Source of the DNA: Lachnospiraceae bacterium | Lineage (GTDB): Bacteria; Bacillota; Clostridia; Lachnospirales; Lachnospiraceae | Direction of reading: 5' to 3' | Length of the DNA stretch: 64,000 nucleotides | Assembly (NCBI GenBank): GCA_024698145.1 | Contig: JAILRO010000039.1 | Coordinates: 22,781-86,780 of the forward strand | Position numbers and translations under genes: made by a program | Notes under the pieces: generated by a model | The model's database searches: none | What the model saw: the letters and a program-made list of their open reading frames with translations, nothing else | Told to the model about the DNA's origin: nothing | Part shown: positions 1-64,000 of the stretch, piece after piece | Layout: every line of letters starts with the position of its first letter | Numbering within the stretch: the stretch's first letter is position 1

Positions 1-2
1 TA

Positions 3-626
3 GAAAGCGACCTTAAGAATAACGAGGAATTACAGAGAGAAATAGCTGCTCAACGTAAGACTATGGAGCAGATATCAGAAGAAAAGAAAGCACAGATTGA
101 ACAATACAATATATCAATTGCCAGCCAGGAAGCAGAAGTTCAGAAATACATGCAGGCTGAGGCTGAGGCCGAGAACATCATATTGGCTGCTGAACAGGCT
201 GCAACTAACTATAGTACGACCACGCAATATACGGGAGGTCAGTTTACATGGCCTGTTCCGGGATATTATGAGATAAGCTCATATTTTGGAGTAAGAACAT
301 CGCCGGTAGCTGGTGCAAGTACTAACCACAAAGGAATTGATATAAAGTGTGATACCGGAGTTCCTGTTGTTGCTGCGGCTGATGGAACGGTTATTGTTGC
401 AACATATAATTATGCAGAAGGTAATTATGTCGTTATAGATCATGGCGGTGGAGTTGTCACTTTGTATATGCACAATTCGTCGCTTAACGTATCGGTTGGA
501 GAGTCGGTAGCAGCGGGACAGCAGATTGCATGTGCCGGTTCGACTGGTGTTTCAACCGGACCGCACTGTCATTTTGGCGTGCGTGTTAATGGAACATATG
601 TAGATCCACTCACGTATTTACAGTAA
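3..626 (+). CDS. Murein hydrolase activator / M23 peptidase, C-terminal part (5' end outside window)
   Basis: The frame is open to the left edge, so the true start lies upstream; an internal ATG at 63 is not a likely start because the charged helical sequence continues before it. The visible N-terminal part (to about base 225) is Glu/Gln/Lys-rich and coiled-coil-like. The rest is a peptidase_M23 (LytM) domain with the metal-site signatures HKGIDI, LYMHNS and GPHCHF. EnvC/NlpD-type proteins with this layout cut peptidoglycan cross-links or activate amidases outside the membrane. The usual Leu of GPHLHF is Cys here, which does not touch the metal ligands. It lies 39 bases before a secreted protease gene, and the two may be cotranscribed. 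The family is certain; whether it is an active enzyme or an activator is not. Confidence 0.9.
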   Translation, partial: ESDLKNNEELQREIAAQRKTMEQISEEKKAQIEQYNISIASQEAEVQKYMQAEAEAENIILAAEQAATNYSTTTQYTGGQFTWPVPGYYEISSYFGVRTSPVAGASTNHKGIDIKCDTGVPVVAAADGTVIVATYNYAEGNYVVIDHGGGVVTLYMHNSSLNVSVGESVAAGQQIACAGSTGVSTGPHCHFGVRVNGTYVDPLTYLQ

Positions 627-665
627 AGTATGTTCCGGATTAAACATATTGGAAAGAAGGATATT

Positions 666-1991
666 ATGATAACAACAAAGAAACTCGCAGTTTTGACATT
701 GACGGCGGTAATGCCGTTTGCACTATTTGGATGTGGAAGGCTTTCATTTACCAAACCTGACGAACCTAATACGGTTGCAACAACTCAGCAGGCTTCAGAG
801 GAGGATACATCAGAAGAGAAAGCAACAACTGAAGTTACAACTTTAAATGACAGTAAGGTTGTGGGCGTTGACACCAATTACAAATTAGAGCAGATTCAGG
901 ATATACTTGGTAAGAACTTCTATTTTGAGCAGGATGAGCAGAAGAAACAGGACGGAATAATCAAGGGATATATGGAAGGCCTTGATGACCCGTATTCAGT
1001 ATATTATACAGCAGAGGAATATGCGAAGTTCATGGAGGATACCGACGGCGAATATGTAGGTGTTGGTGTGCAGGTTTCGCAGGCTGCGGATACAAACGTG
1101 GTAACGGTTGTCAAAGTTTTCGACGGTCCTGCCAAGAAGGCCGGAATAGAAGCGGGCGACGTTATAACAGAAGTTGCGGGTACTGATATCAGTGATATGG
1201 ATCTTGATTCTATTGTAGATATGATTCGAGGAAAAGAAGGCACAGATGTTGTTATCAAAGTTTATAGAAAACTTGATGGCAAAGATTATGAGTTTAGCAT
1301 GAAGCGCCGAAAGGTCGAGAATCCTACAGTCGAGTACAAGATGCTTGACAATAATATCGGATACATTGCGGTTTCAAGTTTCTATGAGGTTACTGCAAAG
1401 CAGTTTATAGATGCAGTCGGAGAGCTTAATGTTCAGGGAATGGAAGGACTTATAGTTGACCTTCGTGACAATGGTGGCGGACTTCTTGATATCGCTACGG
1501 AGATGCTTGATTTCATGCTTCCGGAGGGCAAACTTGTATATACAGCTGATAAGGACGGCAATATAACCGATGAATATACATCAACAGATGAGCAGCAGTT
1601 TACAAAACCGCTTGTAGTTATGGTTAATGGATACAGTGCATCGGCTTCCGAGATTTTTGCAGGTGCGATTAAGGACTACGGCACAGGAACTTTGGTGGGA
1701 ACCAAGACTTACGGTAAGGGTATCGTTCAGAGAATGTTCCCGTTAACAGATGGTTCGGCAGTTAAGATAACTATTGCGAAGTATTTCACACCTAAGGGCA
1801 ATGATATTCATAAGATAGGAATAGAGCCCGATGTTAAGGTAGAGTTTGATGCTCAGGCGTACAGAGACTCTAATGGTGAGAAAGATAATCAGTTAGATGC
1901 GGCAGTTGAGGAAATGATGAAGAAACTTGGCAAATCAACAAGTACTTCTAACACTGATACAAACGCAAAGGAACCTGAGAAGAACGAGTAA
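666..1991 (+). CDS. ctpA: C-terminal processing peptidase, S41 family (lipoprotein)
   Basis: The ATG at 666 is preferred over upstream codons because GGAAAGAAGG precedes it and it gives a clean lipoprotein signal: basic start, hydrophobic core, then a lipobox ending ALFGC. A Thr/Ser/Glu-rich linker is followed by a PDZ domain (about residues 130-205, with GVGVQV and AGIEAGDVI) and the S41 protease core. The catalytic pair is visible as S326 in SASASE and K351 in TYGKG, spaced 25 residues apart as in Prc/CtpA enzymes. The family degrades or trims secreted and cell-wall proteins, often together with M23 hydrolases, and such a gene lies directly upstream. The C-terminus is a Lys/Asn/Thr-rich tail. 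The 441-residue length is typical. Confidence 0.93.
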   Translation: MITTKKLAVLTLTAVMPFALFGCGRLSFTKPDEPNTVATTQQASEEDTSEEKATTEVTTLNDSKVVGVDTNYKLEQIQDILGKNFYFEQDEQKKQDGIIKGYMEGLDDPYSVYYTAEEYAKFMEDTDGEYVGVGVQVSQAADTNVVTVVKVFDGPAKKAGIEAGDVITEVAGTDISDMDLDSIVDMIRGKEGTDVVIKVYRKLDGKDYEFSMKRRKVENPTVEYKMLDNNIGYIAVSSFYEVTAKQFIDAVGELNVQGMEGLIVDLRDNGGGLLDIATEMLDFMLPEGKLVYTADKDGNITDEYTSTDEQQFTKPLVVMVNGYSASASEIFAGAIKDYGTGTLVGTKTYGKGIVQRMFPLTDGSAVKITIAKYFTPKGNDIHKIGIEPDVKVEFDAQAYRDSNGEKDNQLDAAVEEMMKKLGKSTSTSNTDTNAKEPEKNE

Positions 1992-2050
1992 GAGGATTTT
2001 TGATGTCGCAATAATGCGATTGATAATACAAACATAGGAGGATAATTCTT

Positions 2051-3625
2051 GTGAATAAAGAATTGGTTATAGTTATTGATTTTGGCGGACAGTATAATCA
2101 GCTTGTTGCAAGACGTGTCAGAGAATGTAACGTATATTGTGAAATATATTCTTACAAAACCGACATCGCCAAGATAAAAGAAATGAACCCGAAGGGAATC
2201 ATTTTGACAGGTGGCCCTAACAGCTGTTATGAAGAGGGTGCGCCTGCTTACACAACAGAGCTTTTTGAACTTGGAATCCCGGTTCTTGGACTTTGCTACG
2301 GTGCGCAGCTTATGCAGTTAGAACTTGGCGGTAAGGTTGAGACAGCGCCAGTTCGCGAGTACGGTAAGATTGAGGTTAGTGTTGATACTAAATCTCCGCT
2401 TTTTAAGGATATTCCTGAAAAGACGGTATGTTGGATGAGCCATAATGATTATATTAGTCAGGCGGCACCGGGCTTTGATGTAATTGCGCACACACCGGAT
2501 TGTCCGGTTGCAGCAGCTTCTAATGAGAGCAAGAAATTATATGCAATCCAGTTTCACCCTGAAGTTCTTCATACAGTCAAAGGTAAAGAAATATTATCAA
2601 ACTTTGTATATAATGTCTGCGGTTGCGCAGGCGATTGGACAATGGATTCGTTCGTTGACTATCAGATAAAGGCAATCCGCGAGAAGGTTGGCGACGGTAA
2701 GGTGTTGCTTGCTTTATCGGGTGGCGTAGATTCTTCTGTTGCAGCGGTATTGCTTGCAAAGGCAGTGGGCAAACAGCTTACATGCGTATTCGTTGATCAT
2801 GGTCTTCTTCGTAAGAATGAAGGTGATGAGGTCGAAGCTGTATTTGGACCGGAAGGACCATACGATCTTAACTTCATTCGTGTAAATGCAGCCGATAGAT
2901 ACTACGGAAAACTAGCCGGAGTAACAGAGCCTGAGAAGAAGAGAAAGATTATAGGTGAAGAGTTTATCCGTGTGTTTGAGGAAGAGGCTAAGAAGATAGG
3001 TGCAGTTGATTTTCTCGTGCAGGGAACCATTTATCCTGATGTTGTAGAAAGTGGACTTGGTGGTGAATCTGCAGTGATTAAGTCGCATCATAATGTAGGC
3101 GGTCTTCCTGACTACGTTGATTTTAAGGAGATTATTGAGCCACTTCGTGACCTTTTCAAAGATGAGGTTAGAAGGGTTGGATTAGAACTTGGAATACCGG
3201 ACTATCTTGTGTTCCGCCAGCCATTCCCGGGACCGGGACTTGGTATAAGAATTATCGGCGAAGTGACTGCAGATAAGGTAAGAATCGTACAAGATGCTGA
3301 TGCTATATACAGGGAAGAGGTTGCTAAGGCGGCTGATTCATATAAGGCCGAGAATGGTGAGATGCCATCATGGATGCCGGATCAGTATTTTGCAGCACTT
3401 ACCAATATGCGTTCGGTTGGTGTTATGGGTGACGAGAGAACTTATGATTACGCTGTTGCGCTTCGTGCAGTTAAGACTATCGATTTCATGACAGCGGAGA
3501 GTGCACAGATTCCGTGGGAAGTATTGCAGACTGTAATGAATAGAATTATCAATGAAGTTAAGGGCGTTAACAGAGTAATGTATGACCTTACGAGCAAACC
3601 GCCCGGAACGATTGAGATGGAGTGA
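2051..3625 (+). CDS. guaA: GMP synthase (glutamine-hydrolysing)
   Basis: This enzyme makes GMP from XMP, ATP and glutamine. The N-terminal class I amidotransferase domain has the nucleophile C82 in GLCYGAQ and the H169/E171 pair in FHPE. The ATP pyrophosphatase domain carries the PP-loop LSGGVDSS near residue 222, and the C-terminal dimerisation domain ends in the family-typical KPPGTIEME. At 524 residues it is full length. The start is GTG at 2051, with AGGAGG nine bases before it. No purine riboswitch fits in the 59-base gap upstream. A strong terminator follows directly. This is a core gene and gives no sign of transfer. Confidence 0.98.
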
Positions 3626-3633
3626 TCCACGAA

Positions 3634-3675
3634 AGCTCAGAATCATTGTGAAATCAATGGTTCTGGGCTTTTTTT
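3634..3675 (+). terminator. Rho-independent terminator of guaA
   Basis: A 15-bp stem (arms 3634-3648 and 3655-3669, two G-U pairs) with a six-base loop is followed by a T run. Confidence 0.93.
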
Positions 3676-4209
3676 ATGCTTGCAGATACCTTTTTGATAC
3701 CTTTTGTAAGCAAAAAAACTGCTTCAAAACACTCCATAATAATTTCAAATCTGTCTCTATTTTCATTTTCGAAAAGTTTTTTCCATTTTTTTTTAGTAAT
3801 CAGTTCTGACTCGTTCCAAATAGTAGTTGGGATGGCTATTTTGAGGATGAGTGTATTGAATGTGTAGAAGCAGCGTTGACTGAAACCAAATAAATATGAA
3901 AATGATTTTAGGAATATCAAGTGGATAATTAATCTGTTGGATAGGTTTTTTCATACCCTCATTTTATATCTATCACCATTGAAATGCGTTGAAAGTCCTC
4001 TATCAGCGTGATATAATCCTCTTGGGTGTCACCAAGATAGCGGAGGCAAGATCTAAAAGCAAGAAGTGATGGTGTTTTGCTGAGCTGAAATTGAATGTGA
4101 TGTCAATAAAATGTCAACAAAAACAGATTAAAAGTCGTAGAATATATAAGTCACGTGGCAAAGCGGCGGCCATAACAGCCGCGAATAAAAACAAAGGAGA
4201 ATACAATTT
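3676..4209. other. Gene-poor stretch before the surface protein gene
   Basis: About 530 bases with no reading frame that has a start, a ribosome site and recognisable protein features. A tandem GATACCTTTT pair lies at about 3685-3704. A short plus-strand frame near 3830-3885 has plausible protein-like composition but is closed on both sides by stops, so it may be the remnant of a lost gene. The last 70 bases before 4210 are probably the 5' leader of the next gene, with AAAGGAG just before the start. No tRNA, attachment site or insertion-sequence end could be recognised. Confidence 0.4.
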
Positions 4210-7200
4210 ATGAGAACTAAGATGAAACGTTTTTTCGGCATCCCGCTAAGCATCGCGCTGATGCTGGGTTTGATGCCGGGGATGAGCCTGACGGCAAGGG
4301 CGGATGGTAATCTGCCCTACAAATATCGAGAGACTTCCGCCACCTCCTTAGGTGTTTCCGGCATTCATAATCCGACACAGCCTTCCGATTATGATATGAC
4401 TTGGAGCGGCGATTATGTTTATTATGGCGGACATCGGTTCCGCGTACTGGCTAAGGACACAACTGATTTCAGCGCAGATGATGGGATGCTTCCACCAAAA
4501 CACACTATGCTGTTAGACAGTGACAGTGTTTTAAACGAGCACATTCATTTTGATAATGACGCTAAACCCAATACGGGAGCCAAAAGAGCCAGTGAATGGG
4601 AATACAGCGATCTGAAAGCATGGCTGAATAACAGTAATAATGGTTTTCTTAAGGGGTTTTCGAAGGCAGAGATTGCGGGAATCGCAAGCAGTACAAAACC
4701 CGACCCTGTTGCAAATGACGGAAAAGGGTTTCCCAATATGAGATATGCGCCCCTGAAGGACGATCGGGTTTTTGTCTTGGATGCCGTGGAAGCATCAAGG
4801 CCTGACTACGGATATTCCGCTACAACCGGAGATGTCCAGAAAGTAGATGATTCTTTGAGCAGGGTGAAAACAACCGATGGTGAATATGATACGGTATATT
4901 GTCAAGAAGTTGGAGATTCCGGTATATGGTGGCTGAGATCGCCTTTTTATTCCCCAAGATATACAAACTATGGAGGTTTTGTTAACGGTGTCAGCGCTCA
5001 ATCGGGGGAGTATTTCGAAGAAGGCGGATTCTTCTCTACAAATATGGTAAGTTATAGCGGACCCGGTCCAAGCCCCGCATTAAACGTCGATCTTGATTCG
5101 GTCCTGCTTTCAACGTGCGTTTCTTATTATGATGAAAATTATTATAATAATGATTACAAGCTTACGTTGATCTATGATAAGCTTGAAACTGCTATTACAC
5201 AGGGGAAGAATATCTCCATAAATGGCGGTAACGTGACCGTTCCTTATACTGTGACGGATAAGGATCCGGATGACGGTATTCAAGCTGATTATATCAGTGT
5301 TCTGGTGGTAGAAGGTGACAGAACAACCGGAACGATCAAGAAATATGAGCCGCTAACAGACTCGTTAGTTTTCAATAACGGAACAGCAAGCGGTGAAGCA
5401 ACCTTCACGCTTCCGAGTAACTTTTTTGACAGCAAAAATGATAAAATCTATGTTTTTGCCGAGGATACGAACGAATCGGACGTGTTGACCGACTATGCCA
5501 GTGCTCCGCTTGAACTCCTGCAGCCGGGAGCAGTGAGTGATCTGGTTTATAACGGAACCGAACAAACCTTGTTGAATGATACGAGTACGATTCCTACAGG
5601 ATACAGTGTTCAATATGCATTGTCGGAAAGTGCACCCGCTGAAGGAAGCTACGCATCTGAAATTCCCAAAGCCAAGAATGCCGGTACTTATCGCATTTGG
5701 TACAAAGCGACTGAGAACAACGCTTCAAATACCATCGGCCCCAACAGTATGACCGTCACAATCGCGAAGAAACCTGTCGAAGTTTCCGGGGTTACAGCTT
5801 CGGACAAGCAGTATGACGGAACCCGTAACATCACACTTTCCGGAGGCACCCTGAATGCGTCTGATATCATATCGGGCGATACTATCAGTATAGCTTCTCT
5901 GGAAGGCAGATTGAAGTATGCGGATGCAGGAGAGAATAAGCCCGTTACAATCACTAAGATCACTCTTGACGGAGCATCTAAGGATAACTACGCGGCTTCT
6001 TACACTGATCAGAACAACCTGACGGCAACGGTCACACAAAAACCGGTTAAGGTTACCGGTATAAAAGTCGTAGACAAAGAATATGATGGTACGAAGACGG
6101 CTACGCTCGATACCCAAAATGCTTCTATAGAAGGAATAGTGGATATTGATAGCATTGTGTTAAATCCACTTACAGTTTCGACAAAATCCACTGCTGAGTT
6201 TGAGGATGCTGAATTTGGTAAAAATAAGACAGTTAATCTTGGTATTAAGCTGGGTGGGTTTTGTTCGTTAAATTATACGTTAAGTGAGGATAGCCAGAAA
6301 ACAGCGACTGCAAATATTACCAAGAGCATTACAATCAAGGCAAATGACCAGCGTGTAGGACGGGGTGGAACGATTAAATCCGGCGTGGATAACGTTAGCG
6401 TAACAAGCGGTTCTCTTGAAGAAGGACACAGGATCTCAAACGTTACGCTGATTTCCGATTCTACGGATAGCCTCACTAACGACGGTACGATAACATTGGA
6501 ATCCGTCGTTATCCGGGATGCTGATGAAAATGATGTGACAGCTAAGTACACCATTACATTGGAAAGCGGAGTTCTGACTGTGACGGGAAAAGCTCAGATT
6601 CCTGCCGGGAGTATTACAGCCCCCGTTAAAATTGAGAACCTGACCTACAACGGTTCTGCGCAGAATCTTGTGACTGCCGGAGAAGCTGAAGGCGGAACGA
6701 TGATGTATGCGCTCGGCACTGCAACCGAAGCCACTGAAGCTTATACCACATCCATCCCAACAGCTACTGACGCCGGTACCTATTATGTATGGTACAAGGT
6801 CAAGGGAGATGACTGCCATAATGATTTCGTTGCGACTACTCCCGTAGAAGTAGACATTGCAAAGGCAGAAACATCCGGTGGTACTAATACAGACAGTAAA
6901 CCGAATGCTCCAACAGCGCAGGATCCAAAAGATGCCGGTTCGGATGTACCAAAAGAGGAAGGTACAACGATCACTGATACCAAGTCCGGCGCAACCTTCG
7001 AAGTGACCAGCGATAAAGGACAGGAACCCACGGTGGAATACAAAGCACCGGATTCCAAGGAAAAGAAGGTAGAGATTCCAGAGACGGTTCAGGATGGTAA
7101 GGTGACCTATAAAGTTACCGGGATATCTGCGAAAGCTTTCAAGGGGAACAAGACGATTGAGAGTGTAAAGATCCCGGCAACAGTCACGCAGATCGGAGAC

Positions 7201-7464
7201 AGTGCCTTTGCAAACTGCTCAAAGCTGACCAAGATCACATTGCCGGCCAAGGTGTCAAAGCTTGGCAAGAACCTCTTTAAGGGCTGCAAGAAGCTAAAGA
7301 CCATCAGCATCAAAAACAAGAAGCTGAAGGCGAAAGATATCAAAAAGGGTGCCTTCAATGGTCTTGGTAAGGGTGTGACCATCAAAGTACCTAAGGGTAA
7401 GAAGAAAGCCTATGAGAAACTTTTCCGAGGGAAGGGGCTCAGCAAAAAAGTGAAAGTCAAATAA
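4210..7464 (+). CDS. Large secreted surface protein: DUF6273, YDG/MBG-type repeats, BspA-like leucine-rich repeats
   Basis: AAAGGAG precedes the ATG. Residues 1-31 form a signal peptide (basic start, hydrophobic core, then LTARADG). Residues about 60-310 resemble DUF6273 modules (YVYYGGHRFRVL, LKAWLN, then GIWWLRSPF). The middle holds Ig-like repeats: two 'YDG' units with KQYDGTRNITL and KEYDGTKTATL, and at least two units with DAGTYxxWYK near residues 490 and 855. The C-terminus (about 935-1084) is a short BspA-type leucine-rich repeat (SAFANCSKLTKITLP, LFKGCKKLKTI) ending in a Lys-rich tail. No LPXTG anchor or membrane anchor is visible, so the cell-wall link is unclear. Codon choice is visibly GC-richer than in its neighbours, and the gene sits alone between two terminators, which suggests acquisition. 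Its function is unknown; adhesion or ligand binding is plausible. Confidence 0.85.
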   Translation: MRTKMKRFFGIPLSIALMLGLMPGMSLTARADGNLPYKYRETSATSLGVSGIHNPTQPSDYDMTWSGDYVYYGGHRFRVLAKDTTDFSADDGMLPPKHTMLLDSDSVLNEHIHFDNDAKPNTGAKRASEWEYSDLKAWLNNSNNGFLKGFSKAEIAGIASSTKPDPVANDGKGFPNMRYAPLKDDRVFVLDAVEASRPDYGYSATTGDVQKVDDSLSRVKTTDGEYDTVYCQEVGDSGIWWLRSPFYSPRYTNYGGFVNGVSAQSGEYFEEGGFFSTNMVSYSGPGPSPALNVDLDSVLLSTCVSYYDENYYNNDYKLTLIYDKLETAITQGKNISINGGNVTVPYTVTDKDPDDGIQADYISVLVVEGDRTTGTIKKYEPLTDSLVFNNGTASGEATFTLPSNFFDSKNDKIYVFAEDTNESDVLTDYASAPLELLQPGAVSDLVYNGTEQTLLNDTSTIPTGYSVQYALSESAPAEGSYASEIPKAKNAGTYRIWYKATENNASNTIGPNSMTVTIAKKPVEVSGVTASDKQYDGTRNITLSGGTLNASDIISGDTISIASLEGRLKYADAGENKPVTITKITLDGASKDNYAASYTDQNNLTATVTQKPVKVTGIKVVDKEYDGTKTATLDTQNASIEGIVDIDSIVLNPLTVSTKSTAEFEDAEFGKNKTVNLGIKLGGFCSLNYTLSEDSQKTATANITKSITIKANDQRVGRGGTIKSGVDNVSVTSGSLEEGHRISNVTLISDSTDSLTNDGTITLESVVIRDADENDVTAKYTITLESGVLTVTGKAQIPAGSITAPVKIENLTYNGSAQNLVTAGEAEGGTMMYALGTATEATEAYTTSIPTATDAGTYYVWYKVKGDDCHNDFVATTPVEVDIAKAETSGGTNTDSKPNAPTAQDPKDAGSDVPKEEGTTITDTKSGATFEVTSDKGQEPTVEYKAPDSKEKKVEIPETVQDGKVTYKVTGISAKAFKGNKTIESVKIPATVTQIGDSAFANCSKLTKITLPAKVSKLGKNLFKGCKKLKTISIKNKKLKAKDIKKGAFNGLGKGVTIKVPKGKKKAYEKLFRGKGLSKKVKVK

Positions 7465-7476
7465 TCAAAGAACAGT

Positions 7477-7509
7477 GCGGGCTGCATCAGGTGGTGTAGC
7501 CCGTTTTTT
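7477..7509 (+). terminator. Terminator after the surface protein gene
   Basis: GCGGGCT pairs with AGCCCGT around an inner CATCA/TGGTG stem and is followed by six T residues. Confidence 0.9.
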
Positions 7510-7694
7510 CCTAATTATTCCTATATTGGGAATTGACAGCGAAGAAAAACGAGGATAATACGAAGAAAACAAGGCCTGTTCTTTTGTTTATTAATCCTTG
7601 TAGTATAAGGCGTATTCGGGTTATAATTAAACATATGTGTAAGAACCCGTATAGATATGGGTGTCGTGTATTGTGAATTGAGGGTGATGAGTTT

Positions 7695-7976
7695 ATGGAA
7701 AAGGAACGTCGTACAATAGGACTTCTTGTAAGTGTCAATTATGACAATTTCAGTGGAGTCAAAGAGTGACTGGAATATCTGATTAACAAGACAAAATGCA
7801 GCCGTTTTGCGATGGTTGCCGGTCCTGATGTGAACACAGATGCCAGGGAAAGAAAGGAAACTCTTCTGAAACTTCTTTGCAAGTACGGCGTGTCGCCTTG
7901 CACGAAGATGACAGAACTTGGTTGCGGTACGGGAGTTATGACGAGGCTTCTTTCGGATGAGGGTTTTACCCAATGA
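7695..7976 (+). pseudogene. Mosaic remnant: LacI/PBP-type sensor fragments joined to a methyltransferase fragment
   Basis: One frame runs from ATG 7695 to TGA 7974-7976 but is interrupted by TGA at 7767 (codon 25). It starts MEKERRTIGLLVS, the typical start of LacI-like periplasmic-binding-domain signalling proteins of Clostridia. It then jumps to VNYDNFSGVKE-stop-LEYLINKTKCSRFAMVAGP, which belongs much further inside that domain, so about 100 residues appear to be missing. The end reads MTELGCGTGVMTRLLSDEGF, which is motif I of a class I SAM-dependent methyltransferase and does not belong to the first family. The remnant's stop overlaps the next gene's annotated ATG. Such sensors are often joined to GGDEF domains, and a GGDEF gene follows directly. 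I infer two deletions and a nonsense mutation; no function is expected. Confidence 0.7.
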
Positions 7977-9013
7977 TAAGAGGGGCTAAGGGGGCGCTTT
8001 GGTTGAATAATAATCTTAAGAAATTAACGTGGTTGGTTAATACAGTAATTCTTACAATGGTGTTTGCCTTGATGGCAATTTTTTATGTTATAAAGGCGGA
8101 GTTTTTGGTGTACTTTAGCATTCCGACTGCGTTTGTGTATTTAATCGGATATGCCTTAATACACACAAACCATTTGCATGGATATGTCTGCATGGTTTAT
8201 TTCTGGCTTACAATATATATGGGAATCGCGACAATTTGCTTAGGTTACGGTTATGGCTTTCATTTATACAGTATGTCGATGATACCGATAATACATTACA
8301 CAGTATATATGGCACGTGCGATAAATGCAAAATATATGAAGGCAATTCCTGTAAGTATTGCGATAGCTGTATGTTATCTTGTATCGACATTGTTGCCGGC
8401 GTTTAATGGGCCAATTTATACAACAGACGCTAATACCGGTGTCATTTTTTGGATAATCAATTCTGTGACAGTTTTCGCCTTCCTTATATTTTATACTAAT
8501 TTTCTGATAAAGGCGATTGTGCATTCTGAGGAATGCCTTGAAGCGCTTGCGATGGAGGATAATCTGACAGGACTTTATAACCGACATTATATGATGGGTA
8601 AGCTTGAAGAAATGAAAGAAAGTGACGAGACAAGTTTCGTTGCGATAATTGATATCGACGATTTCAAGAAGATAAATGATAATTATGGACACAATGCAGG
8701 TGACCATATTTTAAAGAGTGTTGCGGAAACGATGTCGGCTGCTTGTAAGGATTATCTTGTGTGCAGATGGGGAGGAGAAGAGTTCCTTATTCTTGGACAG
8801 GATATAGCAGAGGGAAGAAGTCGTATGGAGGAGATTCGGGAAAATGTTGAATCTACAGTTTTTATATTTGAGGAACAGACAATCAGGGTTACGTTGACCG
8901 TCGGCATGGCAGCAAGAAAAGAAGCCAAGACAACAGATAAATGGGTACAGGTTGCAGATGACAGGTTGTATACCGGCAAGAACACAGGTAAAAACAAGGT
9001 TGTTATAGAGTGA
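7973..9013 (+). CDS. Membrane-bound diguanylate cyclase (GGDEF)
   Basis: The enzyme makes cyclic di-GMP from two GTP. The N-terminal half has about five or six hydrophobic membrane segments (residues ~18-180) without a known sensor family. The GGDEF domain starts at DNLTGLYNR and carries the metal site IDIDDFK and the active GGEEF signature (near residue 267). The position of the inhibitory RxxD site reads CKDY, so product feedback through the I-site is probably absent. The ATG at 7973 lies inside the end of the upstream pseudogene; a TTG at 8003 has a better ribosome site (AAGGGGG) and is a likely alternative start. It sits 3 kb upstream of an HD-GYP operon, so synthesis and breakdown of c-di-GMP are encoded close together. 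Confidence 0.9.
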   Translation: MIRGAKGALWLNNNLKKLTWLVNTVILTMVFALMAIFYVIKAEFLVYFSIPTAFVYLIGYALIHTNHLHGYVCMVYFWLTIYMGIATICLGYGYGFHLYSMSMIPIIHYTVYMARAINAKYMKAIPVSIAIAVCYLVSTLLPAFNGPIYTTDANTGVIFWIINSVTVFAFLIFYTNFLIKAIVHSEECLEALAMEDNLTGLYNRHYMMGKLEEMKESDETSFVAIIDIDDFKKINDNYGHNAGDHILKSVAETMSAACKDYLVCRWGGEEFLILGQDIAEGRSRMEEIRENVESTVFIFEEQTIRVTLTVGMAARKEAKTTDKWVQVADDRLYTGKNTGKNKVVIE

Positions 9014-9171
9014 CTCGGGATAACATATTTATGATACTGTAAAATTAATTAACTAACCTTTTTACAACAATGATACATCAAAAACAATAGTGAGAATAAA
9101 AAAGTGCTTTATTATATTAAGCGAACAACAGAAATTTCAGAATATAATGATTCGGAAAGAAAATGGTCGGC

Positions 9172-9201
9172 TTGACAAATGTATTTTCGACATGATAGAC
9201 T
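9172..9201 (+). promoter_or_regulatory. Sigma-A-type promoter of the nitrilase gene
   Basis: TTGACA (9172-9177) and TAGACT (9196-9201) are separated by 18 bases. This predicts a leader of about 110 bases. The rest of the 303-base gap from 9014 holds nothing else recognisable. Confidence 0.65.
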
Positions 9202-9210
9202 CTGCAACAT

Positions 9211-9271
9211 CGAAAGACGAATAGCAAAGGCGTTATTGGTACTACTTGATACCGATAGCGCTTTTCTTTCG
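9211..9271 (+). ncRNA. Long hairpin in the 5' leader of the nitrilase gene
   Basis: CGAAAG (9211-9216) pairs with CTTTCG (9266-9271). Inside it, a 16-bp stem pairs 9226-9241 with 9250-9265 (with G-U pairs) around the loop CTACTTGA. The left side carries an unpaired nine-base stretch, ACGAATAGC (9217-9225), with nothing opposite it. It lies just after the predicted transcription start and about 33 bases before the ribosome site, and it has no T run, so it is not a terminator. The asymmetric bulge is what one sees in ligand- or protein-binding leaders, but I could not match it to a known riboswitch class. Confidence 0.4.
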
Positions 9272-9316
9272 TTTCAAGATATCTGCAGATTAAAAATAAA
9301 ACTTGGAGGTAACGAC

Positions 9317-12028
9317 ATGAGAAAAGGCATGATGAAAGAACGTTGGTTAAAAACAGTTACTTCGGTGACAATGTCCTTAGCAATGGTTGCTTCGCTTACA
9401 GCAATCAAAATTGATACTAAGGCTGCAGTAATAACAGAGAAGGAAATCGTTAGAAGTGAAAGATTGACACAGCCAACCAGCTCACACACATTTGCAGTTG
9501 ATGAGCTTGGCGTTGTAAACTTTCATCCTACGTGGGGAAATAAAGAAGAAAATGTTGAAGACATGTTGGAGTATATTGAAGAAGCACATCAGAAGGGAGT
9601 TAAGATTTTGCTTTTCCCTGAAATGTGTGTAACCGGATATGTATCTTCAAGCAACCCGGAAGCAGAAGATTATAAATGGGCTGTAGAAAGTGCGGAGGAA
9701 CTTGACGGACCTACAGCACAGACATTTGCAAAGGTATCTGATGAATATGACATGTGGATCATTTATGGAGCAACACAGAAGATAGACGGCGATGATAAAC
9801 ATGCGTACAACTCAGCGTTTGCATGTTCACCTGAAGGAGATATAACAGCATATCAGAAGATGCATCCTGTTGAAGGCGCGTGGTGTACAGCCGGTACAAC
9901 TCCTGTACTTTTAGATGCCGGTGAGTATGGAAAGATTGGCTTGAGTATCTGTTATGATACATACGCAACACCTGAACTTTCACGTTTTTACTCTGCACAG
10001 GGATGTAACTTATTGCTCAATCCGACAGCGACATCAAGAGGATACAAAACTACGGATGATTCGGCTTGGGAATGGTATTACAAGAACAGAATCGAAAGTG
10101 CAGCTTCACGAGAGGGCTTCACTATTCTTAGTGCAGACCTGGTCGGTAAGGACGGTTTGGGTGACAAGTACACCTTCCCCGGTGGTAGTGTTATATTAAA
10201 TGGTAGTGCCGCATATTACGGTGGTACTGTAGGAGCAAACGGAAGAGGTAATGTAAATGCAGATATTATTACAGGTCAGGAAGGCTTGGTAACAAACGTT
10301 GCAAGTTGTAACGCTAGATCAAGCGGTGCATGTAACAACAAAGACTTCAATCCTGAATTATATACCGTTCTATACAAAGAATTAGCTGATAAGTTAGAAA
10401 ACGGTGAAACTCTTAAATATAATACAAATACAGTAAAAGATCAGCCGAGAGCAGCAGTTGTCAATATGACCGGTTACTGGGGCAACAAAAAGAAGACACT
10501 TGAAAAAATGATAGAGTATATTGATGAAGCAGCCCAAAACGGCGTTGATATTCTTGTATTCCCTGAAACAGTATTGTCCGGTTATGGATATGTAACACCT
10601 GATAAGGATCCTTTTTATCATAAGTATGGTGTATCAATGCAGGTGGCAACGGCAGAAACTATCCCGGGTGAAAGCACCTACAAGCTTTCTGAGTATGCTA
10701 AGAAGTACGGAATGTACATCATTTTCGGTATGACTCAAAAAGAAAAGAAATACAAGATGATTGAAGGTGGTGTTGAAAAAGTATATAACGCTGCGGCAAT
10801 TCTTTATCCGGATGGTAAGATAGATTCGTACCAGAAGATTCAGAGAGCAGGACAGGAAGATCAGTGGTCAGTATGCGGAACAACACCAAAGATTATCGAA
10901 ACTAAGTGGGGTAAGGCAGGTATTGATATTTGTCGAGATGGACACTTCTACCCTGAAATCGGTAGATATTATGCAGCAATGGGTTGTACATTATTCATTC
11001 ATCCAACTGCTACAACAGGAAATGCATGGTATCGTGAAAGCAGAATAGGTTCATATACAGACAGAGATGGTATGGCAGCAATAACGTGTAATCTGTTAGG
11101 TGGTGACGGTATATATAATCCAAGTGGATTATTTGATCCAACAAATGATGAAGCTAACTTTGATGATGAAGGAAACTTTATCGGTGGGGATCCTATACCG
11201 GAGGATTTTGATAATTACGATCCACAGGAAACATACTGGAAGTCAACAAGCTGGATTGGAACAGGCCAAATCTTTAACAGTACAAGTTTGATTATCACAA
11301 AGGCAAGAACAAATGTAAGCTTGAATGGTACAGGTTCTGAATCGGAAGTATATGCGGAAAACGGACTTACAAGTCCTCTTGGTTTAGAGATTGCAGATAT
11401 GGATCTCTCAAGGAGCGGTTTCTCAATTACAGGATTTAATCCTTCGATTTTCTCGAAGATGTATGACAAACTGTCTATCTTATACAGAGGCGGTTATACA
11501 AGTATTTACGGTGGAGACGTAGTTCCGACACCTGTCACAATAAATGTTAACGATATCAAAGAGGCTCCTGGTGAAAAAACAGAGCCCGAAGATCCAAAGC
11601 CGGCCGATGAAAAAGAGCCTGCCGGTACTCCTGCAACTGTACCGGAAGAAAAAACCGTTAAGGAAACTCCAAAGGTTTCAGAGACACCTACTGTAGTTGA
11701 TAGTACCATCACTTCCTCTCCTTCTACCAGTAGTGATGCAACTACAGTAGAGAAGTCGAAAACCGTTGCTGATGTAAAGGGTATAAAGATTAAGTGGAAG
11801 AAAGCAAAATCGATTACTGTTGAGTTTAAGCCGGTTAAAAAGGCTAAGTCTTACAAGGTTCAGTATTCAACAAGCAAGAAGTTTGCGAAAGCAAAAACCA
11901 AGACAATAACTACAAAGAAGACAAAACTTAACATAAACAAGCTCAAAGTAGGCAAGACTTACTACATCAGAGTTAAGGTTGTAAGTGGAAAGTGGTCAAA
12001 GGCTAAAAAGATTGTACTTAAGAAGTAA
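9317..12028 (+). CDS. Secreted protein with two tandem nitrilase (carbon-nitrogen hydrolase) domains and a C-terminal Fn3-like domain
   Basis: The ATG at 9317 has GGAGG at 9305-9309 and opens a signal peptide (MRKGMMKERWLK, hydrophobic core, then TKA); longer upstream starts lack a ribosome site. Two complete nitrilase-fold domains follow. Domain 1 (about residues 55-365) has the catalytic triad E102 (FPEMCVTGY), K181 (AYQKMHP) and C212 (LSICYDTYA). Domain 2 (about 375-750) has E417 (FPETVLSGYG), K507 (SYQKIQRAG) and C539 (IDICRDGHF). Both triads look intact. A Pro/Glu/Thr-rich linker (about 770-840) leads to an Fn3-like domain (AKSYKVQYSTSKKFAKAKT). Nitrilase-family enzymes hydrolyse amides or nitriles, or transfer acyl groups, and are normally cytoplasmic single-domain proteins; a secreted tandem form is unusual. 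The substrate is unknown; an extracellular amide is plausible. Confidence 0.88.
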   Translation: MRKGMMKERWLKTVTSVTMSLAMVASLTAIKIDTKAAVITEKEIVRSERLTQPTSSHTFAVDELGVVNFHPTWGNKEENVEDMLEYIEEAHQKGVKILLFPEMCVTGYVSSSNPEAEDYKWAVESAEELDGPTAQTFAKVSDEYDMWIIYGATQKIDGDDKHAYNSAFACSPEGDITAYQKMHPVEGAWCTAGTTPVLLDAGEYGKIGLSICYDTYATPELSRFYSAQGCNLLLNPTATSRGYKTTDDSAWEWYYKNRIESAASREGFTILSADLVGKDGLGDKYTFPGGSVILNGSAAYYGGTVGANGRGNVNADIITGQEGLVTNVASCNARSSGACNNKDFNPELYTVLYKELADKLENGETLKYNTNTVKDQPRAAVVNMTGYWGNKKKTLEKMIEYIDEAAQNGVDILVFPETVLSGYGYVTPDKDPFYHKYGVSMQVATAETIPGESTYKLSEYAKKYGMYIIFGMTQKEKKYKMIEGGVEKVYNAAAILYPDGKIDSYQKIQRAGQEDQWSVCGTTPKIIETKWGKAGIDICRDGHFYPEIGRYYAAMGCTLFIHPTATTGNAWYRESRIGSYTDRDGMAAITCNLLGGDGIYNPSGLFDPTNDEANFDDEGNFIGGDPIPEDFDNYDPQETYWKSTSWIGTGQIFNSTSLIITKARTNVSLNGTGSESEVYAENGLTSPLGLEIADMDLSRSGFSITGFNPSIFSKMYDKLSILYRGGYTSIYGGDVVPTPVTINVNDIKEAPGEKTEPEDPKPADEKEPAGTPATVPEEKTVKETPKVSETPTVVDSTITSSPSTSSDATTVEKSKTVADVKGIKIKWKKAKSITVEFKPVKKAKSYKVQYSTSKKFAKAKTKTITTKKTKLNINKLKVGKTYYIRVKVVSGKWSKAKKIVLKK

Positions 12029-12090
12029 TAAGCTTCACAGGATAAAAAATATCCGAAAACGCTATATATTGCCAAAACAATAAAAAAAGC

Positions 12091-12127
12091 AACAACCCCT
12101 TGATGATTATACGTCGAGGGGTTGTTT
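12091..12127 (+). terminator. Terminator after the nitrilase gene
   Basis: A perfect or near-perfect stem (AACAACCCCTTGA with TCGAGGGGTTGTT) is followed by a short T tract. Confidence 0.9.
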
Positions 12128-12152
12128 TGTGTCGGCATAAAGTAAAAAAATG

Positions 12153-12181
12153 TTGAAAAACATGGCATTTCCTAATATAAT
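12153..12181 (+). promoter_or_regulatory. Sigma-A-type promoter of the signalling operon
   Basis: TTGAAA (12153-12158) and TATAAT (12176-12181) are 17 bases apart. The first gene starts about 21 bases after the predicted transcription start. Confidence 0.75.
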
Positions 12182-12208
12182 ATTAATATATGTGTAGGGG
12201 GATACGAT

Positions 12209-13219
12209 ATGGCAGATTGGGTTATTGTAGTCGATGATGATACTGCTAATCTCAAGATGGCAGGGCACATACTCAGTAAGGCGGGGATGCGTGTTACGGC
12301 ACTTAAGTCGGGACAGGCTTTGCTTAGGTATGTCGCAGAGCATGGCTCACCTGACTTGATCTTGTTGGATATACTTATGCCTGATATGGATGGGTTCGAA
12401 ACTTTGTTAAAACTTCGGGAACAGGAGGAGTCTGTCAAAGAGGTTCCTGTTATTTTCCTAACCGCTAACGAAGATGAAGAATCCGAGACAAAGGGGCTTT
12501 CTTTGGGCGCTATGGATTTTATCAAAAAGCCATTTGTGTCAGATGTTTTGACCTTAAGGGTTAGACATATAATTGATCTTGTTCATCTTCAAAGGAATCT
12601 TGAAGCTGAAGTCGAAAAGAAAACAGCTGAGAATCAGAAGCTGTTTCTTCATGTCGTTTCCACACTTACAACTGCAATAGATGCAAAGGATACATATACT
12701 AACGGTCATTCTAATCGTGTGGCTTTTTATGCAAGTGAGATTGCAAAGCGATTAGGTTATTCCGAGAAGGAGCAGAGCGACATTTACATGATGGGTCTTT
12801 TGCATGACGTAGGTAAGATTGGTGTGCCAGATACAGTTATCAACAAGCCGGCCAAGCTTACTGAAGATGAGTTTGATAAGATTAAGAATCATCCGGTTAT
12901 GGGTGCGAGAATCCTCAAGAATATCAGAGAGATGCCTAAACTTGCTACAGGTGCGAGATGGCATCATGAAAGATACAGTGGCGGCGGATATCCGGATGGA
13001 CTTATCGGCGAGGATATTCCGAAGGAAGCTAGAATTATTGCTGTTGCCGATGCGTATGACGCTATGACAAGCAGAAGAAGTTATCGCGATATTTTGCCAC
13101 AGGGCATAGTTCGCGAGGAGATAGAGAATGGAAAAGGTACGCAGTTTGATCCCGATTTTGCGGATGTAATGCTTGCAATGATTGATGAGGACATAGATTA
13201 CAAACTGCGGGAGGAGTAG
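12209..13219 (+). CDS. Response regulator with HD-GYP domain (c-di-GMP phosphodiesterase, RpfG-like)
   Basis: Residues 1-120 are a receiver with the acidic pocket VVDDD, the phospho-acceptor D54 in LLDILMP, and KKPF. A short coiled linker (LEAEVEKKTAENQKL) leads to an HD-GYP domain with H199-D200 in LLHDVGKIGVPD, KNHP, HHERYSGGGYPDG and the tail motif GKGTQFDP. The domain hydrolyses cyclic di-GMP when the metal residues are intact, as they appear here. It is the first gene of a dense operon; its stop is two bases before the next start. The four hybrid kinases downstream are the natural candidates to phosphorylate D54. The ribosome site is AGGGGG before ATG 12209. Confidence 0.95.
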   Translation: MADWVIVVDDDTANLKMAGHILSKAGMRVTALKSGQALLRYVAEHGSPDLILLDILMPDMDGFETLLKLREQEESVKEVPVIFLTANEDEESETKGLSLGAMDFIKKPFVSDVLTLRVRHIIDLVHLQRNLEAEVEKKTAENQKLFLHVVSTLTTAIDAKDTYTNGHSNRVAFYASEIAKRLGYSEKEQSDIYMMGLLHDVGKIGVPDTVINKPAKLTEDEFDKIKNHPVMGARILKNIREMPKLATGARWHHERYSGGGYPDGLIGEDIPKEARIIAVADAYDAMTSRRSYRDILPQGIVREEIENGKGTQFDPDFADVMLAMIDEDIDYKLREE

Positions 13220-13220
13220 T

Positions 13221-15830
13221 ATGGGGGACAAGTTCAGAGATAACGAACTTTTTAATACCGCGCATGTAATGATTCTTATTAGTTACACCATTTTTTCGAC
13301 GGTGCTGATTTTGGAATCGTTGCTTTTGTCATGGGAAAAATGGGCTTTGGTAATTGTTATTGCGGGTCTTTCGATAAGCTGGGTTATTCACATAAGACAG
13401 AGAATTTCCGGATACATCCGATTATGGGTTTATTCTGTTCTTATGATGGGTACTTTTTTCTTTTATGGGGTTCATACAACAAGTACGTTTGATCTTGCAG
13501 TTGTAATGGGTGCGGTTATTATCATTTACACAATGACAGGAGTTAAAGCACTGATTAAGTTGTGTGTTGTTACATATTGCGTGACTATGGCGTATGAAGT
13601 GTGGACGCTGGTTATGGATGGGAATGCTTTTACACCGCTTGATGTGAGTCGTATAATGCTTCACTATGCCATTATTTTTATGATTGGCTGGGTAAGTACC
13701 GTAATAATTGATAAGTGGCATGCGGTGCTCGGAAGTGCTGATAATCAGATATCGGAACTTGGAGATGCAACAACAAGATTAAGTGATTTCTTGGCGAATG
13801 TATCACATGAGATTCGCACACCAATTAATGCGGTTATCGGTCTTTCAAAAGTATGTATTAAACGTGAGAAGGACGAAGCGATTAAGCGAGATTTAGACGC
13901 AATCAGTGCCGGTGGTAAGAGAGTATATGAACAGATAAGTGATATCCTTGATTATTCGGAAATAGACAGAGGTAATCTTGCAGTTAACTATGAGGACTAT
14001 ATGATTTCCTCGATATTAAATGATATCGTAACAGAGATTCGCCCATATAAGAATCCACGATTGGAACTTGTAATTGATGTAGATCCGAGTGTTCCTTCGA
14101 TTATGAATGCGGACGTTTATAAACTTAAGAAGATTTTGTGGCATCTTATTATGAATGGCTTGAAATACACCAGAGAAGGTGGAGTGTATGTACGTATTTC
14201 TACTAAACCACATGAGTATGGCGTCAATTTATATATCGAAGTAACGGATACCGGTATCGGTATGAACGGTGAAGAACTTGATAAGATATTTGACAGATTC
14301 TATCAGGGTGATTCCGGAAGAACAAGAACCACAAGCGGTCTTGGCCTTGGTATGTCAATTGTGTATGGTTTTGTTTATTCTATGGGTGGCTTTATAACGG
14401 TTGAGAGTGAACCTGATGAGGGTACTTCTGTAAGAGTAAGTATCCCACAAACAGTTGTAGATACTTCAGAATGTATGTCAGTTAATAATCCGGAGGATTT
14501 ATGTATCGGTGCATTCTTGAATTTTGACAAATATATCAACCCTCAAGTAAGAGAGTACTACAATTCTGTTGTTCTTAACATTACGCGTGGATTGAAGGTT
14601 TCTCTCCATCGAGTTGACAATATAGACAGTCTTAAGAAATTGACTAAAAAGATTCAGCTTACTCATCTTTTTGTAGGTGAAGAGGAGTACGAGACGGACG
14701 TTGATTTCATGGAAGAACTTTCGAAGGATGTAAGAATAGAAGTAGTTGCTAATGAAAGCTTCAAGCTTCCTCTTGGTTCGAGAATTAAGATACTTAAGAA
14801 GCCTTTCTATTGTTTCCCGGTTGCAAGTGTTCTTAATTACCAGAGTGAAGATCTAGAGGATGAGGGTAAGATGGTTTGCCGTAATGTTCGTGTGCTCGTG
14901 GTTGATGATGAGCCGATGAACCTTACTGTTGCAATGGGAATATTTAACAGTTACGGAATGATAGTTGCTACTGCTGATTCCGGAATCGAAGCGATAAGCA
15001 GATGCAAGCGAAACAGCTATGATATTGTATTTATGGATCACATGATGCCGGGTATGGATGGTGTCGAGGCCATGAAGAGAATACGTGCAGAAGCTTCAAA
15101 AGAACATGATGACTTCCCGATAGTTGCACTTACAGCGAATGCGGTAAGTTCTGCAAAAGAAATGTTTATCAAGGAAGGTTTCGATGGATTTGTAAGTAAG
15201 CCGATTGAAACAGAAGAACTTGAACGTGTACTGAAACGTGTTCTTCCTGTGTCTGTAATTACATATGAGAAGAGAGTTTCGGAGGAGAATACCGGAGAGG
15301 AAGTCAGCAAGAAGGCGTTCGAACGTCTCAAAGAAGTAGGAATAGATACAGAAAAAGGTATGCACTATTGCCAGAATGACAGAGGATTTTATAAGTCACT
15401 CATGCTTCAATTTGCTACAGAGGCTCTAACCAAAAAGGTTAACATGGAAAGATATTTTGAGAGTGGAGACCTTACCAATTATGCAATACTCGTTCATGCA
15501 CTTAAGAGTACCGCTAAAATGATAGGTGCAACGGAACTTTCAGAGAAAGCAAGATTGTTAGAGGAAGCGGCCAAATCATCTGACAGAACTTATATTGACA
15601 ATCATCATGAGGATATGAATATCCAATATGAGAATATAACCAATGGAATTAAGACCGCATATGGAGTAGACGAAGATATAGCAAGTCGTGATTCTCATGA
15701 TTATACGACTGAAGATGGCGAAGATGTTATGGAGTTTTCGCCTGATGAAGAGGATGTCAAAGAATCTTACAAACAGGAAGTTAATAGTTTTGATGATGAT
15801 GAAATTATGGAGTTTTTACCGGAAGAATAG
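13221..15830 (+). CDS. Hybrid histidine kinase with pseudo-receiver, receiver and Hpt domain (module 1)
   Basis: The order is: six membrane segments (residues ~10-170); HisKA with H196 in ANVSHEIRTPINAVIG; HATPase_c with MNGLKYT, DTGIGM and GLGLGMSIV; a receiver-like domain without an acceptor Asp (about 430-540, keeping LKKPF); a true receiver with D606 in FMDHMMPGMDG; and an Hpt domain with H759 in VHALKSTAKMIG. This gives a full His-Asp-His relay in one protein. The membrane part is short-looped, with no periplasmic sensor domain, so it may sense the membrane itself. An acidic tail ends in EIMEFLPEE. The ATG at 13221 has GGGAGGAG within the end of the previous gene. Its closest relative in the window is the kinase at 19482. 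Confidence 0.93.
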   Translation: MGDKFRDNELFNTAHVMILISYTIFSTVLILESLLLSWEKWALVIVIAGLSISWVIHIRQRISGYIRLWVYSVLMMGTFFFYGVHTTSTFDLAVVMGAVIIIYTMTGVKALIKLCVVTYCVTMAYEVWTLVMDGNAFTPLDVSRIMLHYAIIFMIGWVSTVIIDKWHAVLGSADNQISELGDATTRLSDFLANVSHEIRTPINAVIGLSKVCIKREKDEAIKRDLDAISAGGKRVYEQISDILDYSEIDRGNLAVNYEDYMISSILNDIVTEIRPYKNPRLELVIDVDPSVPSIMNADVYKLKKILWHLIMNGLKYTREGGVYVRISTKPHEYGVNLYIEVTDTGIGMNGEELDKIFDRFYQGDSGRTRTTSGLGLGMSIVYGFVYSMGGFITVESEPDEGTSVRVSIPQTVVDTSECMSVNNPEDLCIGAFLNFDKYINPQVREYYNSVVLNITRGLKVSLHRVDNIDSLKKLTKKIQLTHLFVGEEEYETDVDFMEELSKDVRIEVVANESFKLPLGSRIKILKKPFYCFPVASVLNYQSEDLEDEGKMVCRNVRVLVVDDEPMNLTVAMGIFNSYGMIVATADSGIEAISRCKRNSYDIVFMDHMMPGMDGVEAMKRIRAEASKEHDDFPIVALTANAVSSAKEMFIKEGFDGFVSKPIETEELERVLKRVLPVSVITYEKRVSEENTGEEVSKKAFERLKEVGIDTEKGMHYCQNDRGFYKSLMLQFATEALTKKVNMERYFESGDLTNYAILVHALKSTAKMIGATELSEKARLLEEAAKSSDRTYIDNHHEDMNIQYENITNGIKTAYGVDEDIASRDSHDYTTEDGEDVMEFSPDEEDVKESYKQEVNSFDDDEIMEFLPEE

Positions 15831-15845
15831 AAAGGAAGTGCCGGG

Positions 15846-18518
15846 ATGCTTTTGAGACGACTTAAGAATAGAATAATTGAATCGGATCTTGAATTGCATG
15901 ACAAGCTGTTCGTTCTTCTTTCGGGCGTTGCTTTGCTTGCTCTGATAATTATATTTTTTGTAGGAATTATCATAGGTGAAACAGGCACGGATCTTTTGAT
16001 GCTCGGCGGTGCGATATTGATTGCTGGATTGCTGAGTATGTTTGCAATTGTCAAAAGAAAAATCGGAATTATGGCGGGTCTTTTTTCATTCATCATAGTG
16101 TTTTTCCTGCTACCGGTTACATTCTTTACCGGTGGTGCAATATTTGGTGGAGGACCACTTTGGTTTGTATTTGCAATTTTGTTTATCAGTTTAACTCTTA
16201 GAAGAAAAGTCAAATTGATATTTTTGCATGCGTTAATTTTTGTTTCTGCAGCATGCTATGCTTTTGCGTACAAATATCCTTCATACGTTACGTCGCATGA
16301 CTATACCATGGCATACCTGGATTCATTTATATCGTTGTTGCTCATAATGTCTTCAATAAGCATAATGATTACATTTGTAACCAAGTTGTACACCCTAGAG
16401 AATGAGAAGGCCGAGGCAAGAAAGAAAGAGATTGAGGAGCTTAATGCTTCGCAGAATCATTTCTTCTCAAGTATGAGCCATGAGATAAGAACACCGATTA
16501 ATACAATTATTGGATTGAACGAAATGATACTTCGTGAGGATGTATCTGCCGAGGTTGCGGAAGATGCTGCCAATATTCAGTCCGCTAGTAAGATGTTATT
16601 GCATCTTATCAATGATATTCTTGATATGTCCAAGCTTGAATCAGGAAAGATGCAGCTTAATATGGATTCTTACAATATCGGAGATATGCTTTCCGATGTA
16701 GTTGGAATGCTCTGGATTAGAGCGAAGGATAAAGGTCTTGAGTTTCATGTTGATCTTGAACCGGACATGCCTTCTGGATATTTGGGTGATGAGGTTCGAA
16801 TCAAACAAATACTTATTAATGTAATCAATAACTCGATTAAGTACACAAAGACCGGTTCGGTAACACTTTCCATTCAATGTGCCAAACAGGATAACGGTAT
16901 GGCTAATGTTATATTTACTGTAACTGATACCGGTATCGGAATTAAGAAGGAGAATATTCCGTATCTGTTCACAGCGTTTAAGCGTGTGGAAGAAGATCGT
17001 AATAAGTATATAGAGGGAACCGGTTTGGGACTTTCCATTGTTAAGCAGTTTGTTGATATGATGGGTGGAAAGATTACGGTTAACAGTGTTTATACGAAAG
17101 GCTCAACATTTATTATTGAGATACCTCAAAAGATTGTGGACGAGGAATCAGTTGGCGAGTTCGGTCTTGAGAATAGGGCTGCTATGCAGATGAGAGAGAC
17201 TTATCACAGAAGTTTTGAGGCGCCGAGTGCAAGAGTGTTGGTTGTCGATGATAATGCATCCAACCTTATGGTTGTTAAGAAACTTTTGAGAGATACACTT
17301 GTTAAGATTGATACTGTTGAAAGTGGTAAAGAGGCACTTGAGAAGACGTTAGAGATTGAGTACAACGTAATCTTCATGGATCATATGATGCCGGAGATGG
17401 ACGGAATAGAGTGCTTGAAAAAGATTCGTGCACAAGCCGGTGGACGATGTAAACAATCAAAGATTGTTGCACTTACGGCCAATTCCGGTGCGGATAATCA
17501 GCAGTTATATGTACGAGAAGGTTTTGATGGTTATTTGTTAAAGCCCATAAGTGGTGAGGCTATAGAACAGGAGTTATACAGACAACTTCCAAGAGAGATG
17601 GTTGTGGTTTCCGATGATGATGCTGCTATTCTGGAGGAGAGTACAGCGTGGATGCAGAAGCACAACAAGAAAACAGATGTTGTTATTACGACTGAAAGTG
17701 TTGCGGACATACCAAAGTCACTGCTTAAGAAGCATAACATTGCTGTGATTCCTTATTTGGTTGAGACAGAAGCCGGTTTGTTTGAGGATGGCTTTGAGAT
17801 AGAGTCGCATGGGCTCATTTCTTATATGAACAGGGACAACAATCTGGCGTGGACAAAGGCACCGAGCGTTGATGAGCATGAAGCATTCTTTGCGGAGCAA
17901 CTTGCCAAAGCCAATAATGTCATACACATGTCAATATCAAAAAAAGTTAATAACAGCGGTTGCGAGATTGCTATGGAAGCAGCGGGAATATTTGAAAATG
18001 TAACGGTTTTTGATACGGGTAATTTATCAAGTGGTCAAGGAATAATGGTGCTTGAAGCGTGCCGTATGGCAGAGGAAGGAATGCCGGTAGATAAGATTCT
18101 CGCAAACCTTGAGAGAATGAAGAGCAAGATACATTCCAATTTCATTGTTGATAATATGGATTATCTGGCAAAATCAGGACAGGTAGGTGAGTATTTATCA
18201 AGTATTGCAAAAGCATTTAATGTGCACCCGGTAATGCTTCTTCATAATGGAAAGATGTCGGTAGGTGGATTCTATTTCGGTTCAAGAGAACGTGCTTGGA
18301 GAAAGTATATTAACAGAATGGTTAACAAAATGAGCACGGCAGATAAAAAGTATTTGTTTGTGACATATGTAGGACTTTCTCAAAAGGACATTGAGGAGAT
18401 AAGAAGTATTATTGCAAACAGATTAAATTTTGAAAATGTGTATTTCCAGAAAGCTTCACCGGCAATTGCGGTTAACTGTGGTCCGGAAACATTTGGATTG
18501 TTATACATGGATGAATAA
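15846..18518 (+). CDS. Hybrid histidine kinase-receiver with a C-terminal DegV (fatty-acid-binding) domain (module 1)
   Basis: Six membrane segments (about 20-190) are followed by HisKA with H212 (SSMSHEIRTPINTIIG), HATPase_c (NNSIKYT, DTGIGIKKENI, GTGLGLSIV), a receiver with D512 (FMDHMMPEMDG) and, from about residue 610 to the end, a complete DegV-family domain. DegV marks are TTESVADIPKSLLKKHNI, a TKAPSVDEHEAFF motif, FDTGNLSSGQG, the NMDYLAKSGQVG segment and a C-terminal NCGPETFG block. DegV/FakB proteins bind a fatty acid in a tunnel. Here the usual His of the HxGPG block is Asn, so the ligand contacts differ. No fatty-acid kinase (FakA) is nearby. The domain could be the sensory input or an output that responds to phosphorylation. 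AAAGGAAG precedes the ATG. I know of no characterised kinase with this fusion. Confidence 0.9.
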   Translation: MLLRRLKNRIIESDLELHDKLFVLLSGVALLALIIIFFVGIIIGETGTDLLMLGGAILIAGLLSMFAIVKRKIGIMAGLFSFIIVFFLLPVTFFTGGAIFGGGPLWFVFAILFISLTLRRKVKLIFLHALIFVSAACYAFAYKYPSYVTSHDYTMAYLDSFISLLLIMSSISIMITFVTKLYTLENEKAEARKKEIEELNASQNHFFSSMSHEIRTPINTIIGLNEMILREDVSAEVAEDAANIQSASKMLLHLINDILDMSKLESGKMQLNMDSYNIGDMLSDVVGMLWIRAKDKGLEFHVDLEPDMPSGYLGDEVRIKQILINVINNSIKYTKTGSVTLSIQCAKQDNGMANVIFTVTDTGIGIKKENIPYLFTAFKRVEEDRNKYIEGTGLGLSIVKQFVDMMGGKITVNSVYTKGSTFIIEIPQKIVDEESVGEFGLENRAAMQMRETYHRSFEAPSARVLVVDDNASNLMVVKKLLRDTLVKIDTVESGKEALEKTLEIEYNVIFMDHMMPEMDGIECLKKIRAQAGGRCKQSKIVALTANSGADNQQLYVREGFDGYLLKPISGEAIEQELYRQLPREMVVVSDDDAAILEESTAWMQKHNKKTDVVITTESVADIPKSLLKKHNIAVIPYLVETEAGLFEDGFEIESHGLISYMNRDNNLAWTKAPSVDEHEAFFAEQLAKANNVIHMSISKKVNNSGCEIAMEAAGIFENVTVFDTGNLSSGQGIMVLEACRMAEEGMPVDKILANLERMKSKIHSNFIVDNMDYLAKSGQVGEYLSSIAKAFNVHPVMLLHNGKMSVGGFYFGSRERAWRKYINRMVNKMSTADKKYLFVTYVGLSQKDIEEIRSIIANRLNFENVYFQKASPAIAVNCGPETFGLLYMDE

Positions 18519-18546
18519 TTTTTAGGAATGGAGGTTGAGGTATTAG

Positions 18547-19485
18547 ATGGTTCATAAGCTTATGATAATAGATGACAATAATATACAGAAAGTACTTTTG
18601 GAACAATTGCTCATCAAGGCATTGGGCAAGACTGTTGATGTTCATTGCTTCAACTCTATTTCCGAGAGTGATTTTGATGATGATTGGGAGGCTATGTTTG
18701 TTGACTTATATATCCCGGGCACAACCGGACAGGAAGCGATAGATGGAGTTAACGACGAACTTAGACGTATGGGTCGCAAGGTTCCTGTGGTGTGGCTTGG
18801 TGATGACAGTGAAGTTGAGAAGCTTTCCTATGCCGACCATGAGGAATTGTACAATCTTGAAAAACCTATCCAATACAAGGTTCTTTGTAATATTTTGGAG
18901 GACATACTTGAGCTTTCTTATGATCCTGAAGCTCTTGGTTGGGTTGAGAAAGAGATCGGAATTGCCAACTGCGGTTCGGAAGAAAGTTATGAGGCGGCAG
19001 CACAGATATATGCGTCTACAGGTCGTACCAAGGTTGAGGAGATACGACAGTTTTATATGGACGAAGACTGGGAGAATTACACCATCAAGGTTCATGCGCT
19101 TAAGAGTTCTTCAAGAATCATAGGTGCTATGGAGCTGGGAGATTTGGCCGAGGAGCTTGAACATGCCGGTGATGACAGAGATATCGATACAATTAAGGAG
19201 AAAACGGAAGATCTGTTAAAAGGTTACGAATTGTGTATTAAGACCATAGAGAGTTCTTTGAATAAAAGAGACACTGATCAGCCAATGGTTGATGCTGTGT
19301 ATCTTGCGGATGCATACTCTTCTATGTATGACTTTGCCTGCCAGGAGGATTATGACCTTATGGAAATGGTACTCGACGAACTTAAGAACTATGTACTTCC
19401 TGAGGAGGATGACGCTAAAGTAAAGGAAATTAGCGAGATGTTCCTTCGTTGGGACTTTGAAGGGATAAAGGAGGTGTTGTCGTGA
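18547..19485 (+). CDS. Receiver-Hpt phosphotransfer protein (module 1)
   Basis: Residues 1-125 are a receiver with IIDDN, acceptor D53 in FVDLYIPG and the Lys of LEKPI; the usual Thr/Ser at the end of strand 4 is missing (VVWLGDD). Residues about 160-235 are an Hpt domain with H183 in VHALKSSSRIIG. The last 75 residues are acidic and helical, with no family I recognise. No DNA-binding or enzymatic output is present, so it is best read as a shuttle between the hybrid kinases and the HD-GYP receiver. GGAGG lies upstream of the ATG. Its stop overlaps the next gene's GTG start. Confidence 0.88.
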   Translation: MVHKLMIIDDNNIQKVLLEQLLIKALGKTVDVHCFNSISESDFDDDWEAMFVDLYIPGTTGQEAIDGVNDELRRMGRKVPVVWLGDDSEVEKLSYADHEELYNLEKPIQYKVLCNILEDILELSYDPEALGWVEKEIGIANCGSEESYEAAAQIYASTGRTKVEEIRQFYMDEDWENYTIKVHALKSSSRIIGAMELGDLAEELEHAGDDRDIDTIKEKTEDLLKGYELCIKTIESSLNKRDTDQPMVDAVYLADAYSSMYDFACQEDYDLMEMVLDELKNYVLPEEDDAKVKEISEMFLRWDFEGIKEVLS

Positions 19486-21983
19486 AAGCCTCAAATGATA
19501 TTAATTCAACAAGAATTAAAGATCGTGCCTTTGAAGAGAATGAGAATAGAGAGAAAGACCGTTTGAGAGTTGTAAGTCTTACAATAGTCTTTTCTTTCAC
19601 AGTGGCTGCGCTTGCACTTATGGCAGGTATTTTCCTGCTTAAATGGGAGGCGTGGGCGTATCCTTTAGTTATTGTGTCGGTAATTGTTGTCTGGTCTATG
19701 CATATCAGACAGGATGTAAATTTGCGTGGCAAGACTTACGTGTACGCGTTTATGTTTTATGCCTTGACGTTTTTCCACGGAATACATCCGGACAGCCTGT
19801 TTGATTCATCGTTGATTGTGTGCTTTGTAATGCTTTTGTTTACGATGTTTCAGGAGACGATGGTTATTAATATAGGACTAATCGTGTATTTCTTTCTGAT
19901 GGTTAACCAGTTCTTTGGCATGTATCAGAGTGGCACAACTTTAGATGATATTGAGATTGCAAGAATAATTCTTCACGTTGCTATAGTACTCGTTACAGCA
20001 AGAGTTTCGAAGATGACAATACGCGGAAGAAAAATGATGGGAGAACGTTACGGTGAAACGATATCCAAACTCGGCGAAATGAATCGCCGTATGGAGGACT
20101 TCATGGCTAACGTTTCTCATGAACTTCGTACGCCTATCAATGTTGTAATGGGACTTAGTAAGGTGCTCATTGAAGATGAGAAGAATGCTGCCAAGAAGAA
20201 AACGTTAAATTCCCTTTTTGCAGCCGGAACAAGACTGTCCGGACAGATAGGAGATCTTCTTGATCACACGGAAATAGATACAAACAAGATTATATTATCA
20301 AAAGAACCGTACGAGATAACATCGGTTATCAGTGATGTTATTGACGATTTATCGATGTATGACATAAAGAATATGCCGGAGATAGTTGTTAATCTTGATC
20401 CTGCTGTTCCGAGAACATTAATTGGTGATGCGACAAGAATCAAAAAAATACTTTGGCATTTATTTTCCAATGCCGTTAAGTTTACTGAAGATGGTGGTGT
20501 TTATGTACATGTATATCATCGATACATGGAATATGGTGTCAACCTTTGTATAGAAATAATTGATACCGGTAAAGGAATTGATCCGGAAGAAAAAGAGAAG
20601 ATGATGAGTGGTCTGTATCAAAGCAATTCCGGAAGAAACAGAGAGACAGGTGGAATCGGAATAGGTCTTTCGCTTGTGTATGGTTTTGTTCACGCGATGG
20701 GTGGATTTGTAACAATTAATTCTGCAGCAGAGCAGGGAACACATGTCAGGGTTTCCATACCGCAGGGTATTGCGGAAACAACGCATTGTCTTACTGTCAG
20801 AGATGAAGATAATCTTCGTGTCGGCTTTATATTCAATACAGAGAATTACTCAGTTCCTATGCTTAGAGATTTCTACAGAGATATGACTGTATCACTTGTT
20901 CGCGGACTTAAGGTTCCTATTATAAGATTGGCTTCATTTAATGACTTTAAGAATTTAAGCGAGGATGAACAGTTTAGTCATATTTTTGTGGGCGCAAGAG
21001 AGTATATGGCATATCGAACTTCTTATGAGAAGCTCGCAAAAAATATTAACATTGCAGTTGTTGCACCGGAGGATTTTGTGTTCCCAAGCGACAGCAGAGT
21101 TATTCATTTTAAAAAGCCTTTCTACTCGTTCAATTTTGTTGAGATACTTAATGCAGGTAATAACAGATATGAATATACCAATGTTGCTGAAGAAACTAAG
21201 TTAACCTTCCCGGATACAAGAGTCTTGGTTGTTGATGATGAAGAAATGAACCTTGTTGTTGCGGGCGGAATACTTAGCAAATATGAGATGCAGGTTGATA
21301 CTGCTTTAAGTGGTAAGGAAGCAATACTTAAATACAGCGAGACTGATTACGATGCTATTTTCATGGATCACATGATGCCGGAAATGGATGGTGTTGCTGC
21401 AACTGCAGAGCTTAGAAAGATACAGGAGAAGAAGGGACGCAACACAGTTGTTATTGCGCTTACTGCTAATGCAGTCAGCGGTGCTCGTGAAATGTTCCTG
21501 TCATCAGGTTTCGATGGATTCGTTGCAAAACCTATTGCAATAGTTGAACTTGAAAGAACACTTTGCAGCCTGCTTCCTAAGAATATGGTAATTCAGAGCA
21601 GCCGCAAGCCTTTGGCTTCTCTTATTTGGGATGCAAACGGTATATGTGATGTTTCGGTTGTAAGAGAATACTGTATGGACGACAAGGCAATATTTGAAAA
21701 AGTTTGCGATGCATTTGTTGATGATGCTGATGATGTAATGCAGGCAATACAGAATGCATATGAGGAGTCGTACATTAGTGAATACAGATGCTATATGATT
21801 GCTGTTCGAGATACTGCAAGACTTATGGGTGAGAATAACCTCATCAAGATGACGGCAGAGATAGAAGAGATCTTCCTTGACAAGGGCATGATGCCTAACA
21901 GAGCAAGGAATGTCAAACTTATCGACGAATACAGAAAAGCAGTTGAATATATTGCAAAAGAGAGAGGAGGGGAAAGCCTATGA
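19482..21983 (+). CDS. Hybrid histidine kinase with receiver and degenerate Hpt (module 2)
   Basis: It starts with GTG at 19482 (AAAGGAGG upstream), overlapping the previous stop by four bases. About six membrane segments (residues 25-185) precede HisKA with H213 (ANVSHELRTPINVVMG), HATPase_c (SNAVKFT, DTGKGI, GIGIGLSLV), a pseudo-receiver (about 440-555, keeping FKKPF) and a receiver with D629 (FMDHMMPEMDG). The C-terminal domain aligns with the Hpt of the 13221 kinase, but the phosphorylatable His is Ile (I773, in YMIAVRDTARLMG). So this copy cannot finish the relay by itself and would need another Hpt, such as the one at 18547. Domain order and sequence mark it as a diverged paralogue of 13221. 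Confidence 0.92.
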   Translation: MKASNDINSTRIKDRAFEENENREKDRLRVVSLTIVFSFTVAALALMAGIFLLKWEAWAYPLVIVSVIVVWSMHIRQDVNLRGKTYVYAFMFYALTFFHGIHPDSLFDSSLIVCFVMLLFTMFQETMVINIGLIVYFFLMVNQFFGMYQSGTTLDDIEIARIILHVAIVLVTARVSKMTIRGRKMMGERYGETISKLGEMNRRMEDFMANVSHELRTPINVVMGLSKVLIEDEKNAAKKKTLNSLFAAGTRLSGQIGDLLDHTEIDTNKIILSKEPYEITSVISDVIDDLSMYDIKNMPEIVVNLDPAVPRTLIGDATRIKKILWHLFSNAVKFTEDGGVYVHVYHRYMEYGVNLCIEIIDTGKGIDPEEKEKMMSGLYQSNSGRNRETGGIGIGLSLVYGFVHAMGGFVTINSAAEQGTHVRVSIPQGIAETTHCLTVRDEDNLRVGFIFNTENYSVPMLRDFYRDMTVSLVRGLKVPIIRLASFNDFKNLSEDEQFSHIFVGAREYMAYRTSYEKLAKNINIAVVAPEDFVFPSDSRVIHFKKPFYSFNFVEILNAGNNRYEYTNVAEETKLTFPDTRVLVVDDEEMNLVVAGGILSKYEMQVDTALSGKEAILKYSETDYDAIFMDHMMPEMDGVAATAELRKIQEKKGRNTVVIALTANAVSGAREMFLSSGFDGFVAKPIAIVELERTLCSLLPKNMVIQSSRKPLASLIWDANGICDVSVVREYCMDDKAIFEKVCDAFVDDADDVMQAIQNAYEESYISEYRCYMIAVRDTARLMGENNLIKMTAEIEEIFLDKGMMPNRARNVKLIDEYRKAVEYIAKERGGESL

Positions 21984-24667
21984 AAAGATGGATTGCAGCC
22001 ATAAAAAACCCGGCTCTTGGCATGCGCCTTCGAACTTTTTATCTCGCAGGAGGCGTTGGAACAGTATCATTATTGATAATGGTTCTGATAAGTCTTTTGA
22101 TTGGTGAGAATATGTCAAGTATTCTGATGGTGTCTTGTTGTGTATTACTGTATGCGTTATTGTTCTATTTCACAATACATTATAAGAAGTTGGATGTGGG
22201 CGGCTCGATTATATGCTTCCTTGTGGTATGCGTACTGTTCCCGATTTGTTTCTTCTGTTCGGGTGGCTTGTATGGTGGCTCTCCGCTCTGGTTTGTATTT
22301 GGAGTAGTGTTTATAAGTAGTCTTATGAGAGGCAAACTTCAGATAATGTTTTTCGTGCTGACGATTATAACGCTTACGGTTTGCTACGGTGTTTCTTATG
22401 TGTGGCCGGATGTGGTACAGGCGCACACAACAGAGACTTTCTTTATGGATTCCTTTGCGTCGGTTCTTCTTATAAGTTTTCTTATATTGTTGCTGATTAC
22501 ATTTCAGGCTAATATTTATAAGGAAAAGAACGAACTTGCACAGAAACGCAGTGAGGAAGTTGAAGAGTTAAACAGAGCGCAGAATCGCTTCTTCTCAAAT
22601 ATGAGTCACGAAATCAGAACGCCTATCAACACAATAATAGGTCTTAACGAAATGATTCTTCGTGACACAACTGACAAAGAAGTTGCCAATGACGCAAGTA
22701 TCATTCAGGGCGCGAGCAAGATGTTGTTAAGCCTTATAAATGATATCCTTGATATGTCAAAGATTGAATCCGGTAAGATGGATATAGTTTCGGTGGAATA
22801 CGGAACAGCTGACATGCTTTCAGAGATTGTCAACATGATCTGGTCAAGGGCGCGCGACAAAGGAATCGAGTTCAAAATTGAGGTTGATGAAACTATTCCA
22901 TCAAGACTTTTTGGTGATGAAGTAAGAATTAAGCAGATACTTATAAACCTGCTTAACAATGCAATCAAATACACAAAAGAGGGTTCTGTTATTTTGTCTA
23001 TCCAGTGCGAACAGGCAGATGATAATCAGGTCAATCTTGTATATAGTATTACCGATACAGGAATGGGTATTAAGAAAGAGAATATCCCGACACTTTTTGA
23101 TGTGTTCCAGAGAGCGGATGAGGAAAAGAACAGGTACATTGAAGGAACCGGTCTTGGACTTTCGATAGTTAAGCAGCTTGTTGGACTCATGGGTGGCGAG
23201 GTTACCGTCAACAGCGTGTATATGAAAGGCTCAACATTTATTGTAAGACTGCCTCAGACGATTGCTGACAAGCAGCCGATAGGAACACGTAATTTCATGG
23301 AGCACGGAAGAATTGTCGGCATTGAAAGATACCGGACAAGTTTTGAAGCACCACGAGCGAACGTTCTTATTGTTGATGATAATGAGGTCAATGTTACTGT
23401 TGAAAAGAAACTTTTGCGTGATACAAAGATGAACGTTGAAGAGGCATTAAGCGGTGAGGAATGTCTTAATAAAACGGTTGCCAAGAAATACGATGTTATT
23501 CTTATGGATCATTTAATGCCGGAGATGGATGGAATAGAGTGTCTTCATGCGATACGTTCGCAAAAGGGTGGTCTTAACAACAATACGCCGGTTATCGTTC
23601 TTACTGCCAATGCCGGTTCGGAGAATCAGCAGCTTTACAAGGTTAACGGATTTGATGACTATCTGTTAAAACCTATTAGCGGCAGACAGTTAGAAGAGAA
23701 GATAATTCGTTTCATTCCAAGAGGGCTTGTCAAAGAATTGTCAGGACCTACTCTTGTTGAGGCGAGAGAACAGAGTACGGGAGTACGACTTCACAAGGTT
23801 GCGATATGCATTACAACTGACAGTATGTGTGACATACGTGATGAGGTTATAAGGAAATACAGAATTGGTGTTATACCAAGTCACATACATACCGATGATG
23901 GTGATTTCTTGGATGGTGTTGAGACAAATGCCGACGAGATAATGTATTATTTGAAGGAGAAGAAAGGAAAAGCTCACAGTGCTGCGGCTACAGTTGGAGA
24001 ATACGAGCGTTTCTTTGCGGAGAATCTTTCAAAAGCGTACAGAATTATACATATTTCCAATGCCGGGGGCGTGCGTGACAGCTATGTTAACGCATGTGAG
24101 GCTGCGAAAGCTTTTGGTAACGTGACGGTTATAGATTCGGGACAGATATCGACCGGTATAGGAATTCTTGCATACGAGGCTGCTCGCATGGTCAATGACG
24201 GCGGATTGCGTGTGGATGAGATAGTAGAGGAGTTGGAAGTGCTTAAGAGTAAAATCCAATCTGGATTTGTTGTTGGTTCGACAGAATATCTTGCTAACAG
24301 TGGTATGATTGGACAGAGCACTCACAGGATATTCGATTCTATAATGATGCACCCCGTAATAAGTGTTTCCAATAGTGAGATAGCATTTAAGAAGGTTATG
24401 TGGGGTACGATAGAAGGCCTCAGGTTATCATTCGTCAAATATATGCTGAGTAATGCAGACAATATAGATAAGAGCAGACTTTATGTTACATACTCAATAC
24501 TTACCAAAAAAGATAAGGATGAGATTGAGGCTATGATAAGGACACAGATTGATGTTGTGGATGTTATCTTCAACCAGTGCTCGGCAACAAATGCTGTTAA
24601 CTGTGGCCCGGGAACTTTCGGTATTGCATATATAACTAATTACAAAGAAAGAGAGAGACGCTTATGA
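21980..24667 (+). CDS. Hybrid histidine kinase-receiver with a C-terminal DegV domain (module 2)
   Basis: It overlaps the previous gene by four bases (ATGA), with GAGGAGGGG upstream. Six membrane segments are followed by HisKA with H210 (SNMSHEIRTPINTIIG), HATPase_c (NNAIKYT, DTGMGIKKENI, GTGLGLSIV), a receiver with D510 (LMDHLMPEMDG) and a DegV domain from about residue 607 to 885. DegV marks are CITTDSMCDIRDEVIRKY, a SAAATVGEYERFF motif, IDSGQISTGIG, STEYLANSGMIG and NCGPGTFGIAY. As in the paralogue at 15846, Asn-Cys replaces the usual His before GPG. The kinase parts of the two paralogues are clearly closer to each other than the DegV parts, which suggests the ligand domains diverged after duplication. 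Confidence 0.9.
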   Translation: MKRWIAAIKNPALGMRLRTFYLAGGVGTVSLLIMVLISLLIGENMSSILMVSCCVLLYALLFYFTIHYKKLDVGGSIICFLVVCVLFPICFFCSGGLYGGSPLWFVFGVVFISSLMRGKLQIMFFVLTIITLTVCYGVSYVWPDVVQAHTTETFFMDSFASVLLISFLILLLITFQANIYKEKNELAQKRSEEVEELNRAQNRFFSNMSHEIRTPINTIIGLNEMILRDTTDKEVANDASIIQGASKMLLSLINDILDMSKIESGKMDIVSVEYGTADMLSEIVNMIWSRARDKGIEFKIEVDETIPSRLFGDEVRIKQILINLLNNAIKYTKEGSVILSIQCEQADDNQVNLVYSITDTGMGIKKENIPTLFDVFQRADEEKNRYIEGTGLGLSIVKQLVGLMGGEVTVNSVYMKGSTFIVRLPQTIADKQPIGTRNFMEHGRIVGIERYRTSFEAPRANVLIVDDNEVNVTVEKKLLRDTKMNVEEALSGEECLNKTVAKKYDVILMDHLMPEMDGIECLHAIRSQKGGLNNNTPVIVLTANAGSENQQLYKVNGFDDYLLKPISGRQLEEKIIRFIPRGLVKELSGPTLVEAREQSTGVRLHKVAICITTDSMCDIRDEVIRKYRIGVIPSHIHTDDGDFLDGVETNADEIMYYLKEKKGKAHSAAATVGEYERFFAENLSKAYRIIHISNAGGVRDSYVNACEAAKAFGNVTVIDSGQISTGIGILAYEAARMVNDGGLRVDEIVEELEVLKSKIQSGFVVGSTEYLANSGMIGQSTHRIFDSIMMHPVISVSNSEIAFKKVMWGTIEGLRLSFVKYMLSNADNIDKSRLYVTYSILTKKDKDEIEAMIRTQIDVVDVIFNQCSATNAVNCGPGTFGIAYITNYKERERRL

Positions 24668-25416
24668 GTCAAGTATCAATAATTAGTGTCACGGAAACAT
24701 TTACAGTAAAAGGAATTATCAAAAAACTGCAGGAGTTCGGTATGGAGGTTGAAAGTATAAGTGCAACCGACGAAGCAATCGAGCGAACTGTCGAGAATAC
24801 GGCTGTGTACATTATCATGGCTAATGATTCTGCGGCCAATATGGTTGGAGTGATTGATGATCATAAGGATGTGTTTACTGCTCATTGTGAACATGTACTT
24901 TTGATAGGAACAAAAAATGATTCCAAAATCTTTGAGAACTACTTATCTTTTAATGAGGGCTGGGAGTTTTTCGAACGTCCTATAGATGTTTCCGAATTAG
25001 TCACAAAGACGCAGCGTATAATGGAAGAGGAAAATACGTTTGAGAAAAAACCTTGTATTCTTATAGTGGATGATGATATAACATATTGTGAAATGATAAG
25101 AGGTTGGCTTAAGGATTTCTTCAGAGTAAGAATGGCAAATTCCGGGGTTAATGCAATAACCTGGCTTGCCAATAATCATGCTGATTTGATACTGCTTGAT
25201 TATGAGATGCCAATTACATCAGGACCGAAGGTGCTTGAGATGTTAAGAAGTGAGGAGGAGACGGCGAATATTCCGGTTCTTTTCCTTACGGGTGTCGGCG
25301 ATAAGGCCAGCATCACAAGAGTGCTTTCGCTTAAGCCTAACGGATATCTTCTTAAGAGTATTAAGAAGAAGGATCTTATTGAGCAGGTGAGTCGTTTTCT
25401 GATTGAGGGACAGTAA
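24664..25416 (+). CDS. Double receiver response regulator (module 2)
   Basis: It overlaps the DegV kinase gene by four bases. The first half (residues 1-120) has a receiver-like pattern but lacks the acidic pocket and the acceptor Asp. The second half (about 130-250) is a complete receiver with LIVDDD, D179 in LLDYEMP, LTG and the Lys of LLKSI. No output domain is present. It occupies the position that the receiver-Hpt protein (18547) occupies in module 1. It may be a phosphate sink, or work by protein contact with the HD-GYP proteins. Confidence 0.87.
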   Translation: MSQVSIISVTETFTVKGIIKKLQEFGMEVESISATDEAIERTVENTAVYIIMANDSAANMVGVIDDHKDVFTAHCEHVLLIGTKNDSKIFENYLSFNEGWEFFERPIDVSELVTKTQRIMEEENTFEKKPCILIVDDDITYCEMIRGWLKDFFRVRMANSGVNAITWLANNHADLILLDYEMPITSGPKVLEMLRSEEETANIPVLFLTGVGDKASITRVLSLKPNGYLLKSIKKKDLIEQVSRFLIEGQ

Positions 25417-25445
25417 TCTCTTAATAACGCAACTTGGAGGTAGAA

Positions 25446-27155
25446 ATGGTAACAGCATATTACGCAATCAATTTTGTTATTGCGACAATACTTGCATTTA
25501 TATATGTGTACATATGGAACAAGCATTATGATACTAACATTACATTAATTTTTATGTTGATTTGTATCAGTAACATGGCATATTTTTTGATGTACAGTAA
25601 TACTAATCCTGAAGCAGCAATGATTTCACTTAAGGTATTATATTTTGGCGGATGCCTGTTGCCGTGGTTTATAACCATGAGTGTTGTTAATCTGTGCCAG
25701 TTTGAACTTAAGAATATTATCAGGATGATTATGTTCGTAATCAACTGCCTAATGTATTGTTGTGTTCTTACCGCCGGTCACTTTCCTTTGTATTACAAAA
25801 AAGTTGATTTTATTATGGTCGACAATAAATGGGTAATAAACAAGGAGTACGGACCGCTTCATGCTTTGTTTTATGTGGTCATTGCCTTTTACATGAGTTT
25901 GAGTATTGGCATAATTATTTATACATACACGAAAAAGAAACAAGTGTCGAGAAAGATTCTTTATCTTCTGGTAATACCTGAAATAACATCAATGCTTAGT
26001 TATTTTTTGAATCACGTGGGAGTGCGTTCGCTTGAACTTGTGCCGGTAACATATAATATATCACTTTTTGTGTATCTGTTAATTGTTAAAAGTATGTCAA
26101 TGTATGATGTAAGTGATATGGTTATTCAGTCGATGGTTGAGACGGGTAATACAGGATTTGTATCTGTTGATTTCAAACATCATTATCTTGGTAGTAACGA
26201 AACGGCGAAACGCATTATGCCGCAATTATATGATCTTGCAGTGGATCAGTCACTAGATAGTGTTGATGCTTTCAAAGACAGTGTTTTGTATTGGATTAAA
26301 CATTTTGAGAAGAATGAGGGTGCCGGTAACAATTCATATATAATTGAAAGAACGACCGAGGATAACAAGCAGGAATCCTACAAGGTTGAGGTCAATTATC
26401 TGTATAACGGAAAGAAGAAAATAGGCTATCAGATATTCTTATCTGATGATACACAGAATCAAAGGTATATTAAGCTTCTTGACAAGTACAATTCTGAACT
26501 CGAAGAAGAAGTTGCCACAAAAACCGAACGAATAGTTATGATGCATAATAATCTTGTGCTTAGTATGGCGACAATGGTAGAAAGTCGTGACAATTCGACC
26601 GGTGGTCACATAAAACGAACCAGTGAAGGCGTTCGTATTCTGATAGAGGAAATGAAGAAGGATAATGAGCTTAATCTTTCTGAAGATTTTTGTGCCAATA
26701 TTATCAAGGCTGCACCGATGCATGACCTTGGTAAGATAGCTGTAGATGATGCGATATTAAGAAAGCCGGGACGTTTTACACCTGAAGAATTTGAGGTTAT
26801 GAAGTCTCATGCATCAGAGGGCGCGAAAATCGTCCATGAGATCTTAAAGAGTACGGAGAATGAGACGTTTCAGGTTCTTGCGGAGAATGTGGCCCATTAT
26901 CATCACGAGCGTGTAGATGGTTCGGGATATCCGGTAGGACTTAAAGGTGATGATATACCGTTAGAGGCAAGGATTATGGCTATTGCCGATGTATATGATG
27001 CGCTTGTCAGTAAGAGAGTCTATAAGGAGAAAATGTCCTTCGAAGAAGCTGATAAGATAATTATGGAAGGTATGGGCACTCAATTTGATGAGAAGTTAAA
27101 GAAATATTATGTGAGTGCAAGACCAAAACTTGAGGAATATTACAGCAAACAATAA
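25446..27155 (+). CDS. Seven-transmembrane sensor with PAS-like and HD-GYP domain
   Basis: The ATG at 25446 with GGAGG at 25436-25440 is the best start. About seven membrane segments (residues 1-215) resemble the 7TM input region of some Firmicute histidine kinases. A PAS-like region (about 225-340) and a coiled linker come before an HD-GYP domain with GGHIKRTSEG, H-D in PMHDLGKIAVDD, KSHASEGA, HHERVDGSGYPVG and GMGTQFDE. It should hydrolyse c-di-GMP at the membrane. It lies 29 bases after the double receiver with no terminator between, so it is probably the last gene of the signalling operon. Confidence 0.92.
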   Translation: MVTAYYAINFVIATILAFIYVYIWNKHYDTNITLIFMLICISNMAYFLMYSNTNPEAAMISLKVLYFGGCLLPWFITMSVVNLCQFELKNIIRMIMFVINCLMYCCVLTAGHFPLYYKKVDFIMVDNKWVINKEYGPLHALFYVVIAFYMSLSIGIIIYTYTKKKQVSRKILYLLVIPEITSMLSYFLNHVGVRSLELVPVTYNISLFVYLLIVKSMSMYDVSDMVIQSMVETGNTGFVSVDFKHHYLGSNETAKRIMPQLYDLAVDQSLDSVDAFKDSVLYWIKHFEKNEGAGNNSYIIERTTEDNKQESYKVEVNYLYNGKKKIGYQIFLSDDTQNQRYIKLLDKYNSELEEEVATKTERIVMMHNNLVLSMATMVESRDNSTGGHIKRTSEGVRILIEEMKKDNELNLSEDFCANIIKAAPMHDLGKIAVDDAILRKPGRFTPEEFEVMKSHASEGAKIVHEILKSTENETFQVLAENVAHYHHERVDGSGYPVGLKGDDIPLEARIMAIADVYDALVSKRVYKEKMSFEEADKIIMEGMGTQFDEKLKKYYVSARPKLEEYYSKQ

Positions 27156-27168
27156 AATAGTATTTTGA

Positions 27169-27225
27169 AATGTTAACCTTGTGAAGTAATAAGGGGTTGA
27201 CAATTGAGAATCGTTCTTGTATACT
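27169..27225 (+). promoter_or_regulatory. BirA-type operator overlapping the bioY promoter
   Basis: AATGTTAACC (27169-27178) and GGTTGACAAT (27195-27204) form an inverted pair 16 bases apart, close to the BirA operator of Firmicutes. The right half overlaps the -35 box TTGACA (27197-27202); TATACT (27220-27225) follows after 17 bases. This predicts repression of bioY when biotin is plentiful. Confidence 0.75.
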
Positions 27226-27255
27226 AAAGTCCGTTGAGAGCTCAACGGACTTTTT
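27226..27255 (+). terminator. Terminator hairpin placed across the bioY transcription start
   Basis: A 13-bp perfect inverted repeat (27226-27238 with 27241-27253) is followed by TTTTT. It starts right after the bioY -10 box. Transcripts reading in from the signalling operon would contain both arms and stop. Transcripts starting at the bioY promoter (about 27232) would lack half of the left arm and pass. Confidence 0.75.
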
Positions 27256-27272
27256 ATATTAAGGGGAACAGA

Positions 27273-27821
27273 ATGATGGATACAGCAAAACAAAGAATTT
27301 CAACAAAAACAATGGCTTTAATTGCAGTTATGACGGCAGTGACATGTGTATTGTCACCATTTTCAATTCCAATTGGGCCTGTGCCTATTTCACTTGCAAC
27401 GCTTACAATATATCTTGGTGTGTATGTTCTTGGAATGATGAAGGAAGCGGTAAGCGTTATAGTTTATCTGCTTATAGGTCTTGTTGGAGTACCGGTTTTC
27501 TCGGGATTTTCGGGCGGACCAGCCAAACTTATCGGACCTACGGGCGGTTATCTTGTCGGTTATGTCTTTATGGCGGTAGTTGCCGGAGCGTTTGTTGACA
27601 AGTTTGACGGAAAGATTGTGCCGAGTGTTATTGGTCTTTTACTGGGAACTGTAGTATTATATGCAATGGGTACTGTATGGTTTTGTATTCAGGCAAAGAC
27701 AGGAGTTGCATCGGCATTGATGCTTTGCGTGATTCCGTTTATTCCGGGAGATATAGCAAAAATAATTATAGCATCATTTTTCGGTATTAGCATACGTAAG
27801 GCGTTAAATCGTGATGCCTGA
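27273..27821 (+). CDS. bioY: Biotin transporter S component BioY (ECF family)
   Basis: This is a small hydrophobic protein (182 residues, about six membrane segments) with the BioY patterns FSIPIGPVPISLATL, VGVPVFSGFSGG and GPTGGYLVGY. It captures biotin and works with the shared ECF energising module, which is not encoded here. The ATG at 27273 follows AAGGGGA; a second ATG at 27276 is possible. The BirA-like operator upstream supports biotin control. No biotin synthesis genes are in the window, so uptake may be the main source. Confidence 0.95.
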   Translation: MMDTAKQRISTKTMALIAVMTAVTCVLSPFSIPIGPVPISLATLTIYLGVYVLGMMKEAVSVIVYLLIGLVGVPVFSGFSGGPAKLIGPTGGYLVGYVFMAVVAGAFVDKFDGKIVPSVIGLLLGTVVLYAMGTVWFCIQAKTGVASALMLCVIPFIPGDIAKIIIASFFGISIRKALNRDA

Positions 27822-27858
27822 AGGAAAGCGTTAACGATACAATCATATATAACTGATG

Positions 27859-27888
27859 AAAAGAAGGTTTTTCAAGCCTTCTTTTTTT
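27859..27888 (+). terminator. Terminator after bioY
   Basis: AAGAAGG and CCTTCTT pair around a nine-base loop, followed by a T run. Confidence 0.88.
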
Positions 27889-28008
27889 CGTGCAAAAATC
27901 GTTCGTTTGTCATATAATGAAATGAGTGTGTATATGTGAAATTGCATAAAGACTTCATTGGCTTAATGTAGAATGATATATATTCAATTAAGATTAGAGG
28001 AAGTGTGA

Positions 28009-29397
28009 ATGATGAACGATTATGTAAAACAGGAATCGCGACGTAAGATGATGACGGAAACACCGGTTCCGCAACTTATAGTAAAACTATCAATTCCTAC
28101 TATAATAAGCATGCTGGTGACTTCGTTTTATAATTCGGCGGACACGTATTTTGTAGGAAGAATATCGACACAGGCAACGGCAGCTGTCGGACTTGTGTTT
28201 TCGGTTATGGCAATAATTCAGGCATTGGGATTTTTCTGTGGTCATGGCTCCGGTAATTATCTGTCGAGAATGCTTGGTGCGGGAGAGAATGAGAAAGCCA
28301 ATGAAATGGCATCTACCGGATTCGCAATTGCGTTGATATTGGGAGTTGTTGTAGCTGCCGTTGGCAATTTATTCCTTCATAGGATTGCATTATGGCTTGG
28401 TGCTTCGCCAACAACAATAAATGATACCGAGAATTATATGCGCATAATCTTGCTTGGTGCACCTTTTATGATGGGGCAGTTTGTAATTAATAATCAGTTG
28501 AGATTTCAGGGTAGTGCTGTATATGCAATGATAGGTCTTATGTGCGGCGCGGTTATCAATGTTATACTTGATCCGGTGCTCATTCTCGGGTTTAAATGGG
28601 GCGTTACCGGCGCAGCTATTGCAACGGTGTCCGGTCAGATTACAAGTTTTATTGTCCTCCTGATTGGAAGTACAAAAGGTCAGAATATACATTTAAAATT
28701 GTCTAATGTACATATTAATTGGTTTTATATATTAGAGATTACCAATGGCGGAGCACCATCGTTGTTTAGACAGGGACTTGCAGCTGTGGCTACATTACTT
28801 CTCAATCACCATGCAGGTTTTTATGGTGGAGATGCTGCGATTGCGGGAATGTCTATTGTTACAAGAGTAATGATGATGTTGATGTCAGCGCTTATTGGTT
28901 TTGGACAGGGCTATCAGCCGGTATGCTCATATAACTATGGTGCCGGATTAAAGTCCAGAGTCCGTGAAGGATATTTCTTCTGTGTGAAATGGGGCACGGT
29001 ATTCCTTTTTGTTGTAGGAACGCTTTGTTTTATATTTGCTCCTGACGTTATAAGATGGTTTAGAAATGATGATGCGGTAGTAGCGGTTGGACGTGTTGCA
29101 CTTAGATGTCAATCGGCTGCATTTCCATTAACGGCACTTGTTGTTATGACCAATATGATGCTTCAATCAATGGGAAGAGGCTTTAAAGCAACGATTACTT
29201 CGTCGGCACGAAACGGAATATTCTTTATTCCTTCTATATTAATACTACCCAGGATATTTGGGTTATTGGGAGTTGAGATTACACAAACGTGTGCGGATGT
29301 ATTGTCAATTCTCATTACAATACCATTTGCATATACGGAATTAAAACATTTAAAAGAAGATGACGCCGGTGAAGTTGAGCAGAGACAAGTAGAATAA
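28009..29397 (+). CDS. MATE family efflux transporter
   Basis: This 462-residue protein with about 12 membrane segments has the MATE start pattern PVPQLIVKLSIPTIISMLVTSFYNSAD cut into NorM/DinF-like blocks (FNSADTYFVG-type motif, PVLILGFKWGVTGAAIAT, GFGQGYQPVCSYNYGA). MATE proteins export drugs or metabolites in exchange for Na+ or H+. The substrate cannot be read from sequence. AGAGGAAG precedes the ATG at 28009; ATG 28012 is an alternative. It is monocistronic, with a convergent terminator shared with the next gene. Confidence 0.93.
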   Translation: MMNDYVKQESRRKMMTETPVPQLIVKLSIPTIISMLVTSFYNSADTYFVGRISTQATAAVGLVFSVMAIIQALGFFCGHGSGNYLSRMLGAGENEKANEMASTGFAIALILGVVVAAVGNLFLHRIALWLGASPTTINDTENYMRIILLGAPFMMGQFVINNQLRFQGSAVYAMIGLMCGAVINVILDPVLILGFKWGVTGAAIATVSGQITSFIVLLIGSTKGQNIHLKLSNVHINWFYILEITNGGAPSLFRQGLAAVATLLLNHHAGFYGGDAAIAGMSIVTRVMMMLMSALIGFGQGYQPVCSYNYGAGLKSRVREGYFFCVKWGTVFLFVVGTLCFIFAPDVIRWFRNDDAVVAVGRVALRCQSAAFPLTALVVMTNMMLQSMGRGFKATITSSARNGIFFIPSILILPRIFGLLGVEITQTCADVLSILITIPFAYTELKHLKEDDAGEVEQRQVE

Positions 29398-29426
29398 CAT
29401 CTATACGATATGGAATAAGCAAAAAT

Positions 29427-29460
29427 AAAACGGACACAGAGATTAATCTGTGTCCGTTTT
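29427..29460. terminator. Bidirectional terminator between MATE and OFA transporter genes
   Basis: A 14-bp perfect inverted repeat (AAAACGGACACAGA and its complement) around GATTAA has A and T tracts on either side, serving both convergent genes. Confidence 0.92.
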
Positions 29461-29479
29461 CTATATTAGTCAGAATTGA

Positions 29480-30853
29480 TTATGCTTCTTTTGAAGCCTT
29501 CTTAGCAGCTTTTGCTTCAAGTGCTTTGTCTGTAGGTCTTACAAGAACTAAGCAAAGGATTAAAGCGATGATGTAAAGTGCTATTGTGAAGAACAATACA
29601 TTCTGGTATCCAACTGGGTTAACCTTGATTACGTTACCTGCTGCGTCTGTACCGTGCTCAATCCACTCACCTGAATGGTTAACGATGTAAGTTGCAACCT
29701 GGTTACCTGTAAGTCCGGCAAATGCCCAAGCTGAAAGTGTGATACCGTGAATTGCACTGATGCTGCTCATTCCGTAATGGTCTGACAAAAGTGTAGGCAC
29801 GTTTGAGAAACCACCACCGTAGCCTGCATTTACAATAAAGATAAGTGCAAGTACTAAAATTACGAGACCAGTGTTGCCCTCGCCTGTCTTGATACCCTGA
29901 GTAAGCATAACAAGTGCAGTAAATGCGATTGATAAAATGAAGATTAACTTGTAAATAGTATTACGATCTTTCATTGTATCAGCCCATGCAGAGAAACCAA
30001 GACGTCCGCCTGCATTAAAGACAGCAGATACTGTAGAGATTATTCCTGCAGATGCTGCAAGACCGATACATTTAACAATCATTTTCTCCTGAGAGATAAG
30101 TGCAAGACCACAAGTAATGTTGATGTAGAACATTAACCAGATTCCAATGTAGTTTGTCATTGGCTTGGTCTTTAATACTGACATAATTGAAGGCTTATCT
30201 TCCTTGCCTGAAGGCTCATGCCATCCGTCCGGCTTCTTAAGAAGAAGATGACCTACAAACATCATACAGAAGTATACTGCTGCAAGAATCCAGAACATCT
30301 TGTAGATTCCGCCCTCGCCTAAGTTCTCGAGCATGCTCTGCATGATAGGTGATGCGATAGCTTTAGCAGCACCGAAACCTGCAACTGCAAGTCCTGTTGC
30401 AAGGCCTTTACGATCCTGGAACCAAAGCATAAGTGTTTTAACCGGTGAAAGATAACCTGTACCGAGTCCGACACCCATGATGAAACCATAACTTAAATAT
30501 ATACCTACAAGGGATACAATACTACCTGTGTGCTGACCTCCGTAGTAAATGAAGAAGCCTGTAAGAGCCATACCTACAGAGAAGCAAATTGTTGCAATAA
30601 GAGAAGATTTGTGGATATCCTTCTCAACTACATTTCCAAGGAATGCTGCTGACATACCAAGGAAGAAGATTGCAAATGAAAATGCCCACTCGGTCGCACC
30701 TTTCGAAAATCCAATGTAGTCGGCAATCTCCTGACTGAAAATTGACCAACAGTAAACAGTACCGATACTGCAGTGAAGCAGTAATGCCGGAATTGCCGCG
30801 CGAATCCATTTGTTGCTGCGCCATCCGGATGAGTTTGATTCATTCTTTCCCAT
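29480..30853 (-). CDS. MFS transporter, oxalate/formate antiporter (OFA) family
   Basis: This 457-residue protein with 12 predicted membrane segments has the OFA-family patterns: start near PALLLHCSIGTVYCWSIF, then GTGYLSPVKTLMLWFQDRKGLATG and AYGGGFSN-like NAGYGGGFSN. Related proteins carry small carboxylates such as oxalate, formate or lactate; the substrate here is unknown. The start at 30853 has GGGAGTAA upstream on the minus strand. It has its own promoter and converges on the MATE gene. Confidence 0.93.
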   Translation of the reverse strand: MGKNESNSSGWRSNKWIRAAIPALLLHCSIGTVYCWSIFSQEIADYIGFSKGATEWAFSFAIFFLGMSAAFLGNVVEKDIHKSSLIATICFSVGMALTGFFIYYGGQHTGSIVSLVGIYLSYGFIMGVGLGTGYLSPVKTLMLWFQDRKGLATGLAVAGFGAAKAIASPIMQSMLENLGEGGIYKMFWILAAVYFCMMFVGHLLLKKPDGWHEPSGKEDKPSIMSVLKTKPMTNYIGIWLMFYINITCGLALISQEKMIVKCIGLAASAGIISTVSAVFNAGGRLGFSAWADTMKDRNTIYKLIFILSIAFTALVMLTQGIKTGEGNTGLVILVLALIFIVNAGYGGGFSNVPTLLSDHYGMSSISAIHGITLSAWAFAGLTGNQVATYIVNHSGEWIEHGTDAAGNVIKVNPVGYQNVLFFTIALYIIALILCLVLVRPTDKALEAKAAKKASKEA

Positions 30854-30904
30854 GACGTTACTCCCTTTTTTCTTTTGATTTTATTTAGTGTTCAAAACAT
30901 TCCT

Positions 30905-30933
30905 ATTATATATGGTATTGTGTTATATTGCAA
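30905..30933 (-). promoter_or_regulatory. Promoter of the OFA transporter gene
   Basis: On the minus strand, TTGCAA (30933-30928) and TATAAT (30910-30905) are 17 bases apart. Confidence 0.7.
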
Positions 30934-30942
30934 CGGTTTTCG

Positions 30943-30971
30943 TTGTTTTTCTTGCAATTACATGATATAAT
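30943..30971 (+). promoter_or_regulatory. Promoter of the HAD phosphatase gene
   Basis: TTGTTT (30943-30948) and TATAAT (30966-30971) have a 17-base spacer. It diverges from the OFA promoter only ten bases away, so the two could be co-regulated. Confidence 0.6.
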
Positions 30972-31032
30972 TGCGAGAATCTACCTTATACTTGTGTTGA
31001 TGTTTAATGAATAAGAAAGAAGGAATTATATC

Positions 31033-31674
31033 ATGTACGACGTTGTTTTGTTTGATTTGGATGGTACACTGTCAGATTCAAAGCCGGGAATTGAGGCGGG
31101 AATTAAGTATGCACTGTCAAAGTACGGTATTAAGATAGAAAATGATGAGCAGATGCGCAAGTATCTTGGCCCTCCGATAAGAGATTCGTTTCGTGAGTTT
31201 AATGGGTTTGATGAGGAGACTTGTGAGCAGGCGGTTGCTTATTATAGAGAGTATTATTCAGAAAAGGGTCTGTTTGAAAATAATCTTTATCCGGGAATGA
31301 AGGATTTGTTAAGTAGTCTTAAGGCAGCGGGAAAGATACTTTTGACCGCAACTTCAAAACCACAGGAATATACTGATAGGATAGTGGATTACTTTGGGAT
31401 AAGACAGTATTTTGATTTTATAGCCGGTTCGAATATGGATGGAACCCGTAACAGAAAAGCAGAGGTTATCAGATATTCGCTAGATAGCGCGGACATCACA
31501 GATTTTTCCAAGACGGTAATGGTCGGTGACAGAAAATATGACATACTTGGTGCAAAGGAAATAGGCATCGACAGTATCGGTGTTTTGTACGGATACGGAA
31601 ATCGCGAAGAATTCGAGGAGGCCGGGGCAACATTTATTGTGGAAAATGTTGCTGATATAGCAAAGTTTATTTAA
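31033..31674 (+). CDS. HAD-superfamily hydrolase, phosphoglycolate phosphatase-like
   Basis: This 213-residue HAD subfamily IA enzyme has motif I FDLDGTLSDS, a helical cap, motif II TATSKP, and motifs III/IV in VMVGDRKYDILGAKEIG. It removes phosphate from a small metabolite; pyrophosphate or 2-phosphoglycolate are usual for relatives, but the substrate cannot be told from sequence. AAGAAGGAATT precedes the ATG. No terminator separates it from the BlaI-like gene, which has its own promoter. Confidence 0.92.
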   Translation: MYDVVLFDLDGTLSDSKPGIEAGIKYALSKYGIKIENDEQMRKYLGPPIRDSFREFNGFDEETCEQAVAYYREYYSEKGLFENNLYPGMKDLLSSLKAAGKILLTATSKPQEYTDRIVDYFGIRQYFDFIAGSNMDGTRNRKAEVIRYSLDSADITDFSKTVMVGDRKYDILGAKEIGIDSIGVLYGYGNREEFEEAGATFIVENVADIAKFI

Positions 31675-31696
31675 TGTAAAAAGCAGGAATTATTGT

Positions 31697-31766
31697 TTGC
31701 ACACAAAGTTTTGTTATGCTAGAATTATGCAGACAATTACGAAATGTTGATTACATACATTGTATA
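31697..31766 (+). promoter_or_regulatory. Promoter and possible operator of the BlaI-like gene
   Basis: TTGCAC (31697-31702) and TAGAAT (31720-31725) are 17 bases apart. Downstream at 31752-31765 lies TTACATACATTGTA, which contains the TACA...TGTA halves bound by BlaI/MecI repressors. Autoregulation is likely. Confidence 0.5.
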
Positions 31767-31783
31767 GATAGAGGAGTATGAAT

Positions 31784-32164
31784 ATGGAGCAGCAGCAAAT
31801 GCCTAGCGAAACAGAATGGCAGGTTATGGAGATTGTTTGGGGGAGTGACAGCAAGCTTACATCGCAGGAGATAATTAAGTGCATGAAGGAGAAGGATATT
31901 AATCTTTCCCCAAAGACAATAAGAGTGCTTATTAATCGACTTTGTCAGAAGCAGATACTTGACTATGATGTGGATGAGAAGGATTCTCGAATATATCATT
32001 ATTATGCGACTGTTGGACGAGAAGAATGTCTTAAAGAAAAGAGCAGGCATTTTGTGGATATATATTTTTCCGGCAATAAGGCGAGCGCGTTTGCGACCTT
32101 AATAACCGGTGCAAAACTTACGGATGCACAGATGAAAGAGCTGAAGAAATTGTTAGATATGTAA
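31784..32164 (+). CDS. BlaI/MecI/CopY-family transcriptional repressor
   Basis: This small winged-helix repressor (126 residues) begins with the family pattern SETEWQVMEIVWG and has the recognition region SPKTIRVLINRLCQKQILDYD. GAGG at 31771-31774 fits ATG 31784 better than ATG 31778. Relatives repress beta-lactamase or copper genes and are normally followed by a BlaR1-type M56 sensor protease. None follows here; the gene ends in a terminator. It may control itself and distant targets. Confidence 0.9.
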   Translation: MEQQQMPSETEWQVMEIVWGSDSKLTSQEIIKCMKEKDINLSPKTIRVLINRLCQKQILDYDVDEKDSRIYHYYATVGREECLKEKSRHFVDIYFSGNKASAFATLITGAKLTDAQMKELKKLLDM

Positions 32165-32188
32165 AGCCCGAAATATCGGGCTTTTTTT
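32163..32188 (+). terminator. Terminator after the BlaI-like gene
   Basis: AAAGCCCGA and TCGGGCTTT form a short strong stem followed by T residues. Confidence 0.9.
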
Positions 32189-32271
32189 ATCTGAAAAACA
32201 TGTTTTTATAGAATGAAGTACTGTAGGCACAATATATGGACGAGAACCCTTTTTTAATCAATAAATAGTTG

Positions 32272-32300
32272 TTTACATTTGTTATCCGATGGGGTATAAT
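32272..32300 (+). promoter_or_regulatory. Promoter of the small-protein pair
   Basis: TTTACA (32272-32277) and TATAAT (32295-32300) are 17 bases apart. The leader carries a perfect 8-bp palindrome, CACGTAAT-GG-ATTACGTG (32341-32358), eight bases before the ribosome site AAGGAGG, which could affect translation. Confidence 0.7.
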
Positions 32301-32379
32301 TGTATTAGATAGTGGGGGACTTTACCATTATTTATTGACGCACGTAATGGATTACGTGATCATCAAAGGAGGGATGAAG

Positions 32380-32769
32380 ATGGCAGGGATTAACATCAGT
32401 CCTTATCAGGCGTATAATCAGACACATAACTACTCGTCATTGTTCGCAGGCGTGAATAAAGCGTCTTCTGATAATGGCTGGGATTTGTCAGGACTTGCTG
32501 ATTATGCGTCAATCAAGAACGGCAGTTATGGTAAGCTTGTTCGTTCGAGTTATACGAAGGCTAATGCCAAGTCTTCGGAGAAGAGTAAGGATTCTAAGTC
32601 GACTATTATGACTGCAGAACAGAGAAGAGCTGCTAGAGAGGCGGCGACCAAGGCAGGTAAGTCGGCAGACAACTCCGGAAAGAAGGAGCTTGACGGAGCG
32701 GCAGCAAGACGTGCAGCCAGGGAAGCGAGAGTTAATGAGAAGGCGAGCACATTTGATATTAGTATCTGA
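32380..32769 (+). CDS. Small conserved-looking protein of unknown function (129 aa)
   Basis: The ATG at 32380 follows AAGGAGG with good spacing. There is no signal peptide and no membrane segment. The first half is polar with aromatic residues (GINISPYQAYNQTHNYSSL, then LADYASIKNGSYGKLV). The second half is Lys/Ala/Arg-rich with two copies of the pattern RRAAREA (AEQRRAAREAATKAG and AAARRAAREARVNEK). The LADYASIKNGSYGKL block is one I associate with small proteins near flagellar genes in Clostridia, but this is recollection and not shown here. It is probably cotranscribed with the next gene. Confidence 0.7.
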   Translation: MAGINISPYQAYNQTHNYSSLFAGVNKASSDNGWDLSGLADYASIKNGSYGKLVRSSYTKANAKSSEKSKDSKSTIMTAEQRRAAREAATKAGKSADNSGKKELDGAAARRAAREARVNEKASTFDISI

Positions 32770-32816
32770 TTGCTGCAGGTAACTAATGTACCGTATTGAT
32801 AACAAGGAGGTTTGTT

Positions 32817-33470
32817 ATGGTTTCAGGAATTGAGAGTAATAATGCATATGTATCATCTGCAAGTTCGGCTGCGCAGGCACCTGTTAAGGCAGACAAGGCA
32901 GCTACACAAAGTGCAGATACAGCAGCAAAAGAAGCTGCAACAGAAGGAGTTGTATATGATAAGGGCGCTGAAAAAGTTGATGCAAAGGCACCTTATTCTA
33001 TCAACAAGATGAGCAAAGAAGACAGAGATGCTTTGGTTAAGCAGCTTAAGGACGACGAACTCAATCGTCAGCAGAGTCTTCTGGATATCGTTAACAAGAC
33101 TTTGGGACAACAGGCAACAAAGTTCACACTTGCTAATCTTACAGGCGAGGAAGATGATAGCTTCTGGAAGTACATTGCAGAAGGTAACTATGAGGTTGAT
33201 GAAGAGACCCGCAAGAAAGCACAGGAGGATATTTCCGAGGACGGATATTGGGGAGTTAAACAGACCTCCCAGAGAATGTTTGATTTTGCAAGTGCTCTTG
33301 CTGGTGATGACGTTGATAAGATGAAAGAGATGCAGGCTGCTATCAAGAAAGGATACGAAGCTGCAACTAAAGCTTGGGGAAGAGATCTTCCAAGTATTTC
33401 CAACGATACGATGGATGCAACTGATAAGCTCTTTGAGGAATATTACAAGTCCAAAGAGCAGGTGGTTTAA
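32817..33470 (+). CDS. Conserved hypothetical protein, Ala-rich start and YWGVKQTSQRMFDFA motif (217 aa)
   Basis: The ATG at 32817 follows AAGGAGG (32804-32810). The first 60 residues are Ala/Ser/Lys-rich and probably disordered. The C-terminal half is folded and helical, with YWGVKQTSQRMFDFASAL and KKGYEAATKAWGRDLPSIS; this block occurs in a family of uncharacterised proteins in flagellated and spore-forming bacteria as far as I recall. No signal peptide is seen. It forms a two-gene unit with 32380 and ends in a terminator. The function is unknown. Confidence 0.75.
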   Translation: MVSGIESNNAYVSSASSAAQAPVKADKAATQSADTAAKEAATEGVVYDKGAEKVDAKAPYSINKMSKEDRDALVKQLKDDELNRQQSLLDIVNKTLGQQATKFTLANLTGEEDDSFWKYIAEGNYEVDEETRKKAQEDISEDGYWGVKQTSQRMFDFASALAGDDVDKMKEMQAAIKKGYEAATKAWGRDLPSISNDTMDATDKLFEEYYKSKEQVV

Positions 33471-33481
33471 GACTAATTGAA

Positions 33482-33530
33482 GGGGCTGTCGCGTCAGATG
33501 ATGATATCATCTGTGCGATGGCTCCTTTTT
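33482..33530 (+). terminator. Terminator after the small-protein pair
   Basis: A long hairpin (GGGGCTGTCGC, CAGATGAT and complements with G-U pairs) ends in TTTTT. The following 200 bases are AT-rich and hold a 7-bp palindrome (TGTGTAC-GTAA-GTACACA, 33535-33552) but no gene. Confidence 0.88.
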
Positions 33531-33731
33531 ATTTTGTGTACGTAAGTACACAAAGTTTTGTACATTTTTTTTAATTTATGTATTTTTGTTCAAATTTAGC
33601 AAGTAAAAGTACAAACTCTCTGAAATTCTCTTGAATTTTTCGAAGAAATTTCATTGATGTTCATAATTTCCTGCCATAGAATTACGTCATAGGTGCATAT
33701 TTGATTGAAATAATTATGTGGAGGATTTCAT

Positions 33732-34619
33732 TTGAGAAAAAAATTCGAAGAGTTAGATTTACTTGATAACTTTCTTATGAATGCGGTTGCTTCCGATCCT
33801 AATGTGGGTGAGGATGCATGTCGTATAATTGTTGCAACACTGCTTCAAAGAGAAGTGGGGAAGATAAAAGTTGTTGCACAGAGGGAAATACCACCTGTTT
33901 CACCTGAAAAGAGAGGAATAAGGTTGGATGTTGAGGTTGAAGAAGATACGGATGATATTCCGGATATGAATATTTATGATATAGAACCTCATCGCACGCC
34001 GAGAGTTCCTGAAAATTTACCAAGAAGAACGCGTTTCTATCAAGCTAAAATTGATTCGAGAAGGTTGAAACGTGGAGAAAAGAGATTTCAAAAACTTCCC
34101 AACCTGTATATAATCAATATTTTGGATTATGACCCGTTTGGATATGACCAGATGTGTTATACAATTAGGAATAAATGTGAGGAAGTACCAGGACTTGAGT
34201 ATGATGATGGTTTGAAGATAATGTATTTCAATATCAAAGGTGTTAAGGGTGGCAATGATGCAATCCATAATCTGCTCAAATTCATGCTTAACAGTAAGGC
34301 CGAGAATGTTGTTGACGATACCACAAGAAAGATGTATGATTACGTTAATCTTGTAAAAGAACAGTCGGAAGCGAGGGATCGGTATATGACATGGGATGAA
34401 TTTTACGATTTGGATATAGCGGAAGCAAGAGAGGCGGGGGAAATAACAAAACTTTTAAAGCTACTTTGCAAAAAACTTGCAAAGGGCAAAGACCTTGAAC
34501 AAATCGCCGATGATCTGGAAGAGGATGTTGATACGATCAAACCGCTGTATGATGTAGCGGTTAAGTTTTCACCGGATTATGATGTTGAGAAAATATTTGA
34601 GGAATATAAGAAGTACTAG
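33732..34619 (+). CDS. PD-(D/E)XK nuclease family protein ('transposase family', Rpn-like)
   Basis: This 295-residue protein begins at TTG 33732 with GTGGAGG seven bases upstream. The N-terminal two thirds fit the Rpn-type PD-(D/E)XK family common in Lachnospiraceae: an early helix, IRLDVEVEEDT with the acidic residues, NIYDIEP, then RTRFYQAKID and a YIINILDYDPFG segment. The C-terminal part is helical and charged. The usual Lys of the third motif is not in its common place (FYQAKID), so activity is uncertain. Relatives are linked to DNA cleavage and recombination, not to true IS ends; no inverted repeats flank it. AT-richer surroundings suggest a mobile accessory gene. Confidence 0.8.
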   Translation: MRKKFEELDLLDNFLMNAVASDPNVGEDACRIIVATLLQREVGKIKVVAQREIPPVSPEKRGIRLDVEVEEDTDDIPDMNIYDIEPHRTPRVPENLPRRTRFYQAKIDSRRLKRGEKRFQKLPNLYIINILDYDPFGYDQMCYTIRNKCEEVPGLEYDDGLKIMYFNIKGVKGGNDAIHNLLKFMLNSKAENVVDDTTRKMYDYVNLVKEQSEARDRYMTWDEFYDLDIAEAREAGEITKLLKLLCKKLAKGKDLEQIADDLEEDVDTIKPLYDVAVKFSPDYDVEKIFEEYKKY

Positions 34620-34644
34620 TGGAGAAATTACCATAATCAGTACA

Positions 34645-34673
34645 TTGCAACCTCTCTACCTCTATGATAAAAT
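34645..34673 (+). promoter_or_regulatory. Promoter of the polysaccharide deacetylase gene
   Basis: TTGCAA (34645-34650) and TAAAAT (34668-34673) are 17 bases apart. The -10 box lies in the loop of the hairpin listed next. Confidence 0.6.
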
Positions 34674-34695
34674 TATAGAGGCGGGGAGGTTTTTA
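34650..34695 (+). terminator. Terminator-like hairpin overlapping promoter and ribosome site of the deacetylase gene
   Basis: Arms 34650-34665 and 34675-34690 pair at 15 of 16 positions (three G-U) and are followed by TTTTT. The right arm contains the ribosome site GGGGAGG. Read-through transcripts would terminate and hide the site; transcripts from the local promoter start inside the right arm and leave it free. Confidence 0.7.
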
Positions 34696-34698
34696 CAT

Positions 34699-35604
34699 AT
34701 GAGGAAAAAGTTTTTACTTATCATAATATTTGCGTTAATTATATCAGTGGTTATGCCGGTTAATGATAGTGTATCTGCCAAGAAAAAGACAGATTACAGC
34801 AAGTATTCCAATACAAAGAGTGGTTTTGGATTAGGACTTAACAAGGAGCACAAGAAACCGAGTGGTACATTGGCGTCTGGAGTTGAGAAGCTTTCGGATT
34901 ATAATGCTTATTATTGTGATGCCAAGGCTGCCAAGAAGAATAAGAAGAAAATATACTTAACTTTCGATTGCGGTTACGAGAATGGCAACACGAAGACGAT
35001 ACTCAAGATTTTGAAGAAGAACAAAGTCAAGGCGATTTTCTTTGTGACCGAGCCTTATATAAAACAGAATCCTAAACTTGTCAAGAGAATGAAAAAGGAA
35101 GGGCATCTTGTAGGTAATCATACCAGTACACATCCAAAACTTCCGACCAAATCAGTATCCGAACTTAAGAAGGAGATACGGCAGTGCGAGAAAACCATGA
35201 AGAAGGTGACCGGATATTCGATGGATAAGTACGTTAGACCTCCTGAAGGATGTTATAGTCAGAGGACGCTTAAAGTGTTGCAGGATATGGGATATGCAAC
35301 TATGTTTTGGAGTCTTGCCTGGAAGGACTGGGAACCGTCTAACCAACCTGGAAAATCAACCGTGGTTAATATGTTTAAAACGTATCATCACCCGGGAATG
35401 ATGCCACTCATACATGTTATTTCCAAGTCGGATACAGAGGCTTTGCCCGATATTATCAAATACATGAAGGGTAAGGGATACAAGTTTGGAGAAGTATCTG
35501 ATTTTGCCGTAATTCCCGGCGTAGATAAGGCAAAGAAAGAGACTAAGAAAGAAGTAGAACATACCAAGAAGTCAGAAAAGAAAGTAGATAGTACTGCAGA
35601 CTAA
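34699..35604 (+). CDS. Polysaccharide deacetylase, PdaA-like
   Basis: The ATG at 34699 has GGGGAGG nine bases upstream and begins a signal peptide (MRKKFLLIIIFALIIS, then VSAKKK). The NodB domain follows (about residues 85-275): LTFDCGYENG with the metal Asp, the HTSTHP metal motif, RPPEGCYS and the late His in PLIHVIS. This set matches PdaA-type deacetylases, which make muramic-delta-lactam in spore cortex or modify peptidoglycan. The C-terminal 30 residues are Lys/Glu-rich. A spore-former is suggested but not proven by this gene alone. Confidence 0.93.
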   Translation: MRKKFLLIIIFALIISVVMPVNDSVSAKKKTDYSKYSNTKSGFGLGLNKEHKKPSGTLASGVEKLSDYNAYYCDAKAAKKNKKKIYLTFDCGYENGNTKTILKILKKNKVKAIFFVTEPYIKQNPKLVKRMKKEGHLVGNHTSTHPKLPTKSVSELKKEIRQCEKTMKKVTGYSMDKYVRPPEGCYSQRTLKVLQDMGYATMFWSLAWKDWEPSNQPGKSTVVNMFKTYHHPGMMPLIHVISKSDTEALPDIIKYMKGKGYKFGEVSDFAVIPGVDKAKKETKKEVEHTKKSEKKVDSTAD

Positions 35605-35631
35605 AAAATACATTATAATGAGGAGTGTAAT

Positions 35632-36078
35632 ATGAGATTTGTAATACAGCGAGTTAAAGAAGCATCGGTAACAATAGATGGCGAAAAGATTTCTGAAATA
35701 GGAAAAGGTTTTCTTGTTCTTATAGGGGTAGAGGATTCAGATACCAAGGAGATAGCAGACAAAATGGTTAAGAAACTTGTTGGGATGAGAATATTTGATG
35801 ATAGTGAGGGTAAGACGAATCTTTCACTTGCGGATGTCGATGGACAATTGCTTCTTGTGTCACAGTTTACATTATATGCCGATTGCAAGAAAGGTAACCG
35901 TCCGTCGTTTATAAGAGCCGGCAAACCTGATTTTGCCAATGAAATGTATGAATATATAATAGGAAGTTGTAGCGAGCAGGTTCCTGTTGTTAAGACCGGA
36001 GAGTTTGGGGCAGACATGAAGGTTTCGCTTCTTAATGACGGTCCATTTACTATCATTCTTGACAGTGCTGATTTGTAA
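35632..36078 (+). CDS. dtd: D-aminoacyl-tRNA deacylase
   Basis: This 148-residue protein is full length for Dtd. It has the active-site motif [17 protein letters not shown] and the cross-subunit motif [11 protein letters not shown] (usually GPVT). The enzyme clears D-amino acids and glycine mischarged onto tRNA. GAGGAG precedes the ATG, 27 bases after the deacetylase gene. A strong terminator follows. Confidence 0.97.
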
Positions 36079-36107
36079 TTAAATGATATAAATACGAATG
36101 ATTTAAC

Positions 36108-36150
36108 AAAGAGACTTTGACGTTGAATATTAGTGTCAAAGTCTCTTTTT
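36108..36150 (+). terminator. Terminator after dtd
   Basis: A 14-bp perfect stem (AAAGAGACTTTGAC and complement) with a 13-base loop and T run. It also lies just after the minus-strand small gene and may serve both. Confidence 0.92.
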
Positions 36151-36172
36151 CATTTGTATATCTGCGGTTGGC

Positions 36173-36391
36173 TTAAGCTTGGATTCCGATGGCTTCAAGT
36201 CTTGATAATTCGTCGTTAATCGTATCAAACATGCTGATATGATTATTCAAGTGTTTACAGATTGCAACAAGTTTGGGACAGTTAATCTTTATGCCGGGCT
36301 TTGTCAGTTCCAGTAGCGACTGTCTGTACATGGCTATCTGTTGTCCTTCGGCTTCCAATCTACGCAATAGCATTTCTTCTCGTTCTTCCAT
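36173..36391 (-). CDS. Small helical protein, unknown function (72 aa)
   Basis: The start at 36391 is chosen because AAGGAGGAG lies just upstream on the minus strand; an in-frame longer version lacks a site. The product is helical and charged (MEEREEMLLRRLEAEGQQ, then NCPKLVAICKHLNNHISMF). The size and the second helix vaguely recall Spo0E-type phosphatases, but the SxxLD signature is not met, so I do not assign it. The upstream region holds several Spo0A-like boxes. Confidence 0.6.
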   Translation of the reverse strand: MEEREEMLLRRLEAEGQQIAMYRQSLLELTKPGIKINCPKLVAICKHLNNHISMFDTINDELSRLEAIGIQA

Positions 36392-36434
36392 AGTGCTCCT
36401 CCTTGTGTATTTTGGCAATACGCCTTTTCTTGTA

Positions 36435-36588
36435 TGTCGACATTGATATAGTACCATATATTGTGGGAAAATGAGATGCTATCATGTGTCATCTTTGTAC
36501 TTGTTTCGACAGGAAATGCCGTTTTGTAATTAACCGGTCGACAGAAATGTCGTTAATATAAGGAAGTATTGTGTCGGAATTGTCGATA
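36435..36588. promoter_or_regulatory. Cluster of Spo0A-box-like sites
   Basis: Six sites share the TGTCG core of the 0A box (TGNCGAA). They are the palindrome TGTCGACA (36435-36442), TTTCGACA (36504-36511, a perfect box on the minus strand), GTCGACA (36537-36543), TGTCGTTA (36548-36555), TGTCGGAA (36572-36579) and TGTCGATA (36581-36588). They lie in the 335-base gap between two divergent genes, directly upstream of a promoter at 36598. This stretch holds no other recognisable feature. Confidence 0.55.
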
Positions 36589-36597
36589 AAAAGTTGC

Positions 36598-36626
36598 TTG
36601 TTATGAAAGTATATATAGGGTATAAT
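36598..36626 (+). promoter_or_regulatory. Promoter of the aldo/keto reductase gene
   Basis: TTGTTA (36598-36603) and TATAAT (36621-36626) are 17 bases apart. The nearest Spo0A-like box ends ten bases upstream. Confidence 0.65.
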
Positions 36627-36726
36627 TAATGTAGTTTTTTCTTAATAAATCAAAACTATGAGCGAGACGATATTATGAAAAGTTTTGAACTATATTTAAT
36701 TGTTTTAGACGAAAGGAGCAATGCAT

Positions 36727-37848
36727 ATGGCAGCAAAGAAACTTGGTTTCGGACTTATGAGGTTACCCTCTCTTGATCCAAATGATGCAGGTAAGATTGA
36801 TATCGAACAGGCAAAGAAAATGGTGGATTCATTTATTGAGCAGGGATATACCTATTTTGATACGGCATGGATGTATTGTAACTTCCAGAGTGAGTCAGCA
36901 ACAAAAGAGATACTTGTAGACAGATATCCAAGGGATTCATTTACATTGGCGACCAAGCTTCATTCGGGCTTTATTCATTCCAAAGAAGATAGGGATAAGA
37001 TATTCAACGCACAGCTTGAAAAGACCGGTGCGGGATATTTTGACTATTATCTTCTGCATGATATGGGAAGCAGCTCATATAAGATTTATAATGAGTTGGA
37101 TTGTTTTACATGGATTAAGGAGAAGAAGGAAATGGGGCTTGTTAAGCACATTGGTTTCTCGTGCCATGATAATGCGGAGTTTGTGGAAAAGGCACTTACC
37201 GACCATCCGGAGATGGAGTTTATTCAGCTTCAGATTAACTATCTTGACTGGGATAGTGCTGCGATTCAGTCAAAGCTTTGCTATGAGGTGGCAACAAAGC
37301 ATGGAGTTCCTGTTATAGTTATGGAGCCGGTTAAGGGTGGCACGCTTGCCAATGTTCCGGAGAATGTTGAACATTTATTTAAGAGTTATAATCCTGACAT
37401 GTCAATACCGTCATGGGCGATACGTTTTGCCGCAAGTCTTGATAATGTTATGATGGTGCTTAGCGGAATGAGTAATATGGAGCAGTTGCTTGATAATATC
37501 GGATATATGAGAGATTTTAAACCATTAGATGAACAGGACTATAAGGTAATCAGGACAGCGGTGGATATGATCAATTCTAACATAGCCATTCCGTGCACGG
37601 GCTGTTCTTATTGTACCGATGGTTGCCCGATGAATATTGCGATACCGAAGTATTTCTCATTATATAATGCGGATAAGCAAGAAGTTAAGAGCAAAGGCTG
37701 GACACCGCAGGGTACGTATTATGAGAGACTTCTTGATGTATTTGGCAAAGCCAGTGCCTGCATAGAGTGCGGTCAGTGCGAGAGGGCGTGTCCTCAGCAC
37801 TTGCCTATTATAGAGGATTTAAAAATCGTTGCAGAGTATTTTGAGTAG
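36727..37848 (+). CDS. Aldo/keto reductase with two C-terminal 4Fe-4S clusters
   Basis: AAAGGAG fits ATG 36727 ([14 protein letters not shown]) better than ATG 36721. The first 280 residues are an aldo/keto reductase barrel ([26 protein letters not shown]). The C-terminus adds two ferredoxin motifs, [12 protein letters not shown] and [12 protein letters not shown]. Such proteins are common in anaerobes and probably pass electrons between the flavin- or nicotinamide-type active site and iron-sulfur clusters; the substrate is unknown. It is followed 12 bases later by an Ldh-family dehydrogenase, which suggests a shared hydroxy-acid or carbonyl pathway. Confidence 0.92.
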
Positions 37849-37860
37849 ATGGAGGAATAA

Positions 37861-38976
37861 ATGATGACAGAAACGAGACCTTTTGTTGATTGGGATTTGA
37901 TGAACAATTTTATGATTGACGCATTTAAGGGGTACGGAGTGCCCGAAGAAGATGCAAAGATTTGTGCGGATGTACTGCTTGAATCTGACAGACGAGGCAT
38001 AGAGAGTCACGGCTGCAATCGTTTCAAACCTATATATATCGACAGAATTATTAAAGGGACGTTACTTCCTGTTACTGAGGTAGAGATTGTCAAAGAGACA
38101 CCGACCACTGTTGTTATGGATGCACATGACGGTATGGGTATGGTTGCCAGTCATAAAATGATGACAATGCTTATAGAAAAAGCAAAGACTTATGGTATGG
38201 CAGGTGGCGCAATCAGAAACTCTACGCATTACGGTATTGCAGGTTACTGGTCATCAATGGCAAGCAAGGAAGGAATGATTGGACTTACAGGAACTAATGC
38301 AAGACCTTCTATTGCACCTACATTTGGTGTTGAGAATATGCTTGGAACTAATCCACTTACATTCTCACTTCCAACGGATGAAGAGTTTCCTTTCTGTCTT
38401 GACTGTGCAACTTCTATAGTTCAGCGTGGAAAGATTGAGTATTACGCAAGAGAGGGTAAGTCAACACCTAAGGGAATGGTTGTATCCGAGGAAGGTGAAG
38501 CACTTACTGACAGCGAAGAGATACTTAAAAGACTTGTGGACGGCACGGCTGCACTTGCACCACTTGGTGGAATAGGCGATGAGCTTTGCGGATACAAGGG
38601 ATATGGATATGCGTCTGTCGTTGAGATTTTATCAGCTGCACTTTCAGGTGGACAGTTTATGAAGGCACTTACAGGTGTTGATGATAAAGGCAATCCTTCA
38701 ATGTATCATCTTGGTCATTTCTTCTTCGTGGTTGACCCGGATGCATTCATGGGAAGAGAAGAATTTAAGAAGATTGCCGGAGATATCTGCCGTGCATTAA
38801 GAGCTTCAAAACTTGCACCTGGACAGGATAGAATATACACTGCCGGAGAGAAGGAATATGAGACCTGGTTGTTTAGAAAAGATAAGGGGGTACCGGTAGG
38901 AGAAGCGGTTCAGAAGGATATAATTAAGGTAAGAGATGAACTTGGACTTTCGTATAAGTTCCCGTTTGAGAGTTAA
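37861..38976 (+). CDS. Ldh family oxidoreductase (malate/L-lactate/ureidoglycolate dehydrogenase type)
   Basis: This 371-residue protein has the family start (MIDAFKGYGVPEEDAKICADVL, cut here) and the conserved SHGCNRF, RNSTHYGIAGYW, GTNARPSIAPTFG and GTNPLTFSLPT blocks. It is a NAD(P)-dependent dehydrogenase of 2-hydroxy acids. The exact substrate cannot be told. TGGAGGAAT precedes the ATG at 37861 (ATG 37864 is also possible). It is cotranscribed with the aldo/keto reductase and ends in a terminator that overlaps its stop codon. Confidence 0.93.
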   Translation: MMTETRPFVDWDLMNNFMIDAFKGYGVPEEDAKICADVLLESDRRGIESHGCNRFKPIYIDRIIKGTLLPVTEVEIVKETPTTVVMDAHDGMGMVASHKMMTMLIEKAKTYGMAGGAIRNSTHYGIAGYWSSMASKEGMIGLTGTNARPSIAPTFGVENMLGTNPLTFSLPTDEEFPFCLDCATSIVQRGKIEYYAREGKSTPKGMVVSEEGEALTDSEEILKRLVDGTAALAPLGGIGDELCGYKGYGYASVVEILSAALSGGQFMKALTGVDDKGNPSMYHLGHFFFVVDPDAFMGREEFKKIAGDICRALRASKLAPGQDRIYTAGEKEYETWLFRKDKGVPVGEAVQKDIIKVRDELGLSYKFPFES

Positions 38977-39030
38977 TTAAAACAAGCAGCAGTCATGCTA
39001 TTGGCATAGATTACTGCTTGTTTTAATTAT
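38975..39030 (+). terminator. Terminator after the Ldh-family gene
   Basis: A 15-bp perfect stem (arms 38975-38989 and 39014-39028) with a large loop; the T tract lies within the right arm. Confidence 0.85.
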
Positions 39031-39043
39031 GAAGAAATTTTCA

Positions 39044-39071
39044 TTGTATTTTTTAAAAATTGTGTTATTAT
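39044..39071 (+). promoter_or_regulatory. Probable promoter of thrH
   Basis: TTGTAT (39044-39049) and TATTAT (39066-39071) with a 16-base spacer. Confidence 0.45.
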
Positions 39072-39108
39072 GGTTTGAGTAAATGATTCAAAACGGAGGA
39101 TAATAACT

Positions 39109-39708
39109 ATGAATATTGTTTGCCTTGATATGGAAGGTGTATTGGTACCGGAGATTTGGATTGCTTTTGCAGAGGAGACAGGTATTCCCGAGCTTAAGAG
39201 AACAACAAGAGACGAACCCGATTACGATAAGCTCATGAATTACAGAATTAATATCTTAAAAGAGCATGGTCTTGGACTTAAAGAGATTCAGGAGACTATC
39301 GCTAAGATTGATCCGATGCCGGGTGCAAAGGAGTTCCTTGATGAGCTTCGTTCCATAACACAGGTAATCATTTTAAGTGATACATTCGAGCAGTTTGCTA
39401 CACCGCTTATGAAGAAGCTTGGCTGGCCTACAATATTCTGTAACACACTTGAAGTTGCAGATAATGGCGAGATAACAGGATTTAAGATGCGTTGTCCTAA
39501 GTCAAAGTTAACTACAGTTAAGGCTTTACAGTCAATCGGTTACGATACAATCGCAAGCGGAGACAGCCACAATGATTTGGGTATGATTGAGGCAAGTAAG
39601 GCAGGCTTCCTCTTTAAGAGTACAGATGCAATCAAGGCTGAGTATCCTCAGTATCCTGCATTTGAGGAGTACGATGAGCTTCTTGATGCAATTAAGAAGG
39701 CGCTTTAA
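39109..39708 (+). CDS. thrH: Phosphoserine phosphatase / homoserine phosphotransferase ThrH
   Basis: This 199-residue HAD protein matches ThrH closely: CLDMEGVLVPEIWIAFAEETG, DYDKLMNYR, then VIILSDTFEQFA and GDSHNDLGMI. ThrH removes phosphate from phosphoserine and can move it to homoserine, linking serine and threonine synthesis. Motif I carries DMEG in place of the common DxDG/T, as usual for ThrH. ACGGAGGATAA precedes the ATG. Terminators bound it on both sides. Serine feeds cysteine synthesis, the theme of the genes that follow. Confidence 0.93.
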   Translation: MNIVCLDMEGVLVPEIWIAFAEETGIPELKRTTRDEPDYDKLMNYRINILKEHGLGLKEIQETIAKIDPMPGAKEFLDELRSITQVIILSDTFEQFATPLMKKLGWPTIFCNTLEVADNGEITGFKMRCPKSKLTTVKALQSIGYDTIASGDSHNDLGMIEASKAGFLFKSTDAIKAEYPQYPAFEEYDELLDAIKKAL

Positions 39709-39739
39709 TTCTCAAAAGTTAATAGAGTATCTTCTATGT

Positions 39740-39773
39740 AAGAGTGATTCTTGAAAAAGAGTCACTCTTTTTT
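39740..39773 (+). terminator. Terminator after thrH
   Basis: AAGAGTGATTC and GAGTCACTCTT pair around an eight-base loop, followed by T residues. Confidence 0.9.
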
Positions 39774-39905
39774 GCTATAGGTCATGACTATAGCAAGCCA
39801 TAATCTATACATATTTTTCAACAACTTACATGTATGATAATATATCTGTAAAACCTACCAAAATGATATGCGTATATTAATTAGGAAGAAAGGCAGGTAT
39901 TTATT

Positions 39906-41048
39906 ATGAGTTATAAGATTGAAACACGATGTATGCACTTAGATGAGGACATTGTTCCCTGTGAGAAGACCGGAAGTATATCATTTCCAATATATCAGAC
40001 GGCAACCTTCTGCCACGAGGGAGTTGGGAAAAGTACAGGTTATGACTACACAAGACTTCAGAATCCCACAAGGGAACGTTTGGAAAAGATAGTGGCAAAA
40101 CTTGAAGGTGGAATTGATGCGCTTGCGTTTTCTTCGGGAATGGCAGCGATAACTACACTTATGGAACTCTTTAAGCCCGGAGATCATTTGATTGTAGAGA
40201 ATGATTTGTATGGTGGAAGTGTAAGATTGTTTGACCATGTTAATAAGAAAAATGGTATTGAGTTTACAGGGCTTGATTTGTGGAAGGATAATGTTGAAGA
40301 TTATATAAAGGAAAACACAAAAGCGGTTTTTGTTGAGACACCAACCAATCCGATGATGAATGTTACTGATATACAGGCGCTCGCGGATAAATTAAAAGAT
40401 AAAGGAATATTACTTATTGTTGATAACACATTTCTGTCACCATATTTGCAAAATCCATTAAAGCTTGGTGCGGATATTGTTGTACATAGTGGAACAAAGT
40501 ATCTGGGTGGACACAATGATACATTGGCAGGATTTATAATTGTTGATGATGACGAGGTAAGTGATAAACTCAGATTTTTGATAAAGACTACCGGTGCGGG
40601 ACTTTCGCCTTTCGACAGTTGGTTGATTATGCGAGGCATTCAGACGTTGTCGGTACGAATGGAGAGAGCACAAAGTAATGCAGGGCTTCTTGCAGAGTGG
40701 CTTTCAAAACAACCGGGAATAAAGAGAGTAATTTATCCGGGATTATCAATACACCCCGGACATGAAATAATGAAGAAACAGGCAAGAGGATTTGGTGCTA
40801 TGCTTACATTCGAATGTGAAAGTAAAGAGCTTGCGTTAAAACTTCTTGAGGATACGAAGCTTATACAGTATGCGGAAAGTTTGGGCGGAACGGAAACGCT
40901 TATAACCTATCCGCTTACCCAGACACATGCCGACGTTCCGGAGGAGAAAAGACTTAAGAATGGAATTACGGATAAGGTTCTTCGTTTGTCGGTAGGATTA
41001 GAGGCGATAGAGGATTTGATTGCTGATTTTGAACAGGCATTACAGTGA
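39906..41048 (+). CDS. Cys/Met metabolism PLP-dependent enzyme (cystathionine gamma-synthase/lyase family)
   Basis: This is a 380-residue transsulfuration enzyme of fold type I. The PLP-binding Lys lies in HSGTKYLGGH; YDYTRLQNPTRE, SSGMAAI and ETPTNPMM are other family blocks. It could be cystathionine gamma-synthase, gamma-lyase or an acylhomoserine sulfhydrylase; sequence reading does not decide. The next gene, 15 bases on, is a C-S lyase of the MalY/PatB type. Together they would turn cysteine and an activated homoserine into homocysteine through cystathionine. Confidence 0.92.
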   Translation: MSYKIETRCMHLDEDIVPCEKTGSISFPIYQTATFCHEGVGKSTGYDYTRLQNPTRERLEKIVAKLEGGIDALAFSSGMAAITTLMELFKPGDHLIVENDLYGGSVRLFDHVNKKNGIEFTGLDLWKDNVEDYIKENTKAVFVETPTNPMMNVTDIQALADKLKDKGILLIVDNTFLSPYLQNPLKLGADIVVHSGTKYLGGHNDTLAGFIIVDDDEVSDKLRFLIKTTGAGLSPFDSWLIMRGIQTLSVRMERAQSNAGLLAEWLSKQPGIKRVIYPGLSIHPGHEIMKKQARGFGAMLTFECESKELALKLLEDTKLIQYAESLGGTETLITYPLTQTHADVPEEKRLKNGITDKVLRLSVGLEAIEDLIADFEQALQ

Positions 41049-41063
41049 ATGTGAGGGAAGCTT

Positions 41064-42242
41064 ATGAGTGAAAAGAATTTGGATTTTGACACAGTCGTTA
41101 ACAGACGTCATACCGACAGTTTGAAATATGACTTTGCAAAGAGAAGAGGACTTCCTGAAGACGTGCTTCCACTCTGGGTTGCAGACATGGATTTTAAGAC
41201 TTCTTCATACGTGCAGGAGGCATTATCTCAATCTGTAGAGCATGGAATATTCGGTTATACCGAAACGGATGTGGACTATTATGAGATAGTCAAGAACTGG
41301 ATGAAAAAGCAATATGACTGGGAGCTTGAAAGCATAAGATGGCTTGTTAAGACGCCCGGAGTGGTGTTCGCACTAGGTGCAATAGTTCAAGCATTTACAA
41401 AAGAAGGTGATAACGTGCTTATTCAACAGCCGGTATATTATCCCTTCTCGGAAATAATAACGGATAATGATAGAAATATAGTCAGCAATACGCTGATTGA
41501 TGATGGAAGCGGAAGATATAAGATAGACTTTGACGATTTTGAGAAAAAGATTGTCGAGAATAATGTGAAACTGTTTCTCTTAAGCAATCCACACAACCCG
41601 GGAGGAGCTGTATGGACAAAAGAAGAACTTATACGCATTGGAGATATCTGCTTAAAGCATAATGTTATTATTGCAAGTGACGAAATACACGCTGATTTTG
41701 TGTGGAAAGGCAAACACAATGTGCTTGTTAATCTAAAAGATGAGTATCGTGATATTGTTATTACGTGTACATCGCCTACAAAAACCTTTAACATCGCAGG
41801 CTTGCAAATATCAAATATTATTATTCCCAATACTGTGCTTCGTCGTACGTTTAAGAAGAAGGTTGCAGCCTTCGGTTACAGCCAGGCTAATACGGTCGGA
41901 ATCGTTGCGTGTGAGGCGGCATACACAAAAGGTGAGGAGTGGCTTGCTGCAATCAGAGAATATATATGGAGCAATATCGAATATACAAAAGAGTTCGTAG
42001 ATAATAATTTAACCGGAGTTAAAATGTTCGTTCCGGAAGGTACGTACCTTGTATGGCTTGATTTTTCGGGAACGGGCTTGGAAGATTCAGAGATAAACAG
42101 GCGTATAATCCATGAAGCAAAGTTGTGGTTAGATGCCGGAAATATATTCGGCGATGCCGGAAAAGGCTTCCAGAGAATTAATGTTGCGTGTCCAAGAAGC
42201 GTATTAACAGATGCACTAAAACGGATAAAAAAAGTTTTTTAA
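41064..42242 (+). CDS. MalY/PatB-family C-S lyase (cystathionine beta-lyase type aminotransferase fold)
   Basis: This 392-residue PLP enzyme has the MalY/PatB start FDTVVNRRHTDSLKYD, LPLWVADMDF, GYTE, LLSNPHNPGG and the PLP Lys in SPTKTFNIAGLQ. Members cleave C-S bonds of cystathionine and other cysteine conjugates. The pairing with the upstream transsulfuration enzyme supports cystathionine as a substrate. Cysteine conjugates made or imported by the operon just downstream could be further substrates. The gene ends right before that operon's promoter. Confidence 0.93.
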   Translation: MSEKNLDFDTVVNRRHTDSLKYDFAKRRGLPEDVLPLWVADMDFKTSSYVQEALSQSVEHGIFGYTETDVDYYEIVKNWMKKQYDWELESIRWLVKTPGVVFALGAIVQAFTKEGDNVLIQQPVYYPFSEIITDNDRNIVSNTLIDDGSGRYKIDFDDFEKKIVENNVKLFLLSNPHNPGGAVWTKEELIRIGDICLKHNVIIASDEIHADFVWKGKHNVLVNLKDEYRDIVITCTSPTKTFNIAGLQISNIIIPNTVLRRTFKKKVAAFGYSQANTVGIVACEAAYTKGEEWLAAIREYIWSNIEYTKEFVDNNLTGVKMFVPEGTYLVWLDFSGTGLEDSEINRRIIHEAKLWLDAGNIFGDAGKGFQRINVACPRSVLTDALKRIKKVF

Positions 42243-42250
42243 AAAAGGTA

Positions 42251-42279
42251 TTGACATACATAAAAATGTGTGTTTTAAT
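42251..42279 (+). promoter_or_regulatory. Promoter of the organosulfur operon
   Basis: TTGACA (42251-42256) and TTTAAT (42274-42279) are 17 bases apart. Between and overlapping them lies a dyad, ACATACAT-AAAA-ATGTGTGT (42254-42273), a candidate repressor site. Confidence 0.65.
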
Positions 42280-42285
42280 AACATC

Positions 42286-42356
42286 ATTCCGATAAACCTA
42301 CAAAGCCTAGCGAGATAGTGGGGAATATCAAAAACTTGTAGGTTTCTCTTCGGAAT
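42286..42356 (+). ncRNA. Structured leader RNA of the organosulfur operon
   Basis: The predicted transcript begins with ATTCCGA (42286-42292), which pairs with TCGGAAT (42350-42356). Inside, a 10-bp perfect stem (42294-42303 with 42336-42345) encloses a 32-base loop with GATA/TATC halves and GTGGGGAA. No T run follows, so it is not a simple terminator. It lacks T-box (no AGGGTGG) and SAM-I landmarks. It may be an unassigned metabolite-sensing or protein-binding leader. Confidence 0.45.
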
Positions 42357-42375
42357 ATTATTTTTACCCCTAATA

Positions 42376-42392
42376 CCTACTAAGTACATAGG
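42376..42392 (+). promoter_or_regulatory. CCTAY-N7-ATAGG operator, organosulfur operon
   Basis: CCTAC (42376-42380) and ATAGG (42388-42392) are seven bases apart. The same pattern occurs twice before cysK at 54901 and 54947. The half-site recalls CymR (Rrf2) boxes. It sits in the leader, about 90 bases after the predicted start. Confidence 0.5.
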
Positions 42393-42428
42393 ATAAAGGG
42401 AGAATGGATAATCAGGAGGAAAAAGGAA

Positions 42429-42656
42429 ATGGCAGTAGTAATTGATTATGACAAGTGTACGAATTGTAAGCTTTGTTACGATCGATGTCCGGAAGGACTG
42501 TTTGGATTAGATGAGCAAGGCAAAGTTTATGTGAAGTACCAACATGAGTGTTGGTTGTGTGGTGCCTGTCAGATGGATTGTCCATTCGGTGCTATACAGG
42601 TTAGATATGAAGAAAATGTAAAACCGATTTTTTTAAAAAGAGACGATAAGGAGTAA
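42429..42656 (+). CDS. Two-cluster 4Fe-4S ferredoxin (AprB-like partner)
   Basis: This 75-residue protein has two cluster motifs, C10/C13/C16/C20 (CTNCKLCYDRCP) and C41/C44/C47/C51 (CWLCGACQMDCP). CAGGAGGAAAAGG precedes the ATG. It lies five bases before a flavoprotein resembling the alpha subunit of adenylylsulfate reductase, whose beta subunit is a similar ferredoxin. It should pass electrons to that flavoprotein. It is the first gene of an operon of about 11 genes. Confidence 0.93.
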   Translation: MAVVIDYDKCTNCKLCYDRCPEGLFGLDEQGKVYVKYQHECWLCGACQMDCPFGAIQVRYEENVKPIFLKRDDKE

Positions 42657-42661
42657 GGAAT

Positions 42662-44506
42662 ATGGCATATCAGATTGAAAGATTAAAAACAGATGTTGTT
42701 GTTATAGGTGGTGGTCTTGCCGGTTCGCTTGCTTCTATAAGAGTTAAGGAAGATGGAGCTGATGTAATTGTTTTGGAGAAAGCCAATACAAACAGAAGCG
42801 GTAACGCAGGATCGGGACTTGATCACATGTTCAGTTATGTACCACCGGTACATGAGAAGGTTGGATACACAAAAGACTTTATGAAGAGTGATATGTATCA
42901 GATAGCCTTGATGGGACTTGGACTTGGTAATAAGAAGATTGTTGATCATTTTGTTGATGTTAGTTATGAGAGAGTTATTTCACTTGAGAAATACGGTGTC
43001 AACTTCCGATTTGAAGACAGTCACCTGGCTGAAGGATTCAGACTTGTACCGCAGTTCCATTCGGTTCCGACAAGCTTTCATTTTGAGGGTAGAGACTTGA
43101 TGGTTAAGCTTACGGAGGGAATGAAGAAAGCCGGAGTTAATATAGTCAATCATGCACAGGTAGTTAAGATAATTAAGAACAAAGAAGGCAAAGCATCAGG
43201 CGCGATTGCTGTTTCGGACAGAGAGGAAAAGATATATGTGGTTGAGGCCAAGACAGTAATTCTTACAACCGCAGGCGGTGCAGCAAGAGTAGGAGATAAG
43301 ATGAACTTCGAGAATCCTTACTTCGAGCATCCGTCATCAACAGACAGCGGTTGGGGACACACCCTGGCAATGAACGCCGGAGCAGATGTCATCAACATGG
43401 AGTTCATGATTAAGAACGGCGGACTTGCTTTCCCACAGTTCACATTTACAGCAGGAGCACCCGGAGGAACCTGGTGGCCGGCAGCACGAGTTGTGGATGA
43501 TGAGGGTAACGTCATAGTTGAAAGAGTTACCGACTACAGCATAGACGAGCCGGATTACCTTAAGAAGAATGTTGAGATGCTTGATAAGTTCGCAATACAG
43601 AAGGTTACAATCGGCAAACTTCTTAACGAAGGCAAACAACTCTATGTTGATTTGAAAGAAGCAACCGACGAAGAAGTTGAGTACATCAAATGGAGCATGC
43701 ACAACGAAGGAAAATGTTGGTTGTATCTTAGAAACCTCGAGTACAACAATATTGACCTTCGTGATGTGAAGATACCATACAGATTGTTCAGACATGTAAC
43801 AATTGGTGCAGGTGCAGCGGGAGTTTTGGTTAACGAACGTACAGAGACAACGGTTGAGAATCTTTATGTTGCAGGTGACCTCATGGGAGGCGCAGGTACA
43901 GTCGGAGCACCAACAGCTGTTGTTTACGGAATTGAAGCCGGACTTCAGGCAGCCAAGAAAGCCAAAGAGACAACATACAGTAATGATGAGTTTTTTGTTG
44001 AGAGTCAGATAAATGAAGTTAAAGTCACAGTCGAAAAACTTCGTGGCAACAAGGGCGGAGAGAAATGGCAGTCAGTACTTGAGAGAGTACATTCGATTGT
44101 AGAAACATTCGGAATATATCCGCTTACTGACGGAAAGATCAACTCAGCATTAGAGCTTATCAGAAAGCTCAAAGAAGAGGTTAACATTTATGCACCGGAT
44201 GATCATGAGTTATCAAGAGCATTCGAAGTGCTTTCAATCATACAGACAGCGGAAGCGATATTTACCGCAGCCGATCTTCGAAAAGAGAATCTCGGACCAT
44301 TTAAGAGATACAAGGATAATGACACACGTATCTACGGCGAGAGAGTTCCTGCAGAGAATGCGGTGCTTCCGGAAGCAACAGAGTACGGTTTGTACATAGG
44401 AGAAGATGGAACGATACATCATCATATTCATAAGACAAATCAGGATGGTGGAGAGATTCCATACAAAGAACAAACGTTAAATGCACCTTATATCAGGTGG
44501 GAATAA
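42662..44506 (+). CDS. AprA/fumarate-reductase-like FAD flavoprotein
   Basis: This 614-residue protein has an N-terminal FAD site (VVIGGGLAGSLASI, then VLEKAN), the second FAD segment LYVAGDLMGGAGTVGAP, and the general layout of adenylylsulfate reductase alpha / fumarate reductase flavoproteins. The C-terminal third is shorter than in true AprA, and no sat or other sulfate-reduction genes are nearby, so sulfate respiration is unlikely. Paired with the ferredoxin upstream, it probably reduces a sulfur-containing or unsaturated organic compound brought in by the ABC importer. The exact reaction is unknown. Confidence 0.88.
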   Translation: MAYQIERLKTDVVVIGGGLAGSLASIRVKEDGADVIVLEKANTNRSGNAGSGLDHMFSYVPPVHEKVGYTKDFMKSDMYQIALMGLGLGNKKIVDHFVDVSYERVISLEKYGVNFRFEDSHLAEGFRLVPQFHSVPTSFHFEGRDLMVKLTEGMKKAGVNIVNHAQVVKIIKNKEGKASGAIAVSDREEKIYVVEAKTVILTTAGGAARVGDKMNFENPYFEHPSSTDSGWGHTLAMNAGADVINMEFMIKNGGLAFPQFTFTAGAPGGTWWPAARVVDDEGNVIVERVTDYSIDEPDYLKKNVEMLDKFAIQKVTIGKLLNEGKQLYVDLKEATDEEVEYIKWSMHNEGKCWLYLRNLEYNNIDLRDVKIPYRLFRHVTIGAGAAGVLVNERTETTVENLYVAGDLMGGAGTVGAPTAVVYGIEAGLQAAKKAKETTYSNDEFFVESQINEVKVTVEKLRGNKGGEKWQSVLERVHSIVETFGIYPLTDGKINSALELIRKLKEEVNIYAPDDHELSRAFEVLSIIQTAEAIFTAADLRKENLGPFKRYKDNDTRIYGERVPAENAVLPEATEYGLYIGEDGTIHHHIHKTNQDGGEIPYKEQTLNAPYIRWE

Positions 44507-44531
44507 TAAATGATTTTAGGAGGAAAGAATT

Positions 44532-46139
44532 ATGAAAAAGAATATAGTGATTAAAAAATTAGCAACAGTTTTATTAACAGGTCTTTTGGCAGTGAGCGCA
44601 GTAGGATGCGGAGCTTCAGGAGACAAGGCAACAGGAAGCGGTGCTTCAACAGGTGAGAAAGTATTAAATGTAGGTGTAATCAATATAGCAGATACACCGT
44701 TTGATCCGGCACAGACAAGCTTGTCATCAATCGAGCAGATTGAGCCGCTTAACGACACATTACTTCATGTAGATAAGGACGGTAATTATACACCGGGTAT
44801 TGCAAAGTCTTGGGAGCTTTCAGATGACTACAAGACATTCACAATCAATCTTAGAGATGATGTGAAGTTCCATGACGGTACAAAACTTACATCTGACGAT
44901 GTTAAGTTCACATTAGAGTATTACATTTCAGAGGAGTCAAACCAGTCTGATAAAGGAATCCTTCAGGCTAACATTGATTCAGTAGAGGCAAAGGATGAGA
45001 CAACAGTTGTTGTTAACTTCAAAGAGCCATTCACAGATTTTGAATACCTTATTTCAGAAGGAGGTACAGGAGCAGGAATTATCATTCCTAAGGCTTACTT
45101 TGAGAAAGTTGGTTCCGAAGGATTTAACAAAGCACCTATCGGAGCAGGACCATTTAAGTTCGAGTCATTTGCAGCAGGCGAGGAAATCGTATATACAGCT
45201 TTTGAAGATTACTATCAGGGCAAGGCAAAGATTGACCGTCTTGTAATCAGACAGTTGGCAGAGGAGAGCACAAAGATTTCAAGTATTCAGGCAGGTGATG
45301 TTGATTTCGCACCTATTAACATTAACAGTGTTGAGACAGTAGAGGCAACACCGGGAGTAAATGTTGAGAAGGTTGATTATTCTAACACACTCGGAGTATT
45401 CGCAACAGCAGCAAACGGTGATGACGGAAAGCCATTACAGAATGATAAGGTAAGAGAAGCATTATACATTTCAGTTAATCGTGCAGAACTTGTAGATACA
45501 GTATTTGGTGGAGATGCTATTGAGTCTCCTGTATGGGGAGTGTTCCCATTCACAGTTGGTTACGAAGGTGGCAGAGAGAATATCCCTTATGATGTTGAGA
45601 AAGCAAAAGATTTGCTTAAGGAAGCAGGATACCCTGAAAACTTTGATGACCCTGTAATCAAGCTTTACATTACAGAGACAACAACTTACAACAAAGAGGT
45701 TGCACAGTCATTGGTTTCTTACTGGGATGCAATCGGTGCACAGGTTGAAATCGTAACTACTGACCCTGTAACACTTAGAGGTGGATACACAAAGAAGCCG
45801 CTTGATCCAGAGTTTACCGGAGTATTGTTCTTCTTCAATCCTCCAAAGAAATATAGTGCAAATGATGCAATAGCACCATTCTTCCCTACTAACTCTTCAA
45901 TGGAACTTATTAAAGATAATGATGAGTTTGACAATGACGTTAAGCAGCTTGTTCGTGTAGGTGCACAGGAGAGAACACAACTTGTGAATAAACTTCTTGA
46001 TACTATCGAAGAAACACACGTAGCAATTCCTATTGTATATCCTAGCCAGAATTATGCAGTAAGTGAAAATGTTGTTTCATGGGATCAGAACTATTCAGCA
46101 CACTGGGGTAACTGGTTCTACACATTTGAAGTAAAATAA
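44532..46139 (+). CDS. ABC importer substrate-binding lipoprotein, peptide/nickel type (SBP_bac_5)
   Basis: A lipoprotein signal is present (hydrophobic LLTGLLAVSAVGC with the lipobox Cys). The mature part is a family 5 solute-binding protein (YTPGIAKSWELSDDYKTFTINLRDDVKFHDGTKLTSDDVKFT, cut here, then APIGAGPFKFE). This class binds di- and oligopeptides, glutathione, opines or nickel. GGAGG precedes the ATG. Context with GST-fold enzymes, cysteine synthase and an M20 hydrolase suggests a Cys-containing peptide or glutathione conjugate as cargo. Confidence 0.94.
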   Translation: MKKNIVIKKLATVLLTGLLAVSAVGCGASGDKATGSGASTGEKVLNVGVINIADTPFDPAQTSLSSIEQIEPLNDTLLHVDKDGNYTPGIAKSWELSDDYKTFTINLRDDVKFHDGTKLTSDDVKFTLEYYISEESNQSDKGILQANIDSVEAKDETTVVVNFKEPFTDFEYLISEGGTGAGIIIPKAYFEKVGSEGFNKAPIGAGPFKFESFAAGEEIVYTAFEDYYQGKAKIDRLVIRQLAEESTKISSIQAGDVDFAPININSVETVEATPGVNVEKVDYSNTLGVFATAANGDDGKPLQNDKVREALYISVNRAELVDTVFGGDAIESPVWGVFPFTVGYEGGRENIPYDVEKAKDLLKEAGYPENFDDPVIKLYITETTTYNKEVAQSLVSYWDAIGAQVEIVTTDPVTLRGGYTKKPLDPEFTGVLFFFNPPKKYSANDAIAPFFPTNSSMELIKDNDEFDNDVKQLVRVGAQERTQLVNKLLDTIEETHVAIPIVYPSQNYAVSENVVSWDQNYSAHWGNWFYTFEVK

Positions 46140-46163
46140 TAAGCTTTTGCCGGGAGATTTTCT

Positions 46164-47081
46164 ATGAGATATCTTGCAAAAAAAATAATAGAAGCATTAA
46201 TTACAATTTTCATAGTGACGATTATCGTATTTCTTGCAATCCACTCAAGTGGTGATCCGATTAACAGCCTGTTGCCGGATAGTGCTACGGAAGCACAAAG
46301 GCAGGAGCTGACAGAGAAGCTCGGACTTGACAGACCACTTGTTGAGCAGTACGGACGATTTGTTAAAGATGCATTATCAGGAGATCTTGGTACATCTTAC
46401 ACAAGCAAACGTCCGGTGCTTGAGATGATTGCCGAGAAGCTGCCTTATACATTTGAACTTGCACTTGTAGCAATAATAATTGCTTTCATTGTAACAATCA
46501 TTTTCGGTAGCCTGGCAGCTATTTGGAAGAACACGATATTGGATAGAATAATACTTGCAATTGCAGCATTTTTCAAAGCGTCTCCTATCTTCTTTATAGC
46601 TATACTTGCAGTACAGCTATTGGGAGTTAAGCTTAGAGTCCTACCCGTTGCGGGTGCCGGTACACCTCTACATCTGGTGATGCCGGCAGGACTTCTGGGT
46701 CTTGCGATTGCTTCCGATATGACAACACTTTTAAGAAGCAATATGATTGCTGTGTTGGAGAGCGATTTCATCAAGTTTGGAAGACTTAGAGGTCTTCCGG
46801 AATACAAGGTGATATTGAAACATGCACTTCGTAATTCGTTCTCGTCAGTGTTGGCACTTAGTTCATTTATTTTTGCAAGTCTTATTTCCGGAAGTATAGT
46901 CGTTGAAACGATATTTGCATGGCCGGGAGTCGGAATACTTTCTTACAACTCGGTAATATCGAGAGACTTTCCGGTGGTACAGGGAATCGTTTTAATCCTT
47001 TCAATATTAACAATTTTACTCTCATTTACAATGGACGCATTGCTTGCAATGTTAGATCCGAGAATTCGTAAGAGTGTGTAG
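46164..47081 (+). CDS. ABC importer permease 1, DppB/OppB type
   Basis: This 305-residue, six-segment permease has the typical start (RYLAKKIIEALITIFIVTIIVF, cut) with the LGLDRPLVEQYGRFV loop and the EAA-like loop around KFGRLRGLPEYKVILKHALRN. It forms the channel with the next permease. GCCGGGAGA precedes the ATG. Confidence 0.94.
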   Translation: MRYLAKKIIEALITIFIVTIIVFLAIHSSGDPINSLLPDSATEAQRQELTEKLGLDRPLVEQYGRFVKDALSGDLGTSYTSKRPVLEMIAEKLPYTFELALVAIIIAFIVTIIFGSLAAIWKNTILDRIILAIAAFFKASPIFFIAILAVQLLGVKLRVLPVAGAGTPLHLVMPAGLLGLAIASDMTTLLRSNMIAVLESDFIKFGRLRGLPEYKVILKHALRNSFSSVLALSSFIFASLISGSIVVETIFAWPGVGILSYNSVISRDFPVVQGIVLILSILTILLSFTMDALLAMLDPRIRKSV

Positions 47082-47090
47082 GTGATTGCG

Positions 47091-47930
47091 ATGAAGAAGT
47101 TATATAAACAAAAACAAGTAAATAGTTTGCCAATCGTGTCATTGGTGGTCATTGGAATATTTGTTTTAAATGGACTCTTTGGTTCGTTGATACTTCCGAA
47201 AGATCCTACAGAAACGGATTTGGTTAATAAGCTGCTTCCTCCGGTTTTCTTCGGAGGCACATGGAATTATCCGCTTGGCACTGATGAACTCGGAAGAGAT
47301 GTTTTAAGTAGAATTATCGCAGGTGGAAGAGTTTCACTTATTGTAGCAGCTGCAGCAATTGTTGTCGGAGGAATAGTAGGAACTGCACTTGGAATTATTG
47401 CAGGCTACTACGAAAACCTTGCAGACACAATTATTACACGACTTACCGATGCATCACTTGCATTTCCAAGCATCTTGCTGGCACTGCTTCTTTCGATAGG
47501 AATCGGTCCGGGTGAGAAAGCAGCGATTATCGCGATAGCATTTGCAATGTGGGCGAAATACGCAAGAACGGTAAGGAGTGAAGTACTGATAATTAAGACA
47601 GCTAATTACATAACGCAGGCGAAAATCATGGGAGCCGGTGACTTAAGAATAATAACAAGACACATTCTACCAAACATCAAGGACATGATAATAGTTATGG
47701 TTTCGTTAGAGGTTGGAATGTCAATTATTTCCGAAGCATCATTAAGTTTTTTGGGACTTAGCGTTGTGCCCCCTACACCCTCCTGGGGACAAATGATAGC
47801 TGATGGTAAGAATTATTTTCAAAACGGCTGGTGGGTTTCCGTATTTCCTGCGTTAATAACAATAATAACCGTATTGTCATTTCAGAGATTTGGCAATTGG
47901 CTTAAGGTTTCTAAGGGAGGAAAAGCATGA
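47091..47930 (+). CDS. ABC importer permease 2, DppC/OppC type
   Basis: This 279-residue permease has the family marks YPLGTDELGRDVLSRII and the EAA loop region ITQAKIMGAGDLRIITRHILPN. ATG 47091 is favoured over GTG 47082 because AGGTG lies at a fitting distance. Its end overlaps the start of the ATPase gene by four bases. Confidence 0.93.
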   Translation: MKKLYKQKQVNSLPIVSLVVIGIFVLNGLFGSLILPKDPTETDLVNKLLPPVFFGGTWNYPLGTDELGRDVLSRIIAGGRVSLIVAAAAIVVGGIVGTALGIIAGYYENLADTIITRLTDASLAFPSILLALLLSIGIGPGEKAAIIAIAFAMWAKYARTVRSEVLIIKTANYITQAKIMGAGDLRIITRHILPNIKDMIIVMVSLEVGMSIISEASLSFLGLSVVPPTPSWGQMIADGKNYFQNGWWVSVFPALITIITVLSFQRFGNWLKVSKGGKA

Positions 47931-48889
47931 ATATTCTTGAGGTTAAGAATCTTGTAAGCCAACTTAATACGGAAGACGGAGTATTACACATTATAAATGA
48001 TGTAAGCTTCGCGGTGAAAGAAGATGAGTGTTTTGGAATCATTGGAGAATCCGGTTGTGGTAAAACAATGACTTCAATGTCGATTCTTGGATACTCTGAC
48101 CGAATCGGATTAAAAGCTGTATCCGGAGAGATTCTTTTTAAAGGAGAAGATGTACTTAAGTTTTCAAAGAAAAGACTTAGAGAGTACAACGGCAAGGAAG
48201 CAGCAATCATATTGCAGGATCCGATGCAGGCGTTAGATCCTCTATTCACCATAAAAGACCAGATGATTGAAACCATAAGAAGACACCAGAAGGTTTCAAA
48301 AAAAGAAGCAGAAAAGATAATGATTGAAACAGCAGAAAGTCTTTCGGTTGCCAAAGAAAAACTTAACTGTTATCCACATCAGTTAAGTGGCGGAATGCTT
48401 CAGAGAATAGTGGGTGCGATGGTGTTAAGTTGCAGACCAAAGCTTATTATTGCTGATGAACCAACAACGGCGCTGGATGTGACTATTCAGCTTCAGTATT
48501 TGAAATTATTAAAAAGACTCCAGAAGGAATACCACACGGCATTAATTTTCATTTCGCATGACATCAAAGTTATTTCGATGATGTGTGATAGAATTGCCGT
48601 AATGTATGCCGGGGAGATTGTGGAAACGGGAACAAGGGACGATTTGTTTTATCACCCAAAGCACCCGTACACACAGGCGCTTTTTAAAGCGACCAACATA
48701 GATGGTAATATTCGTGAAAGATATGAAACTATAGACGGTGCGCCGCCAAACCTCAAAGAGGAGATTGCAGGATGTCCGTTCGCGGAACGTTGCCAGTACG
48801 CAACGGATGCATGTATAAGCGGCAAACCGGAGGTTGTTAAGATAAATGATGAGCATACCGTAAAATGCCGGAGGATAGCCGATGAGTAA
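47927..48889 (+). CDS. ABC importer ATPase 1, DppD/OppD type
   Basis: This 320-residue ATPase has Walker A GESGCGKTMTS, the signature LSGGMLQR, Walker B LIIADEPTTALD and the C-terminal oligopeptide-transport extension with the Cys cluster GCPFAERCQYATDACI, which binds an Fe-S cluster in relatives. The start is coupled to the previous gene (ATGA overlap) and the end overlaps the second ATPase gene by eight bases. Confidence 0.95.
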   Translation: MNILEVKNLVSQLNTEDGVLHIINDVSFAVKEDECFGIIGESGCGKTMTSMSILGYSDRIGLKAVSGEILFKGEDVLKFSKKRLREYNGKEAAIILQDPMQALDPLFTIKDQMIETIRRHQKVSKKEAEKIMIETAESLSVAKEKLNCYPHQLSGGMLQRIVGAMVLSCRPKLIIADEPTTALDVTIQLQYLKLLKRLQKEYHTALIFISHDIKVISMMCDRIAVMYAGEIVETGTRDDLFYHPKHPYTQALFKATNIDGNIRERYETIDGAPPNLKEEIAGCPFAERCQYATDACISGKPEVVKINDEHTVKCRRIADE

Positions 48890-49889
48890 TGTTATTGAAC
48901 TGAAAAACGTTGATAAATCTTATACAAACAGCGGCTTCTTAAAGAAGACTACATGCGCTCATATTCTCAAAAATATTTCCTTGCAGGTTGAGAAAGGAAC
49001 GACACTCGGACTTGTTGGCGAGTCGGGTTCAGGTAAGACCACAACAACAAGAATGATTCTTCGTCAGGAAAAACCGACAAACGGCGAACTCTTCTACGAG
49101 GGCAAGAATGTTGAAGAACTTACCAAAGAAGTGGAGGAAGAATATCGCAACAACGTACAGGTGGTATTTCAGAATCCATACAGCTCTCTTAATCCCAAAA
49201 TGAGAGTCGGAGAGATAATCGCAGAGCCTTTGGTTATAACAGGAAAGTACAACAAGGAAGAAATAAAAAAACGTGTGAGAAGCATCATGGAAAAGGTTGG
49301 TCTTGCACAGGATTATGTTGAAAGATTTCCAAGTGAGTTTAGTGGTGGACAGCGTCAGAGAATAGCAATTGCAAGAGCGCTTATTCAGAATCCGCAGCTT
49401 GTGATATTAGATGAGCCGGTATCGGCATTAGACGTATCTGTCAGAGGACAGATTATGAACCTGTTAAAGAGAGTGCAGGAGAAAAACAAGACTACATATA
49501 TTTTTATTTCACATGATATTGCAACGGTAGGTTTCTTAAGTGACACAATCGCGGTTATGTATTTCGGCACGATTGTTGAGTATGGAAAGACAGAGGACAT
49601 ACTGGAAAACCTCAGACACCCGTACACGGAAATGCTCATTTCTTCTGACTCGGTTAGAAACTTAAGTGAGGCGGAGGAAGAAAGCGGAGAAATACCTTCG
49701 CACTATGATGAACCAAAAGGTTGTCCTTTCGCCGGAAGATGTAAGTATGCAACTGATGAGTGTAGAAATGTTACCCCGCAGCTTAAAGATATTGGCGATG
49801 GACATAAGGTTGCTTGTCACAACGCGGAAAGCATTACGCTTAAGTCCGTTGTTAAGATTAACAGAAGGAAACCGGAATATCAGATTTAG
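48882..49889 (+). CDS. ABC importer ATPase 2, DppF/OppF type
   Basis: This 335-residue ATPase has Walker A GESGSGKTTTTR, the signature FSGGQRQRIAIARAL, Walker B LVILDEPVSALD and the Cys cluster GCPFAGRCKYATDECR. It completes a five-gene importer of the peptide type. CGGAGGA lies before the ATG within the preceding gene. Confidence 0.95.
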   Translation: MSNVIELKNVDKSYTNSGFLKKTTCAHILKNISLQVEKGTTLGLVGESGSGKTTTTRMILRQEKPTNGELFYEGKNVEELTKEVEEEYRNNVQVVFQNPYSSLNPKMRVGEIIAEPLVITGKYNKEEIKKRVRSIMEKVGLAQDYVERFPSEFSGGQRQRIAIARALIQNPQLVILDEPVSALDVSVRGQIMNLLKRVQEKNKTTYIFISHDIATVGFLSDTIAVMYFGTIVEYGKTEDILENLRHPYTEMLISSDSVRNLSEAEEESGEIPSHYDEPKGCPFAGRCKYATDECRNVTPQLKDIGDGHKVACHNAESITLKSVVKINRRKPEYQI

Positions 49890-49899
49890 GAGGTGCAGC

Positions 49900-50910
49900 A
49901 TGGCTTCGGATTTTGAAGGAATTGAATTGTTTGAGAGAACATTTCGCCATCAGATCAAAGAGAATGGTGAGATTGGCGAATTGGATTTTATGTTTAAAAA
50001 GAAGTTTGGTGATGGAGAGGATGAGTGGCCGGTAGAGGCTGACAGATACAGAATCGTATGGATGCCGGGTTGTCCTCACGCACATAAAGTTATTATAACG
50101 AGAAAACTTCTCGGACTTGATAAGGTTATAAGTCTTGCGACAACAGGAATCTTCAGAACACCGAAGGGCTGGGTGTTTTCGGAAGACCCTGATGGTTTGG
50201 ATCCTGTGTTAAAGATACATTATCTGCATGACATTTATACAAGATACGATTCTACATACACGGGACGTTCAACGGTTCCGACAATTGTGGATACGATAAC
50301 AGGTCAGGGTGTTAACAATGACCATTACTATATTCCTATTTATTTCAACACGGCATGGAAGAAGTTCCATAAGGAGAATGCACCGGACTTGTATCCGGAG
50401 GAGATAAGAGGTGATATTGATGAACTTAATAAATTTGTGTATGAGCGTATCAACACCGGGGTCTATAAATGCGGTTTTGCTAGAAATCAGAAATATCTTG
50501 ATGCTGCATACGACAGATTCTTCGAAGCACTTGATTTGATGGAGGAACATTTATCTACGAGAAGATTTCTTTTTGGAGACCATATAACGGATACGGATAT
50601 AAGATTGTATCCGTCGCTTGTAAGATTCCAGGTGACTTATCATCAGCTCTTTAGAGCAAACAAAAAACGCCTGGAGGATTATCCGAATCTTTGGGCGTAT
50701 GCGAGAGACTTGTATCAGACAGAAGGCTTTGGTGAGACAACCTATCTTGATTTGATTAAGAAGCATTATCAGTTGTCGCCACATCTTCGTGCTTTGTTTG
50801 GAAATGTTGACGGCATTTATGCAAAAGGACCGGATGTTTCATCTTGGAATCTTCCTCATGGAAGAGAGAAGTTGTCCGGTGATAAGGATAAGTTTAAAAG
50901 ATTTAACTAG
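49900..50910 (+). CDS. Glutathionyl-hydroquinone-reductase-like GST-fold enzyme
   Basis: TTAGGAGGTG precedes ATG 49900, 10 bases after the ATPase gene. The N-terminal thioredoxin-like part holds the family's active Cys as C58 in PGCPHAHKV (CPWAHR in YqjG/ECM4 enzymes), followed by RKLLGLD and STVPTIVD. The C-terminal helical GST domain has FLFGDHITDTDIRLYPSLVRFQ and NLWAYARDLYQ. Enzymes of this family remove glutathione (or another thiol) from conjugates by reduction. Most Clostridia do not make glutathione, so here it may act on imported glutathione conjugates or another thiol. Confidence 0.88.
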   Translation: MASDFEGIELFERTFRHQIKENGEIGELDFMFKKKFGDGEDEWPVEADRYRIVWMPGCPHAHKVIITRKLLGLDKVISLATTGIFRTPKGWVFSEDPDGLDPVLKIHYLHDIYTRYDSTYTGRSTVPTIVDTITGQGVNNDHYYIPIYFNTAWKKFHKENAPDLYPEEIRGDIDELNKFVYERINTGVYKCGFARNQKYLDAAYDRFFEALDLMEEHLSTRRFLFGDHITDTDIRLYPSLVRFQVTYHQLFRANKKRLEDYPNLWAYARDLYQTEGFGETTYLDLIKKHYQLSPHLRALFGNVDGIYAKGPDVSSWNLPHGREKLSGDKDKFKRFN

Positions 50911-50925
50911 AGGGAGGAAATGAAA

Positions 50926-51837
50926 ATGAAAGTTGTAAACAGTGCATTGGAATTAATCGGTGAAACACCGTTAATAAAATTAAATCATTTGGTTCCCGAA
51001 GGAGCTGCAGATGTATATCTTAAGTTGGAAAGCTTCAATGTAGCGGGAAGTATCAAAGACAGAACCGCACTTAGCATGATTGAAGGAGCGGAAAGAGAAG
51101 GACTTATCAAGCCCGGTGAGACAACACTTGTTGATTCGACAAGTGGAAATACCGGTATTGGACTTGCACTTGTCGCTGCGCTTAAAGGTTACAGACTTGT
51201 TATTGTTATGAGTGAGGTAGCAAGTATCGAGCGCAGAAAACTTCTTCAGGCATATGGTGCCGAGATTGATCTTGTGCCGGCATCACCAAAAGGAATACTT
51301 GCCGACATGGAGGAACTTGACAGACTGGTTGACGAGAAAGGATATTTCCCATTAAGACAATTTGAGAACAAGTACAATCCCTATATTCACAAGACAACAA
51401 CAGGACCTGAAATATATGAGCAGCTAGATGGCAAGATTGATGCATTTGTTTCTGCTGTTGGAACAGGAGGAACATTTACAGGAATTGCAGAATATTTAAA
51501 GGAGCAGAACAAGGACATACTTACATATGCGGTTGAGCCGGAGGGTTCACCGGTGCTTCGAGGCGGCAAGCCGGGACCTCATAAGATTCCGGGAATCGGT
51601 TCAGGTATTATTCCGGCAATTCTTAATAGGGAAATCATAGACGAAGTTATAGATGTATCTGATGAAAATGCTGCAGAGACCGCAAAGCAACTTGCGCTCA
51701 AAGAAGGATTGTTCGTCGGCCCATCATCGGGAGCAGCAACTTATGCAGCTATCGAGAAAGCAAAGATACTTGGCAAAGGCAAAACGATTGTTGCGATTGC
51801 ACCTGACGGTGGAGACAGATACGTTTCACAGTTATAA
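50926..51837 (+). CDS. Cysteine synthase family PLP enzyme (operon copy)
   Basis: GGGAGG fits ATG 50926 (MKVVNSALELIGETPLIKLN) better than ATG 50920. At 303 residues it has K44 in AGSIKDRTA, the phosphate-binding loop [10 protein letters not shown] and GTGGTFTG. It replaces the acetyl or other leaving group of an activated serine with sulfide or a thiol. SIKDR and DGGDRYVSQL fit CysK/CysM-like enzymes. It differs clearly from the stand-alone cysK at 55010, so it may have a different nucleophile or act in reverse on a cysteine conjugate. Confidence 0.93.
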   Translation: MKVVNSALELIGETPLIKLNHLVPEGAADVYLKLESFNVAGSIKDRTALSMIEGAEREGLIKPGETTLVDSTSGNTGIGLALVAALKGYRLVIVMSEVASIERRKLLQAYGAEIDLVPASPKGILADMEELDRLVDEKGYFPLRQFENKYNPYIHKTTTGPEIYEQLDGKIDAFVSAVGTGGTFTGIAEYLKEQNKDILTYAVEPEGSPVLRGGKPGPHKIPGIGSGIIPAILNREIIDEVIDVSDENAAETAKQLALKEGLFVGPSSGAATYAAIEKAKILGKGKTIVAIAPDGGDRYVSQL

Positions 51838-51875
51838 GAAGATATTTAAAGCCAAATGGCAGAAAGGCAGACACG

Positions 51876-52772
51876 ATGGAAGTTATTAAGGTAACAAAGG
51901 AGTGGCAAAGAGCTGCTTCTAACTGGGTGAGAATTAAGACTATGGTCGAAGGAAAAGGTATCGCATACGATATCGAATTCGACGATGACAATATAGAAAA
52001 TCCGGATTATTTTCTCGTTTTGGACGAAGAAAAACCTGTAGCAACTTGTCGTGTTGAGTATTCTGACACGACAACCGCAAAGATTGAGAGAGTAATCGTA
52101 ATCCCGGAATACCAGGGTAAGGGCGTCGGAAGACTGATGATTACCGAGGTGGAAAAGAAGTTAAGAACTTACGGTTACAACAAGTCGTTTATAAGCAGTA
52201 GAGAAACCAAAGTAGGCTTTTATGAGAAACTCGGATACACTCCGGATTGGGATGGACTTGAGGAACATGAAGTATTTAATTGTGTTCCTACACAGAAATA
52301 TCTTGATGTGTTTGATATAGATGCCGTGCAAAATGATTCATCAAACGAGTATATCAAATGGCTTGATGAGTATCTGTATGACCCTGCGTTTCGTGCAGGC
52401 TCTGCAAAGACTCAGGAGAGTTATGAAGAAAACTATGACAAGGTGTTTGATGCTATTGATAAGATTGAGGATATATTATCGAAGAAGAAATATATTACCG
52501 GTGATGAGATAACCAAGGCAGACGTTTTTCTGTATTCATTTCTTGTAAGATTTGAGGCGGTATATTATTTTGCTTTCAGACTTAACAGAAACAAGTTAAG
52601 AGATTTAAATAATATTTGGAGATATGTAAGGGAATTGTATAGCATTGAAAGTTTTGCTAAAAAGACGGATTTTGAGGAGATAAAAAAAGAGTATTATCTC
52701 GCCCTTGATGATGAGAGAAATCCATACCATTTAGTGCCGGACGGTCCGGATGTGACAGATTGGAGCATTTGA
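51876..52772 (+). CDS. GNAT acetyltransferase fused to a GST C-terminal-like domain
   Basis: Residues 1-140 are a GNAT domain with the acetyl-CoA motif RVIVIPEYQGKGVGRLMI and GFYEKLGY. Residues about 150-298 align with the C-terminal domain of the reductase two genes upstream: both share KYIxGDEIT/FLFGDHIT, YSFLVRFEAVYYFAFRLNRNKL and NIWRYVRELY. The thioredoxin-like half with the active Cys is missing, so the GST part probably binds the substrate or the partner enzyme. I infer that it N-acetylates a cysteine-type conjugate. AGAAAGGCAG lies upstream of the ATG. I do not know of a described protein with this fusion. Confidence 0.87.
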   Translation: MEVIKVTKEWQRAASNWVRIKTMVEGKGIAYDIEFDDDNIENPDYFLVLDEEKPVATCRVEYSDTTTAKIERVIVIPEYQGKGVGRLMITEVEKKLRTYGYNKSFISSRETKVGFYEKLGYTPDWDGLEEHEVFNCVPTQKYLDVFDIDAVQNDSSNEYIKWLDEYLYDPAFRAGSAKTQESYEENYDKVFDAIDKIEDILSKKKYITGDEITKADVFLYSFLVRFEAVYYFAFRLNRNKLRDLNNIWRYVRELYSIESFAKKTDFEEIKKEYYLALDDERNPYHLVPDGPDVTDWSI

Positions 52773-52774
52773 TT

Positions 52775-53896
52775 ATGACAGATTATCCTAACACAAACAG
52801 AATAGTCGATGAGTTTACGGAACTTACTTCCATAGATTCGGTAAGCTTCAAAGAAAGAGTATTTGCCGATGTCTTAAAAGAAAAACTTAAAGCTCTAGGT
52901 TTTGATTTTTTTGAGGATGAAGCAGGGGATGCGTATGGTGGTAATGCCGGCAACATTTATGCTTTTTTGGAAGGCAATTCCGATGCGGAGCCGATTCTTC
53001 TTTCGTCTCATATGGATACGGTACAACCCGGAATCGGAAAGAAGCCGATTGTAAGAGATGACGGTAGAATAACAAGTGACGGAACAACAGTGTTGGGAGC
53101 TGATGATGTGGCAGGCATTGTCGAGATATTAGAGGGTATCAGAATTATCAAAGAGTCCGGTGTCCCTCATAGAAGCATAGAGCTTTTGTTTCCCATCGGC
53201 GAGGAGGAATATATTAAGGGAACGGACGTGTTCGATTTTTCAAAGATTAAATCAAAGGATGCCTACGTTCTTGATATGAGTGGCAAGGTCGGCAGTGCTG
53301 CAATAAAAGCACCGTCGATAATATCATTTGAGGTCGTCGTCAAAGGCAAGGCTTCACATGCGGGTTTTCATCCGGATGAAGGAATAAATGCTATACAGGC
53401 AATGGCGTATGTCGTGTCATCTGTTTCACAGGGCCGAATCGATGAAGAAACAACTCTTAATATCGGTACGATAAGTGGCGGAACGGCAACTAACATAATA
53501 TCGGAGCAATGCGTATGTACCGGTGAGATAAGAAGCTATGTTCACAAAAAAGCATTGGCGCAACTTGATAAGTTAAAGGCCGCATTTGAGGAAGCGAAAA
53601 ATAAGTATGGTATCGACTACGAGTTCAAGACAGATATCAACATGAAGGCATACGAGATTGATAAGTCTTCAAGTGTTGTGAGTAGATTTGAAAATGTATG
53701 TTCAAAACTTAATCTTCCCGGAAATCTGACGGAGACTTTTGGAGGAAGTGACAACAACAACTTTGTTAAGAACGGGATAAGCGGGATCGTTCTTTCCTGT
53801 GGAATGTACAACGTTCATTCAAAGGCGGAGTACACAACTATAGAAGATTTGGAAAAAGGCTCAAAATTAGTGGCAGAACTTATATTGGCAGAATAA
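52775..53896 (+). CDS. M20 family metallopeptidase / deacylase (PepT-like)
   Basis: The ATG at 52775 starts two bases after the GNAT-GST stop, with TTGGAG upstream. The 373-residue protein keeps the two-zinc site: H79 and D81 (SSHMDTV), D110/D111 (LGADDVAG), E143-E145 (GEEEY) and H348 (NVHSKAEY), plus the lid domain (KASHAGFHPDEGINAI). M20 enzymes split peptides or remove N-acyl groups. After a GNAT step, a deacylase releasing free cysteine fits; cleavage of a Cys-Gly-type dipeptide also fits. Confidence 0.92.
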   Translation: MTDYPNTNRIVDEFTELTSIDSVSFKERVFADVLKEKLKALGFDFFEDEAGDAYGGNAGNIYAFLEGNSDAEPILLSSHMDTVQPGIGKKPIVRDDGRITSDGTTVLGADDVAGIVEILEGIRIIKESGVPHRSIELLFPIGEEEYIKGTDVFDFSKIKSKDAYVLDMSGKVGSAAIKAPSIISFEVVVKGKASHAGFHPDEGINAIQAMAYVVSSVSQGRIDEETTLNIGTISGGTATNIISEQCVCTGEIRSYVHKKALAQLDKLKAAFEEAKNKYGIDYEFKTDINMKAYEIDKSSSVVSRFENVCSKLNLPGNLTETFGGSDNNNFVKNGISGIVLSCGMYNVHSKAEYTTIEDLEKGSKLVAELILAE

Positions 53897-53901
53897 ATAA
53901 C

Positions 53902-53931
53902 TTGACAAAATGATTCTCTGTATAATAATTA
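53902..53931 (+). promoter_or_regulatory. Weak promoter of the LysR gene
   Basis: TTGACA (53902-53907) is clear; the -10 box is uncertain in a very AT-rich stretch (TAATTA at 53926-53931, 18-base spacer). Confidence 0.35.
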
Positions 53932-53964
53932 TTATAGTTGTTTTTATACGGAGGAATTAGCCAC

Positions 53965-54876
53965 ATGACACTTATGCAGTTGAAATATGTAATCAAGGTT
54001 TCTGAATCGTCATCAATGAGCGAGGCGGCGAGAGATTTGTTCATATCACAGCCGAGTCTTTCGGAGTCTATTAAGGACCTCGAAGAAGAGGTGGGACTTG
54101 AGCTTTTTAACAGAAGCAACCGTGGAATTACGTTGACTAATGAAGGCAAAGAGTTTATCGGTTATGCCAAGCAGGTGGTTGAGCAGTACACACTTATGGA
54201 GTCGAAGTATATTGAAAAGACTGCTGAAAAGAAGAGATTCTCCGTATCTATGCAGCATTACAGTTTTGCGGTTAATGCATTTGTTGAACTTGTTAAGCAA
54301 TTTGGAATGGACAAGTATGAGTTTGCAGTTAAGGAAAGCAGAACCTATGATGTTATAGATGATGTGAGAACTTTTAGAAGCGAACTGGGAATACTTTATA
54401 TAAATGATTTCAATCGTAAGGTAATGATGAAGTTATTTAAGGATAATGATTTGGAGTTTGTGCCGATTGTTGACTGTCCGATATATGTATATTTATGGAA
54501 AAAACATCCACTTGCTTCAAAAGAGTCTATAGATATAGAAGAACTTTCTGAGTATCCGTGCCTTGCGTTTGATCAGGGTAACAATAATTCATTTTACTTT
54601 GCCGAGGAAGTTCTTAGTACTTATGAGTATAAGCAGATTATCCGTGCCAACGACAGAGCAACAATGCTCAATCTTATGGTGGGACTTAACGGATATACCT
54701 TGTGCTCGGGAATTATATGTGAGCCGTTAAACGGAGTAGACTTCTGTGCAGTTAAACTAAAGTCTGATGAGATTATGACAATCGGATATATTAAGAGAAA
54801 GAATGTAACGCTTACAAAGCTTGGACAAAAGTATGTCGAAGAGTTAGCAAAATATAAGGAATCAGCAATGAACTAA
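53965..54876 (+). CDS. LysR-family transcriptional regulator
   Basis: GGAGG at 53950-53954 fits ATG 53965 (MTLMQLKYVIKVSESSSMSE, cut). The N-terminal winged helix has SEAARDLFISQPSLSESIKDLEEEVG and FNRSNRGITLT. The effector domain is complete at 303 residues in total. It resembles CysL/CysB-like sulfur regulators by context only. It follows the organosulfur operon on the same strand and probably senses one of its metabolites. Confidence 0.92.
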   Translation: MTLMQLKYVIKVSESSSMSEAARDLFISQPSLSESIKDLEEEVGLELFNRSNRGITLTNEGKEFIGYAKQVVEQYTLMESKYIEKTAEKKRFSVSMQHYSFAVNAFVELVKQFGMDKYEFAVKESRTYDVIDDVRTFRSELGILYINDFNRKVMMKLFKDNDLEFVPIVDCPIYVYLWKKHPLASKESIDIEELSEYPCLAFDQGNNNSFYFAEEVLSTYEYKQIIRANDRATMLNLMVGLNGYTLCSGIICEPLNGVDFCAVKLKSDEIMTIGYIKRKNVTLTKLGQKYVEELAKYKESAMN

Positions 54877-54900
54877 AAATATTGAAAAAAATAAATATCC

Positions 54901-54933
54901 CCTATTGACAAATAGGTTAATGGGGGATATAAT
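54901..54933 (+). promoter_or_regulatory. cysK promoter with overlapping CCTAT-N6-ATAGG operator
   Basis: TTGACA (54905-54910) and TATAAT (54928-54933) are 17 bases apart. CCTAT (54901-54905) and ATAGG (54912-54916) enclose the -35 box, so binding there would block RNA polymerase. Confidence 0.7.
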
Positions 54934-54946
54934 CATAAACATAAAA

Positions 54947-54963
54947 CCTATATAACACATAGG
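54947..54963 (+). promoter_or_regulatory. Second cysK operator, CCTAT-N7-ATAGG
   Basis: CCTAT (54947-54951) and ATAGG (54959-54963) lie just after the predicted transcription start; ATAGGAATTATA resembles the CymR half-site of Bacillales. Confidence 0.55.
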
Positions 54964-55009
54964 AATTATAGAAATAATAAAATAGAACGAAAAAAGGGAG
55001 GACACAGTA

Positions 55010-55945
55010 ATGGGTAAGATTAAAGAGAGTTCATTGGAATTAATTGGAGGAACACCAATTTTGAAGTTAAGCAGATATGCTAAGCAGGCAGGAGTTGAAG
55101 GTGCAACTATCCTCGGTAAGCTTGAGTATCTTAATCCGGCAGGATCAGTTAAGGATCGTATCGCTCTTGCAATGATCGAAGACGCAGAAGCTAAGGGATT
55201 ACTTAAGCCGGGAGCAACAATTATAGAGCCTACATCAGGTAATACAGGTATCGGTCTTGCAGCAGTTGCAGCAGCTAAGGGATATCATGCAATACTTACA
55301 CTTCCTGACACAATGAGTGTTGAGAGACGTAATCTTCTTAAAGCATACGGTGCAGAGCTTGTACTTACAGAAGGTGCAAAGGGTATGAAGGGAGCTATTG
55401 CAAAAGCAGAAGAACTTAAGAACGAGATTGAAGGTTCTGTAATTCTTGGACAGTTCGTTAACCCTGCTAACCCTAAGGTTCATCGTGAGATTACAGGTCC
55501 TGAGATTTGGGAGCAGACAGACGGTAAGGTTGACATTTTTGTAGCAGGTGTTGGTACAGGTGGAACAATAACGGGTGTTGGTGAGTATTTGAAGTCACAG
55601 AATCCTGATGTAAAGGTAGTTGCAGTAGAGCCTGCAGGAAGCCCTGTACTTTCAAAGGGTACAGCAGGACCTCATAAGATTCAGGGTATCGGTGCAGGAT
55701 TCGTACCTGACACATTGAATACTAAGGTATATGATGAGATTCTTCCTATCGACAATGATGATGCATTTGCAGAGGGCAAGGCTTTTGCTGTAAGCGAAGG
55801 TATCCTTGTAGGTATCTCTTCAGGTGCAGCACTTAAGGCTGCTTCAATTCTTGCAGCTCGTCCTGAAAATGCAGGTAAGACAATCGTTGCATTGCTTCCT
55901 GATTCAGGTGACAGATATTTATCGACAGCATTATTTAGCAACTAG
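55010..55945 (+). CDS. cysK: Cysteine synthase A
   Basis: This 311-residue PLP enzyme makes cysteine from O-acetylserine and sulfide. K48 lies in [15 protein letters not shown], the substrate loop is [10 protein letters not shown], and GTGGTITG and the C-terminal SGDRYLST are family marks. AAGGGAGG precedes the ATG. Its codon use (frequent GGT, GCA, CTT) looks like that of a highly expressed gene. It has its own promoter with two copies of an operator shared with the organosulfur operon. Confidence 0.96.
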
Positions 55946-55986
55946 TATGATTTCGTTATGTGAATAATACATTTATAAATATCTTC

Positions 55987-56016
55987 TTGAAAGGCATATT
56001 AACCTTGTGGTATAGT
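55987..56016 (+). promoter_or_regulatory. Promoter of the first Rrf2 gene
   Basis: TTGAAA (55987-55992) and TATAGT (56011-56016) are 18 bases apart. Confidence 0.6.
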
Positions 56017-56039
56017 ATGAATAAGGAAGGTGGGTATAA

Positions 56040-56471
56040 ATGAAAGTTTCAACAAGAGGTAGATACGCAATTCGAGTAATGCTTGATCTTGCGGAACATA
56101 GTAATGGAGAATGTATACCATTAATGGACATTGCCAAGAGACAGGATATATCAGAAAAATATCTTGAGGCGATTGTTTCATTACTTGTCAAAGCAGGACT
56201 TTTAACTGCAACCCGTGGTAAGAAGGGAGGATACAGACTTACAAGGTCTCCGGAGGAATATACACTCAAGGATATTTTACAGATTACGGAAGGCGCGTTT
56301 GCACCTGTATCGTGTCTTGAAACTTCGCCTAATACATGCGAGCGTGCAACTACATGTAAAACGCTCAAGGTATGGACAGATTTTCAGGATTTGGTTAACG
56401 ACTATTTTGCGGGAATTACTTTGGCAAGTTTGCTTGAAGATAACTCTTGTGCAGACAATTATTCCATATAA
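56040..56471 (+). CDS. Rrf2-family regulator with IscR-like cysteine triad
   Basis: This 143-residue winged-helix protein starts MKVSTRGRYAIRVMLDLA, with the wing at RGKKGGYRLTR. C92, C100 and C106 form a three-Cys pattern like the [2Fe-2S] site of IscR, so it may sense Fe-S status or redox. GGAAGGTGGG precedes the ATG. It lies directly after cysK. The downstream terminator partly separates it from its paralogue. Confidence 0.9.
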   Translation: MKVSTRGRYAIRVMLDLAEHSNGECIPLMDIAKRQDISEKYLEAIVSLLVKAGLLTATRGKKGGYRLTRSPEEYTLKDILQITEGAFAPVSCLETSPNTCERATTCKTLKVWTDFQDLVNDYFAGITLASLLEDNSCADNYSI

Positions 56472-56488
56472 AGAAACGATGATTTTAA

Positions 56489-56522
56489 GGCTGCTGTCAC
56501 GAAATATGATGGCAGCTTTTTT
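56489..56522 (+). terminator. Terminator after the first Rrf2 gene
   Basis: GCTGCTGTCA and TGATGGCAGC form a stem with G-U pairs followed by six T residues. Confidence 0.85.
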
Positions 56523-56606
56523 GGATTTGTTAGTATACATTATCCCGTTGCGAACATTACACAGTTCCAACACTGAATACATAATGACAGTAGGAAGGAG
56601 GATTTT

Positions 56607-57029
56607 ATGAAGATATCAACAAGGGGGAGATACGCTCTTATAATTATGCTTGATCTTGCAACGTATAATACCGGTGAGCCAATACGTCTTAAGGATATTG
56701 CCAAGAGACAGCTGATTTCGGAAAAGTACCTTGAACAGATTATCGCGATGCTTAATAAGGCGGGATACGTTAAGAGTATTCGTGGACCGCAGGGAGGATA
56801 TCTGCTTAAGAACTCACCGGAAGAATATACGGTAGGAATGATTCTTCGACAGACAGAAGGTGATTTGTCACCTGTATCGTATGAGGACGAGGAAAGCTAT
56901 CAGAGAGAGACTATTATTTCTAAGGTTTGGGTTCAGATAGAAGAGGCGATTAATGATATTGTTGACAATATCACACTTCGTAATCTGATCGATTGGCAGG
57001 AAGAAGAATTTTATAATTATGTTATATAG
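56607..57029 (+). CDS. Rrf2-family regulator without cysteines (CymR-like)
   Basis: This 140-residue protein starts MKISTRGRYALIIMLDLA and has RGPQGGYLLK in the wing, but no Cys at all. That is the state of CymR, the repressor of cysteine genes in Bacillales, which acts with cysteine synthase as a partner. cysK lies 0.7 kb upstream. It is the best candidate for binding the CCTAY-N-ATAGG sites. GGAAGGAGG precedes the ATG. Confidence 0.9.
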   Translation: MKISTRGRYALIIMLDLATYNTGEPIRLKDIAKRQLISEKYLEQIIAMLNKAGYVKSIRGPQGGYLLKNSPEEYTVGMILRQTEGDLSPVSYEDEESYQRETIISKVWVQIEEAINDIVDNITLRNLIDWQEEEFYNYVI

Positions 57030-57108
57030 CTAAATGTCTATTGAAATATTATTGTTCTTCTGATAATATATCGTGGAAATACGAATTGGTTTAGATGGGA
57101 AACAGACA

Positions 57109-58254
57109 ATGATATTAGCAACGATTGATGAAATGCTTCAAGATGAGCGTGAAAAGTTAATAGTTGATATAAGAAAGCCTGAAGATTTTGAGAAAGAGAC
57201 TTATCCCGGTGCAATCAATATATATTGGGAAACATGGGAAGAGCATACAGAGGAAATACCTAAGGATAAGCCGGTGTATCTTTTTTGCTACACAGATATG
57301 AAGGCAAGAGACATTGCGGGGCAGATGCAAGAAGGTGGATACGAAGTATATGCAATCGAGAGCGGTATTCAATCTTATCTGCGGTTAAAATTATCGGAAA
57401 TGATGAAGAAGTTCGATGAAGAGGAAACTACCTGTAAGGATATCGAACGCAGCATTGTCAAGAAGTTCCGCAAGGACATATGGCGTCCGTTTACACGTGC
57501 CATTAATGAGTATGAACTTATAAATGATGGTGACAAGATAGCTGTATGTATATCCGGTGGTAAGGATTCAATGCTCATGGCGAAACTTTTTCAGGAATTG
57601 GAACGTCACGGAAAGAAGAACTTTGAAGTTGTTTTTCTTGTAATGAATCCCGGATACAACGAGCTTAATTACAATACCATTAAGGATAATGCAAAGCTTT
57701 TAAATGTTCCAATAACTGTATTTGAGAACGACATATTTGATGTTGTTGCCGGAGACGACATAGGTGGTTCGCCATGCTATCTTTGTGCGAGAATGAGAAG
57801 AGGATATCTTTACAGTAAGGCACAGGAACTTGGTTGTAACAAGATAGCACTTGGTCATCACTATGATGATGTTATAGAGACGATAGTTATGGGTATGATG
57901 TACGGTGGTCAGATTCAGACTATGATGCCGAAACTTCACAGTACAAACTTTCCGGGAATGGAACTTATAAGACCGCTTTATCTTGTCAGAGAGTCGGCAA
58001 TCAAGCACTGGAGAGATTATAATAATCTGTATTTCATACAATGCGCGTGTCGTTTTACGGAAAGTTGCGCATCCTGTGGAGGAACAGAGAAAGGATCAAA
58101 GCGTGCGGAGGTCAAACAACTTATAGCCGAGCTTGCAGCCAAAGATCCGCTTATAGAAAAGAATATATTCAGAAGTGTGGAGAATGTTAACCTGTCCACG
58201 GTAATCGCATACAAGAAGGACGGGGTAAAGCACCATTTTCTTGATGAATATTAA
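57109..58254 (+). CDS. Rhodanese domain fused to a TtcA-like ATP pyrophosphatase (tRNA/sulfur transferase)
   Basis: Start choice is uncertain: ATG 57109 has a weak GGGA site, while an in-frame GTG at 57073 has none. Residues about 5-95 form a rhodanese domain with the active Cys in YLFCYTDMKARD. The rest is an ATP-PPase with the PP-loop CISGGKDSMLMAK, a CYLCARMRRG motif, LGHHYDDVIET, and a second Cys cluster, CACRFTESCASCGG. TtcA enzymes put sulfur into tRNA using an Fe-S cluster. The fused rhodanese would supply persulfide sulfur directly. It follows the Rrf2/cysK genes, which fits a sulfur-relay role. Confidence 0.87.
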   Translation: MILATIDEMLQDEREKLIVDIRKPEDFEKETYPGAINIYWETWEEHTEEIPKDKPVYLFCYTDMKARDIAGQMQEGGYEVYAIESGIQSYLRLKLSEMMKKFDEEETTCKDIERSIVKKFRKDIWRPFTRAINEYELINDGDKIAVCISGGKDSMLMAKLFQELERHGKKNFEVVFLVMNPGYNELNYNTIKDNAKLLNVPITVFENDIFDVVAGDDIGGSPCYLCARMRRGYLYSKAQELGCNKIALGHHYDDVIETIVMGMMYGGQIQTMMPKLHSTNFPGMELIRPLYLVRESAIKHWRDYNNLYFIQCACRFTESCASCGGTEKGSKRAEVKQLIAELAAKDPLIEKNIFRSVENVNLSTVIAYKKDGVKHHFLDEY

Positions 58255-58288
58255 GCATCTTCAATAAAAGAAGGTGCTTTCTTTTTTA
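58253..58288 (+). terminator. Terminator after the rhodanese/TtcA-like gene
   Basis: AAGCATCTTC and GAAGGTGCTT pair (one G-U) around seven bases, with a T run. Confidence 0.9.
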
Positions 58289-58310
58289 TGTGTTCGAAGA
58301 TAAATATTAA

Positions 58311-58339
58311 TTGAGATTATAGGCAATTTATGGTAATCT
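58311..58339 (+). promoter_or_regulatory. Promoter of trpB2
   Basis: TTGAGA (58311-58316) and TAATCT (58334-58339) are 17 bases apart. Confidence 0.5.
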
Positions 58340-58401
58340 AGAAGAGTGCCTGTATGTATGGCACATGCATGGAAAAGTTTTTATTTAGGAGGACACAATT
58401 A

Positions 58402-59769
58402 ATGAGCGAGATACCTTATAAGATCTATCTTGAAGAGAAGGAGATGCCGGATAAATGGTACAACGTACGTGCGGATATGAAGAAGAAACCTGCACCGATT
58501 TTAAATCCGGGGACTTTACAACCTGTAACGCTTGATGAATTATCAGGAATATTCTGTAAGGAGTTGGCACAGCAGGAACTTGATGATACAACAGCATATT
58601 TCGATATCCCTGAGGAGATAAGAAACTTTTATAAGATGTATCGTCCGTCACCACTTGTACGTGCATACTGTCTTGAGAAGAAGTTGGGTACACCGGCTCA
58701 CATTTATTATAAATTCGAAGGTAACAACACATCCGGAAGTCATAAATTAAACTCTGCTATTGCGCAGGCATATTATGCAAAGAAGCAGGGACTTAAGGGT
58801 GTAACAACAGAAACCGGCGCTGGTCAGTGGGGAACAGCTCTTTCAATGGCATGTTCGTATTTTGACCTTGACTGTCAGGTGTATATGGTTAAGGTTTCTT
58901 ACGAGCAGAAGCCTTTCAGACGTGAGGTTATGAGAACATACGGTGCCAAGGTTACACCTTCACCGTCTATGAATACAGAGGTTGGCCGCAAGATAAATGC
59001 AGAGTTTCCGGGAACTACAGGAAGCTTGGGATGCGCAATCTCAGAAGCTGTTGAGGCAGCAGTAAGCCAGGAGGGATACCGTTATGTTTTAGGTTCGGTT
59101 CTTTCACAGGTACTTCTTCATCAGTCAGTTATCGGATTAGAGACAAAGGCTGCACTTGATAAATACGGCATTAAGGCTGATATGATTATCGGTTGTGCCG
59201 GAGGTGGTTCAAACCTTGGTGGTCTTATTTCACCATTTGCGGGAGAAATCTTAAGAGGCGAGAATAACTACGATATAGTTGCAGTTGAACCTGCGTCATG
59301 TCCAAGTCTTACAAGAGGTGTGTACGCATACGATTTCTGCGATACAGGTAAGGTTTGTCCTCTTGCTAAGATGTACACATTAGGAAGTGGATTTATCCCT
59401 TCAGCTAACCATGCCGGCGGTCTTCGTTATCATGGTATGAGCTCTGTTGTTTCAGAGTTGTATGATCAGGGAATTCTTCGCGCAACAAGCGTTGAGCAGA
59501 CAAAGGTATTTGAGGCTGCTGAAATGTTTGCGAGAGTTGAGGGAATCCTTCCTGCACCTGAGTCATCACATGCAATTCGCGTTGCAATTGATGAAGCACT
59601 TAAGTGCAAGGAGACAGGTGAGGCTAAGAACATCGTATTCGGTCTTACAGGAACAGGATACTTTGATATGGTTGCATACCAGAAGTACAACGACAAGGAA
59701 ATGAGCGATTATATTCCTACAGATGAGGATTTGCAGAAGTCAATCAGTACTTTACCTAAAGTAGATTAA
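58402..59769 (+). CDS. trpB: Tryptophan synthase beta chain, TrpB2 type
   Basis: TAGGAGG lies nine bases before ATG 58402. The 455-residue length and the N-terminal extension (IPYKIYLEEKEMPDKWYNV) mark the TrpB2 group. The PLP Lys is in SGSHKLNSA; ETGAGQWG and the GCAGGGSNLGG phosphate loop are present. It joins serine and indole to give tryptophan. No trpA or other trp gene is nearby, as is usual for TrpB2, which may salvage free indole. Confidence 0.94.
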   Translation: MSEIPYKIYLEEKEMPDKWYNVRADMKKKPAPILNPGTLQPVTLDELSGIFCKELAQQELDDTTAYFDIPEEIRNFYKMYRPSPLVRAYCLEKKLGTPAHIYYKFEGNNTSGSHKLNSAIAQAYYAKKQGLKGVTTETGAGQWGTALSMACSYFDLDCQVYMVKVSYEQKPFRREVMRTYGAKVTPSPSMNTEVGRKINAEFPGTTGSLGCAISEAVEAAVSQEGYRYVLGSVLSQVLLHQSVIGLETKAALDKYGIKADMIIGCAGGGSNLGGLISPFAGEILRGENNYDIVAVEPASCPSLTRGVYAYDFCDTGKVCPLAKMYTLGSGFIPSANHAGGLRYHGMSSVVSELYDQGILRATSVEQTKVFEAAEMFARVEGILPAPESSHAIRVAIDEALKCKETGEAKNIVFGLTGTGYFDMVAYQKYNDKEMSDYIPTDEDLQKSISTLPKVD

Positions 59770-59796
59770 TAAAAGAGTCTCATAGGGGGAGACGAT

Positions 59797-60483
59797 ATGA
59801 TGAAAGTTTTGGTTGTGGAAGATGATGCGGAGATTAGAGAACTCCTTAATAACTTTCTGACCGGACATGAGTATGAAGTCATCCTTGCCGGTAACGGTAA
59901 GGATGGCTCTATGCTTATTAGGGAGGAATCATTTGATATAATTCTCATGGATATGATGCTTCCGTTTAAGTCCGGGGATGATTTGATCCGTGAATTAAGA
60001 GACCTTTCTGATGAAAGAAAGAACACGCCGGTAATCGTGCTTTCTGCAAAGTCGGGAATGGACACGAGATTAGAGGTTCTTCGCATGGGCGCAGATGATT
60101 ATATTATCAAGCCTTTTGATCTTGATGAGGTTTTAGTAAGAATCGAGGTTGTGCTTAGAAGAAGCAGAGTAAATGATGAGCAGCCCAAAGAATTAAAATG
60201 TGGCGAACTGACAGTTGATGTGGATAATAATTCAGTAGTGTATAACGACAAGGAGATACGTCTTACATCAAAGGAGTTACAGTTACTTATTCTGTTTCTT
60301 GAAAATCCGAAGAAGACATTTACCAAAGCTAACTTATATGAGAAGGTTTGGAATGACGTGTATTACAGCGAAGACAATACTATCAATGTTCATATGAGTA
60401 ATCTTCGCTCGAAGCTTAAGAAGGCTACGAAAGTTGAGTTTATCGAGACTGTATGGGGAATAGGCTATAAGCTAAAAGATTAG
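59797..60483 (+). CDS. OmpR/PhoB-family response regulator
   Basis: This 228-residue regulator has the receiver residues VVEDDAE, acceptor Asp in ILMDMMLPFKSG and IIKPF, then a winged-helix DNA-binding domain (LTSKELQLLILFLENP, NTINVHMSNLRSKLKK). It pairs with the kinase 17 bases downstream. AGGGGGAGA precedes ATG 59797. A cation exporter follows in the same unit, so metal or envelope stress is a possible signal. Confidence 0.95.
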   Translation: MMKVLVVEDDAEIRELLNNFLTGHEYEVILAGNGKDGSMLIREESFDIILMDMMLPFKSGDDLIRELRDLSDERKNTPVIVLSAKSGMDTRLEVLRMGADDYIIKPFDLDEVLVRIEVVLRRSRVNDEQPKELKCGELTVDVDNNSVVYNDKEIRLTSKELQLLILFLENPKKTFTKANLYEKVWNDVYYSEDNTINVHMSNLRSKLKKATKVEFIETVWGIGYKLKD

Positions 60484-60500
60484 TATATGGGGAATGGGAT

Positions 60501-61412
60501 ATGATTTTAATATGCATTATTCTTTTGTGTATATGTTTTGCTCTTGTCGTATATGTGTATATGATAAAGAGGCAGGTAATCAACATACGTAGAGAACTTG
60601 AAGCAACAAGAAAATCAGGTTATAACAGACAATTAAAAATAGCTCTTTTTGATGATGACATGGAGCAAATGACGGCAACAATTAATGAAAATCTTGATTA
60701 TCAGAAAGAACTCAAATTAGAAAATGAACAATCAAAACAACAGTTGAAGCAGTCGGTGTCGGATATTGCCCACGACCTTAGAACACCTCTTACAGTTATT
60801 AAAGGTAACCTGCAAATGTTAGAACAGGAAGAAAAACTGTCTCCACGAGGAAAAGGATTTGTTCGAGTAAGCGTAGAGAAGACAGACGCGTTAAGAGAGA
60901 TGGTTGATGATTTTTTTGAACTATCTGTATTGGAAAGTGATGCCTCGGCTGTTTCGTTGAAACGAATAGATGCTACTGTTTTTTTGACACAATTTATTAT
61001 AGATAATGAGGCGGTCATACGCCAGAGAGAGCTAACACCGAAGCTTTTGATTCCTGAAAAAAGCATATTTATAGATGCAGATGAAAAGCTGCTTTCGAGA
61101 ATGTGTAATAATCTGCTTAATAATATTTTGAAGTATGCAAAGGATGAGTTTTTGCTTGAACTTAGATGTGACTCTATAGATAATGGTAAAACGGTAATTA
61201 CATTTGCTAATGATATTTCACATGAAAATGAAATAGATATAGATAAGATTTTTAATCGAACTTACAGGGGAGATATAGCAAGACCTTCGGGAGGCGCAGG
61301 CCTTGGTTTGTATATCGTTAAACTGTTAGCTGACAAACAAGGTGCGGATGTTTCCGCATCTATAAAAGATGACAAATTATATATTAGTGTGAGTTTTGCA
61401 AAGGAGGACTAG
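60501..61412 (+). CDS. Sensor histidine kinase (small membrane type)
   Basis: This 303-residue kinase has one N-terminal membrane segment (residues ~2-22), no extracellular sensor domain, HisKA with SDIAHDLRTPLTVIKG and HATPase_c (NNLLNNILKYA, GGAGLGLYIVKLLAD). Such short kinases often sense through a partner transporter. GGGGAATGGG precedes the ATG. The cation exporter gene starts three bases after its stop. Confidence 0.93.
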   Translation: MILICIILLCICFALVVYVYMIKRQVINIRRELEATRKSGYNRQLKIALFDDDMEQMTATINENLDYQKELKLENEQSKQQLKQSVSDIAHDLRTPLTVIKGNLQMLEQEEKLSPRGKGFVRVSVEKTDALREMVDDFFELSVLESDASAVSLKRIDATVFLTQFIIDNEAVIRQRELTPKLLIPEKSIFIDADEKLLSRMCNNLLNNILKYAKDEFLLELRCDSIDNGKTVITFANDISHENEIDIDKIFNRTYRGDIARPSGGAGLGLYIVKLLADKQGADVSASIKDDKLYISVSFAKED

Positions 61413-61414
61413 TT

Positions 61415-62554
61415 ATGGACAACGTATATGAAAAAGAAAACAAACGAGGAAGGATTATAGTTCGTGCAAGTATAATAGGAATATTAGCCAATATTTTTCT
61501 TGCCGGTTTCAAGGCGGCAGTTGGATTGCTTAGTCACTCGATTGCGATTGTACTTGATGCGGTTAATAATCTTTCTGATGCGCTAAGCTCGGTAATTACA
61601 ATTGTGGGAACCAAGCTTGCAGGAAAAGAGGCTGACAAGAAGCACCCGTTCGGATACGGAAGAGTGGAGTATCTTAGTTCACTTGTTATATCCTTTATCG
61701 TTTTATATGCAGGTATAACAGCTTTCGTGGAGTCGGTTAAGAAGATTATTAACCCGGAGGTGCCTGATTATAAGGTTGCTTCTCTTGTGATTGTAACGGT
61801 TGCAATCTTTGTTAAGATTGGACTTGGTCTGTATGTTAAGACAACCGGCGAGAAGGTTAATTCCGATTCGCTCATTAACTCAGGAAAAGATGCATTACTT
61901 GACAGCGTTATTTCATGTGCGACTTTAATAGCGGCACTTGTGTTTACATTTACAGGATTATCACTTGAGTCATATCTTGGTGCATTAATTGCATTAATTA
62001 TTATTAAAGCAGGCTTGGAAATGCTTTCAGAGACAATATCCAAACTGCTTGGTGAACCGGGAGATGTTGAGTTTTTGCAGGCTATTAAGAATACAGTCAG
62101 CAGTTTCCCTCAGGTTATCGGTGCGTATGACCTTGTGCTTCACAACTACGGTCCTGATGCCTATAACGGTTCCGTTCATGTGGCACTTGAAGACAATGTT
62201 TCACTTACGGATTTTGATAAGCTTTCAAGAGAGATTACAAACAAAGTTTATGCGGAACATAAGGTGATTTTAACATCTGTAGGAACTTACTCAGTTAATA
62301 CACGTGACGACGAGACAAAGAGACTTTTTGAGGAGATAAAAGAGCGCGTAGTTAAGCATGAGTTTGTCAAACAGATGCATGGGTTTTACTACGATAAGGA
62401 AGAAAAACAGATACGATTTGATGTGGTAATAAGTTTTGATTCTCCAAGCCGTCAGGCAACCTTTAAAGAGGTGTTAGCTGATTTAAATGAAGCCTATCCG
62501 GATTATGATTTTACTTTGGCGATGGATATGGATTACGGAGAATTGTTGGGATAA
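61415..62554 (+). CDS. Cation diffusion facilitator (CDF) transporter
   Basis: This 379-residue CDF protein has about six membrane segments, KHPFGYGRVEYLSSL and a C-terminal cytoplasmic domain. The site A residues read as NNLSD in segment 2 and DALLD in segment 5. An Asn-Asp/Asp-Asp arrangement like this has been linked to manganese exporters (MntE), in contrast to the Asp-Asp/His-Asp of zinc exporters. So manganese is a reasonable guess. AAGGAGG precedes the ATG, in operon with the two-component genes upstream. Confidence 0.92.
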   Translation: MDNVYEKENKRGRIIVRASIIGILANIFLAGFKAAVGLLSHSIAIVLDAVNNLSDALSSVITIVGTKLAGKEADKKHPFGYGRVEYLSSLVISFIVLYAGITAFVESVKKIINPEVPDYKVASLVIVTVAIFVKIGLGLYVKTTGEKVNSDSLINSGKDALLDSVISCATLIAALVFTFTGLSLESYLGALIALIIIKAGLEMLSETISKLLGEPGDVEFLQAIKNTVSSFPQVIGAYDLVLHNYGPDAYNGSVHVALEDNVSLTDFDKLSREITNKVYAEHKVILTSVGTYSVNTRDDETKRLFEEIKERVVKHEFVKQMHGFYYDKEEKQIRFDVVISFDSPSRQATFKEVLADLNEAYPDYDFTLAMDMDYGELLG

Positions 62555-62555
62555 G

Positions 62556-62578
62556 ATTCCTGCCTTTTTGGCAGGAAT
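62556..62578. terminator. Hairpin between convergent CDF and LytTR genes
   Basis: ATTCCTGCC and GGCAGGAAT pair perfectly around TTTTT. No good T run follows on the plus strand, so efficiency is uncertain. Confidence 0.55.
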
Positions 62579-62595
62579 GCCAATTGGATGTTAAT

Positions 62596-63303
62596 TTACG
62601 ATTTGAAAATTTCCCGATACTTTCTTCCGATAGGAATTCTTGTGGCTACACCATTGATGCATATTGAATTGTCAGTGGCGTTAAACTGCAAGGATTTGTG
62701 TGTGTTTACAATATACGATCTATGACATTGTATGAAATTACTCGGAAGCATTGAAAGCACTTTTTTGAGTGCTTCGGATTTTGATAGGTAGTCATTGTCG
62801 CCTGTATGAATTATCAAATCATGACCAATTGATTCTATATAAATTATTTCTTTTATAACAATGCGAAGTCTTGAATCATTAACACCCTTAATGTCTAGTA
62901 TTGCGGGAGTTGGTTCCGGCATCATTAACATTTTATTTACAGCATTTATTACTGCTTCATCGTTATAAGGTTTTTTGATGAATTCATAACAATGAGTGGT
63001 TTGAAGAGCTTCTTCCAAACGATTGGAAACAGAGGATATAAAAATCATGGGGGTAAACTCGTATTCGGGCATGCTCCTAATATATCTGGCAAAGTCTAAC
63101 CCATCTTTCATTTCCGGATTGTCGCCGAGATCTATGTCAAGTATAAAGAATGCAAATGTTCCCTGTTGATTAAACAATGAGACAGCTTCAAAATAGCTGT
63201 AAGCAGAATATATTGATAATTCAGGGAAAGAATTGTTGATAGTCAGTTTTATTCTTGTGTTTTGAATTGAATCATCTTCTAGTATCAGAATTTTTTTTGA
63301 CAT
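62596..63303 (-). CDS. LytTR-family response regulator (AgrA-like)
   Basis: This 235-residue protein has a receiver with ILEDDS, acceptor Asp in FILDIDLGDN, and IKKPY, then a LytTR DNA-binding domain (IIYIESIGHDLIIHT, FIQCHRSYIVNTH). The acceptor loop DIDLGDNPEMKDG is longer than usual. AgrA/ComE-like regulators respond to peptide pheromones through a GHKL kinase; such a kinase gene lies four bases upstream on the same strand. GGAGGTTTAAT-like sequence precedes the start. Confidence 0.94.
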   Translation of the reverse strand: MSKKILILEDDSIQNTRIKLTINNSFPELSIYSAYSYFEAVSLFNQQGTFAFFILDIDLGDNPEMKDGLDFARYIRSMPEYEFTPMIFISSVSNRLEEALQTTHCYEFIKKPYNDEAVINAVNKMLMMPEPTPAILDIKGVNDSRLRIVIKEIIYIESIGHDLIIHTGDNDYLSKSEALKKVLSMLPSNFIQCHRSYIVNTHKSLQFNATDNSICINGVATRIPIGRKYREIFKS

Positions 63304-63307
63304 CGTA

Positions 63308-64000
63308 TTAAACCTCCACTGTAAATACTATATAAGTTTTTAATCTGTCTGCTGAATATTCGTTCATTACGGAAAAGCTTCCACCATATTTTAATACGGT
63401 TTTTCTGAGATTATATAGACCGTATCCGCGTTTTTTGTTGTCTGTTTCGTTTTGTTTTGTAGTATAACCTTGCGAAAAAAGCTTGTTCTGTAATTCAGTT
63501 GTGAGTTTTGGCCCTTCATTTTTTGTTTGTATTAAAAGCTTGTCATCAATGCTGTTAAGCGTAAGGGTGCATGCTGAATTGTCGGGAGTTGCTTCAAGCA
63601 TATTGTTAATCATAATCCCGATTATATCAATCAAATCATATTCCGGCACTTTAGTAGAAAGAGAATAGTTTTTGATTTCGATAGAAAGAGTAATACCGGA
63701 TTCTTTTGCCTGATTTATCTTTGAGAAGATAAGTGCTGCAACGAGTTTTAAGTTTAATTTAAGAACATCATAATCGGTATTATCATTAAGCATTATGTCA
63801 GTATTTTTTAAAATCTCATTTTTCAATGTATCATAATCCTTACATACGGATGCAAGGGATGTCAGTGCATTGATTCGGTTATCATATTGGTGTTGCGTTC
63901 TTCTTATCTCGTTAATCATATTCTCCATGAGTGCAGAGTTGATTCGGGTCAAATCAAGCTCTTTTTCTTTTTGAAATATTCTATTTTCTTCATAAATAAT
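63308..64000 (-). CDS. GHKL-type sensor histidine kinase (AgrC-like), C-terminal part, cut by window edge
   Basis: The frame stays open to base 64000, so the membrane sensor part is outside. Visible are the DHp helix with the phospho-His in RTQHQYDNRINAL (H-x-Y-x-N type), a long linker, and a HATPase_c domain with MINNMLEA, TKNEGP and KKRGYGLYNLRKTV. It pairs with the LytTR regulator downstream. No agrB/agrD-like genes are seen within the window. Confidence 0.9.
   Translation of the reverse strand: MIYEENRIFQKEKELDLTRINSALMENMINEIRRTQHQYDNRINALTSLASVCKDYDTLKNEILKNTDIMLNDNTDYDVLKLNLKLVAALIFSKINQAKESGITLSIEIKNYSLSTKVPEYDLIDIIGIMINNMLEATPDNSACTLTLNSIDDKLLIQTKNEGPKLTTELQNKLFSQGYTTKQNETDNKKRGYGLYNLRKTVLKYGGSFSVMNEYSADRLKTYIVFTVEV

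Follow-up and report, generated by a model that had tools for sequence, protein, structure and literature searches.

DegV domains with a changed ligand site at the end of hybrid histidine kinases that adjoin a partner kinase and c-di-GMP regulators in Lachnospiraceae

DegV proteins are fatty-acid carriers for FakA, and the FakB/DegV fatty-acid-binding proteins (S. aureus FakB1, 5UTO, and FakB2, 4X9X; T. thermophilus 2DT8) are among the closest known counterparts of the domains described here. The C-terminal DegV-like domain of FakA is far more distant from these domains than FakB is. A second point of comparison is RpfC/RpfG, the DSF fatty-acid quorum sensing system of Xanthomonas, in which a short N-terminal sensor (Arg15, Asp17, Ser18, Glu19, Gln22) precedes the five transmembrane (TM) helices of RpfC. 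A fatty acid is reported to activate RpfC (PMC5391125). A third point of comparison is the BarA/TorS/LuxQ type of hybrid kinase: the HisKA-HATPase-receiver core of our kinases matches their models, in all cases far below the cut-offs, but here a DegV domain sits at the C-terminus and the HPT domain is mostly found in a partner kinase. Databases name such proteins, for example, 'DegV family EDD domain-containing protein', and open-access literature searches returned, among the matches listed, no description of a DegV-histidine kinase or of such a system.

In the 64,000-nucleotide stretch of Lachnospiraceae DNA analysed here (the window), two genes each encode, in one open frame, a predicted six-TM region, HisKA, HATPase, a receiver and a full DegV domain. 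In both, Pfam places a HisKA His box, an ATPase domain and a receiver Asp in one chain, as in hybrid histidine kinases, and the full-length profile of the DegV family (PF02645) matches both copies above its curated cut-off. In the predicted structure the whole DegV fold is retained after the kinase/receiver part; the model of DegV kinase 1 has six TM helices, and hydropathy predicts that both kinases are membrane proteins. The initial annotation had each kinase running unbroken into a complete DegV domain and suggested structure prediction as a check: Pfam bears this out for both genes, and in the model of kinase 1 the DegV fold is indeed present after the receiver. The His box and the receiver Asp are conserved in a 47-row kinase alignment. 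Among 80 related loci, which are the best 80 of 538 confirmed when ranked by likeness to DegV domain 1, the His box was recognized by motif in 75 and the receiver motif in 80/80.

Unlike FakB, the window DegVs are fused or gene-linked to hybrid kinases and have no adjoining FakA. Pfam found no Dak2 domain in the gene run, and the FakA gene sits on contig C45 of the source genome, in agreement with the earlier statement that no FakA is nearby. The kinases belong to eight plus-strand genes (12209-27155) that, by the list of open reading frames, are separated by gaps of 1-28 bases or overlap by 4 bases, a spacing which suggests a single operon (Table 1). By Pfam, their order is REC-HD-GYP, HK1, DegV kinase 1, receiver-like-HPT, HK1b, DegV kinase 2, receiver protein and 7TM-HD-GYP. 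The Response_reg match of the receiver-like-HPT protein (E 0.006) is under the Pfam cut-off. HK1b residues 729-827 match a local HPT profile, with HALKS replaced (AVRDTA) and the phospho-His motif gone. Homologues of the receiver protein adjoin other DegV kinases. Located upstream of the run, at 9179-12028, is a gene for a 949-aa protein; judged from the translation, it has two nitrilase-like repeats and an N-terminal part resembling a signal sequence. A neighbour in locus L016 is 90% identical to it.

Table 1. Features of the gene run and their positions in the window (residues refer to the encoded protein).
Feature	Position	Strand	Evidence
Response regulator, receiver + HD-GYP (c-di-GMP phosphodiesterase type, RpfG-like)	12209..13219	+	Pfam Response_reg, HD_5; motifs HDVGK, HHERYSGGGYP
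HK1, partner hybrid kinase: hydrophobic N-terminal region, HisKA, HATPase, receiver, HPT	13221..15830	+	Pfam
HPT of HK1	residues 714-819		local HPT profile; motif HALKS
DegV hybrid kinase 1: predicted TM region, HisKA, HATPase, receiver, DegV	15846..18518	+	Pfam, model
DegV domain of kinase 1	17679..18509	+	residues 612-888
Receiver-like + HPT protein	18547..19485	+	Pfam Hpt E 1.9e-8; motif HALKS
HK1b, second partner kinase	19482..21983	+	Pfam HisKA, HATPase, receiver; no Pfam HPT
DegV hybrid kinase 2	21980..24667	+	Pfam
DegV domain of kinase 2	23804..24637	+	residues 609-886
Receiver protein, C-terminal receiver	24664..25416	+	Pfam; no Pfam match in first ~130 aa
HisKA_7TM membrane region + HD-GYP protein	25434..27155	+	Pfam; motifs HDLGK, HHERVDGSGYP

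HK1 has RpfC-type domains (TM region, HisKA-HATPase, REC, HPT), and together with the regulator at 12209 the kinase at 13221 reproduces the RpfC/RpfG layout, a REC+HPT hybrid kinase beside a REC-HD-GYP protein. The differences from RpfC/RpfG are the additional DegV kinase or free DegV and a regulator that is often REC-GGDEF-REC-HD-GYP; we use the comparison in the sense of 'works like', not 'is'. The N-termini of HK1s favour NELFQxSH ahead of the first hydrophobic stretch. The initial annotation's reading as a two-component kinase with DegV and a common changed ligand site stands, but it missed the conserved gene set around the kinases. This gene run, with its partner kinase, HPT domains and c-di-GMP enzymes, is more informative on function than the fusion alone.

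We next turn to copies elsewhere. Eight DegV matches were found in the source genome (2.89 Mb, 71 contigs). Half of them are in short frames, and the four in long frames comprise two in the window, one on contig C62 and one on contig C43. The C62 copy is preceded by an HK1 and a REC-HD-GYP protein. On C43, a single 1147-aa frame contains HK, REC, DegV and HPT, and the HK1 preceding it is without HPT. About 6 kb behind this C43 gene are open reading frames (L010, 14093-18189) that, from translation only, read as a fabH-fabD fusion, fabG and fabF. In a protein search with the DegV part, restricted to fusion-length proteins, the two copies matched 466 and 263 proteins. The best 120 of each set amount to 233 distinct fused proteins, the window's two included, and a DegV domain of more than 260 residues was recovered in all 233. 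A search for the same architecture in other Lachnospiraceae had been proposed at the outset; there are four fusions in the source genome, and similar proteins number in the hundreds.

In a survey of 299 family genomes, roughly one for each genus, matches at E 1e-62 or better occurred in 53, at 71 places; at 62 of these, in 46 genomes, the DegV match lies within an open frame of 500 aa or more. Within the genus, frames of more than 500 aa were found in 8/20 genomes, source genome included, indicating that the gene set is patchy. A match at 1e-60 or better was present in 14 of 391 genomes of the class, and the long frames of this survey come from the family itself (six genomes) and from a single genus of another family (three). 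In 398 phylum genomes, frames of more than 500 aa were detected in the source genome, in two more from its family and, as a candidate of 580 aa, in another genome. Record titles among the 80 loci include Lachnospiraceae, Ruminococcus, Ruminococcaceae, Oscillospiraceae, Saccharofermentans, Mageeibacillus and others, many of them from rumen samples. Such genes are also present in records named Butyrivibrio sp. VCB2006, Lachnospiraceae bacterium G41 and Ruminococcaceae bacterium AB4001.

In 73 of the 76 loci having at least 600 bases upstream, the gene immediately preceding the DegV kinase is HK1, and the two genes overlap by 4 bases in 37/73. Three loci depart from this: L092 does have HK1, but its DegV kinase is split over two frames, and in L030 and L033 the preceding gene encodes a receiver protein. 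Immediately before HK1, 50 of the 63 loci with enough sequence encode a regulator that includes an RpfG-like part; HDIGK or HDVGK occurs in 42/50 of these regulators and GGDEF or GGEEF in 37/50. Pfam analysis of five of them revealed REC-GGDEF-REC-HD-GYP (L032, L041, L091), REC-HD-GYP (L044) and REC-GGDEF (L075). Judging by these motifs and domains, c-di-GMP turnover seems to be the common output. An extra kinase (dCache-HisKA-HATPase-REC-HPT by Pfam on L047 and L049) adjoins the gene set in some loci, these two among them.

HPT domains were counted with a profile built on HK1's own HPT ends. In type I pairs HPT is on HK1 in 73/73 and on the DegV kinase in 0/73, and the divergent pairs (L126-130, L132, L133) likewise have it on HK1 only (7/7). 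Type II pairs (L116-120, L122-125) have HPT on the DegV kinase only (9/9), as does C43 of the source genome; in L121 no HK1 is in reach. In the window's second set the HPT of HK1b is without the His motif, and a separate REC-HPT protein stands alongside; L134 resembles this set, with a weak HPT match on HK1b and the DegV kinase in two frames. One exception is L143, where the HK1 frame stops after the receiver and no open reading frame shown at the locus matches the HPT profile; the single-chain L131, described below, is another. From the usual single HPT per pair we infer that both kinases usually feed one relay; if so, one HPT on either of two neighbouring kinases would be a clean natural example of two sensors converging on one relay. 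The source genome has 18 HPT matches, compared to 1 to 5 in five other phylum genomes, which points to unusually many phosphorelays.

Mean pairwise identity among 78 type I DegV kinases is 0.81 for HisKA, 0.76 for HATPase, 0.67 for the receiver, 0.21 for the TM region and 0.58 for DegV, the last figure being inflated since loci picked by likeness to DegV domain 1 lean to its type. The TM region of 68 HK1s has an identity of 0.46. Despite the DegV-based choice of loci, the contrast between DegV and TM region is large. We read it as suggesting that HK1 supplies the membrane sensor and DegV the second input.

A search with the HK1 N-terminal sensor region in the 299 family genomes gave 54 places, four in the source genome among those 47/54 where a DegV follows within 7 kb downstream on the same strand. 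Four of the remaining seven are at a contig end, one (G628:C135) is not judgeable, and two are pieces of a broken HK1 on C45. The latter is an extra HK1-type sensor region of the source genome (G000:C45:25025-25496), in two pieces with an in-frame TGA. DegV is present in 38/39 genomes with the HK1 region versus 15/260 without it (Fisher p about 1e-34, descriptive, since the genomes are related), and several of those 15 have a divergent HK1-like neighbour (e.g. L126, L128, L129, L133, L145-147). The association does not depend on fusion: in 6/15 stretches (L140, L141, L143, L145, L146, L147) a free DegV lies directly behind HK1, and the HPT motif HALKS is found in 5/6 of these HK1s, the frame in L143 stopping after the receiver. 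In L144, kinase and DegV are in two overlapping frames, possibly due to a frameshift. L131 has a single 862-aa frame that joins an HK1-type N-terminus to DegV; inspection by eye showed neither a HisKA box nor a receiver or HPT in it. In G041:C32 the HK1 and DegV matches share one 876-aa frame.

In FakB1, the fatty acid takes part in a Ser171-His270-Thr62-carboxylate-Ser95 network, Arg173 is a latch needed for catalysis, Arg205 docks FakA and the membrane and is said to be completely conserved in FakB, and Arg205 and Arg173 serve membrane encounter and fatty-acid exchange (PMC8892158). We counted residues at these positions (FakB1 numbering) in an alignment with the FakB2 chain as ruler, comparing 233 fused domains with 23 stand-alone controls that are mostly from the best-scoring end of a longer list and hence canonical by choice. 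At Arg173, Arg205 and His270, DegV kinase 1 has Q779, F811 and N877 and DegV kinase 2 has M776, W808 and N874; neither window copy retains any of the three FakB residues. The change first noticed, His of the HxGPG block replaced by Asn-Cys, is thus common to both copies, each with Asn, and is wider than claimed, Arg205 and Arg173 also being gone.

Among the 233 fused domains (best 120 each of the 466 and 263 matches), Arg205 is found in 0/233 (Phe in 140) versus 22/23 stand-alone proteins. The His270 position holds Asn in 224 and His in 2 of the fused domains listed, being changed in 231, and 21 His and 2 Tyr in the stand-alone proteins; Arg173 is kept in 51/233 and lost in 182 (Gln in 150), compared to 23/23 kept in the controls. 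The Thr62 position has Thr (127) or Ser (74) in the fused set and Thr in 23/23 stand-alone proteins, and Ser95 remains Ser in 68/233. By this alignment, FakB residues for docking FakA and for holding the fatty-acid carboxylate are lost. The replacements are themselves conserved among the domains listed: Asn in 224/233, Cys in 213/233 and, in the nearest group, Gln in 117/119. As the carboxylate-holding residues are partly replaced, an ordinary free fatty acid seems a less likely ligand than the initial annotation implied.

Asn without Arg205 is also seen in the seven short DegVs that belong to the gene set, that of L144 among them, whereas His, Arg and Arg are all retained in seven further stand-alone DegVs, which the fused-type profile retrieved; the change therefore tracks the gene set, not the fusion. 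Consistently, fused and HK1-linked DegVs lie on one side of a tree branch with support of 100/99. Positions H637, H694 and H726 are His in 119, 117 and 117 of the 119 nearest fused DegVs listed. DegV kinase 1 has Tyr at H637 and Asn at H726, and this copy may have its own specificity.

We favour, if only just, a reading in which the DegV kinases, encoded in an operon-like run with HK1, HPT and c-di-GMP regulators, have in DegV a cytosolic receptor whose ligand, hydrophobic and acyl-like, would steer a phosphorelay probably common to both kinases. DegV accompanies one partner kinase across many relatives, so that an internal receptor for a lipid-like signal that would tune c-di-GMP is likely. 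Phosphate would travel from the kinase cores to a receiver, to the one HPT and on to the regulator, REC-HD-GYP or REC-GGDEF. Whether DegV holds its ligand would set phosphate flow in the HK1/DegV-kinase pair, possibly through kinase versus phosphatase mode or through receiver-HPT transfer. The FakB fold being kept in the model, the ligand is probably acyl-like; the carboxylate site being rebuilt, a free fatty acid bound the way FakB binds it is improbable. With less certainty, the ligand may retain an acyl tail without a free carboxylate held in the FakB manner. Ordinary fatty-acid handling remains conceivable alongside this, given FakA and canonical DegVs at other sites of the genome. If true, a kinase-coupled DegV with its FakA-docking and carboxylate residues replaced would represent receptor use of the fold, and a defined ligand with c-di-GMP output is predicted in rumen/gut Lachnospiraceae and relatives. 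A bolder and doubtful extension is that in Clostridia the FakB fold was freed from the fatty-acid kinase and recruited as the signal-binding subunit of a two-kinase c-di-GMP relay, which would make it a Gram-positive counterpart of fatty-acid quorum sensing, with an intracellular acyl signal without free carboxylate (e.g. an amide, ester or head-group lipid).

An equally good reading of the lost carboxylate-site residues is that DegV binds no ligand at all. In the chief rival, to which we assign a low but appreciable probability, DegV has lost ligand binding and serves, as a structural or docking module, to bring the DegV kinase, or a free DegV, together with HK1. It agrees with the loss of Arg205 in 233/233 and the change of His270 in 231/233 fused domains listed, and the HK1 tie persists with free DegV, as expected for a dock. 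However, a mere dock needs neither conserved replacements at positions lining the FakB ligand site nor the whole fold, and both are kept. We think it improbable that DegV is instead an output, with receiver phosphorylation switching lipid binding or transfer at the membrane. Its place after the receiver is the usual output position and both kinases are predicted membrane proteins, but Arg205 and Arg173, the membrane-encounter and exchange residues of FakB (PMC8892158), are absent here, six loci have DegV without an attached receiver, and in type II an HPT follows DegV, so the relay would run beyond it.

The DegV fold, the FakA gene in the genome and the C43 copy lying near ORFs that read as fabH/fabD, fabG and fabF would also fit a membrane-tethered FakB that passes fatty acid to FakA and links fatty-acid activation to signalling. 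This is very improbable given that Arg205 (FakA binding) and Arg173 (catalysis), as assigned in PMC8892158, are gone in the window copies, and Arg205 in all 233 domains listed. Finally, a missed stop, frameshift or misassembly might have fused two genes, a suspicion raised at the start to which the overlapping frames of L144 and the two-frame DegV kinases of L134 and L092 lend some colour. It has practically no weight against four open fusions in the source genome, hundreds of matches from several sources and one well supported tree group of fused and HK1-linked DegVs; the artefact reading is refuted by the recurrence of the fusion across genomes.

Other arrangements of these domains were also encountered. 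On source contig C13 (L012, 4954-8314), an 808-aa HisKA-HATPase-REC kinase, weakly matched by PAS, is followed after 37 bases by an ordinary DegV that keeps the FakB residues; no match to this arrangement was found in the short flanking sequences of 13 related loci. A 594-aa protein of L135 (3117-4901, G045:C4) has Dak2, the FakA middle domain and a full DegV (E 1.6e-71), and looks like a FakA-FakB fusion. An open frame of 620 aa at G056:C16:48963-49796 may be a second one.
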